36,880 nt of DNA from Calothrix anomala FACHB-343 (lineage in GTDB: Bacteria; Cyanobacteriota; Cyanobacteriia; Cyanobacteriales; Nostocaceae): positions 1-36,880 of the forward strand of contig NZ_JACJQG010000086.1 in NCBI RefSeq assembly GCF_014696435.1, given 5' to 3'. Position 1 is the first letter of the stretch. Each line of letters begins with the position of its first letter. The translations under genes were made by a program, and so were the position numbers. Shown here piece by piece: positions 1 to 36,880 of this stretch. The notes under the pieces are model-generated. The model saw nothing but the letters and a program-made list of their open reading frames with translations, was not told where the DNA came from and searched no databases.

Positions 1-19
1 TGGGATATGCTTTACTCAT
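1..19 (-). CDS. Transposase N-terminus, cut by window edge
   Basis: The start codon lies at 19-17 on the minus strand and the frame reads MSKAYP before the window ends. The same six codons occur at the other end of the window in opposite orientation. The peptide resembles the start of IS5-family transposases that I recall from Nostocales, but six residues cannot prove it. A GAGAGAG ribosome-binding stretch just upstream is buried in a hairpin. Confidence 0.5.
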
Positions 20-22
20 GTT

Positions 23-71
23 GCTCTCTCGGTGCTGTCTACTATCTATTCACAGCGTATACCGAGAGAGC
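23..71 (-). promoter_or_regulatory. Hairpin over the transposase ribosome-binding site (left copy)
   Basis: The arms GCTCTCTCGGT and ACCGAGAGAGC pair over 11 bases. An inner 5-base stem (GCTGT/ACAGC) lies behind a 4-base bulge, with a 13-base loop. The GAGAGAG element preceding the transposase ATG lies inside one arm. Such a fold would hide the ribosome-binding site in read-through transcripts, a known way for IS elements to limit transposase; its action here is inferred. Confidence 0.55.
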
Positions 72-110
72 TTTTTTACAATCTGTCCGACTTTTCAAAC
101 ATCCTCTTAG

Positions 111-316
111 GCTGAAACTTAGACATGGAAAAACCTCCGATGACAATTTGCTGGGATTTCTGTAGTGTTCTATAAATGACTTGGTTGAGTTATCTTGCTT
201 TATTCACTTATTCATCAACCAGTTTGACTAATAGACATCTCCGAAAATGACGTAAGGGCGAACGGCCGTTCGCCCCTACCAAGGCTTTCTGGCAACGCAG
301 AATTAATTTCACGCCT
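111..316. other. Intergenic stretch between IS end and FHA-WD40 gene
   Basis: No convincing gene is seen. The stretch carries a palindromic dispersed repeat near its right end (separate entry) and presumably the promoter of the FHA-WD40 gene. No clear -35/-10 pair or ribosome-binding site stands out. Nothing here matches the gene interrupted by the IS copy at the other end of the window. Confidence 0.5.
252..278. repeat. Palindromic dispersed repeat (gggcgaacggccgttcgccc)
   Basis: Bases 256-275 form a perfect 20-base palindrome, flanked by GTAA on one side and CTAC on the other. Closely similar GTAGGGGCGAACGGCCGTTCGCCCCTAC units are widely scattered in filamentous cyanobacterial genomes (recalled knowledge). 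It lies about 40 bases before the FHA-WD40 start codon, so it would be in or next to that gene's 5' untranslated leader. Confidence 0.7.
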
Positions 317-1663
317 ATGTCTAATGACAACTTGGTTGATCTCATCCACTTATTCCCGATCCGCTTTATGCAAGCATCTGAATTTCAATTGATTGCCAAA
401 CTCAAATTCTTCTCAGGCTTCTATACGCCCGATCGCCAGGAAATTAGAGAATATCAACTCACCACAAAAGTAGGCATAGGTCGTGAAGCTCCTTGTACAA
501 TTTTGGCAGACTCCAAATATCTGGCAGTTTCTCGCTTGCATGTAGAAATTCGTCCGACTCAGACTGACACCACCCAATGGGAACTCTTTGATAACAACGC
601 TACCAATGGCACTTATCTCAACGGAAAACGTCTGCAAAGGGGAGAACATCGGATATTGCAATCGGGCGATCGTATTCAACTGAGCAAAGATGGGCCGGAA
701 TTTCTGTTTGAGTGCCAAGTCATTGCCGCAGATCTTCCAGTTGCTCCCACAGCAAACATCCCAATTCCAGAGACTCCATCCCAGCATGAGGTTGCTGCTT
801 CTGTTGCTGTCCAACCAACTGCGCCAACAACTTCCATCCCGCAAACTCAGAGTGAAAATACATCACCTACCTCTGTTCCGCCTCAGATCAGTCTCTGGGA
901 TTTAAAAACTCATATCGCCCCCTACATCCCCTCAGGACACTCAGATGTCATCCGGGCGCTGGCCTTTAGTCCCGATGCTCAAATGCTTGCCAGTAGTAGT
1001 GCTGATAAGACAATCAAGCTGTGGGATCTCAGCACTCAAAAAGAAATTTGGAGCGTTGCTGCACATAAGTTAGCTGTGAGCGCGATCGCCTTTAGCCCTG
1101 ATGGCCAAATGCTTGCCAGTGGTAGTGCTGATAAAGTTATTAAACTTTGGCACCTCAACACCCAAGAAGAACTGAAAACTTTGACTGGACATAGTATGGG
1201 AGTTGGGGCGATTGCATGGAGTCCCAATGCTCAAACTCTTGCCAGTGGAAGTGCTGATAAAACCATCAAGTTGTGGGACTGGCAAGTCGAGGAAGTACTA
1301 CATACACTTAATGGACATCGAATGGCAGTGACAGCTTTGGCGTTTAGCCCTGATGGTCAAACCCTTGCTAGCGGCAGTGCTGATAAGACTGTTAAACTAT
1401 GGTCTCCGGAGACGGGTGAGGAATTATCGACAATTTCAGTGGGGCGATCGGCGATCGCGGCTTTGATGTTTAGTCCCGATGGGCAAATGCTAGCGATCGC
1501 CAGTGAAGACAAAACGATTCGCCTCTGGGACTTAAAAACCGAGCAGGAAATTCGTGGTGTCTTTGAACCTTTATGGCAAACTGGTGAAGTTGCCATTAGC
1601 CCTGATGGTTGCTGGTTTGCTTGTAGCTGTGATGACAAGACGATTAGGCTTTGGTCATGGTAG
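317..1663 (+). CDS. FHA domain-WD40 repeat protein
   Basis: A 448-residue cytoplasmic scaffold-type protein. Residues about 45-130 form an FHA domain, a phosphothreonine-binding module, with the expected G55-R56, S72-R73-x-H75 and N97-G98-T99 plus N102-G103. A Pro/Thr/Gln-rich linker (about 137-190) leads to a WD40 propeller (about 192-448). Six clear repeats end in KTIKLWD-like strings, and an extra ISLWD strand at about 191 may help close the ring. No catalytic domain or signal peptide is visible. Its 3' end overlaps the facing FHA-membrane gene by 20 bases. Its natural partners would be proteins phosphorylated by the nearby Ser/Thr kinase, which is inference. The start lacks a clear Shine-Dalgarno; Met18 is an alternative and would keep the whole FHA domain. 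Confidence 0.9.
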   Translation: MSNDNLVDLIHLFPIRFMQASEFQLIAKLKFFSGFYTPDRQEIREYQLTTKVGIGREAPCTILADSKYLAVSRLHVEIRPTQTDTTQWELFDNNATNGTYLNGKRLQRGEHRILQSGDRIQLSKDGPEFLFECQVIAADLPVAPTANIPIPETPSQHEVAASVAVQPTAPTTSIPQTQSENTSPTSVPPQISLWDLKTHIAPYIPSGHSDVIRALAFSPDAQMLASSSADKTIKLWDLSTQKEIWSVAAHKLAVSAIAFSPDGQMLASGSADKVIKLWHLNTQEELKTLTGHSMGVGAIAWSPNAQTLASGSADKTIKLWDWQVEEVLHTLNGHRMAVTALAFSPDGQTLASGSADKTVKLWSPETGEELSTISVGRSAIAALMFSPDGQMLAIASEDKTIRLWDLKTEQEIRGVFEPLWQTGEVAISPDGCWFACSCDDKTIRLWSW

Positions 1664-3794
1664 GCGCGATCGCCAGGATTTCTCGCTTTAATTTTTCCAG
1701 GTCAGCTAAAGACTGTTCTAGGTTTTTTAAATGCAGTTTTTTACTATTCTCTATCTGTGCTTTGAGCTGAAGTTGCAACATTTCCAGTTCACTAATATGA
1801 GTTGTATACTGTTCGCTGACAGTTTCCAAAGTTGTCCAGAATCGCCGCTCCTCTGAATCTACTGAAGAACTCAGATACTGTGAGAGTTTCTTAGTCAAAT
1901 CTTCTGATAGAGATTGATAGTAGCTGAGTGTTCCTTTTTGTAACTTCTCAACTGCTTCCTCGACTTTCATCGCCCTTTCATGCTGATAAGCAAAAAATAC
2001 AGCTACACCGATGGGAGGAATCAAACCAGGAATTAAAAATTTTTTGATATTCCATTCTTTAGGTATAAAAGTACTTCCAACCAGCATTAGTGTAGAAACA
2101 GTTGAAATCATTTGACCTTTAAAGTTTTTCCCTAGATACCCTAATAAGCCAGGCTGTTTATATCGAACTTTACATTCAGTGGGTGCTACCGCTGAGATTT
2201 GTAAAACTGGTTGGATATTAATGCTCTGAGTAACCTCAAAAGTAGAACTGGGCAAAGCAACTTCAGGAATACAATTCAGTGTTTTGTAACTTCTCTGCCA
2301 TAAACCATTCAAGCCACCCTCACCATAGGATAAACAAATATGTTTCCATTGCGTTGTAGCCCATTCAGCAAGTTCTGCTTGAGCAAGACTCAAAGCTGCT
2401 GTATGCATATCATTCAGTGCAGGATTTTGCTCATTACCAAGTTGCAAACGCACTGTGCGATGTCCTCCTTGATCAAATACAGCAGGTTCCAAATGCTTAA
2501 CAAAATGCTCTACTTTTTGAGGCAGTGCATTTTGTCTAAATTTATCTAGTAAATGAGCTTCAGATTGACTAATTGCAGTTTTAATCTGCCTAAACTGTTC
2601 TTTCTCTCCTTCAACTTTCTTGATTGCCTTTTTAGTTTGCTCCTTTAGAGTAGCGGGTGCTAGGCTATTAAGTTGATCTTCGGCTTGGTGCGTTTCCTGT
2701 TTTAACTTTGCTTCCTGCTGCTTCAAGATGGCTTCAATTGCATCTACTAGCTTTACTAATTGGGTCATAATGCGCTGAAGCAACATTTCTTCTGCCTTCT
2801 CCTTGGCTAATGTTTCCAGTGTTTGAGAGAATTGTTCAAACTCAGGACGGGTATGAGGAAAAAGCACCGTTGCTTGAGGATTCGCAATCACAGGCTGTAA
2901 AGCGAGAGCGATTTGTTCAATTAGTGGGTAATAGGGCTGGCTTTTCACCCAAGCTTCCATTGTTCGCCAATGTGCCTGTATGACTTCCGGATTGCCAATT
3001 CCTGGTGTTGTAGCGATAATAAATAATTTAGCAATTTTTCCCTCACTCGCCTGCGCCATCAACTGTTTCGCCGCATTCGACAAGGGTTGACTCAGATCCG
3101 TGATTAAACAAAGAACATCACAGTTAAATAATTGACTTGTATCATCTTTAGCCGCAGCACGATCGCCAGAACTTTCAAATACCAGCGTTGCACTACCAGT
3201 TGCTCCAGAAACAGATCCCAAACAAATCTCGTCGCCCGCCTTCAGCTGATACCAATCCGGCAATTTTTGCACACTGCCATTGATGTAGGTGCCATTTCTA
3301 CTTCCCACATCCCGCACCTGCCAACCATCTTTCATTAAAGGTTGAATTTCTAAATGGCAACCACTGACTAAGCTTAGTTCATCCGGCAGTAGAATTTGAG
3401 CGATATCTGGGTTACGTCCGATAATTTGTGGCTTTGTACTTGTTAACTTATACCGGAATGACTGTTTTCCATTCAGGTGATCGCACTTCAAAGTTAAAAC
3501 TGCTGGTAAAACATGAAGCTGAGAAATTTCTGGCAAAGGACTGGTTTGGATTTGGTAAGCTTCTCGCACCAAAGAATTCATATTCAGAAGTTTTTGAAGT
3601 GATTGTGCTTGATTTACATCCTGACTAATAATTTGGACAACAAGACTCTTCGTTTGTAGTGCTTTCTCCAGGGTTGCTAAGGCGGAGCCAATCGGCAGAT
3701 AAGCTTCATCCTGAGAACCACGCTCAGACACAAACTGGCGAACGGCATGAATGCTCTTAGCTAATTTATCAGTTTTAGCGGAAATAACTTTCAT
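1644..3794 (-). CDS. FHA protein with coiled coils and a membrane hairpin
   Basis: A 716-residue protein. Residues about 118-206 are an FHA domain with G126-R127, S144-x-x-H147, N167-G168-T169 and N172-G173. Residues about 222-300 look like the later part of a P-loop GTPase fold (CDVLCLITDLSQP, then KLFIIATTPG), but no Walker A motif is present. A long coiled coil spans about 330-420. Two hydrophobic segments (about 561-578 and 586-603) form a tight hairpin, followed by a second coiled coil to residue 710. The layout of helices, membrane hairpin and helices recalls bacterial dynamin-like proteins, but without the GTP-binding loop this is only a resemblance. It is the last gene of the minus-strand train, 154 bases after the last coiled-coil gene. 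It probably anchors a phospho-dependent complex at a membrane. Confidence 0.85.
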   Translation of the reverse strand: MKVISAKTDKLAKSIHAVRQFVSERGSQDEAYLPIGSALATLEKALQTKSLVVQIISQDVNQAQSLQKLLNMNSLVREAYQIQTSPLPEISQLHVLPAVLTLKCDHLNGKQSFRYKLTSTKPQIIGRNPDIAQILLPDELSLVSGCHLEIQPLMKDGWQVRDVGSRNGTYINGSVQKLPDWYQLKAGDEICLGSVSGATGSATLVFESSGDRAAAKDDTSQLFNCDVLCLITDLSQPLSNAAKQLMAQASEGKIAKLFIIATTPGIGNPEVIQAHWRTMEAWVKSQPYYPLIEQIALALQPVIANPQATVLFPHTRPEFEQFSQTLETLAKEKAEEMLLQRIMTQLVKLVDAIEAILKQQEAKLKQETHQAEDQLNSLAPATLKEQTKKAIKKVEGEKEQFRQIKTAISQSEAHLLDKFRQNALPQKVEHFVKHLEPAVFDQGGHRTVRLQLGNEQNPALNDMHTAALSLAQAELAEWATTQWKHICLSYGEGGLNGLWQRSYKTLNCIPEVALPSSTFEVTQSINIQPVLQISAVAPTECKVRYKQPGLLGYLGKNFKGQMISTVSTLMLVGSTFIPKEWNIKKFLIPGLIPPIGVAVFFAYQHERAMKVEEAVEKLQKGTLSYYQSLSEDLTKKLSQYLSSSVDSEERRFWTTLETVSEQYTTHISELEMLQLQLKAQIENSKKLHLKNLEQSLADLEKLKREILAIAPTMTKA

Positions 3795-3892
3795 AGAATC
3801 TCACAAGTGATATCGTGTCTGATGAAAGACTTATCATTAAGAGTGCAAGGAGGATGAGGGAGATGAGGGGGACAAGGAGGACTTTTAACAAA

Positions 3893-3922
3893 TGACAACT
3901 GACTATTGACTATTGACCAATG
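3893..3922. repeat. Heptanucleotide tandem repeats (TGACNNN)
   Basis: Four consecutive heptamers read TGACAAC, TGACTAT, TGACTAT and TGACCAA, followed by TG. This is the short tandemly repeated repetitive (STRR) type described from heterocystous cyanobacteria. A purine-rich run (GGAGGATGAGGGAGATGAGG and more) precedes it. It fills the gap between the last coiled-coil gene and the FHA-membrane gene and could reduce co-transcription. Confidence 0.65.
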
Positions 3923-3948
3923 CCAGTATTTTCATTGCGCCGACCTAC

Positions 3949-4842
3949 TTAAAGCTGCAAAATATCTAAGATACCTTCAAAGACTCCAACCGCCGCGCTC
4001 AGTCCGACGTTAGTACTTTCTGCGCCAGCGACAAGAGTATCTTTAGTTGTGACAACAGTTGTTGTTGTGGTTTCAATCAAACCGCTTAAGCGTTCCATTA
4101 ACTGCGACAACTCGTGGGTATTCCCTAGCAATTCTTCAATGCTCTGGCTGTGAAACTGGGTAAGCTGCTCGATTGTTTCCTGTGCTGAGTTCCCAGATGT
4201 TTCGCCAAGTCCCTGTAATTTTTCTGTCAACTGCTGCACAGTTTCTTCGACTTGTTGCGTAAATTCATCAGCCTTAGCAGTGATTTCTGGCAAACATTCT
4301 GCCACGGAAGCAACTAACGCCTCAGCCTTTTGCTCAATCTCTGATTGGTGTTCTTCCATATTTTGGTTGAATTCATTCAGCAAATATTCCTCAGTTTGAG
4401 AAACAGTTTCTGCCAATTCTGCTTCCAGTTCCCCTGCTTTTTCTGTCAGGCTAGTAAATGCTGCTTCTGCCGCTTGGAAAGCTTGTTCAAGAGTAGGAGT
4501 GACCGACTCAATCTTACCTCCCAATTGGGCGATCGCTGATTTAGTTTCTTCTAATTCCTGATCCAGTTCTCCTTTGACTGTTTGGAGTTTATTGTGGAGT
4601 TGAGCGATCGCATCAGTTCCTTGCTTGGCCTGAGTTTCTAACTCTTGTTTGGCGCTAGTAATCTGTGTTAGCAATGCCTGTGCCCGCTCGCTGAGGCTCG
4701 TCCAGTTTGTTTCTAGTTGTTCAGCAATGCTCGTTAACTGTTCACGAGACTCATCCATGTGGGACTGAACTTGTTCACTCTGCTCTGTTAACGTTGTGAG
4801 TTTAGTAACTGTTTCGTTGGCGATCGTGCCCAAATCAGACAT
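3949..4842 (-). CDS. Acidic coiled-coil protein 4 of 4
   Basis: A 297-residue protein of almost continuous Glu/Gln/Thr/Ala-rich helix with heptad spacing. It has no signal peptide, no enzymatic motif and only one cysteine. A motif near residues 120-134 (AFQAAEAAFTSLTE) matches one in coiled-coil protein 2 (AEQAFTSFTE) and more weakly protein 1 (AQDAFSD), suggesting a common origin. The C-terminus turns apolar (about 276-297, ending GVFEGILDILQL). A run of Thr at about 257-265 could be kinase sites. A good ribosome-binding site (AGGAGAAAG) precedes the ATG. The family is not recognised; structural filament, tether or helical-bundle membrane protein are all possible. Confidence 0.8.
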   Translation of the reverse strand: MSDLGTIANETVTKLTTLTEQSEQVQSHMDESREQLTSIAEQLETNWTSLSERAQALLTQITSAKQELETQAKQGTDAIAQLHNKLQTVKGELDQELEETKSAIAQLGGKIESVTPTLEQAFQAAEAAFTSLTEKAGELEAELAETVSQTEEYLLNEFNQNMEEHQSEIEQKAEALVASVAECLPEITAKADEFTQQVEETVQQLTEKLQGLGETSGNSAQETIEQLTQFHSQSIEELLGNTHELSQLMERLSGLIETTTTTVVTTKDTLVAGAESTNVGLSAAVGVFEGILDILQL

Positions 4843-4912
4843 AATTTCTTTCTCCTATGAGGTATCTATACAAAACTTGGTGCAAAACATCATTTTTATT
4901 CACATACCTGCC

Positions 4913-5836
4913 TCAAAGCGATATTCCGACCTTTTCTGCTGCTGATTCCACTGCATCGATCGCAGATTTCAATGGCTCAAGAAATGTATCTAGTTGATCG
5001 AATAATGCCTCTAGTGGTTCACAATGAGATGCAGTGTCGTCTTTAGCTCCAGTGATTTGGTCAGACATACTCACAATCGCGTCACAAATATGTTGCACTG
5101 CCCCTTCTACTAGGGACTTGAGTTCACCATCTATTTGCTCTTGAGTTGCACTGATTAGCTCATCTATACCAGATTTAATGGTCTGTTCAGCAATTTCACT
5201 TAAGTGAGTTTCAAACTCACTTTGAGATGCTGTGAATTGCGTCACCATCTCATTTACTTTCTCCGAAACACCCTGTTTAGCTGATTCCACTTCATCCGTG
5301 AGTGATTCTATCTGCTCACTTGCGGTAGTATGTGCCGCTTGAATCGCTTCTTGCACCCCTTGAAGTCCCTGACTGACAGTTTCTTGAGCAGTGGTGAATT
5401 GTTCTTGCCCAGATTCAATTTTTTCCTGAATCTGCGTCAGTCCTGTCTGTGCTGCCTCCTGAGCTGTTTCAATTGCAGATTTACTTTCCTCAAGCTGAGT
5501 CTTGAACTCGCCCATTTTCTCCTGAACAGACTCAATCTCAGTGGTGAGTTCAGTCTTGGCTGCTTCAAACACTTCTTGGAGTGATTCTGTGCCAGTTTCC
5601 ACTTCAGCGATCGCAGATTCTGTTTCGCTTTGCAAACTTGTCGCCACCTGCTGTAGTTCCGCCAAAGCAGCAGTAATCTGTTCAATCAGCGCTACTACAT
5701 CTGTCTGCTGTTCCTGAAGTGATGTCTCTAACTCTTCGATAGCCGTTTGAATTTCTGTTGCACCTTCAACCAAATGGTTCAATTGCTCTGGAACTATAGC
5801 CGCCATTTGAGCCAGTGCAGCGTATGCATCAGTCAT
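4913..5836 (-). CDS. Acidic coiled-coil protein 3 of 4
   Basis: A 307-residue, strongly acidic, predominantly helical protein. It has many near-repeats of the form SAIETAQEAAQTGLTQIQEK between residues about 75 and 185, which look like internal duplications of an 11/22- or heptad-based helix. The C-terminal third changes character (about 215-307: EQTIKSGIDELISATQEQID, then two Cys) and ends in an amphipathic segment (FLEPLKSAIDAVESAAEKVG). The ribosome-binding site AAGGAG is strong. It sits 70 bases before protein 4 and 169 bases after protein 2, with a dispersed repeat in that gap. There is no recognisable enzymatic domain or signal peptide. The function is unknown. Confidence 0.8.
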   Translation of the reverse strand: MTDAYAALAQMAAIVPEQLNHLVEGATEIQTAIEELETSLQEQQTDVVALIEQITAALAELQQVATSLQSETESAIAEVETGTESLQEVFEAAKTELTTEIESVQEKMGEFKTQLEESKSAIETAQEAAQTGLTQIQEKIESGQEQFTTAQETVSQGLQGVQEAIQAAHTTASEQIESLTDEVESAKQGVSEKVNEMVTQFTASQSEFETHLSEIAEQTIKSGIDELISATQEQIDGELKSLVEGAVQHICDAIVSMSDQITGAKDDTASHCEPLEALFDQLDTFLEPLKSAIDAVESAAEKVGISL

Positions 5837-5919
5837 AGTCAGTTCTCCTTAAATTTGGTACACAGCAGTTTTCATATATATATTTAGACCACGCGCTGAT
5901 ATCTGTATTTCTTTCTGAC

Positions 5920-5992
5920 TTTGCGCGGCAGTTGCTTTAAGTCGGGGAACCCGCCCAACGCACTGCCTTGCCTTTGCGCCTTTGCGTGAGAT
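5920..5992. repeat. Dispersed palindromic repeat between coiled-coil genes
   Basis: This stretch holds an inverted pair GGCAGT (5927-5932) and ACTGCC (5962-5967) around a GTCGGGGAACCCG core. It is followed by CCTTTGCGCCTTTGCGTGAG, a phrase I recall as recurrent in intergenic DNA of Nostoc-type genomes. It is more GC-rich than the surrounding genes. It separates coiled-coil proteins 2 and 3 and may have inserted into a formerly tighter operon. Confidence 0.55.
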
Positions 5993-6005
5993 AAGATCGC
6001 TAAAA

Positions 6006-7010
6006 TCAGAAAATCCCCAGCGTCAGCACTTTCAGGGCTAGCTTAATGGCATCTATCGCCTCTTTAGCAATTAGCAGTTCTGGCAGAATTGGACTCAGTG
6101 CTGTAGTAATACCTGTACCCGTTACCATCAGAGTCATTGACTTTGCAACTTCTTGTGCCATTTCTGTAACCACATTATCTATCGCATCTTGAAAAGCAGT
6201 TTCTACTCCATCAATAAGTGTGTTTTCCAAATGGTCAATGACAGTACTCAAGATTTCAGATGCTTGCTCTTGAAGATGCTCACCTACTTCTTCTGCTTGA
6301 TTGCCAAAGTTGTCAAAAAGGTGGGTAAGTGCTTCTTCTAAGCTACTAAAACTTTCTATCATCTCATTAACTTGGTTTTGACTCAGTTCTTCACCAAATT
6401 CACTTAAGAGCGTTTGCACAGATGACTTACAAGTTTCTCCAATCTCACTGACTAGTTCTGTCCATTGTTCTTCTGTTTCCGAGTGCAGAGTCTCCATTTC
6501 TTGTTGAAGTTGTGCGATCGTCTCAGTGAAACTGGTAAATGCTTGTTCAGCACTATCCCATATTTGAGTCACTTCTGATTCTGTTTCTTCCAGAGTTGTT
6601 TTGACTACTTCTACAGCTGTTTTAATTTCTGCCAAATCACCATCGATTTCAGTTTGAGCTTCTTTGAACTCTGTCTCCAAAGCAGTTTGAGCCTCTGACA
6701 AAGATTGAGTAAATTCATCTACTTTGCCCTCAATCTCAGAAACAGCTTGCTGGAGTTCATCCAGGGCGGAAATGGCAGCTTCCTGACTGTTTTCTATCTC
6801 AGTTTCACCTGTTTCCAATGCCTGTGTTAAACCAGATAATGCAGCACTCACACGATCATCTACCTGATCCAGATGCTCATTATGCGACTCTAGCTGTTCG
6901 CAAGCTTCACTGATTTGGGTATAAGCCTGTTCCAGCATATGCAACAGCTGAGTCAGACTCTCGGCCGATTCCTCCGTTGATTGACGTAACTCTTCTTGTA
7001 CAACTGCCAT
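6006..7010 (-). CDS. Acidic coiled-coil protein 2 of 4, hydrophobic C-terminus
   Basis: A 334-residue protein. Residues 1-290 are Glu/Gln/Ser/Thr-rich coiled coil, with the shared motif AEQAFTSFTE at 154-163. The last 45 residues are different: a hydrophobic, Gly/Pro-containing segment (MTLMVTGTGITTALSPILPE), then IDAIKLALKVLTLGIF. That tail is the most membrane-like of the four and could insert into or lie on a bilayer. The start is supported by AAGGAG eight bases before the ATG. It lies 45 bases after coiled-coil protein 1, so the two are probably co-translated. It is the longest of the set. A role as the membrane-contacting member of a four-part assembly is speculation. Confidence 0.8.
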   Translation of the reverse strand: MAVVQEELRQSTEESAESLTQLLHMLEQAYTQISEACEQLESHNEHLDQVDDRVSAALSGLTQALETGETEIENSQEAAISALDELQQAVSEIEGKVDEFTQSLSEAQTALETEFKEAQTEIDGDLAEIKTAVEVVKTTLEETESEVTQIWDSAEQAFTSFTETIAQLQQEMETLHSETEEQWTELVSEIGETCKSSVQTLLSEFGEELSQNQVNEMIESFSSLEEALTHLFDNFGNQAEEVGEHLQEQASEILSTVIDHLENTLIDGVETAFQDAIDNVVTEMAQEVAKSMTLMVTGTGITTALSPILPELLIAKEAIDAIKLALKVLTLGIF

Positions 7011-7055
7011 ATTGATTTATCTCCTTGACTATAGGCTGAGAGCATTAAATCTGCG

Positions 7056-7955
7056 TTATCCCAACAAATCATGAACAGTATGCAAAACATCTAGGATTGG
7101 CTCAACTGTCTCCAAAACCTCACCAATACTGCCGATTACCTCCCCCAGTTCTCCATCTAGCAGTCCGTGAGACGATTCACCAACTTGACTCAAGCTAGAA
7201 AGCGCACCAGTCAGTCCTGCCATTGCTTCAGACAGTTGACTTTGTATATCCTCTGTATACTTATGCGTCAGTGTATCCAAGACTTCACTAGAGCTTGTAT
7301 CTAAAGTACTGACTAAGTTAGTGAAATTTTCAGTTTTACTGGTGGTCAAGGTTTCAAAGGCAGTCGTTACCGTTTCCAGTTGCTCTGTGAGTTCTGTTTC
7401 CAATGCCTCAAACTGTTCGAGTAACTCAGTCTTGCGATCGCTGAAGGCATCTTGAGCAGTATCAAAAACACCACGAAATTCCTCAATATTACTGGAGATA
7501 GTTTCACTGTGGCTACCAGCTTCAGTTTCTGTTTCCAGGATATGCTGAGTTAGTTGCTCCAAACCAGACTGAATCTCCTCAGCCTCAGTTTCAATTTCCG
7601 ACAACATTGATTCCGCATGACTCTTGAATTCATCTAACTGAGCTTTAAACTCACTGGAAATTGTATCTATCTGACTATCTAATTCGCTGATTTTTTGGTC
7701 TAATGTTTCCAACCCTTCTTTGGCAGTTTGCAACTCACTCTCCAAAGTTTGTTCAGCAGTATCTAGAACATTACCAAAAGCCTCTAACTTAGCTTGTGCA
7801 TCCTGCCCAGCAGAGGAAAGTGTGGAATTTAGAGATGTAATCAGTTGCTCAATGTGGGTGACACAATTGACTGCGCGATCGACCTCCACTGAAAGTGCCT
7901 GACTCTTAGCTTCATTTTTTTCAATTAAATCATTAATGGTACTGAGAGTTGACAT
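7056..7955 (-). CDS. Acidic coiled-coil protein 1 of 4
   Basis: A 299-residue coiled-coil protein, very rich in Glu, Thr, Ser and Leu, with one Cys near residue 31 and no signal peptide. A version of the shared motif is at 164-172 (DTAQDAFSD). The C-terminus (about 258-299) has regularly spaced apolar residues and Gly, ending VEPILDVLHTVHDLLG, comparable with the end of protein 4 (FEGILDILQL). AAGGTAA precedes the ATG. It begins only 22 bases after the VanY-type peptidase gene ends, so it is likely in the same transcript as the peptidase and kinase. No enzymatic domain is seen; the function is unknown. Confidence 0.8.
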   Translation of the reverse strand: MSTLSTINDLIEKNEAKSQALSVEVDRAVNCVTHIEQLITSLNSTLSSAGQDAQAKLEAFGNVLDTAEQTLESELQTAKEGLETLDQKISELDSQIDTISSEFKAQLDEFKSHAESMLSEIETEAEEIQSGLEQLTQHILETETEAGSHSETISSNIEEFRGVFDTAQDAFSDRKTELLEQFEALETELTEQLETVTTAFETLTTSKTENFTNLVSTLDTSSSEVLDTLTHKYTEDIQSQLSEAMAGLTGALSSLSQVGESSHGLLDGELGEVIGSIGEVLETVEPILDVLHTVHDLLG

Positions 7956-7977
7956 AATTACCTTGCGAGATAAATAT

Positions 7978-8790
7978 TTAAAGAACTTGTTTTACCTTTG
8001 CAAATACCATGCGAGCCTGCGAAGAACCTGTGAATCTCCAATGCCAAGGTTCATAGCTCACTCCTTGTGGGTTGTTTGGAGGAAAGGACATTTCAAAGCC
8101 AAATTCATTAGCATGTTGTCTTAGCCAATGAAAAGCCGCTGACTGCTGAAAATTTATTGTGATGTCTTGGTTTGGATAATAACCATCTGCCAAGTCAATT
8201 GCATAACCCGTATGATGTTCGCTATATCCTGGTGGGGCACTAATTTTAGCCGCCGCAGCTTCAGAGCCAGTTTTTCTTATTTGTGCTTGGAATAGTTTCT
8301 CCTGGTTAGCAATGGTGCGGAATCCCGATACTGGAATAATCCAAACTCCTTCATCCCTTGCTGCATAAATAAGTTTCATCAGAGCCAGAGCAGCTTCTGA
8401 ATGAAGTTTTTCATAACGCTGGTACTCATGTTTTGCATAGCTTGAGATCGTCATCAACTGACTTTGATCTGCTTCAGCATAAGGAAAATGACCTAGCTTA
8501 GGTGATGTATTCAGAGGTGGTTTTGATATTGTGGTTGAAATAGATGGGACAGGTAGTTTTGGATTCTGTTGTACTGTAAGCGCAACAGGATTTTGTGCAA
8601 TAGATTCATCAAGAGGCTCTTTTTGAGTCTTGGAGAAATTAGCTTTAACAGCTACTTCATCTAGTTTCTGAGCCTGTGGTGAAGCATATTGAGGTTGGGT
8701 TGTAAAGTACATCGATTGATACAGAATTGGTATCAGTGCAATAACAATACCTAAAAGTATCCATTTCCAGCATTTCCAAAATCTATTCAT
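7978..8790 (-). CDS. VanY-type D-alanyl-D-alanine carboxypeptidase, membrane-anchored
   Basis: A 270-residue protein with one N-terminal membrane segment (about 9-27), a Pro/Ser-rich linker (about 30-105) and a peptidase domain of the VanY/M15 family (about 110-265). The signature parts are all present: SGFR at 155-158, SEHHTGYAID at 190-199 giving zinc ligands H192 and D199, and EPWHWR at 247-252 giving the catalytic E247 and third ligand H250. Members cleave D-Ala-D-Ala or related bonds in peptidoglycan stem peptides on the outer face of the cytoplasmic membrane. It follows the kinase gene by 36 bases and precedes the coiled-coil genes by 22, which ties wall trimming to this gene train. Full catalytic residues suggest an active enzyme. 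Confidence 0.92.
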   Translation of the reverse strand: MNRFWKCWKWILLGIVIALIPILYQSMYFTTQPQYASPQAQKLDEVAVKANFSKTQKEPLDESIAQNPVALTVQQNPKLPVPSISTTISKPPLNTSPKLGHFPYAEADQSQLMTISSYAKHEYQRYEKLHSEAALALMKLIYAARDEGVWIIPVSGFRTIANQEKLFQAQIRKTGSEAAAAKISAPPGYSEHHTGYAIDLADGYYPNQDITINFQQSAAFHWLRQHANEFGFEMSFPPNNPQGVSYEPWHWRFTGSSQARMVFAKVKQVL

Positions 8791-8826
8791 AAGATGTCTT
8801 TCTCCAAAATGATTGTCAGCAAAGGT

Positions 8827-11004
8827 TTATTTGATCTCTTTTCGATCAGAAAGCTTCCACTTACCGTTTTCTAGGACAATCACAAATCGATATTTACTAG
8901 TATTTATCTCTGAATTCTTGAGTTTTTCATTCACGTAATAATCAATACCTTGTCTAATTTGAACTTCAATTTCAACTCGATCAGATTTGGAAGAGAAATA
9001 TCCTATGGGGTCAATTTTTTTTGTACCATAGCGATAGTAGGCTTTTTCTTGTTGCAGCCAATCTATTGTTCCTCCCGGCTTGGTAATGTCCTCATATATT
9101 TTTCCCGTTGTCAAACTTGCAGCAAGTTGGCGATCAAAAGGTGTCGCAAAAATTGAGGGTTTAGCTTCTAGCCACTTGTTAATCAGATCTAGAGTCTCTT
9201 GCTGTGAAAGTCCTTCAATAGGTGCTGTAACAGGTGGCTCTTTTGGCTTTGGAGGTGGGTCTGGTGTTTGTGAATTTCTAATTCCAATTTTTGCTAATTT
9301 AACAATGTTCGCTGGTTCTTGATTCCAGTACTCACTGCGTTCATCTACTGGTTTTCCCAAAAGTGTAATATTTTTTACTTCATTGATAGCACTTTGCCAT
9401 TGCCTTAAATTAAGAAGCACTTGTGCATTCTTGATTAGTTTATTGTTTGCTTCCCATTCATCGCTCCACTTCTTGGTTAGCTCTTGAATCTTCTGCGGAT
9501 TTTTTAATAGTTTTTGCGGAATTGACTTAGCAACAGCCACTGCTTCATTGAATTTTCCTTGCTTATATAGTTCTGTTGCTTGGTCAATGATTGCATCAGA
9601 CCATTGCTGAACAAGTATTGTTATTTGACTATAGGCAGAAGTATCAGAAGGTATTTTTTCTGCAATTGTCATTGCACCTTTAAAGTCTTTTTTGGCTGCT
9701 AGCTGCTTTGCTTGTCCGAGTTGACATTCAGCTAAAAGTTTATAAATTTCAGGATTAACTTTTGATGAATAATTTGTTTTATCGAGGCACTGATCATACT
9801 TTCCAGATTCAATCATTGCTTTGATGTTTGCTATCTGGTTTTGCTGTTGGTTATGCTGCCAGAAAAACCAACTCCCCCCTGTCAGCAAGCAACTTGCAAG
9901 CATTACTCCAATACCCAGCAGCAAATGATTTTGTTTTGATGAAGTATTAACGGAGGTTGACACTTCTTTGTGGGGCTGTGGGTAGACAACAAATCCTTGG
10001 GCAAATTCTGGAGATGATAGAGCTTGAGGATTTGCTAATTCCTCCAAATCTTCAGACTGTGCGACTGGAATAGAGGCTTGGTTGGTGGCGTTTTTAACTT
10101 GCTCTACTTCTACAGTTTGTTGATAACCATGACTGACTAATTGCCCAGAACTTGATGCTGCTGATTGTGAGGCAGTTATTTGATGCAATGCTTGTAGAGC
10201 CTCAGTAGCAGTCTCAAAACGTTCTTTGAAGTGATAGCGCACCATCTTTTTTAAGAAACTCGCTAAACCTGCACTGACTTCAGCCTGATCGCACCAGATT
10301 GTTTCTCCATCCTTGTCTTCTAGCAATTGAGATGGCAGTATTCCAGTTAATGCCTGTATCACAACCATACCCAGCGCATACAAATCACTACTTGGACGCG
10401 GCTTTCCTTTAGATTGCTCAGTCGGCATATATCCTGGAGTACCAATCCCAATTGTCTGACCAATCATTTGCGAATGAGAGGCTTGATGGATTTGGATTTG
10501 TTTTACTGCACCAAAATCAATCAAGCAGAGTTTACCATCTTGCCGTCGGATTAAATTATCTGGTTTAATATCACGGTGAATTACACCCTGACAATGAACT
10601 GTTTCTAGGATTGTCAGCACTTCTTTTAATAGTTGAATCACCTGTGATTCTGACCACCGTTCTCCTAACAGCATTTCGCTACTCAGAGGATGACCATCAA
10701 CAAAATCTTGAACTAGATAGAACTCTTGCTCTGTCTCGAAATATGCCAGCAGTTGCGGGATCTGATCGTGTACTCGCCCCAGCTTCTCCAGAATCTCTGC
10801 CTCACCATTGAACAAGCGTCTTGCTGTCACTAAGAAACTTGGATCGCTACTGGCAGGTTTTAGTTGTTTGACAACACACAGAGGATTATTAGGACGTTGC
10901 GTATCTTCTGCAATGTAAGTTTGTCCCATACCACCTATCCCCAGGGGACGGATAATTTTGTAGCGATCGTTTAGTAGTTGATCGGTCAAAATACAACTAG
11001 ACAT
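8827..11004 (-). CDS. Membrane Ser/Thr protein kinase with ARC6-like IMS domain
   Basis: A 725-residue protein. The kinase domain (about 14-275) has the Gly loop GIGGMGQTY (22-30), lysine K46, HRDIKPDN (143-150), DFG (163-165) and GTPGYMPTEQ (188-197), so it should be active. One membrane segment lies at about 360-383. A helical, TPR-like stretch (about 390-560) follows, then a Pro-rich linker. The C-terminal domain (about 595-725; INKWLEAKPSIFATPFD, then VLENGKWKLS) matches the IMS/DUF4101 domain known from the division protein ARC6 and several cyanobacterial kinases. The kinase side is cytoplasmic and the IMS side extracytoplasmic. Two FHA proteins lie downstream, and phosphothreonine made by this kinase is their plausible ligand. 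A GGAAG ribosome-binding site precedes the ATG. Confidence 0.93.
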   Translation of the reverse strand: MSSCILTDQLLNDRYKIIRPLGIGGMGQTYIAEDTQRPNNPLCVVKQLKPASSDPSFLVTARRLFNGEAEILEKLGRVHDQIPQLLAYFETEQEFYLVQDFVDGHPLSSEMLLGERWSESQVIQLLKEVLTILETVHCQGVIHRDIKPDNLIRRQDGKLCLIDFGAVKQIQIHQASHSQMIGQTIGIGTPGYMPTEQSKGKPRPSSDLYALGMVVIQALTGILPSQLLEDKDGETIWCDQAEVSAGLASFLKKMVRYHFKERFETATEALQALHQITASQSAASSSGQLVSHGYQQTVEVEQVKNATNQASIPVAQSEDLEELANPQALSSPEFAQGFVVYPQPHKEVSTSVNTSSKQNHLLLGIGVMLASCLLTGGSWFFWQHNQQQNQIANIKAMIESGKYDQCLDKTNYSSKVNPEIYKLLAECQLGQAKQLAAKKDFKGAMTIAEKIPSDTSAYSQITILVQQWSDAIIDQATELYKQGKFNEAVAVAKSIPQKLLKNPQKIQELTKKWSDEWEANNKLIKNAQVLLNLRQWQSAINEVKNITLLGKPVDERSEYWNQEPANIVKLAKIGIRNSQTPDPPPKPKEPPVTAPIEGLSQQETLDLINKWLEAKPSIFATPFDRQLAASLTTGKIYEDITKPGGTIDWLQQEKAYYRYGTKKIDPIGYFSSKSDRVEIEVQIRQGIDYYVNEKLKNSEINTSKYRFVIVLENGKWKLSDRKEIK

Positions 11005-11272
11005 TTTATTTCTTCCAAGTTTTTTGAGATGGTGTAATTAGAGTTTGTGCCAGGAAACAATATTCCTATTACATACTTTAATTAACTTTGTGAGCATTAT
11101 TTATATAGGTCACTAGAACACCGCTTCAGTAATAAAACACTAGACAGAAAAACTCAATTTTTATGTCTTGTAAAACAAAATATTCCTTCTGGTGAACCAA
11201 ATAAAACTGAATTTTTTGTGATAACTATGACTACTGAATTAGTGTTCTAGTTGAAATAAGGTATTGTGCAGG
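11005..11272. other. Intergenic region upstream of the kinase gene
   Basis: No gene is seen. Most of the stretch is taken by a 140-base segment with 20-base terminal inverted repeats (separate entry). A promoter for the kinase-peptidase-coiled-coil transcript would have to lie here, or the transcript reads through from the DUF3238 gene. No clear promoter boxes can be named. Confidence 0.4.
11112..11251. mobile_element. MITE-like element with 20-base terminal inverted repeats
   Basis: The left arm 11112-11131 reads ACTAGAACACCGCTTCAGTA. The right arm 11232-11251 is its reverse complement except for a 3-base mismatch block (CGC against TTA), so 17 of 20 positions pair. The 100 bases between are AT-rich and have no reading frame of note. 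Length, terminal repeats and intergenic position fit a miniature inverted-repeat transposable element. No target-site duplication is obvious, so a large stem-loop regulator is the alternative. Confidence 0.5.
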
Positions 11273-12010
11273 TTAAAACTTCACTACATCATTTTTTGCT
11301 GCGATCTCCATTGGAGGAAATAAAGAACTAGGAGTATCCCCTGTTGCCCGTGGATCGTGTGAATATACTAATGTGCCAGCACCTCCATCTGCCGTTACAT
11401 AAGCCTCATAAGCTGGGAAACCATCATGGTGACCAACAATAGAAACTTCGCGTGTAGCTGGATTAATTTTGAATGTTATGTTCAAATCAATGGCAGGTGC
11501 TCCCGTAAGCAGTGGATTTTTTGCAGCCGCCTTAAAATTAACGAGAACATTACTGCCTGATCGCTTTATTGTGCCATTAGTCAATTGGGCAGTAGAGGCT
11601 TTTCCTTCCTCCAAAATATTTCCTGTTGAGCAGTCAACTTTATGAGTAGTGCCAGTATCTTTCCAGTCAATCGTTTTGGTGAGTGTTGCAACATCAAACT
11701 CGATTTCTTGGTGTGTTCGTGAAGAAGCATGAATATCGTTGGACAGACCTCGATTATCTCCTGTAAAGCACCTACCTACAGGATCTTTAACCATAGCATC
11801 AGGAATAAAGGTATTGATCCACACCTTTATTGTTTTTGGTGTTGCCAATGCTATCTCCTTGTTAGATAAGTCCTTTATTTCTTGAGAAACTTCAGTCAAA
11901 ACTTCTGTTGTGCCTAACTGGTGATGACCTTGATTGGGTAAGTTCATTTCATTGAAAAATGGAGATATCAGTCCAAGTACAAAAGAAGCAGTTAGAGATG
12001 TCCAACTCAT
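11273..12010 (-). CDS. DUF3238-like protein with an MSWT leader
   Basis: A 245-residue protein. Residues about 60-240 resemble DUF3238 (for example WINTFIPDAMVKDPVGRCF, GDNRG, HHDGFPAYEAY), a family of unknown biochemical role; I recognise it by pattern, not by search. The first 24 residues form an apolar leader starting MSWT and lacking the basic residues of a Sec signal. It aligns without gaps with the leader of the neighbouring amidase-like protein (identical at positions 1-4, 12, 16-17 and 23-24). AAGGAA precedes the ATG. It lies 61 bases after that amidase gene on the same strand. The shared leader suggests both products go to the same place or through the same route. Confidence 0.75.
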   Translation of the reverse strand: MSWTSLTASFVLGLISPFFNEMNLPNQGHHQLGTTEVLTEVSQEIKDLSNKEIALATPKTIKVWINTFIPDAMVKDPVGRCFTGDNRGLSNDIHASSRTHQEIEFDVATLTKTIDWKDTGTTHKVDCSTGNILEEGKASTAQLTNGTIKRSGSNVLVNFKAAAKNPLLTGAPAIDLNITFKINPATREVSIVGHHDGFPAYEAYVTADGGAGTLVYSHDPRATGDTPSSLFPPMEIAAKNDVVKF

Positions 12011-12071
12011 ATTGATATTCCTTGGTATTCTTTAGGGTTTGAAGACAGACGTAGTTCTTTAATTTCAACCA

Positions 12072-12701
12072 TCAAAAAGCTGTGTAGAAACCAGCGAATT
12101 TACTGCGCGATCGCTTATTTTCAGTAATCTCACCACCCATACGACCACTATTCCCATCAATCGTTGTGATAGTATTACCCTCGACCTTGGCAACGATCGC
12201 ATGATGCTGATTCTTCGCAATGTAGGCAATGTCTCCTGGCTGAGGGTTAGAGGTTTGCTTGATTCCAGAAACACCTGAAATACCAACTCCCTGTCGCCAG
12301 TTACCAACATCTAACCCTGCTGACTTCACTGCCCACAACGAAAAGATGCCACACCAAGAAGGCAAACCAGCCTTTTGATACTTCACTACCTCATCTGGCC
12401 AAATACCTGGTGCCGCCGTATGGAAATATTCCAAGAGATTTTGCCAACCTTGTCGAGTCTTCTTCCCTGTTGTGTCCAACTCACCAGGCTTACCAGAATT
12501 TACTAAACCTATTTGCAATCTCGCGATTTCAATAATTTTCTCCCTGCGAGGATCGGTGGTGGCATCACCAAATGCTAAAGTCTTAGTTGCATGAGTTCCA
12601 TCGGCGGGAAATTGGATGAATGAAGTTGAAAGATTTCCGTCTTTTACAGCAGGTGAGAGTGGGGTAAGCGCTAGAGCTAATATAGTGGCAGTCCAACTCA
12701 T
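12072..12701 (-). CDS. CHAP/NlpC-like cysteine amidase with an MSWT leader
   Basis: A 209-residue protein. A short apolar leader (1-24) is followed by a papain-like amidase domain (about 50-209). C117 sits in PSWCGIF, H166/H167 in QHHAIV after a PGDIAYI strand, and D182/N184 in TIDGNSG. That order of Cys, then His, then a polar residue is typical of CHAP and related peptidoglycan amidases or endopeptidases. Substrate and cleavage site cannot be read from sequence. The ribosome-binding site GGAGG is strong, and this is probably the first gene of the transcript. With the VanY-type enzyme downstream it points to a cell-wall target, either the cell's own wall or that of another bacterium. Confidence 0.8.
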   Translation of the reverse strand: MSWTATILALALTPLSPAVKDGNLSTSFIQFPADGTHATKTLAFGDATTDPRREKIIEIARLQIGLVNSGKPGELDTTGKKTRQGWQNLLEYFHTAAPGIWPDEVVKYQKAGLPSWCGIFSLWAVKSAGLDVGNWRQGVGISGVSGIKQTSNPQPGDIAYIAKNQHHAIVAKVEGNTITTIDGNSGRMGGEITENKRSRSKFAGFYTAF

Positions 12702-12909
12702 AATGTTTATCCTCCAAGTTTGATAGGCGTTTTACTGGGGTGTGCCCCTTCTATTCTTTAACTTGGTTTATTTGTGAGATTTATTCACTTGGACTGTTGT
12801 ATCGTTAATATTTGCATTTCCTAAGTGCAAAATTGATCCACTTGGGCTTTGCTCAAGAACGCTTTTTCAGGTTTTGGGACGAGCGGCGCAGAATTTTTAC
12901 CTTTACTAT

Positions 12910-13089
12910 TCAAACCGGATACCGCCGCATCATCTCGCCTACTTCCACTGCTTCCCCCGAAGGCGTATACACGACCCCAGAAGACATCGCGATGCCTGCG
13001 GCAACTCCTTCGGGGAACGCAATCCTCTGCCTCTTCGCCCACTCGAACCAAGCACTCACATCACTTGTTACGGTATTCTTGCTCATCAT
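12910..13089 (-). CDS. Small protein duplicating the C-terminus of its upstream neighbour
   Basis: About 59 residues. The sequence DVSAWFEWAKRQRI, then GVVYTPSGEAV, then MMRRYPV closely matches the last 50 residues of the antirepressor-like protein encoded just upstream (DVIAWYEWAKRQRI, GVVYTPSGEPV, MMRRYPC). A TTG directly follows the neighbour's stop codon, but two tandem ATGs at 13089 and 13086, with GAG before them, are likelier starts. An extra FPEGVAAGIA segment relative to the neighbour is encoded by a palindromic dispersed repeat. Either a tandem duplication kept as a short protein or a remnant of a second full gene. Confidence 0.6.
   Translation of the reverse strand: MMSKNTVTSDVSAWFEWAKRQRIAFPEGVAAGIAMSSGVVYTPSGEAVEVGEMMRRYPV
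12989..13020. repeat. Palindromic dispersed repeat inside a coding region
   Basis: The segment starts GCGATGCCTGCGGC and ends CTTCGGGGAACGC, a phrase of the repeat class seen again at 26294-26304 (GCGATGCCTGC) in non-coding DNA. It lies in frame within the small protein gene and accounts for about ten residues absent from the paralogous upstream copy. This looks like a repeat insertion tolerated by the protein. Confidence 0.6.
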
Positions 13090-13101
13090 TTTCTCGTCCA
13101 A

Positions 13102-14391
13102 CTAACTGCATTCACAGGGATACCGTCGCATCATCTGTTGCAAATCAACAGGCTCCCCCGAAGGTGTATAAACAACCCCCGCAGACATTGCTGCGACTAT
13201 CCTTTGGCGTTTTGCCCATTCATACCAAGCAATTACGTCCGCCGTCGCTGTGTTTTGAGGTTTCTTACCCTCTTTACAAGCTGTGATAAACACGCCAGTG
13301 GGTGACTTCACGGATTGCCATGTTTGGAGTGCTTCTTTGAGATATGCAAGTGCCCCGGCGACATTCACCCAATATTTCTTTATCACCCCCAAACATGGCT
13401 CTGGGTTAATCCGCAACCGCCGCAACTCGGTACAGACCTCAGCAATTTCGTGCTTACTAGGCTTATACGTACTTGAATCGACTTCAACTTCCGGCTCGGA
13501 AGATTCGTCATCATGAGGGTCTATCTCACTCTTTGAATTATCTTGTTCAATTTCATCAACAAAGTGAGTAATCTGGGGTTGCTCTGGTTTTGGAGCTTGG
13601 CGAACTGGTTCATATTCACTCTGTTTTACTCCTTCATCCTGTTTTTCCCCAACAGCAGTGTTGTTGTTTTTTAAAAGGTTTAAAGTAGTTTCAAATGTTG
13701 GCGGATTATTCGCACATCTTGTCGAAATATCTGGCACATCTGTGTCAATTTTTTCGCATCGTTGAGAATTGAGTAATTGTGTGAGCGTCACAGCAGGTAA
13801 TGCCAGTTGCTCATTTGTGCCTTGCCCAGAAGGACGGAAGTTACGACGGCGATACAAAAAGCGAAAATGGTGTTTGTCCTGTCGAGGAAGCTTCCGCCAT
13901 ACTTCCTCATTCCAGCCTGGGGGTATGAAGTCAGCAGATGGGAGTAGGAGGTTTTGGATTTGGGATTGCAGCTGGGCGAAATTTTGTTCTAGTTCTTGAA
14001 TTTTTTGTTGTAGCTGAGGAATTAACTTTATTGATTCTTTGGCAATCACTTCGCATTGCAGAAAGTATTTGCGGATCTGTCTACCTTGTTCACTCTTAGA
14101 CAGCATTCCCATTTCTTTAAAACATTCCAGCGTCAAATAAATCTTTTCTACTGGTCTACCTGCTTTGGAGTTTTCATCAGAAGTGATGAAAACCTCATAG
14201 GGCAGAGCTAAGAGCGATTGCTCTGGAAGTTGTACGAAATAATCGAAATTTCGTTCAAAGTATGAAGTTAACATTCTTTTAGCATTACTCTTAGTGCTAT
14301 ATCCAAGCACTGACCAAGCCCAGTCAAAATCTATAATCTGGTTACTGTTGTGCAACTGTTGAGCCAGTTCAAATGTAAATACTGGTGTCAT
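13102..14391 (-). CDS. AntA/KilA-like antirepressor-type DNA-binding protein
   Basis: A 429-residue protein. Residues about 18-118 resemble the AntA/AntB or KilA-N class of phage antirepressor domains as found in cyanobacteria: IDFDWAWSVLGYSTKSNAKR, then GRPVEKIYLTLECFKEMGML and GRQIRKYFLQCEVIAKE. A short coiled coil (about 123-150) follows. The middle is acidic and low in complexity (about 240-310). The end carries a helical domain (about 313-375, EVCTELRRLRINPEPCLGVI) and the DVIAWYEWAKRQR tail that is duplicated in the next gene. The role is probably regulation in a plasmid or prophage context, which is inference. It is divergent from the ParB-like gene, with 71 bases between the start codons. 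Confidence 0.75.
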   Translation of the reverse strand: MTPVFTFELAQQLHNSNQIIDFDWAWSVLGYSTKSNAKRMLTSYFERNFDYFVQLPEQSLLALPYEVFITSDENSKAGRPVEKIYLTLECFKEMGMLSKSEQGRQIRKYFLQCEVIAKESIKLIPQLQQKIQELEQNFAQLQSQIQNLLLPSADFIPPGWNEEVWRKLPRQDKHHFRFLYRRRNFRPSGQGTNEQLALPAVTLTQLLNSQRCEKIDTDVPDISTRCANNPPTFETTLNLLKNNNTAVGEKQDEGVKQSEYEPVRQAPKPEQPQITHFVDEIEQDNSKSEIDPHDDESSEPEVEVDSSTYKPSKHEIAEVCTELRRLRINPEPCLGVIKKYWVNVAGALAYLKEALQTWQSVKSPTGVFITACKEGKKPQNTATADVIAWYEWAKRQRIVAAMSAGVVYTPSGEPVDLQQMMRRYPCECS

Positions 14392-14462
14392 AAAATTGCT
14401 CTGGTAATAGTTAATAAATTTGAACAGTATTAGCAGAAACTTCTCTTAGTAGTGCGTCTGCT

Positions 14463-15293
14463 ATGCCAACAAGACACATCTGCGAACTTGAGCTACGCGC
14501 GGATGAACAGAGCCATCGCCTTCACTTAGAACGCAAGGTAGAACGTGCATTTTTTGAAGCGGGTAAGGCACTGGCAGAATTGCGCGATCGCAGACTCTAT
14601 CGCTCCACCCATCGCACATTTGAGGAATATTGCCGCGATAGATTTGGGCATAGTCGGCAACAGTCGAATTATTTAATTGCAGCAGCTGGTGTTTACGAAA
14701 ATCTGACAACCATTGGTTGTCAAAATGTGGCGAATGAAGATTTGACAACAAATGGTTGTCAAATTCTGCCCACTAATGAGCGTCAAATTCGCCCACTCAC
14801 CAAGCTAGAACCCCAGCAGCAACAGGAAGTGTGGCAACAAGCAGTTCAAGAAGCTGGCGGAAAAGTCCCAACTGGAAAAATCGTCAAAGATATAGTGCAG
14901 CGCATCATGGAACGCACCCAAATACCCAACACCTACCAATTGGGTGAAGTCTGCCAAATCTTAGCAAAGGACAATCCCGAACTCAGGGGCAAAGGCGGTT
15001 GCTGGGCGATTGTCACTCAAGTGAATGACTTCACTTGCACCGTGAGGACTTGGGATGGAGAACTGACGGTGGGGCTGAAGCATCTGAAGTCATACGAATA
15101 CTTGCCTGAGGACTGTCAGCAGATGCAGGAGATATGGGAGCGTATTTCACGGGTGTACTCCAGTGGGCTGGAGGAATCGGTGCAGAAGTTTTTGGAGTCG
15201 TTGGGGAAGCTGAAGCGGGCTTATTTGACGGGGTTGGAGGAGAAGGTGTTAATGCTTTTGGAGTCGGAGTATGCGTTTAGAATAATACTATAA
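14463..15293 (+). CDS. ParB-like plasmid/phage DNA-binding protein
   Basis: A 276-residue protein. Residues about 20-80 look like a helix-turn-helix region (KALAELRDRRLYRSTHRTFEEYCRDRFGHSRQQSNYLIAA). A variable insert (80-108) follows, encoded by palindromic DNA. Then comes ERQIRPLTKLEPQQQQEVWQ and GGKVPTGKIVKDIV, a phrase typical of ParB/Spo0J-like phage and plasmid proteins. The C-terminal half (about 158-276) is of unknown type. No nuclease motif is visible. The ribosome-binding site is weak. Together with the divergent antirepressor-like gene it makes a small regulatory or partition-like module, suggesting plasmid or prophage ancestry for this stretch. The exact role is not known. Confidence 0.7.
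   Translation: MPTRHICELELRADEQSHRLHLERKVERAFFEAGKALAELRDRRLYRSTHRTFEEYCRDRFGHSRQQSNYLIAAAGVYENLTTIGCQNVANEDLTTNGCQILPTNERQIRPLTKLEPQQQQEVWQQAVQEAGGKVPTGKIVKDIVQRIMERTQIPNTYQLGEVCQILAKDNPELRGKGGCWAIVTQVNDFTCTVRTWDGELTVGLKHLKSYEYLPEDCQQMQEIWERISRVYSSGLEESVQKFLESLGKLKRAYLTGLEEKVLMLLESEYAFRIIL
14704..14763. repeat. Two GACAAC palindromes within the ParB-like gene
   Basis: The first is TGACAACCA-T-TGGTTGTCA (14704-14722). The second is TTTGACAAC-AAATG-GTTGTCAAA (14741-14763). They encode LTTIGCQ and LTTNGCQ, so the protein shows the same near-repeat. Two 18-base dyads sharing a GACAAC half-site are unusual inside a gene and could be binding sites for a dimeric DNA-binding protein, possibly the gene's own product. 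Confidence 0.6.
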
Positions 15294-15355
15294 AAATTTT
15301 GATGTTTGGTATTCGATATCTTTAGATTGCTATTTTAAAAATTCTTAAGTTTTTC

Positions 15356-15381
15356 ACCAAACTCTAACACCAAACTCTAAC
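15356..15381. repeat. Perfect 13-base tandem duplication
   Basis: ACCAAACTCTAAC occurs twice head to tail, between the convergent ends of the ParB-like gene and TPR-CHAT A. No hairpin with a T-run was found in this gap, so no terminator is called. The duplication is the only structure seen in this 139-base spacer. Confidence 0.6.
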
Positions 15382-15432
15382 GAAAAATTAGGGTCAATGG
15401 AGTTTTAAACTGCATTCATTTCATCGGAAATT

Positions 15433-18400
15433 TTACTCTGCATTTCCAATCAAATTAAATGCAGCCCAGTCATTGGGAGAAAAGTCTTTCTGAATCATTG
15501 TTAGCATGGCTTTTCGCAATGATTTAGCTTTGTCAAACTTGTTTTGTTGCAAATTGCGATAAAATTCCGTCATTAAGGGGGTTGTCGATTTGTCGGGTAC
15601 TTCCCACAGAGTTACAAGAACGCTCTTGACTCCTGCATTCATCAATGAACGAGATAGTCCGATAACACCATCCCCAGTAATACGTCCTTTCCCGGTATTA
15701 CACGCACTAATTACCACTAGTTCGGCATTTAGTTTCAAGTCGAAGATTTCTTCGGCGGTGAGTAAACCGTTATCGTTACCATAGGGAGTAAGCGCGATCG
15801 CACTGCCTAATCCCCTCAGATCATCTAATATCCCATGTGTGGCGAAATGAATGATTCTAGCTTTGGGGAGCATTGGTAAAATTGCGTTTTTGGTAGCTTC
15901 TTTACCAATAAGGGGTTTGGCTTGGAATAGGGGAGCTATGGCTTTAACTTCATCTTCGGTTCCTGGTAGTTGGTTTAAAGGTTGAGGCGCTTCTCCTGGT
16001 TTCTTGGCAATCTTAGGCATGATAGGATTGCCCACAAGTAAGACATCTTTTGCTGAACCAGGAACTCGCTGCCGTTGTTCATGGGTTAATTGTAATACCT
16101 GAATCGAGGGAGAGGTAAGAATTGTGTGTTTTTCAATTAAGTACTTACCTTGGGAGTCTTGCAGAGAGGGAAAGGGAACGGCAAATAATTCTTGCTGAGG
16201 GATAAAAACAACACGAGCATCTTCTTGGGTAGGTAAATCTTTGGCTATGGGTTCGATTAGCAATCGATAGAGTTCTTGCAAGTATTCATTTTTGGCATTA
16301 GCGCTTGACTGGGAGCCGTTTTCTCCGATTTTTTCCTTTACATCGGTTATGGGGTATGTTGATGTTACTCCTGGTGGATAAGAAGGTTGTCGGACGGTAA
16401 GTGTATTATTATCATTAACTGCTACTACTATCCATGCATTGTCTTTCAGACGGTCAGCTTTGAATTTGACGCGATCGCCTTTTTTGAAGGTTAGCTGGTT
16501 ATTACCGCGAGTTCTATTGTCAGGATTGGCATTTGTAGGCATGGATGGGATAGATTCGAGGGTATTTTTTACCAGCGTTTCTAGCGAAGTCTGATTTTGC
16601 AGTAGTTGGGTAAGGTTAGATTGGTGAAATTTAATTTCGCCATTAGGTTGAACAACCCAAATCAAGATTTTGGTTGCGGGTACTTGGGGTTTTTTATTTT
16701 TGGCTGAAGATGGAATTACACGCAAAATATCATAAACAATTTGGTAATGCACTAAAGTTGCATTTTGTTGTTTGGCTATTTGTTGAATTTGAGTCCAAGA
16801 AATTTTTGGTGTTTGTGTTGTGAAATCGCTATTTTTGCTGTTGCTAGAAGAGTTGGCTAGTAACTTTGCGAGTATTCTAGCTCTACTTCGTTCGGAAATT
16901 TCTAATGCATCCTCTTTCTTATTTTGAGCGAGAAGAACTTCTACAAGGGTTTGATAGGTTCCTAAATAGGAGTCAAAAAACTGTACTCTATTTGCATCTT
17001 TATTGCCAATTCCACTATCGAGGATTGAGTCATATTTATCTATAGCTTCAGAAAGTAATTTTTCTGCTTTTTTATTATCTTTTGTTAAAAAATACAAAAA
17101 TCCTGCTTGCGATCGACTTATAGCTAAAGTGTGTGGATTTGAATGGGGATTTTTTTGCAGTAGTGAATCTGCATTGCGTTGAATTTGGAATGCTTTATCG
17201 AGATTTCCAGATGCAGCATATTGAATTGCCAGGGTTTGCAGCAAATCTGCTTTGGAATTCCATTGCAAATAATTATTTGTATTCGTGCTTTCGCGATCGA
17301 GAGCTAGGACTTGTTCATAATATTGAATCGCAGTTTTCCAATTTCCCTGTCCAGAATTGGCAGAGCCTAAATATCTCAATGCTGTAGCTTCTTCATCTGC
17401 AAATTTGAATTTTTTTGCTAATTCCAACCCTTGATTAATATATTTTACACCGAGATTGAAATCGTATTTTTCACTTGTAGCTCTAGTATACAAAGAGCCT
17501 AAAAAAGTTAATGTTTGTACTTCCATCCTTTGGAATGATGGACATAATATTATCTGTTGGCTAAAAAAGTCTTTATTTGATTTTGAATGAGAATTATTTT
17601 GATTAGTACAATTACTATATTTTTTAACCATTTCTAAAACTTTCTCTTGATATTTAATAGATTCATCTATGCTTGCAATTGATGCATAGGCGTTACCAAT
17701 ACCTTGATATGCTGCTAATTCAAAGAATGGATTTTTACTATCTTGAGCAATTTGAATTGCTTTGTTAAAGTTTTCAAGACCAATATTGTATTTGCTTTTA
17801 GATAAAAAGGCTAGTCCAAGACTAGTATGTGCAGTAATTTTATCAGAAATATTATCAGTGGAATCTACTATTTGTTGGAAGAATTCAAGAGCTTTATCAG
17901 TTTCTCCAATCTCTAGATAATTTGTACCTAACAATTGTAAAATTGTATTCTGAAATCTTGTCAAAGAAGAATCATTTTTTATTTGTGGATAAATTACATA
18001 GGCTGATTCTAATAATGTTATAGATTCTCTATTTTGACTTATTTTTTGATAAAGAATTCCTAATCCCAATAAATGTTTGAATTCTGCAATACGATTGCCA
18101 GCTTTAACTTCTGAATTTGTTTCTTTTTGATATTCTTGAGATATAGTTATCCCGTTTCGATAACATACAATTGCTTTATTATACTCATTTAATAAGTCAT
18201 AATTATTGCATAATAATACGTGTTCCCTTCCATACATTAGTGCTACCCAAGGAGCTTCATTTTTTTCAAAAATCTTCTGCTGCTCCTCTTGAATTTTAAC
18301 TGCTTGTTGAAGATTACCCATTAATGTATATGTAGATGCGAGAAAACCCAATCCTATAATTTCAAGTTTTGGATCTTTAATCTTGCGTGCGATCGCAATT

Positions 18401-19197
18401 GATTCCTGGGCATGTTTAATAGCTGCGGTAAAGTTTTTTCCCTGAAGGTAAGAACTGGTGATTCTAGCCAATGCTTGACCTTGACTTTGTAAAATTGCTA
18501 TTTCCAATTGAGTATCTTTTAGTTCTCTGGCTATTACGACTGCTTGCTCGAAAGGTGCGATCGCCTTGCTGTTATCCCCAACAGCAGTATAAGCATTTCC
18601 CAGACTGACCAAAATATCAATTTCTCTGCGTTTATCTTTCGTATCTCGAGCATTTACTAAATTCTTCTCTAATAACTCAATGGTCGTTTTCACGGTAGAT
18701 AAAGCTTTTTGCTCTATTTCCTGGTTTTGACTGCTTCTGGCGATCGCTAAACTTTGTTGATAAAAATCAATAGCCTTGACTATATTTCCTTGTGGAGAAT
18801 TGAAATATATAATTCCCAGATTAAGTAGCGCTCTTGCTTCTAAATCAGGGTTTTTAATTTCTCGTGCTATCGATAAAGCCTGTTCCTGGTGAGTGAGTGC
18901 TTGAGGATAATCTTTTAAAAATATGTAAGCATTACCAATACTTTTGTGAGTATTTCCCTCTGCTAACCGCTCTCCTATCTGTTGGTAAATTGGTAGTGCT
19001 TTTTGAAAAGATTCCAAAGCAGCTTTTGGTTGATTGCTTTTAATTTGCTGCTCACCTAAATTGAATAGTCGATCAGCTTCAGCCTTTCTGGAATTATGCA
19101 TAACTTGGCTGACGTACAAGGAAACAGGCTTGGCTGAAGGTACAGCGATAGCGAATGTACCTAAAATAGCCAGCGCACCTATATAAATTTTTTTCAT
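15433..19197 (-). CDS. TPR-CHAT caspase-like protein A
   Basis: A 1254-residue protein. An N-terminal apolar segment (about 7-23) is a signal peptide or anchor. TPR repeats fill about 40-700, more diverged than in the other two paralogues. The CHAT protease domain occupies roughly 800-1254, with catalytic H1121 (HFATHG) and C1166 (SACNTG) both present. A small SH3/KOW-like module (about 904-955, KGDRVKFKADRLKDNAWIVV) is inserted in the CHAT region. CHAT proteins are clan-CD peptidases related to caspases and separase; several act in bacterial immunity or cell death. It is the last gene of an operon with CHASE2-CHAT and DUF928, starting 14 bases after DUF928 ends. An exported location would place substrate recognition in the periplasm. 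Substrate unknown. Confidence 0.9.
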   Translation of the reverse strand: MKKIYIGALAILGTFAIAVPSAKPVSLYVSQVMHNSRKAEADRLFNLGEQQIKSNQPKAALESFQKALPIYQQIGERLAEGNTHKSIGNAYIFLKDYPQALTHQEQALSIAREIKNPDLEARALLNLGIIYFNSPQGNIVKAIDFYQQSLAIARSSQNQEIEQKALSTVKTTIELLEKNLVNARDTKDKRREIDILVSLGNAYTAVGDNSKAIAPFEQAVVIARELKDTQLEIAILQSQGQALARITSSYLQGKNFTAAIKHAQESIAIARKIKDPKLEIIGLGFLASTYTLMGNLQQAVKIQEEQQKIFEKNEAPWVALMYGREHVLLCNNYDLLNEYNKAIVCYRNGITISQEYQKETNSEVKAGNRIAEFKHLLGLGILYQKISQNRESITLLESAYVIYPQIKNDSSLTRFQNTILQLLGTNYLEIGETDKALEFFQQIVDSTDNISDKITAHTSLGLAFLSKSKYNIGLENFNKAIQIAQDSKNPFFELAAYQGIGNAYASIASIDESIKYQEKVLEMVKKYSNCTNQNNSHSKSNKDFFSQQIILCPSFQRMEVQTLTFLGSLYTRATSEKYDFNLGVKYINQGLELAKKFKFADEEATALRYLGSANSGQGNWKTAIQYYEQVLALDRESTNTNNYLQWNSKADLLQTLAIQYAASGNLDKAFQIQRNADSLLQKNPHSNPHTLAISRSQAGFLYFLTKDNKKAEKLLSEAIDKYDSILDSGIGNKDANRVQFFDSYLGTYQTLVEVLLAQNKKEDALEISERSRARILAKLLANSSSNSKNSDFTTQTPKISWTQIQQIAKQQNATLVHYQIVYDILRVIPSSAKNKKPQVPATKILIWVVQPNGEIKFHQSNLTQLLQNQTSLETLVKNTLESIPSMPTNANPDNRTRGNNQLTFKKGDRVKFKADRLKDNAWIVVAVNDNNTLTVRQPSYPPGVTSTYPITDVKEKIGENGSQSSANAKNEYLQELYRLLIEPIAKDLPTQEDARVVFIPQQELFAVPFPSLQDSQGKYLIEKHTILTSPSIQVLQLTHEQRQRVPGSAKDVLLVGNPIMPKIAKKPGEAPQPLNQLPGTEDEVKAIAPLFQAKPLIGKEATKNAILPMLPKARIIHFATHGILDDLRGLGSAIALTPYGNDNGLLTAEEIFDLKLNAELVVISACNTGKGRITGDGVIGLSRSLMNAGVKSVLVTLWEVPDKSTTPLMTEFYRNLQQNKFDKAKSLRKAMLTMIQKDFSPNDWAAFNLIGNAE

Positions 19198-19211
19198 ACC
19201 TGTAACAGCTA

Positions 19212-20033
19212 CTATTTAGGTTTACAACAAGGAACTATTGGTTCTGAGGCAAGATTTTCTAAACCGATTTCATTCGATTTCAATAAATTCTCCCAGTCTT
19301 CTTTCAAACCTTCATCCTGGGGATTTTGACGACGAAGTTCAATTAATCCTGTAAGAGTTTCGTACCAAAAACTATTTTCGGCATAAACAAGAAGGCGATC
19401 GCGTCCCCTATTTTCCTGTAACTGTTTTGTCACCTCTGCACTAGCTTTTACCCGTTTGATTCTGCCGTTAACATTGTCAATCCGAGAATCGCAATTAATA
19501 CCCAGACTCCACTCATAGTTTTGATCTAGTTCTAAAGCAGGTGCATTCTTAGGTAAGGTGATACTGATAATGCCGGGTGTGTTTTTTAACTGCAAATTCT
19601 GTTTGTAAATTTCTTTGTCATCGAAATTCGTCAGCTTAAATTCTACTGGGGTTGTAGAGCTTGCTAGGTAGGGTACATAAAACCAGAACGTGGGGCGATC
19701 GCTCATTGTTAAACCCATATTTTTCCCCGGAATCAAACCAGTCAGACGGGGCTTATTGTTATCGCTAGAGCAACCACGAGTTGCGGCTCCCTCACGCTTT
19801 CCCGATGCACCATCGTTGGCTGATTTGAAGATAAATTGTTTTCGACGTTGTGTTTTTGACGGTGATGGATTTGGTTTTTGTCTTGGTGTTGGTGCAGGTT
19901 GGGCTTCTGAAGAGGAAGCCATAATTAACAAATTTTGGTCACAACCAAATAGTAAAGGGAGGATGAAGGCTAGTATTAGTTGCTGCAATGGACGTAAACC
20001 AAGCTTTGTCCATCGCTTTTGTTTAAATTTCAT
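19212..20033 (-). CDS. DUF928 family exported protein
   Basis: A 273-residue protein. The N-terminus is basic then hydrophobic (about 10-30) and ends LLFGC at 27-31, a marginal lipobox, so it may be a lipoprotein or be secreted. A basic Ser/Pro-rich linker follows. The DUF928 domain covers about 90-260, with PRLTGLIPGKNMGLTMSDRP, the FWFYVPY strand and NYEWSLGINCD. The domain is common in cyanobacteria next to CHAT-TPR and CHASE2 genes; its biochemical role is unknown, and a beta-sandwich binding domain seems plausible. It lies between CHASE2-CHAT (15 bases) and TPR-CHAT A (14 bases), which makes an operon near certain. Confidence 0.88.
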   Translation of the reverse strand: MKFKQKRWTKLGLRPLQQLILAFILPLLFGCDQNLLIMASSSEAQPAPTPRQKPNPSPSKTQRRKQFIFKSANDGASGKREGAATRGCSSDNNKPRLTGLIPGKNMGLTMSDRPTFWFYVPYLASSTTPVEFKLTNFDDKEIYKQNLQLKNTPGIISITLPKNAPALELDQNYEWSLGINCDSRIDNVNGRIKRVKASAEVTKQLQENRGRDRLLVYAENSFWYETLTGLIELRRQNPQDEGLKEDWENLLKSNEIGLENLASEPIVPCCKPK

Positions 20034-20048
20034 CTTTTAAGTTCCTAT

Positions 20049-22433
20049 TTACGCATTTATTTTTGATTTTTTATATAGTGAGTAGCATATCAGGATTCCA
20101 CTAGAACCAGTTAATGTCAGCAGCGATGGTACAAAGGGAACCCAATATCCCATAACAAATAAAAGAAAACACGAGCCAGATAGGATGACGATAGCTAGAC
20201 TAATTCCTAGTCCTACAGGTATCGCATCTCTGATACGCCAAATAATCAAACCTCCGACAAAAGACCAAGCACAAATCCACAAACCATCTCCCCACCAAGC
20301 CCAAACTCCCAATAGTGGACGTTCACCCAATGCTGCGCTAATTAGCTGACTTACCATTTGAGCGTGAACATACACCCCTCGCATTTTCTCACCACCATAA
20401 GGTGTTTGAAATTCATCCACAGCTCCATCAGGTCTGTTAAAACTTGGATCTGTTACACCAATAATCACAATTTGGTCTTCCATTGAGTTGAGAAGAGAAC
20501 TGTTTTGATTGAGAATATTAGTCACATTGTCAGATTTAGCAGCTGTGTCACCATTACGATAATTGAGCAAAATCTGGAAATTTTTATAATCTGAATTTGT
20601 ATTCTCTGAGCCGATTTTAGGAAATGTTTGATACCCCCCTGCATTTTGTGACAAATTTCTTAAACGAGCTTTTTCCCAAATTACATCACCTTCTGGAGTA
20701 TTTTCAGGTTCAATACCTTCTGTATATAAATATTGCGATGCCAATTCAAAGCTAAATGCGTTTTCTGCGGTACAAGGAGAATTAGATTTAGTATCAATAT
20801 GTAAAAGATGACGACGAAGAACGTCATCAGGGTCAAGCAATACATCACTAAATCCCAGATTTTCTTTAGGTATAAAACTTGCTGCTGGTATACCTCCACC
20901 GTTCTTTGGATGGTCAACTTGACATACAGCAAAAAGATTTTTATTCTCCTGAAACAGTTTTTCTAAATCTAGATTAGGTTTAGCTCCAACAGGTAAATCC
21001 CGGTATATATCAAGTCCAATCACTCGTGGATTATGTTTGCTGATTTCTTTTAAAAGTTGAATCAAAGTTGTATCCGTAAGAGATGATGAGCCTAAGCTTT
21101 TGTCCTTTGCTCTCTCATCTAAAACATCTCTTTGGGTGACTTCAACAACCAAAATACGAGGGTCTTGTTTTTCATCGGGTCGCAACTGCATCATCTGGTC
21201 GTAAGCTTTTAACTCTAGCGGTTGTAATAAACCGAGATGACGTACTCCCAACACTAAAGACGCTACAGCTAAACTTGCAGCTACGAGCGATCGCAATTTG
21301 GGTGTATATTTGTGGGGAACCCAAATTAAGGGTTTATAGGCAGGGTTTTGAAAAATTACAGGGAGCCAACTCGCACAAGGAAACTGTTGATCTAAATCTT
21401 CTCCTAAACCGTTCTCTAAAATTTTTAAGCGTTCTCGTGCTTCTCTCACTGCTAAATATAAGGAATGAGTGCGAGCAAATGCTTTAAGAAAATATTTCAG
21501 AAATTCATGGGCTACTACATCTGGAATCGATTCCTGCATGACAATCATTTGGGGAATCTGCATTGTACTTAACTCTGCGGCTAATCCCAAACCATCGCAG
21601 GAATTAAAAATTGCTAACGAAAGCCCTTTTTCAATCGCTTTGCTGAGAGTACTTCGTAAATCTTTCAGGTTTAAACTATCTGTGTCATTAATTTTTATCA
21701 AACCTTCGCTAAAATCGCTTTGGCTTTCGCTATGTCCGGCAAAAAATAAAATATCCCAACTTTCTTCTCTCAACTTGTCATCGATTTTGCTCCGTTTTGG
21801 CTTGACTAAAAACTCTATCTTTGCATCTGGTAATTGGGATTTTAATATTTCTCTATCTTTTTCCAGGTCGATATTTTTATTGTCACCTAAAATTGCTAAT
21901 ATTTTAATTTTTCGCTTCTTTTTGATATGAGTAATTCCTGGGGGTGGTTCGTAATTCTTGGGGCTAAATGCTATTTCCGCATTTGCATATTCTGCAAGTA
22001 ATTCCCACTGAGTCCAAGGTAATTTTCGTAACAGATAGTCATCTGTCTGCAAGATAATTTTAATTTCTTCGTCAGTCCGATTTTTTTGGAGAAATTTTTC
22101 TCTAATACTACTAAACGAACTGGATTTTAACCAACTATTCAAAGCATCGATTAATACTTGTCCCGCTTCTTTGCACTCATCGATGGGATTAGGGGGGCGA
22201 TCGCCTATATTTGTAACCTGAGAATCTTCGTCTTCCAAACGCATCAGCGAATCCAAACTGCGGTAGTGCGATCGCCAAATTACGTAGCTTTCCTCAACTT
22301 GAGAATTGGGAGGTAATTTTCCTGTAATGCTTGTTTCATAAGGTTTTCCATCTTCCATAATCCTTAGCGTGACTGGAAATCCCTGCTGCTGTAAATCGCC
22401 TTCACCCAATTCGATGACAACTAACTTACTCAT
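20049..22433 (-). CDS. CHAT protease-CHASE2 sensor membrane protein
   Basis: A 794-residue protein. The N-terminal half carries a cytoplasmic CHAT domain (about 170-365) with H234 (FFAGHS) and C279 (FNSCDG), so it should be catalytic. A membrane segment (about 381-399) leads to an extracytoplasmic CHASE2 sensor domain (about 403-690; LKAYDQMMQLRPDEKQDPRI, VIGLDIYRDLP). Three more membrane segments close the protein. CHASE2 domains sense unknown extracellular ligands in cyanobacterial kinases and cyclases; here the output is a peptidase instead. It is the first gene of the operon with DUF928 and TPR-CHAT A, with AGGAA before the ATG. The natural reading is signal-gated proteolysis; the substrate is not known. 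Confidence 0.92.
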   Translation of the reverse strand: MSKLVVIELGEGDLQQQGFPVTLRIMEDGKPYETSITGKLPPNSQVEESYVIWRSHYRSLDSLMRLEDEDSQVTNIGDRPPNPIDECKEAGQVLIDALNSWLKSSSFSSIREKFLQKNRTDEEIKIILQTDDYLLRKLPWTQWELLAEYANAEIAFSPKNYEPPPGITHIKKKRKIKILAILGDNKNIDLEKDREILKSQLPDAKIEFLVKPKRSKIDDKLREESWDILFFAGHSESQSDFSEGLIKINDTDSLNLKDLRSTLSKAIEKGLSLAIFNSCDGLGLAAELSTMQIPQMIVMQESIPDVVAHEFLKYFLKAFARTHSLYLAVREARERLKILENGLGEDLDQQFPCASWLPVIFQNPAYKPLIWVPHKYTPKLRSLVAASLAVASLVLGVRHLGLLQPLELKAYDQMMQLRPDEKQDPRILVVEVTQRDVLDERAKDKSLGSSSLTDTTLIQLLKEISKHNPRVIGLDIYRDLPVGAKPNLDLEKLFQENKNLFAVCQVDHPKNGGGIPAASFIPKENLGFSDVLLDPDDVLRRHLLHIDTKSNSPCTAENAFSFELASQYLYTEGIEPENTPEGDVIWEKARLRNLSQNAGGYQTFPKIGSENTNSDYKNFQILLNYRNGDTAAKSDNVTNILNQNSSLLNSMEDQIVIIGVTDPSFNRPDGAVDEFQTPYGGEKMRGVYVHAQMVSQLISAALGERPLLGVWAWWGDGLWICAWSFVGGLIIWRIRDAIPVGLGISLAIVILSGSCFLLFVMGYWVPFVPSLLTLTGSSGILICYSLYKKSKINA

Positions 22434-22719
22434 ATTTCCTGCTACCTGTCAGTCTGTTGAGTAATGATTTACATTTTGACAGATAATACTTTCACATGTA
22501 AATTAGTCTTAATGTTTTTGTAACAAAATTAATTGTTGTAAAAAACTTTCTTTGTTTAAGTTATAATTATTAATCGAATATTATTTTGCTCTGTTTCAAA
22601 ATAGTGAATTGAACGCGATAATTATTGCTCAAACAAATGAGAACCTATAATCAATATAGGCTTTTATTAGTAGTTTGTGTAAGGTTAATTGATGTTAATC
22701 TAGAATTCAAGAATCAAGT
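22434..22719. other. Intergenic region upstream of the CHASE2-CHAT operon
   Basis: This 286-base AT-rich stretch contains no gene. It should hold the promoter of the CHASE2-CHAT operon (minus strand). On the plus strand there is a good sigma-70-like pair, TTGACA at 22476-22481 and TAAATT at 22499-22504 with 17 bases between, although no plus-strand gene follows. A short hairpin lies near the end of TPR-CHAT B. Confidence 0.4.
22644..22660 (-). terminator. Short hairpin after TPR-CHAT B
   Basis: CCTATA and TATAGG pair around a 5-base loop, about 60 bases beyond the TPR-CHAT B stop codon. The T-tract is weak on the minus strand and better on the plus strand (CTTTTATT). The stem is AT-rich, so this is at most a weak terminator. 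Confidence 0.3.
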
Positions 22720-25700
22720 TTAATTCGATTCACCAATTAAGGTAAAAGCCGCCCAGTTTTGAGGGTGTGGGTGTTGCTCCATCGTTTTCAGCATTGCCTG
22801 ACGCAGGGCAAAAGCCTTTCCTTGATGTAAATTTTGATAAAATTCTGTCATCAAGGACGCAGTAGGTGCATCAGGTATTGACCACAGAGAAACAATGACA
22901 CTGGGGACACCTGCACTAATCAAAGAACGCGACAAACCAATCACCCCGTCACCGGAAAGTTTTCCTCTACCTGTGTCACAAGCACTCAACACAACTAATT
23001 CAGCATTTAGCTTTAGATCAAAGATTTCGCTGGCTGTGAGTAAGCCATTAGTTTCTTCTGTTTTACCTTTATTATTAAATACTTCAGGGGCTAAAGCGAT
23101 CGCACCGGGTATACTTCCAGCAGTAAAATCATCGAGTAAGCCGTGGGTTGCAAAGTGAATAATTCTGGCTTTGGGGAGTAGGGGTAGGATTGCAGATTTG
23201 GTGGCGTGATCGCCGATAATCGGATTGGTTTTGAATATCTGCGCGATTTCTTTCACTTCTTTCTCTGCATTGGGAAGAGAATTTAACCTGGTTGCGGGTT
23301 CCCCAGGTTTTAGCGATACTTTGGGCATGGTGGGATTACCTACAATCAGTGCATCTGTGGGTTCTGGCGAGAACTTTTGACGTTGTTGATGACTTAATTG
23401 TTGGTGAGTTAAATCGAGTACCTGTATTGATGGTGCAGTTTGGATAGTATGTTTCTGGATGAGATAATTTCTCTTGGCATCTTGCAGCGCTGGGAAGGGA
23501 ACGAAAAATAGAGAACCTTGGGGAATGAAGATGACACGAGCATTTGGGTCTTTTGGTAAAAGGTCGGCGATAGGATCGATGAGAATTTTGTGCAGTTCCT
23601 GTAATTTGGTGTAGGCTGTGTGGGAGTATGATACTTTTGTAACTTGAGCAAATGTGCGTTCGATAGGTGTTTCTGTTTTTTTCCAAGTAGGGTTCCAGAT
23701 TTTGACTGTTCCGTTTTGAGGGTTAACTGCTACAACTTTCCAAGGTGGGTCACTAGAACGATCTTCTGTATTGAGTCTTACTAAATCACCAATTGCGAAA
23801 TTTTGTTGGTTATTTGCGCTTCTGAGACTATCTATAGCGACACCTAAATCTTTGAGGTTGTGGTTAACTAGGTCTTGCAAAGAAGTGTTTTGTTTTTGCC
23901 AAAGAGGTTTGAGGTCAACTTGCTTAAATGCAATTTCACCAGTTGGTTTGATTACCCAAATATAGAGGTATGATTCTTTAGGTTCTGGTTTACCTTGAAT
24001 TTTGAATTCATCACTAATAATTGAGTATTCAACTAAGGTATAATTTTGTATATTTGCGATTTGTTTTACTTCGCTAATTGTAAGTGGTTTGGGTAACTGA
24101 TTTTTATTTTTATTATTAATAAGTAAACGAGATGATATTAAATCAGCAAATGCCCTTGCACGACCACGTTCGGAAACTTCCAAAGCCGCATCAGTTTTAT
24201 TTTGGGCAATTAGGACTTGTTGTAAAATCTGGTAGACCCCACCCTGGGTGTCAGAAATGGTTATTTTATTTTTATCTTGCAAACCACCTCGTAAAGATTC
24301 TTGAACTTTCATAGACTCAAATAGAGTGCTTTCTGCTAACGGAAGATTTCCTTGTTTGTAGTAAACAAGTCCTAGATTCTTTAGGGCATAACCCTCTCCT
24401 TCAAGGTTTTTAATTTCTCGGGCAATTTTCAAGGATTGCTGTTGGTACTCAATGGCTTTCGGGTAGTCTCCCTTATCGTAGTAGGTAAGACCGATACTAC
24501 CCAGTGCCAAACCCTCCCCTTGACGGTCTTTAATTTCTTGGGCGATTTTCAAAGCTTGTTGAAAGTTCTCCATCGCTTTGGAGTCGTCTCCCAAATTACC
24601 GTAGGTACTCCCAATATTAATCAGTGCAGTACCCTCCCCTAAACGGTCTTCAATTTCTTGGGTGATTTTCAAAACTTGTTGAAAGTTCTCCATCGCTTTG
24701 GAGTCGTCTCCCAAACGCATGTAGGCAAGACCGAGATTACTTAGTGCAGCACTTTCCCCTTTAGGGTTTTTAATTTTTTGGGCGATTTCCAAACTTTGCT
24801 GTTGGTACTTAATGGCTTCGGGGTAGTCTCCCACATCCAAGTAGACAAGGCCGAGATTACCCAGTGAAGTACCCTCCTCTTTGCGGTTTTTAATTTCTCG
24901 GGCGATTTCCAAACTTTGCTGTTGGTACTCAATGGCTTTGGGGTAGTTTCCCAAACGCATGTAGGCAGCGCCGATATAACCCAATGACTGCCCCTCCCCT
25001 TTACGGTCTTCTATTTCTCGGGCAATGTTCAAGGATTGCTGTTGGTACTCAATGGTTTTGCGGTAATCTCCCATACTTAAGTAGGCAATACCGAGATTGC
25101 ACAGTGCAGCACTTTCCTGTCTACGGTTTTTAATTTCTCGGGCGATTTTTAAGGATTGCTGTTGGTAATCAATGGCTTTGCCAAAATCTCCCTTATCCAA
25201 GTAGGCAAGACCGAGGCTAACTAGTGCAGCAACCTCTTGTTCAGGGTCTTTCATTTCTTGGGCAATTTTCAAAACTTGTTGATGGTATTCAATAGCTTTG
25301 GGATAGTTTCCCAAATCATGGTAGGCAAGACCGAGATAACCCAGCGCATCACTCTCAAGTTGAGTGTCTTTCATTTCTTGGGCGATTTTCAAAGCTTTTT
25401 GACCGTATTCAACCGCTTCAGAATATTTTGCCAGATTACGGTAAACATCACTAAGATTCGAGAGTACAACACCCTCCCACAGAGGGTCTTTTATTTCTCG
25501 GTAAATAATTAGTGCTTGTTGCCAAGATTGTAATGCAGCTTCAAATTGACTGATTTGAGACTGCTCAAAACCTTGCTGTAATAATCTATCTGCTTCTACT
25601 TTGCGGGGATTGTTTTGTGCAAGATTAGATAAAGCCTTTAACTCTAGCTCACGGTTTTGATTTGCTCTGGCGATCGCTAAACTTTGTTGGTAATAATCAA

Positions 25701-26130
25701 TCGCCTTCGCTGTATTCCCCTGTCCAGCATTTGCCCTTCCAAGATTAAGTAGTGCCCTTGCTTCGAGATCGGGGTTTTTAATTTCTCGTGCTATCGATAG
25801 CGCCTGTTGCTGGTGGGCGATCGCTTGAGGATAATCTTTTAGAGATAAATAGGCGTTACCAATACTTCTGTGAGTATGTCCCTCTGCTAAACGTTCCTTA
25901 ACCTGCTGGTAAATTGGCAGTGCTTTTTGAAAAGATTCCAAAGCAGCTTTTGGTTGATTGTCTTTCATTTGCTGCTCACCCAGTTTGAACAGCCGATCAG
26001 CCTCAGCTTTGCTGGAATTATGCATCGCTTGGCTTACGTATAACGAAACTGGCTTGGCTGAAGGTAAAGCAATCGCAGATGCACCCAAGAGGGTAACTAG
26101 CACACCGAGGAAAACTTTTTTAACACCCAT
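22720..26130 (-). CDS. TPR-CHAT caspase-like protein B (A-head, C-body chimera)
   Basis: A 1136-residue protein. An N-terminal apolar segment (about 5-23) is followed by TPR repeats to about residue 610. Residues 1-167 closely follow the N-terminus of TPR-CHAT A (shared AKPVSLYVSQ and MHNSS/RKAEADRLF). From residue 170 the sequence switches to that of TPR-CHAT C, beginning exactly at LAQNN, which in C follows the signal peptide. Nine TPR units are encoded by regular 120-base repeats. The SH3-like insert is at about 778-835. The CHAT catalytic pair is H996 (HFATHG) and C1051 (SACDTG). It appears to be transcribed on its own from the region above 26131. Both catalytic residues are intact, so an active, exported or anchored protease is expected. 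Confidence 0.9.
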   Translation of the reverse strand: MGVKKVFLGVLVTLLGASAIALPSAKPVSLYVSQAMHNSSKAEADRLFKLGEQQMKDNQPKAALESFQKALPIYQQVKERLAEGHTHRSIGNAYLSLKDYPQAIAHQQQALSIAREIKNPDLEARALLNLGRANAGQGNTAKAIDYYQQSLAIARANQNRELELKALSNLAQNNPRKVEADRLLQQGFEQSQISQFEAALQSWQQALIIYREIKDPLWEGVVLSNLSDVYRNLAKYSEAVEYGQKALKIAQEMKDTQLESDALGYLGLAYHDLGNYPKAIEYHQQVLKIAQEMKDPEQEVAALVSLGLAYLDKGDFGKAIDYQQQSLKIAREIKNRRQESAALCNLGIAYLSMGDYRKTIEYQQQSLNIAREIEDRKGEGQSLGYIGAAYMRLGNYPKAIEYQQQSLEIAREIKNRKEEGTSLGNLGLVYLDVGDYPEAIKYQQQSLEIAQKIKNPKGESAALSNLGLAYMRLGDDSKAMENFQQVLKITQEIEDRLGEGTALINIGSTYGNLGDDSKAMENFQQALKIAQEIKDRQGEGLALGSIGLTYYDKGDYPKAIEYQQQSLKIAREIKNLEGEGYALKNLGLVYYKQGNLPLAESTLFESMKVQESLRGGLQDKNKITISDTQGGVYQILQQVLIAQNKTDAALEVSERGRARAFADLISSRLLINNKNKNQLPKPLTISEVKQIANIQNYTLVEYSIISDEFKIQGKPEPKESYLYIWVIKPTGEIAFKQVDLKPLWQKQNTSLQDLVNHNLKDLGVAIDSLRSANNQQNFAIGDLVRLNTEDRSSDPPWKVVAVNPQNGTVKIWNPTWKKTETPIERTFAQVTKVSYSHTAYTKLQELHKILIDPIADLLPKDPNARVIFIPQGSLFFVPFPALQDAKRNYLIQKHTIQTAPSIQVLDLTHQQLSHQQRQKFSPEPTDALIVGNPTMPKVSLKPGEPATRLNSLPNAEKEVKEIAQIFKTNPIIGDHATKSAILPLLPKARIIHFATHGLLDDFTAGSIPGAIALAPEVFNNKGKTEETNGLLTASEIFDLKLNAELVVLSACDTGRGKLSGDGVIGLSRSLISAGVPSVIVSLWSIPDAPTASLMTEFYQNLHQGKAFALRQAMLKTMEQHPHPQNWAAFTLIGESN
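24421..25500 (-). repeat. Nine 120-base tandem TPR-coding repeats in TPR-CHAT B
   Basis: The phrase GGCRATTTTCAA recurs every 120 bases at 24421, 24541, 24661 and so on to 25381, without a phase slip. Each unit encodes one 40-residue TPR-like repeat of the form AIEYQQQSLKIAREIK. DNA-level similarity between adjacent units is high, which suggests recent amplification or gene conversion. Confidence 0.85.
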
Positions 26131-26422
26131 ATCTTAACACCCAGACAAGTGACTATTTAGACTTAATAACTGGTGTCTATCACCCTATTTTTGTATAGTA
26201 AATCACTGATATTTGTATATACTTTTTGTTTATACAAAATTAAGCTATGGACTTCAGTCAATCTGAAGTATGAAGGGATGATTGTTGCGTTGGCGATGCC
26301 TGCGGCGGACTACGCCAACGCATCTCAAATAACAGGATGGTAAGTGCGATCGCTTTAAAGTGGACAAGAAACATTAAACGCTCAATACAAAAAAACTAGT
26401 TTCTTACCACTCATTGCAACTA
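26131..26422. other. Intergenic region upstream of TPR-CHAT B with three inverted repeats
   Basis: No gene is seen. There are three stem-loops. TTTGTATA/TATACAAA spans 26212-26238 (11-base loop). ACTTCAG/CTGAAGT spans 26251-26269 (5-base loop). TGCGTTGGCG/CGCCAACGCA spans 26286-26322 (17-base loop); it contains GCGATGCCTGC and belongs to the dispersed repeat class also found at 12989. The first two could be regulatory sites for TPR-CHAT B. The second might instead end transcription of the small secreted-protein gene. Confidence 0.5.
26286..26322. repeat. Dispersed palindromic repeat (TGCGTTGGCG stem)
   Basis: A perfect 10-base stem encloses a 17-base loop with the phrase ATGCCTGCGGCGG. It is much more GC-rich than its surroundings. 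A related core appears at 12989-13020 inside a gene. It fits the mobile palindromic repeats of filamentous cyanobacteria. Confidence 0.65.
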
Positions 26423-26767
26423 TCAACTTGAACAACCAGACATTTGGCGAAGATCATTTATTTTTTCTACCGCACTCTGGTATAAAGGGTTTTGAGGAAA
26501 GATAGCACCTCTAATAATACCATCCTGTAAATATGCATCCAATACTATTGTCATAGTACAATTGGTTGATTTAATTGTCTGCTCATAACCCGGTAAACCT
26601 GAATTTTTTGCTCCTTCTGTTGTATTAATATATAAATCAAGTTGTTGATTAACACCAAAAAGGTATGCATTTACATTCACATTTTGTGCTTTAGCTTTAC
26701 CAACATTAATCATGGGTAATACAATTAATGTAGCAGCCAAACCAGCGTTCACTAGTTTACGAATCAT
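26423..26767 (-). CDS. Small secreted protein of unknown function
   Basis: About 114 residues. The start is set at the second possible ATG: GGAG lies six bases before ATG at 26767, while the upstream ATG overlaps that GGAG. A Sec signal peptide (MIRKLVNAG, then an apolar core, ending at about GKAKAQ) is clear. The mature part of about 85 residues has two Cys (in STNCTM and MSGCSS) that could form a disulfide, and no recognised domain. A 33-base motif shared with the upstream region of the next secreted-protein gene lies 65 bases before the start, suggesting joint control. Function unknown. Confidence 0.75.
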   Translation of the reverse strand: MIRKLVNAGLAATLIVLPMINVGKAKAQNVNVNAYLFGVNQQLDLYINTTEGAKNSGLPGYEQTIKSTNCTMTIVLDAYLQDGIIRGAIFPQNPLYQSAVEKINDLRQMSGCSS

Positions 26768-26834
26768 GAGTATCTCCATAGATGATAGTAGTATTGCAAC
26801 AGCACACTTTGTAGAGTGATTGCTTTGCTAGTGG

Positions 26835-26867
26835 TATATCTGGATGAGACTTAGAAAAATATGCAGC
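26835..26867 (-). promoter_or_regulatory. Shared 33-base upstream motif, copy 1
   Basis: On the minus strand the motif starts GCTGCATATTT and ends TCATCCAGATATA. It matches the copy at 27638-27670 at 27 of 33 positions. Each copy lies ahead of a small secreted-protein gene on the same strand. It may be a promoter or operator, or a small repeat. Confidence 0.5.
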
Positions 26868-27044
26868 GATTAATAGAGAAAAATAGACGAATGCTCAAAA
26901 TGACCGTTTGCTGCAAAATAGTCGAGGTAAGAGTAAAGCGATAGCATCTCAAGTATGGTGAATTATGAAGTGGGTTAGCCGGAGGCTTTGGCGGAGCTAT
27001 CGCTCTTGGATAATAGGTTAGCGAAGCTTACTAAATCACCTATT

Positions 27045-27458
27045 TTAATTCGCTCTTACATACCGACGGATATTTGCTTCTTTTCCATTCCCTGTATTGA
27101 TTAATTTGTAGAACCAAAGGGAAGAACCAGACCCCTCGTATGTGAGTGTAACCACTGAACCAACCTTTGCTTCAATCAAATTGTCGTACCACACAAAGTA
27201 TTGATTGCCACTTCTAGATTGAATCAAGACCTTGTATCCGCCATTTGAGTAATCCCAACCAAATCCTTGAATGAGAGTAACGGGTATTGATTCAACAGCA
27301 GCATGTGCAACTTCAGCATTTAATAATGCAGAAGATGTCATTAATAGAGCAATAGGAAGCGTAGCTTGCCAAGTACATGTTGTTAGAAGTATTGCCAACA
27401 AATTGCTAGCTTTTTTAGAAATACTGGACATTGATTTGTTAATATGTAATTTCATCAT
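27045..27458 (-). CDS. Small secreted protein, putative beta-barrel-like domain
   Basis: About 137 residues from the chosen start; the frame is open to a TTG-ATG at 27530-27525. No start has a clear Shine-Dalgarno, so the N-terminus is uncertain. A long signal peptide is evident, with a basic region, an apolar stretch (NLLAILLTTCTW, then LPIALLMTSS) and a cleavage site after AEVAHA. The mature 80 residues are rich in Gly, Tyr, Ser and Trp (GFGWDYSNGGYKVLIQSRSG, VGSVVTLTYEGSGSSLWFY), suggesting small SH3-like or OB-like beta strands. The family is not recognised. Its upstream region shares a 33-base motif with the neighbouring secreted-protein gene. Confidence 0.7.
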   Translation of the reverse strand: MMKLHINKSMSSISKKASNLLAILLTTCTWQATLPIALLMTSSALLNAEVAHAAVESIPVTLIQGFGWDYSNGGYKVLIQSRSGNQYFVWYDNLIEAKVGSVVTLTYEGSGSSLWFYKLINTGNGKEANIRRYVRAN

Positions 27459-27637
27459 TTTTACTGGATTTTGAGAAGTTTTAAAGTTGAAATATTGGCT
27501 TAACAGTTCTAACTTAATTGGGAGCATCAAGATTAATTAAATTGTTTTGTAGTGCGGTCATCTGCATCGAGAGCGAGCTAATAAATAACTACCAATTTAA
27601 AACCAGATGTCCCAAGTTGTTTATTCCCTGTTACTGC

Positions 27638-27670
27638 TATATCTGGATGAAGTTTAACCAAATATGCAGC
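27638..27670 (-). promoter_or_regulatory. Shared 33-base upstream motif, copy 2
   Basis: This is the second copy of the motif at 26835-26867, with six mismatches clustered in two triplets. It lies just after the stop codon of the coiled-coil gene at 27691 and ahead of the secreted-protein gene starting near 27458. The same distance class and orientation in both copies favour a regulatory role. Confidence 0.5.
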
Positions 27671-27690
27671 TTGCAGAAATAAACAATTAA

Positions 27691-28248
27691 CTAAACTCCT
27701 TCATCAACAATCTGCCTGAATTTTTTGACCAGCTTATCTTTCATATCTACAAAATTGTGGATTTCTTTGTCTAAGTCTTGCTCTAATGCTCGCTGAAGAG
27801 TACCATTGATAATGGTTGCCAATCTTTGAGTTTTCTTTTCAACCGAAGCAATAAAGCGATCGAAAATATTGTTTAATTCTTCTTGTAATTCCTGTTCTTT
27901 TCGCATCAAAAAAGCAGCCGTTTCTGCTCGACTATCAGCTTTACCTCGAATCAAATACTGATTGCAGGTTTCTCGCAATGCTTGGGAATGAGTTTCTCGC
28001 ACCATTACTAAAGCTTTTTTACGAAACTCAAATTCAGTTTTAACGATTTCGAGTTCACCCATTTTCGCCGCACGTTGTACAGGATCGGGGAAAAGTTTGG
28101 CAAGAAATGTGTCGCGCTTTGCTGTGTTGCTAGCAATAACGATGTCAGCGTACTCTCCAACGGCTTCAACACTAGAAGATTTAGCCATTTGTGAACTTGT
28201 GGGAATTTTTTTCAGCGAACTGTTCGTTGTATCAATGTAATCAGACAT
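27691..28248 (-). CDS. Helical cytoplasmic protein next to DUF4407 gene
   Basis: A 185-residue protein without signal peptide or membrane segment. After a Ser/Thr-rich N-terminus (1-30) it is almost all charged helix (about 45-180; KAALVMVRETHSQ-like and QRALEQDLDKEIHNFVDMKD), consistent with coiled coil. No recognised domain. TGGAG precedes the ATG. It lies 121 bases after the DUF4407 membrane protein gene on the same strand. That protein has cytoplasmic coiled coils, so the two could form a complex; this is inference only. Confidence 0.75.
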   Translation of the reverse strand: MSDYIDTTNSSLKKIPTSSQMAKSSSVEAVGEYADIVIASNTAKRDTFLAKLFPDPVQRAAKMGELEIVKTEFEFRKKALVMVRETHSQALRETCNQYLIRGKADSRAETAAFLMRKEQELQEELNNIFDRFIASVEKKTQRLATIINGTLQRALEQDLDKEIHNFVDMKDKLVKKFRQIVDEGV

Positions 28249-28369
28249 GATTAAACTCCAGTATATATTTTTAAGAGAATAGTTTTCGGAGAATATTTTG
28301 CTTGGTTTAATGAGTTGATATCCGATTGATTAGTATCTAGGTGGAGGCCTTGCACTACTAACGCATAAT

Positions 28370-29650
28370 TTAAATACTTTCATTGTCTTGGCTAAAGTTA
28401 TGTAACTGCTCCAAGTCTTCTTTAAACAATCTTTCTACTCTTGCTTCAGTGACAGCATCAGCAATTTTATTTTTCAATTTTTGGTCGAGTATATGTTCTT
28501 TGATATGATTTAGCTCTTCCTCTATCTCCATCCCTGTCATTTTAATTTGGCTGAATTGCTGGGTCATTTCTTGCTCAATATTCGTTGCAATCAATTGCAC
28601 TATTTTTTGGCGAATATCAGCCAAATCTTTGCTCATAATTGCTTCATCTAAGATAGCTGTAAATTGATGCGTGAGAAATTCCTCAATTTTTTGTCCCACC
28701 TTTACTCGAACAGATTCGCGGATGAGACTTTGATGTTGAATTTGTTCGTCAATAGCTTTTTTATTATCTGATAATTTTTGTGTGAAGTAGTAAATTTTTT
28801 TGTCATCTTGTGCTTCAATCGCTGCATCGTAGACGCTGTATTCCGACATTAATTTGACTATGAGAGGTGCAATTTCTAAAGTTGCGAATAATAAGACAAA
28901 GAATAAATTCATTGCACCTATTACTTTGTCATTTTGAGCTAATTTTTCTAGGACTTCTAATTGCTGTGTTAGTCCAACATTTTGAACTGTATAATTGTCA
29001 AAAGTATTCTTCTTTTGCTGTAAATCTTTTTCGTTTTTCCTAATTCTTACTAGGATATCATCGATTTCTAATTGAGTACGTGGTGCTAATTTATTTTTAG
29101 AATCAAACACAGAAGTCAATTGTTCTGTCAGAATTTTTTGTTTATTACTTAATTCAGTTTTGCGAGTCTGAATTTCGCTCTGTAATTGTTGAATCTCTTT
29201 TTGTAACTCAGCTTTTCCCTCTGCTGCGATTTCTTTTTTGATGCTAGACTCAAAGATTTTTAGCTCTAGTGGTTTAGTAATTCCCACTGCTAAAATACCA
29301 GCAAGTGCTAACCGGGGTAATACTACTTGAATTTGTCTGAAGAAACCATTTTTTTGTTTCTTCTTTGCACTTAAGACAAAGAATCTGTCCAAGTTAAAGA
29401 TGATTAAACCCCAATAAATTCCTAATGTTACTGCGGTTGGAGGTGCAAGAAATGTTGAAAACGCAAATGCACCCGATAATGTCGCAGTGGAAGCGGTGAG
29501 TAACAAAATTCGACCGATCGCAGCTTGCTTTTTGATATCGCTTTGGCTACCCAGTTGGGATAATGTTTCAATATCAGCACCAGCACAATCACAAAAGAAC
29601 TTGTCGATGTTGCTAATCGGTTGTTTTTGCTGTTGCTCTGGCTTTTTCAT
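28370..29650 (-). CDS. DUF4407 membrane protein
   Basis: A 426-residue protein. It opens with FFCDCAGADIETLSQ, then two close membrane segments (about 45-67 and 71-93) with a charged FNLDRFFV end, and a third (about 109-129). A long coiled coil (about 135-235) follows, then a fourth membrane segment (about 244-270) and a helical C-terminal region. This is the DUF4407 arrangement, a family of unknown function common in Bacteroidetes and cyanobacteria. AGAGGTG precedes the ATG. A 217-base spacer separates it from the DUF1822 gene upstream. It has no enzymatic motif; structural or tethering roles are possible. Confidence 0.88.
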   Translation of the reverse strand: MKKPEQQQKQPISNIDKFFCDCAGADIETLSQLGSQSDIKKQAAIGRILLLTASTATLSGAFAFSTFLAPPTAVTLGIYWGLIIFNLDRFFVLSAKKKQKNGFFRQIQVVLPRLALAGILAVGITKPLELKIFESSIKKEIAAEGKAELQKEIQQLQSEIQTRKTELSNKQKILTEQLTSVFDSKNKLAPRTQLEIDDILVRIRKNEKDLQQKKNTFDNYTVQNVGLTQQLEVLEKLAQNDKVIGAMNLFFVLLFATLEIAPLIVKLMSEYSVYDAAIEAQDDKKIYYFTQKLSDNKKAIDEQIQHQSLIRESVRVKVGQKIEEFLTHQFTAILDEAIMSKDLADIRQKIVQLIATNIEQEMTQQFSQIKMTGMEIEEELNHIKEHILDQKLKNKIADAVTEARVERLFKEDLEQLHNFSQDNESI

Positions 29651-29867
29651 TGCACACCTCTGTATCTTCCGATATCTTTTTATCTGGAGCGAGTTAGCGG
29701 ATAATGCAAAGAGTCAAGCGATCGCGCAACATTTGTTTACAATTGCAAAATCAAAGAAAACTACTTTAGACTAATAGGACAAACTATCGGCTCGGCTACG
29801 ATATTGAACCGAAGACAATTTTGAGCATAAACTTGGCATAAAGTATTATGCGATCGCGTCTGCGAAT

Positions 29868-31274
29868 CTAAATGATAAAATCTTTGCCGATACAGCTATC
29901 TCCCAAAGTTATTTTGACACTAAATCTTTCTCCTTGTTGACCGCTAAATTTTTTCTGAATGACTCTATCTGCTTCTCTAGAAATAACTTCGCTAAAAGTC
30001 TTACCAGTTTCATCTAATACCGTCATGCGACAACCGGAAGGCAAATATTTTTCTTTTTCTATCGCATTCACTTGTACTAAAATTGCAGCTTTACCATCAC
30101 TTTTCTCTAAAACTCCCACAATCAAAGCCAAGGGATAACCTGCTAATTGCATTCCCAAATCTATCCCCCGTTTGACTCCTACTGTAGAATTTTTCGGGTC
30201 AATTATCCATAAACTTTCAGCCGCAGTCCAACGAGTTTCTTCTTTTTTGGTTGTTTGGATAAGATAAATTAGAGTATCAATAATTTCTTGATCTTGATAA
30301 CCAATTTTTCCTAATCTTTCGGCAGCAATTTGCTTTTCTCCTTCATCTGCGGTATTTTTTATTTTTTCAATTAGCTCTTTTATCTGCTTTAAGGTGTTCG
30401 CATCAGGTTGTTTATTCGAGCTTTTGTTTCTCATTCTAAAGGCTAAGTTGACTTTTGATGCTGCAAATAATTCCTCTAATGTTTGCCAACCTGCATCAAA
30501 AATATTTTCTATATTTTTTTGCCAACTTGACAGTGGGATGAGTGTAATTAGTCTATTTTTATATAATTTCTGTCTCCACGCATCATTTTCTAGTAATGCT
30601 CCCCACTTAAAAAAATTTATATCCAAATGAGGTAAATAAGCAGAAGGCTTACTCAATTGCCGGATAAAATATTCTGCCTCATTTGTGGATATTATTGGCA
30701 AAGTTTGAATCACCTCTCTTTGTTGGGGGCATAATTCTAGTGATACAATGAATGTATTAATATCTGAAATCAAATCATCTGATAATAAAGAGTACGTACG
30801 TTCTATTGCGTCATATTCTCCTTGATTTTTCAACTCGATATGTGTTGTAAAACCCCAAATTGAAAGACTCAGTTCATCGGGGATAATTTGCACTGCTAAA
30901 TAATAGTCAGCAACAAATTTAGGGATATCCACCCATTCTTGAGGAACAGAGAATTCTTGATTATCAATTGCTTCGCTAGGAATTATAACAATGCGCTTAT
31001 CTCCGATTGAAAATGATGTACCATTGACAAATTCCCAAATATCTGGAGAACTTAAAATTATTGGTTGAGATAAATCTAATTCATTTTTTAACCATGTACT
31101 CACAATATTTTGACTGAGAAGGTTGAGAAATGCATTCCAACAGGCTGCATCATTAGAGTATTGGTGGGAATTATTTACTTGCAACCATGCTTTTTCTCTG
31201 TCATTTTCGGAAAATGAAAAATTCAAAGCTTGAGAATTACGATTAATAAATTTCACTATACTTTGCTCAAACAT
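29868..31274 (-). CDS. DUF1822 family protein with HEAT-like repeats
   Basis: A 468-residue soluble protein. The N-terminal 280 residues match DUF1822 by pattern (WEFVNGTSFSIGDKRIVIIP, VPQEWVDIPKFVADYYLAVQ, then SIWGF). Two HEAT-like helical repeats follow at about 300-355 (AAERLGKIG, then AAESLWIIDP). The C-terminal 110 residues are predicted beta (GVLEKSDGKAAILVQVN, YLPSGCRMTVLDETG). DUF1822 genes in cyanobacteria typically sit next to a sigma-like factor and CHAT genes; function unknown. AAGGAGAGG is a strong ribosome-binding site, 18 bases after the sigma gene ends, so the pair is co-translated. A control protein for the sigma factor is a reasonable guess. Confidence 0.85.
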   Translation of the reverse strand: MFEQSIVKFINRNSQALNFSFSENDREKAWLQVNNSHQYSNDAACWNAFLNLLSQNIVSTWLKNELDLSQPIILSSPDIWEFVNGTSFSIGDKRIVIIPSEAIDNQEFSVPQEWVDIPKFVADYYLAVQIIPDELSLSIWGFTTHIELKNQGEYDAIERTYSLLSDDLISDINTFIVSLELCPQQREVIQTLPIISTNEAEYFIRQLSKPSAYLPHLDINFFKWGALLENDAWRQKLYKNRLITLIPLSSWQKNIENIFDAGWQTLEELFAASKVNLAFRMRNKSSNKQPDANTLKQIKELIEKIKNTADEGEKQIAAERLGKIGYQDQEIIDTLIYLIQTTKKEETRWTAAESLWIIDPKNSTVGVKRGIDLGMQLAGYPLALIVGVLEKSDGKAAILVQVNAIEKEKYLPSGCRMTVLDETGKTFSEVISREADRVIQKKFSGQQGERFSVKITLGDSCIGKDFII

Positions 31275-31292
31275 GATTTTCCTCTCCTTGAA

Positions 31293-32891
31293 TTAGTTCT
31301 CAAATTGGGTATAAATTGTTTTCTGTAGCCATCGATCAACAAAAGTAGAGATTTGTCGCTCGGCTGATGCGATCGCATTAAGCTTTATGGGTAAACCTTC
31401 TGGCGAAAAGGGTAAATCTTTTTGAACTTCTTCCGATAATTTTAGGTATAACTGTTGTTTTACGCCATTAATTATTTCTTGTAAAGTTGATTCCGGAGTA
31501 TTCAAACTTTGAGCAACTTGACTTAATGGTAAATTTTGCATGTAATAAAGATTGAAGATTTCTAGAGTATTAGCGCTAAAATTGTGAGAAATTGACCGAT
31601 AAAAATTGCCAGTTAATAATTCAGAGAAATTAGACTGAAAATACCGCGATAAATAGCTATCAAGCGAGTTTGATATATCTCTAATCTGCTGAGGATTTAG
31701 AGTCAATTTATATCTTTCTTGACTCCAGGATGTAACTGCTTTTAAAAGAGTATTTTTTACCCTAGATACAGTAGTTTGAGCAACTTCAAATGCATTTGCA
31801 ATCTCTCCTTGCGTTATATCTAAACCGAACTCAAGCTGTAGCATTTTCTTCTTAGCTTGAGGAAGTTGCTCGTAAGCATTAAATATAATCGTTTGAATTT
31901 CGTTCCACTCTTGATTTACTAATTCGTCTGGCTCATCTTCCCTATCTTCATAATAATTACTCAAATCCTGAGATTCTATAGTATCAATTAAAGTTGCTTG
32001 ACGATCATCAAAAGCTGTTCCTAAAAGTCGATCGAGAGAATCAATAGTGGGTGAAGTATTATTGCGTAAAGCTTTTACACAAATTAACAGTAATTCTTCT
32101 AGTTCTTCCCGATTAATGGTAGTTTGTTGTAAAGCTGTCACACAAGCTCGCAGCCATCTATTACTTTTGCCATTACTAATTAACTCTTGTGGTTTGGCTA
32201 GTAATTGATTGTATCGGTTGGCGATCGCTTCTAACTGCTCTCGATTTGGCCATGCTAATTTTTGACTTCCAGCTTCTTTTCTAGGTTTATAAATTTCATT
32301 AAAACAACGCCAAGCAAAAAGATGTTGGGATAACTTATAATTACCTTCTGTGTTTTGAATACCAAAATTGCTTAAAGCGTCTTTAATAAACTCATATGAA
32401 ACATTACGCAATAATCCAGCATCAGAATATTTTCTTTTTGTTTGACCTATATGAATGAAATCATAAAGAACTGTTCCTAGTCGGTATTGAGCAAATTTAG
32501 TAATGGAACCACGTGTTGCATCATATTTATTAAACAACCTGGCGAATTTTTCTTGGTTGAGCAGGTTAATTCTGGCAACTTGCATCAAATCCTGTGCAGA
32601 ATAATTGATTTGCGAATCAATTTTAGCTAGTTTTTCAGATAACCAATAAGTAGTTTCTTCTAAATAGGAAGCAATGTGTTTATGTGCAAATATATTTGGA
32701 TTTGCATGTCTGCTTTTTTCTAGCCAATACTCTACCCAAAATTCCTCATTATCTTTCTGTTTTAAACTATAGTGTTCCTGAAAATGATGAAATAATTTGC
32801 GATCGCGCAACCAGGTTATGCGAGAATTGTGACTATCAACATATAGAAAAGTTGTTAATTTATCTATTAATTTTATTCTTTTTGCTAACAT
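31293..32891 (-). CDS. Sigma-70-like factor, long form
   Basis: A 532-residue protein, far longer than usual ECF factors. Residues about 100-165 resemble sigma region 2 (FNKYDATRGSITKFAQYRLGT). A helical linker follows. Region 4 lies at about 335-390, with the helix-turn-helix GEIANAFEVAQTTVSRVKNT. A second helix-turn-helix-like segment is at about 435-480 (LPLSQVAQSLNTPESTLQE). The protein should direct RNA polymerase to a special promoter set; which genes is unknown, but the neighbouring CHAT genes are natural candidates. The start is well supported by AGGAAGGTAGG. It heads a two-gene operon with DUF1822. Confidence 0.85.
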   Translation of the reverse strand: MLAKRIKLIDKLTTFLYVDSHNSRITWLRDRKLFHHFQEHYSLKQKDNEEFWVEYWLEKSRHANPNIFAHKHIASYLEETTYWLSEKLAKIDSQINYSAQDLMQVARINLLNQEKFARLFNKYDATRGSITKFAQYRLGTVLYDFIHIGQTKRKYSDAGLLRNVSYEFIKDALSNFGIQNTEGNYKLSQHLFAWRCFNEIYKPRKEAGSQKLAWPNREQLEAIANRYNQLLAKPQELISNGKSNRWLRACVTALQQTTINREELEELLLICVKALRNNTSPTIDSLDRLLGTAFDDRQATLIDTIESQDLSNYYEDREDEPDELVNQEWNEIQTIIFNAYEQLPQAKKKMLQLEFGLDITQGEIANAFEVAQTTVSRVKNTLLKAVTSWSQERYKLTLNPQQIRDISNSLDSYLSRYFQSNFSELLTGNFYRSISHNFSANTLEIFNLYYMQNLPLSQVAQSLNTPESTLQEIINGVKQQLYLKLSEEVQKDLPFSPEGLPIKLNAIASAERQISTFVDRWLQKTIYTQFEN

Positions 32892-33076
32892 TACCTACCT
32901 TCCTATCGCTAGTATGAGTTGTACTTTATTGAGATGAATTCCAAAAATCTTCAACATCCTTATATTGAAATCTGATGATTATTTGACTTTTCACATTAAA
33001 TTATCAAACCGCGAAATAACGTTATTTTTTCCACAGGTTAATTCTCAATAGCTCTAAGTTAACGAAAATAGCTAAC
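32892..33076. other. Probable promoter region of the sigma-DUF1822 operon
   Basis: No gene is seen. A small inverted repeat, CCTAA/TTAGG around AAA, lies at 33076-33088 at the end of the small gene upstream, and an outer TTCTCAA/TTGAGAA pair lies around it. The rest is AT-rich. The ribosome-binding site of the sigma gene is at its right border when read on the minus strand. No promoter boxes can be named with confidence. Confidence 0.35.
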
Positions 33077-33214
33077 CTAAAAATTAGGGTTTGAGAAATC
33101 CGGGAAAATACCGATTTCCAGATACTGTGAAAAGTCAGGATGATAATGCATTGATTTTTGTTCTAGCGCTGCTGCCATAAATGACCCTTTTTTTGATTTA
33201 CTTTGATCTGACAT
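33077..33214 (-). CDS. Possible 45-residue small protein
   Basis: A short frame reads MSDQSKSKKG, then MAAALEQKSMHYHPDFSQYL and EIGIFPDF, ending at a TAG. It begins 42 bases after the TPR-CHAT C stop codon on the same strand, with AGAG near the start. The composition (basic head, then mixed aromatic and acidic tail) looks like a real small protein rather than random AT-rich DNA. It is too short for domain recognition. Conservation in relatives would decide. Confidence 0.45.
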   Translation of the reverse strand: MSDQSKSKKGSFMAAALEQKSMHYHPDFSQYLEIGIFPDFSNPNF

Positions 33215-33256
33215 AAGTAACTCTGGACAGGTTTTGAGATTTATGCAGGCTACGGT

Positions 33257-36200
33257 TTAATTTGTTTCCCCAATTAAGGTAAAAGCTGCCCAGTATTTAG
33301 GTTCTGGGTTTTTTCTCCTGGTTGCTAACATTGCATCCCGCAACGCTGAGGCTTTATCAGAATTATTCTTTAATTGCTGATAAAATTCTCCCATTAAAAA
33401 CTTCGTCGCATCATCATCCACGCTCCACAGAGAAACAACAACACTGGGAACACCCGCACTAATCCAAGAACGCGATAATCCAATTACCCCATCTCCAGTA
33501 ATTTTTCCCCTTCCCGTATCGCAGGCACTCAGGACAACTAATTCGGTATTATTGAGTTGTAAATCGAAGATTTCGCTCGATGTTAACCATCCGTTGATTC
33601 CCTCTGACTTACCTTTATTTAGAGGTTCGGGAGCTAAAGCGATCGCACCTGGAATATACCCATTTTTGAAATCATCCAGTAACCCATGAGTTGCCAAATG
33701 AATAATTCTGGCTTTGGGTAATAGGGGTAGGATTGCAGATTTAGTAGCTTGATTACCAATTATTGCCTTGGTATCAAACATCTGTGCTACTTGTTTGGCT
33801 TCTTCCTCTGCATATGGGAGAGATCGTAGTTTTGTAGGGGGTTTTCCAAGATATGGGGGTACTTCTGGCATGATAGGATTCCCGACAACCAAAACTGATT
33901 TGGGGCTATTTTGAGGGGTTGGAGATAGTTTTTGTCGCTGTTTTCGAGTCAGATCAAGTACCTGGATTGATGGTGAGGTTTGGATTGTATACTTATCGAT
34001 GAGGTAATTTCTGTTATCGTCTTGCAATGCGGGAAAGGGGACGAAAAATAGCGAACCTTGGGGAATAAAGATGACACGATCGCGATCGTTTTTTGGTAGT
34101 GAGTCTGCAATGGGTTCAATGAGAATTTTGTGTAGTTGCTGTAGTTTTTTGTTGGCTGCGTAAGCGTAGGAAACTTTTGTTACTTCGGTGAATTTTCTAT
34201 TCTGCTCGTTACCAGGAGTCAGTTGAATTTTCACAGTTTGATTTTGGCGATCAACTGCAACTACTTTCCAAGGTGGATCGCGATCAAAGGCTCCATTGGG
34301 TTTTACCAAGTCACCAACCTCAAAGCTCGAACTGCTGGAGCGAGTATTAATGTTACTACCGAGAGATATAAGAGTTTCGGCAATGGTGTTTTCTAGGGAA
34401 GTATTTTGTTTTTGCCACAGGGGTTTGAGGTCAAATTTGCGGAAAGTGACTTCTCCTGTTGGTTTGATAACCCAAATATATAGCTGTGATTCGAGCCATT
34501 GTTCTTTACCTTCAATTTTGAAATCATCGGGAATAATTGAGTATTGAACCAGGGTAGCGTTTTGTGCAAACGCAATTTGTTTGATTTGGTCTATGTTAGG
34601 TGGAGCGGATAATTGTTCGTTGGGGTTATCTGATAGTTTAGAAGCAAGTAACTCAACAAAAGCTCTAGCTCGACCGCGTTCGGCTATTTCTAACGCTGCA
34701 TCAGTTTTATTTTGAGCGATGAGAACTTGTTGTAAAGTGCGGTAGGCTCTACTCTGTTGTTCAAAAATTGTGATTTTATTGTTATCTTTTAATCCACCTC
34801 GTAGGGGTTCTAAAACTTTGATTCCTTCTTGGAGAGTGCTTTCTGCTAACTGGAGATTTCCGATTTTTTGGTAAGTAAGTCCTAGATTATTGAGTGCATA
34901 ACCCTCCCCTTCACGGTATTTTATTTCTTGCGCGATTTTCAAAAATTGCTGGTGGTACTCAATGGCTTGGGGGTAGTCTCCCAAACTAAAGTAGGCATTG
35001 CCGAGATTACCCAGGCTAATACCCTCCCCCTGAGGGGATTTTATTTCTCGTGCGATTTTCAAAGATTGCTGGTAGTACTCAATGGCTTGGGGGTAGTCTC
35101 CCAAACCAGAGTAGGCAAGACCGAGATTACCCAGGCTAATATGCTCCCCCTGAGGGGATTTTATTTCTCGCGCGATTTTCAAAGATTGCTGGTGGTAATC
35201 AATGGCTTTGGGGTCGTCTCTCAAACCAGAGTAGACACTACCGAGATTACCTAGTGCATTACCCTCCCCTTCACGGTCTTTTATTTCTTGTGCGATTTTC
35301 AAAGATTGCTGGTGGTACTCAATGGCTTTGGGGTAGTCTCCCATACTTAAGTAGATATTACCGAGAGCGCCCAGTGATTGACCCTCACCTTTACGGTCTT
35401 TTATTTCTTGGGCAATTTTCAAAGATTGCTGGTGGTAATCAATGGCTTTGGGGTAGTCTCCCAAACGAGAGTAAGTAAGTCCTAGATTATTGAGTGCATT
35501 ACCCTCCCCTTCACGGGATTTTATTTCTCGCGCGATTTTCAAAGATTGCTGGTGGTAATCAATGGCTTTGGGGTAGTCTCCCATACTATCGTAGGCATTA
35601 CCGAAATTATTGAGTGCATTACCCTCCACTTGACGGGATTTTATTTCTCGCGCGATTTTCAAAGATTGCTGGTGGTACTCGATGGCTTTGGGATAGTCTC
35701 CCAAACCATAGTAGGCAAGACCGAGATTACCCAGTGCGTTACTCTCCACTTGACGGGATTTTATTTCTCGTGCGATTTTCAAAGATTGCTGGTGGTACTC
35801 GATGGCTTTGGGGTAGTCTCCCATCATATTGTAGGCAAGACCGAGATTACCCAATGCAATACTCTTCTCTTCACGGTCTTTTGTTTCTTGGAAGATTTTC
35901 AAGCTTCGCTCATAATACTCAATAGCTTTTGGGTAATCTCCCATCATATTGTAGGCATTGCCGAGATTACCCAGTGATTTACCCTCCCCTTGACGGTCTT
36001 TTATCGCTTGATAAATATCGAGCGCTTCTTGAAAAGACTGTAACGCTGCGTCAAATTGACTTATTTGAAACTGCTCAATACCTTGCTGTAGCAACCTATC
36101 GGCTTCAGCTTTCCTTGCATCATTACTCTGCGCCAATATTCTGTACCTATAAGCATCCCTGCTTTGAGCCGACACCTGTGGCGTAAAAAATGGTGCTGCC

Positions 36201-36271
36201 AAATCAAACATAAAAGCAGTGGAGACAGCCAGAAATGCCACAAAACCCAGAGGACGCTTTTTGGTCAGCAT
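33257..36271 (-). CDS. TPR-CHAT caspase-like protein C
   Basis: A 1004-residue protein. The N-terminus has a signal peptide (KKRPLGFVAFLAVSTAF, cleavage near VSAQS at about 33-37). TPR repeats run from about 50 to 490, ten of them near-identical 40-residue units (GDYPKAIEYHQQSLKIAREI). The SH3-like insert is at about 650-702 (FEVGDLVKPN, DPPWKVVAVD). The CHAT catalytic pair is H862 (HLATHG) and C917 (SACDTG). The TPR array would bind a protein or peptide and gate the protease. No Shine-Dalgarno is visible before ATG 36271, but an inverted repeat lies directly upstream. TPR-CHAT B shares its body. It may be co-transcribed with the 45-residue small gene. Confidence 0.9.
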   Translation of the reverse strand: MLTKKRPLGFVAFLAVSTAFMFDLAAPFFTPQVSAQSRDAYRYRILAQSNDARKAEADRLLQQGIEQFQISQFDAALQSFQEALDIYQAIKDRQGEGKSLGNLGNAYNMMGDYPKAIEYYERSLKIFQETKDREEKSIALGNLGLAYNMMGDYPKAIEYHQQSLKIAREIKSRQVESNALGNLGLAYYGLGDYPKAIEYHQQSLKIAREIKSRQVEGNALNNFGNAYDSMGDYPKAIDYHQQSLKIAREIKSREGEGNALNNLGLTYSRLGDYPKAIDYHQQSLKIAQEIKDRKGEGQSLGALGNIYLSMGDYPKAIEYHQQSLKIAQEIKDREGEGNALGNLGSVYSGLRDDPKAIDYHQQSLKIAREIKSPQGEHISLGNLGLAYSGLGDYPQAIEYYQQSLKIAREIKSPQGEGISLGNLGNAYFSLGDYPQAIEYHQQFLKIAQEIKYREGEGYALNNLGLTYQKIGNLQLAESTLQEGIKVLEPLRGGLKDNNKITIFEQQSRAYRTLQQVLIAQNKTDAALEIAERGRARAFVELLASKLSDNPNEQLSAPPNIDQIKQIAFAQNATLVQYSIIPDDFKIEGKEQWLESQLYIWVIKPTGEVTFRKFDLKPLWQKQNTSLENTIAETLISLGSNINTRSSSSSFEVGDLVKPNGAFDRDPPWKVVAVDRQNQTVKIQLTPGNEQNRKFTEVTKVSYAYAANKKLQQLHKILIEPIADSLPKNDRDRVIFIPQGSLFFVPFPALQDDNRNYLIDKYTIQTSPSIQVLDLTRKQRQKLSPTPQNSPKSVLVVGNPIMPEVPPYLGKPPTKLRSLPYAEEEAKQVAQMFDTKAIIGNQATKSAILPLLPKARIIHLATHGLLDDFKNGYIPGAIALAPEPLNKGKSEGINGWLTSSEIFDLQLNNTELVVLSACDTGRGKITGDGVIGLSRSWISAGVPSVVVSLWSVDDDATKFLMGEFYQQLKNNSDKASALRDAMLATRRKNPEPKYWAAFTLIGETN
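34921..36000 (-). repeat. Nine 120-base tandem TPR-coding repeats in TPR-CHAT C
   Basis: TTATTTCTYGNGCGATTTTC recurs every 120 bases from 34921 to 35761, with a more diverged unit at 35881, in perfect phase. Some neighbours differ by only a few bases. Each unit encodes one TPR. The near identity at DNA level, beyond what the protein needs, indicates recent duplication or ongoing conversion. Confidence 0.9.
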
Positions 36272-36280
36272 AGCAATTAA

Positions 36281-36303
36281 GTGATAAATATAGCACTTAT
36301 CAC
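36281..36303. promoter_or_regulatory. Inverted repeat upstream of TPR-CHAT C
   Basis: GTGATAA (36281-36287) and TTATCAC (36297-36303) pair exactly around a 9-base spacer, starting ten bases before the start codon of TPR-CHAT C. It could be an operator, or a leader hairpin near the ribosome-binding region, which otherwise lacks a Shine-Dalgarno. Confidence 0.4.
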
Positions 36304-36655
36304 CATTATTGACCGATTAGCAAATCATTCCTCGCCTCTACATAATTTTTTCAGCTTATACCTATTGCTAAAGATAATTATCTTCACGCACGCAAAAGCA
36401 CAAAGTTTTTTTGATTACCCGCAAATCAAACTAAAACCTACCCCTGAATGTCGCCGTCGCACTCACGTATCGTTAAAAAACTTCACAAAAAAAGCTATTG
36501 ATTTGGTTATTAGTAGTTGCATAAATCACCAAACCCCTCCAGATAGACTCACAGAAGAAAAAACAACACAACATTAAATAAACGTGCTTGGTTCGCTTCT
36601 AAAAGATTAATTACTGACCAACAATACTATCAATAAAACATCGGAGACTTGGAAT
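36304..36655. other. Intergenic region between divergent genes
   Basis: An AT-rich stretch between TPR-CHAT C (minus) and the interrupted exported-protein gene (plus). It should contain both promoters. A 98-codon open frame on the plus strand has no ribosome-binding site or recognisable content and is not called. No RNA gene is seen. Confidence 0.4.
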
Positions 36656-36805
36656 ATGAATAAGCTATTTGCAACCGCAACTATGGGTTTATTGAGCGTC
36701 GGATTTTCTACATTAACACTCACTCCCAACGTTGAAGCACTCGAACCTCCCAGCCAAGCACAAAGCGCTTCTAAGAGGATGTTTGAAAAGTCGGACAGAT
36801 TGTAA
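36656..36805 (+). pseudogene. Exported-protein gene truncated by the IS
   Basis: ATG at 36656 is preceded by GGAG. The frame encodes an apolar signal-peptide-like start (MNKLFATATMGLLSVGFSTL, continuing to NVEALEPPSQAQSAS). At 36771 it enters the IS end, which adds about ten codons (KRMFEKSDRL) and a TAA. The original gene is therefore broken after about 39 codons. Its remainder is not found at the other window end. Confidence 0.65.
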
Positions 36806-36809
36806 AAAA

Positions 36810-36858
36810 GCTCTCTCGGTATACGCTGTGAATAGATAGTAGACAGCACCGAGAGAGC
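36810..36858 (+). promoter_or_regulatory. Hairpin over the transposase ribosome-binding site (right copy)
   Basis: The stem GCTCTCTCGGT/ACCGAGAGAGC plus the inner stem GCTGT/ACAGC is the same as in the left copy. It ends four bases before the ATG at 36862 and includes the only purine-rich ribosome-binding candidate, GAGAGAG. Confidence 0.55.
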
Positions 36859-36861
36859 AAC

Positions 36862-36880
36862 ATGAGTAAAGCATATCCCA
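36862..36880 (+). CDS. Transposase N-terminus, cut by window edge
   Basis: The ATG at 36862 opens the frame MSKAYP and runs off the window. It is identical to the left copy in inverse orientation. Assignment to an IS5-like transposase rests on recalled similarity of this start peptide and on its position just inside a repeated terminus. Confidence 0.5.

Follow-up and report, generated by a model that had tools for sequence, protein, structure and literature searches.

A cyanobacterial system of four ordered coiled-coil genes and an FHA domain-containing membrane protein, with a possible role in effector handling

Four acidic coiled-coil genes in the order CC4-CC3-CC2-CC1, together with the gene for an FHA domain-containing protein, FHA-H, constitute a conserved cyanobacterial gene system that we could not match to any described one. 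The system was studied from a 36,880-nucleotide stretch of Calothrix anomala FACHB-343 DNA, referred to in its entirety as the window. Our preferred reading, to which we assign a probability of roughly 0.4, is that the quartet and FHA-H, usually accompanied by a kinase and an FHA-WD40 protein, form one functional unit, namely a membrane-anchored, kinase- and FHA-regulated apparatus for handling or delivering effectors; that it delivers them is our inference. The genes of the locus in the window are:

317..1663, + strand: FHA-WD40 protein, 448 aa, putative second phosphothreonine reader (WD40 in the Pfam scan, FHA by profile)
1644..3794, - strand: FHA-H, 716 aa, putative pseudo-dynamin (Pfam FHA domain, profile alignment to dynamin-like proteins)
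3949..4842, - strand: CC1, 297 aa, acidic long-helix protein, last gene of the quartet
4913..5836, - strand: CC2, 307 aa
5837..6005, - strand: CC3-CC2 intergenic stretch, 169 bp, empty in the window, cargo-gene site in several other genomes
6006..7010, - strand: CC3, 334 aa, hydrophobic C-terminus
7056..7955, - strand: CC4, 299 aa, first gene of the quartet
7978..8790, - strand: VanY-type peptidase with an N-terminal membrane segment, local addition (1/29 genomes)
8827..11004, - strand: membrane Ser/Thr kinase, 725 aa, with a C-terminal ARC6-like IMS domain (homologue in 24/29 genomes)
11273..12010, - strand: DUF3238 protein, local addition (1/29 genomes)
12072..12701, - strand: CHAP-domain amidase-like protein, local addition (1/29 genomes)

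The initial annotation had described a nine-gene minus-strand train with mostly short gaps, and this description holds: all nine ORFs were confirmed across 1644..12701, with intergenic gaps, in coordinate order from FHA-H to the CHAP gene, of 154, 70, 169, 45, 22, 36, 268 and 61 bp. The FHA-WD40 gene converges on FHA-H tail to tail, and their 3' ends overlap by 20 bp. A scan for promoters and terminators was uninformative, with counts below those of shuffled sequences (15 vs 23.4; 6 vs 11.3). The domains that had been called from visible motifs were likewise recovered by profiles: CHAP (E 3e-7), DUF3238 (E 1e-19), VanY (E 1e-41), Pkinase (E 1e-34) followed by the ARC6-like IMS domain (E 2e-17), the FHA domain of FHA-H (E 1.4e-11), and the WD40 (E 1e-69) and FHA (E 6e-22) domains of the FHA-WD40 protein. 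The window kinase has HRDIKPDN and DFG motifs and a transmembrane segment at about residue 360, and the FHA-WD40 protein reaches 25.7 bits against the TagH model, whose cut-off is 120.

Among 386 genomes of the phylum, 8 contain a match to FHA-H that spans most of the protein and 8 a match to CC4, and these are the same 8 genomes. Homologues of FHA-H were then recovered in 21/21 further quartet genomes and in 12/12 more, so that the quartet and FHA-H co-occur beyond chance in 41 of 41 quartet genomes, which carry 17 family labels. The trees of the CC proteins and of FHA-H have congruent distances (Mantel r 0.91, reached in 0 of 2000 permutations). In three genomes (G109, G119 and G151) FHA-H and CC4 lie far apart or on different contigs, and in two genomes of the same genus as the window CC3 is absent and the FHA matches are lone ones. 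A separate profile scan of genome contigs for FHA-H proved insensitive, missing the other genomes that the phylum-wide search had found; among the 80 loci that it kept, one holds a full-length relative (L018, Myxacorys californica), and the others match FHA-H across the FHA region or slightly beyond it.

The four coiled-coil genes are an ordered quartet, with the order CC4-CC3-CC2-CC1 kept on one strand in 37 of the 40 stretches that contain all four. Duplication has also affected the quartet as a whole: a second quartet in unchanged order is present in four genomes, and the first three genes of such a copy in two. The copies CC5, CC6, CC7 and CC8 score best against CC4 (117, reversed profile 45), CC3 (139, 53), CC2 (159, 37) and CC1 (99, 45), respectively. 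A common origin of CC1-CC4 themselves is suggested by mutual hhalign scores of 101.5-127.6, the support being only moderate because reversed controls reach 60.8-85.3. Among the best 25 Pfam matches of each coiled-coil protein, all fall below the curated cut-off with three exceptions, PF04513 on CC4 (39.0 bits, cut-off 38), DUF1664 on CC2 (34.9, cut-off 34.6) and Syntaxin on CC3 (27.3, cut-off 26.7), which we read as composition. A model of CC1 from a six-row alignment comprises three long helices at low confidence (pLDDT 62.6); its top Foldseek matches, chains of the ciliary central pair, were set aside as not meaningful (TM about 0.3, rmsd 33-46), and on this low-confidence model the rows for Atg17, the ULK1 complex, TBK1 and F-BAR are near background.

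FHA-H comprises a helical N-terminus, the FHA domain (Pfam 124-193), a half resembling the G3-G4 part of a G domain (about 219-286), long helices and a hydrophobic segment at about 583. It shares with dynamin-like proteins (Dynamin_N, PF00350) the profile similarity to the G3-G4 half, the long helices and the late hydrophobic segments, and differs from them in its missing P-loop (GxxxxGK[ST] in 0/31 homologues) and in the placement of an FHA domain within the G domain. It looks like a dynamin-like protein devoid of the P-loop, with the FHA domain inserted in a degenerate G domain, and its use of GTP is unlikely. In local hhalign comparisons with a pooled profile of eight dynamin-like proteins, FHA-H attained Prob 88.8 and score 59.5; the controls scored lower, with a maximum of 22.5 among 20 shuffles, 21.2 for the reversed control and a maximum of 29.2 among 10 other families. 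The FHA-containing subset of homologues reached Prob 92.2. The match needs the pooled profile, as sub-profiles of one to three dynamins score 5.2-21.0 (global mode), single dynamins give Prob of at most 3.6, and the five FHA-less homologues alone give Prob 7.9. Two late hydrophobic segments are present in 26 of 32 FHA-H rows (with G368 as two pieces), and one in the window protein. A model from a two-row alignment (pLDDT 39) is unusable for assessing a stalk or membrane tip. Three quartet genomes (G506, G549 and G674) have a nearby homologue devoid of the FHA domain. No match to FHA-H was obtained in plasmids by tblastn or in viral contigs by profile scan.

Gene neighbours were counted on the fetched stretches of 29 genomes. 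The kinase has a homologue there in 24 genomes, in 19 of the 29 with HRD and DFG by a simple pattern, and was not found at 100 bits in the remaining five; in G109, G119, G151 and G520 the sole homologue in the stretch is without HRD and DFG. A counterpart of FHA-WD40 is present in 20/29. The expectation, derived from the initial annotation, that the coiled-coil genes would co-occur in other cyanobacteria with the kinase, VanY-type and FHA genes was borne out for FHA-H and largely for the kinase and FHA-WD40. It did not hold for the wall enzymes, as single-sequence profiles of VanY, DUF3238 and CHAP matched the fetched stretches of 1/29, which is the window itself. The core includes neither a general ATPase nor a channel, which counts against the preferred reading. 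Wza/Wzc-like pairs lie beside CC1 in five genomes, as incidental finds rather than a systematic count.

In 11 of the 41 quartet genomes, genes that interrupt or immediately flank the quartet, in several of them in the CC3-CC2 gap, encode candidate cargo proteins with a common short helical leader and variable C-termini, some with a Pro-rich linker or a HINT domain. The leader occurs in 0/39 sampled genomes lacking the quartet and has no match away from quartet clusters. A Pfam domain was detected in 8 of 18 leader proteins, toxin- or pretoxin-named in 5/18; the C-terminal domains include Ntox24, Ntox28, Ntox44 (two), PT-HINT (two), Amidase_6 and C39. In G185 a SUKH immunity gene adjoins the cargo gene, and three other cargo neighbours (L259 7439-8206, L260 3673-4200 and L196 4800-5282) gave no Pfam match. 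Against the CC1 profile the leader scores 30.3, with 30 shuffles at or below 14.4 and the other CC profiles at or below 19.2; part of this match is that of an amphipathic helix, because the reversed leader scores 20.4. The leader search of the window genome at E 0.001 returned no match, and since 30/41 quartet genomes, this one included, are without leader-bearing cargo, the cargo may be an acquired use.

Under the preferred reading, an envelope signal would be received by the outer domain of the kinase, or elsewhere by an ionotropic-receptor-like channel, and would turn the kinase on. The active kinase would then phosphorylate threonines on itself, on the quartet or on both. FHA-H, as a membrane-held protein incapable of the usual GTP binding, would bind these phosphothreonines together with FHA-WD40, whereupon a CC1-CC4 hetero-oligomer might be assembled or released at the membrane. 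This assembly would hold and deploy effectors docking by the short helix, whose closest resemblance among the coiled-coil proteins is to the CC1 N-terminus. For the window, different proteins would have to serve as effectors, with VanY, CHAP and DUF3238 as possible candidates, unless there are none. A more specific proposal, which we regard as less likely than not, is that of an undescribed cyanobacterial effector delivery in which a kinase/FHA-gated, pseudo-dynamin-anchored hetero-oligomer of the four CC proteins loads polymorphic toxins via the CC1-like leader, coupled in some lineages to a Wza/Wzc-like envelope channel.

The model put forward by the initial annotation, in which the kinase phosphorylates Thr-rich coiled-coil proteins and these, via FHA proteins, control wall cutting by VanY and CHAP, draws on the single short-gap train in the window and on the intact kinase and FHA motifs. 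However, VanY, DUF3238 and CHAP are confined to the window among the fetched stretches of the 29 genomes and are not among the labels of a set of 13 stretches, and elsewhere the core has trypsin-like, channel or toxin-like genes near it, or none. Therefore wall cutting is not a shared function of the system, wall control was rejected as such, and the model as a whole appears very improbable. The description as Thr-rich also proved weak: Thr makes up 7-10% of the coiled-coil proteins, and among columns at least 80% conserved it accounts for 5/37 in CC1, 1/38 in CC3, 0/46 in CC2 and 0/40 in CC4, for which reason Thr enrichment was discarded as evidence for phospho-targets. A chance neighbourhood without any functional unit would accommodate the 10/29 genomes in which no CC gene lies within 6 kb of FHA-H on one and the same stretch, but is scarcely credible in view of the co-occurrence throughout the quartet genomes, the kept gene order and the congruent trees.

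It is quite possible, if a less favored view, that the genes specify a kinase-controlled membrane scaffold or cytoskeleton, with the quartet as a filament or coat, FHA-H as its anchor and phosphothreonine as the switch, and with toxin genes as later riders landing there. An intracellular conflict or defence role, wherein a triggered kinase releases effectors that act on the membrane, wall or nucleic acid of the producing cell, as in abortive infection, seems improbable to us. It would fit the patchy distribution, including the absence from two genomes of the same genus, and the variable neighbours, such as trypsin-like proteases (11/29) and channels (13/29). The window kinase also strongly matches the PD-T4-6 defence-kinase models of PADLOC (best E 1.5e-95, 318 bits, residues 7-285), but this match, which has no stated cut-off, is limited to the kinase domain, and numerous kinase models, of PD-T4-6 and of other kinds, match as well, so that it may be ordinary kinase similarity. 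Against defence also stand the ZorA, JetC and LmuB matches of the coiled-coil proteins in PADLOC, which look like composition, the lack of a PADLOC match for FHA-H, and CC3, for which tblastn gave no match in plasmid or phage records. Also counting against it are the PT-HINT, Ntox and SUKH genes, which are typical of secreted polymorphic toxins.

Among known systems, the threonine phosphorylation pathway of the T6SS includes the PpkA kinase and Fha1, and the present locus is similar in combining a Ser/Thr kinase and an FHA protein near effector-related genes. To our knowledge, neither the CC quartet nor a pseudo-dynamin is a part of the T6SS, and the neighbours in a general Pfam scan, rather than a dedicated T6SS search, include none named as a T6SS part. 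The cargo recalls polymorphic toxin systems in its shared N-terminal leader, variable Ntox or amidase C-terminus and one SUKH gene; the trafficking modes named for these in the available text of PMC3482391 (T2SS, T5SS, T6SS, PVC, T7SS, TcdB/TcaC, PrsW and phage packaging) include none with a kinase, FHA protein and coiled-coil quartet. By description, the CC proteins resemble cyanobacterial coiled-coil-rich filament proteins in being long, coiled-coil and free of enzymatic domains; a difference is that the available portion of PMC7766704 has no mention of FHA. The vWA-MoxR/VMAP ternary conflict systems, as far as the accessible part of PMC7159879 describes them, also occur in cyanobacteria, among others, with trypsin-like and FHA accessory modules, but FHA is merely sporadic there. 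No vWA, MoxR or VMAP families are among the Pfam matches listed for the scanned core proteins.

If the preferred reading is true, the system would represent a new bacterial means by which phosphothreonine signals act on a protein assembly bound to the membrane, in which a dynamin fold has been turned from a GTPase into a phospho-reader. The toxin link, if true, would add one more trafficking mode for polymorphic toxins. Even without it, an ordered four-gene coiled-coil unit that is accompanied by one membrane protein in all 41 quartet genomes is a well-defined assembly that is directly testable.

The four acidic coiled-coil genes CC1 to CC4 (the quartet) and the gene for FHA-H, the FHA membrane-hairpin protein, constitute a conserved unit. 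The window corresponds to contig C130 in a 9.24-Mb genome assembled into 144 contigs. ORFs and a domain scan bore out the initial annotation, which had described nine minus-strand genes (1644-12701) faced by an FHA-WD40 gene. The principal features are:

317..1663, plus strand: FHA-WD40, second FHA protein, 448 aa
1644..3794, minus strand: FHA-H, 716 aa
3949-7955, minus strand: CC1 to CC4, numbered from 3949 to 7955 and transcribed as CC4-CC3-CC2-CC1, then FHA-H
8827..11004, minus strand: membrane Ser/Thr kinase
13102-14391: upstream neighbour of the train, by eye resembling phage antirepressor-type proteins
14463-15293: ParB-like ORF (by eye), just upstream of the train
28370-29650: DUF4407 protein, E 1.8e-43
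19212-36271: DUF928/CHAT-CHASE2/CHAT-TPR/DUF1822/sigma-region-4-like gene group, 7-24 kb from the train

Members of the last group also accompany the quartet in stretches L013 (G368), L176 (G474), L185 (G545) and L189 (G506), and DUF1822 or sigma-like members adjoin CC genes in several relatives.

Typical CC proteins are ~295-335 aa long, with 22-23% D+E, 4-7% K+R and nearly no Pro, Cys or Trp; their mean net charge is -47 to -64 and their helical periodicity 3.56-3.58 residues. In the first genomes the orthologues align with the window proteins over their full length, at 25-35% identity. Profiles of CC1-CC4 score 101.5-127.6 against each other (60.8-85.3 when reversed), and sequence comparison suggests, short of proof, a common origin of the four. 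A stronger sign that the quartet is one unit comes from a second quartet, which follows the first, its genes in unchanged order, in G151, G187, G475 and G593 (in G187 with other genes between) and is represented by its first three members in G109 and G119; in profile comparison each member best matches the first-quartet counterpart at its own position. The CC3-like member of the second quartet bears a ~200-residue N-terminal extension that begins with a hydrophobic segment.

The CC4 profile matched 8 of 386 phylum genomes, under four family labels, and these are identical to the 8 matched by the window FHA-H protein at E 1e-20. A six-row FHA-H profile at 1e-15 matched 85 of the 386: these 8 along the greater part of the protein, G070 by a homologue lacking the FHA domain, and 76 in the FHA region, the alignment going slightly past it in G145 and G326. 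At order level the CC3 profile matched 28 genomes out of 388, at class level 14 out of 232. As the samples overlap, this gives 41 distinct quartet genomes under 17 family labels, a number that is not one of independent events since related genomes are counted separately. An FHA-H homologue is present in all 41 (the first 8, then 21/21, then 12/12), the search in the order and class samples being restricted to quartet genomes and two others. This co-occurrence is not merely linkage, because in G109, G119 and G151 quartet and FHA-H are widely separated on the chromosome or lie on different contigs. CC and FHA-H tree distances correlate across 29 genomes (r 0.91; 0 of 2000 permutations), a value to which shared ancestry contributes. 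Profile searches of two genomes of the window's genus found CC3 in neither, and of FHA-H nothing beyond lone FHA matches; the distribution is therefore patchy.

Around the matches, stretches no longer than 20 kb were fetched, and mechanically called ORFs were labelled with profiles built from orthologues. The order CC4-CC3-CC2-CC1 on one strand is kept in 37 of the 40 stretches holding all four genes, the exceptions (G506, G549 and one copy in G545) being rearranged or duplicated. In a detailed set of 29 genomes (28 of the order plus G185), counts refer to fetched stretches, and those of partner genes, some of which adjoin a distant FHA-H rather than the quartet, are minimum values wherever a stretch or contig breaks off. 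FHA-H is found in all 29, with its FHA domain in 27; in 19 it shares a stretch with a CC gene no more than 6 kb away. In 20 genomes there is a further FHA protein, always bearing one or more WD40-like motifs. A kinase homologue of at least 100 bits occurs in 24, and in 19 of these genomes it shows the HRD together with the DFG pattern. Trypsin-like proteases (11/29), COP23 (10/29) and an ionotropic-receptor-like channel (13/29) are also present; VanY, DUF3238 and CHAP genes are seen in the window alone (1/29). The channel, a periplasmic-binding plus ion-channel protein often divergent from CC4, and pseudokinase-like homologues (no HRD and DFG patterns) adjoining the quartet in G109, G119, G151 and G520 are located as follows:

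L140 8650-9747; L015 15217-16332: ionotropic glutamate receptor-like protein (profile matches in 11 other genomes)
L142 12366-14099; L141 5931-7667; L140 6904-8622; L179 5948-7618: pseudokinase-like homologues

In G187, G475 and G593 the fetched stretches hold a pseudokinase-like homologue plus an HRD-bearing kinase.

A PDB profile search with FHA-H recovered FHA-containing chains, the best 60 of 67 matches showing nothing else below E 0.017. With FHA columns removed, a 31-sequence FHA-H family profile was compared with one built from 8 dynamin-like proteins that bear a P-loop and are encoded in the window genome and relatives. The local alignment (score 59.5, Prob 88.8) covers window residues ~219-286, corresponding to the G3-G4 half of the G domain; 20 block-shuffled dynamin profiles reached at most 22.5, the reversed profile 21.2 and ten other families at most 29.2. 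The global alignment spans 512 columns from the N-terminal helix to the C-terminal helices (score 51.2; no control exceeded 17.4, whether the reversed profile, the 8 shuffled ones or the 9 from other families). Counting against the resemblance are the comparisons with single dynamins (Prob 3.6 or less), with sub-profiles of 1-3 dynamins (scores 5.2-21.0) and of five FHA-less homologues alone (weak, Prob 7.9). None of the 31 members has a P-loop. By these alignments FHA-H appears to resemble a dynamin without the P-loop, and its FHA domain would stand at the place of the dynamin switch regions. A simple FHA core-residue pattern is present in 23 of the 31 rows; seven of the others lack the domain and one starts inside it. 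FHA-less homologues (536-549 aa) exist outside quartet loci, the one scanned having no Pfam match:

L145 8145-9773; L212 4484-6118; L213 5103-6752; L214 4969-6579; L215 4630-6255: FHA-less FHA-H homologues

That of G070, which has no CC3, by eye adjoins an Era-like GTPase gene. The window genome carries tandem classical dynamin-like genes with P-loops (G000:C68:15634-18857), whose homologues are also present in quartet-less G640 of the same genus.

In genomes of several families, genes sharing a helical leader of ~28 residues lie in the quartet. Their commonest place is the CC3-CC2 gap; in G506 and G549 they are found both between paralogues of CC4 and CC1 and after them, and in G679 also directly after CC1. 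All 18 leader proteins were scanned, and 8 have a Pfam domain:

Ntox24 with PT-HINT; PT-HINT; Ntox28; Ntox44 (twice); Peptidase_C39; Amidase_6; DUF6973

A SUKH gene adjoins a leader-bearing gene in G185. The leader-bearing protein at L262 1635-2387 has a C-terminus that is GIY-YIG nuclease-like by eye, with no Pfam match at E 0.01. Across 80 whole genomes the leader profile matched 11 of the 41 with a quartet and none of the 39 without, the latter having been picked by us from the negatives of the phylum CC4 and order CC3 searches. All 18 matches are seeds; what the scan adds is the absence of any further match in those 80 genomes, the window genome included. The leader scores 30.3 (Prob 63.7) against the CC1 N-terminus and at most 19.2 against six other CC profiles (30 leader shuffles at most 14.4, reversed leader 20.4), a likeness that is suggestive only. 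Genes that we take to be Wza-like (Poly_export/SLBB) and Wzc-like (AAA_31/CbiA) adjoin CC1 in G185, G694, G695, G777 and G808, the Wzc-like match in G777 being below cut-off.

Among the papers listed by full-text literature searches, which covered a minority of subscription papers, none describes this gene set, judging by titles and the starts of abstracts. The threonine phosphorylation pathway of type VI secretion, which offers a comparison, has the kinase PpkA and the FHA protein Fha1. The combination of a kinase that has an outer domain, two FHA readers, four obligate helical partners and a putative pseudo-dynamin bound to the membrane suggests a switch in which phosphothreonine would assemble or release a coiled-coil complex at the membrane. 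The cargo, seen in roughly one genome in four, suggests that the complex may handle effectors. The main rival, which we consider somewhat less likely, is a phospho-controlled scaffold on which the toxins would be riders. Neither the weak dynamin sub-profiles nor a strong match of the kinase to PD-T4-6 alters this weighting. Taken whole, the reading that we tentatively prefer, at a probability of roughly 0.4, is that these genes would encode a phosphothreonine-switched membrane coiled-coil complex that handles effectors.
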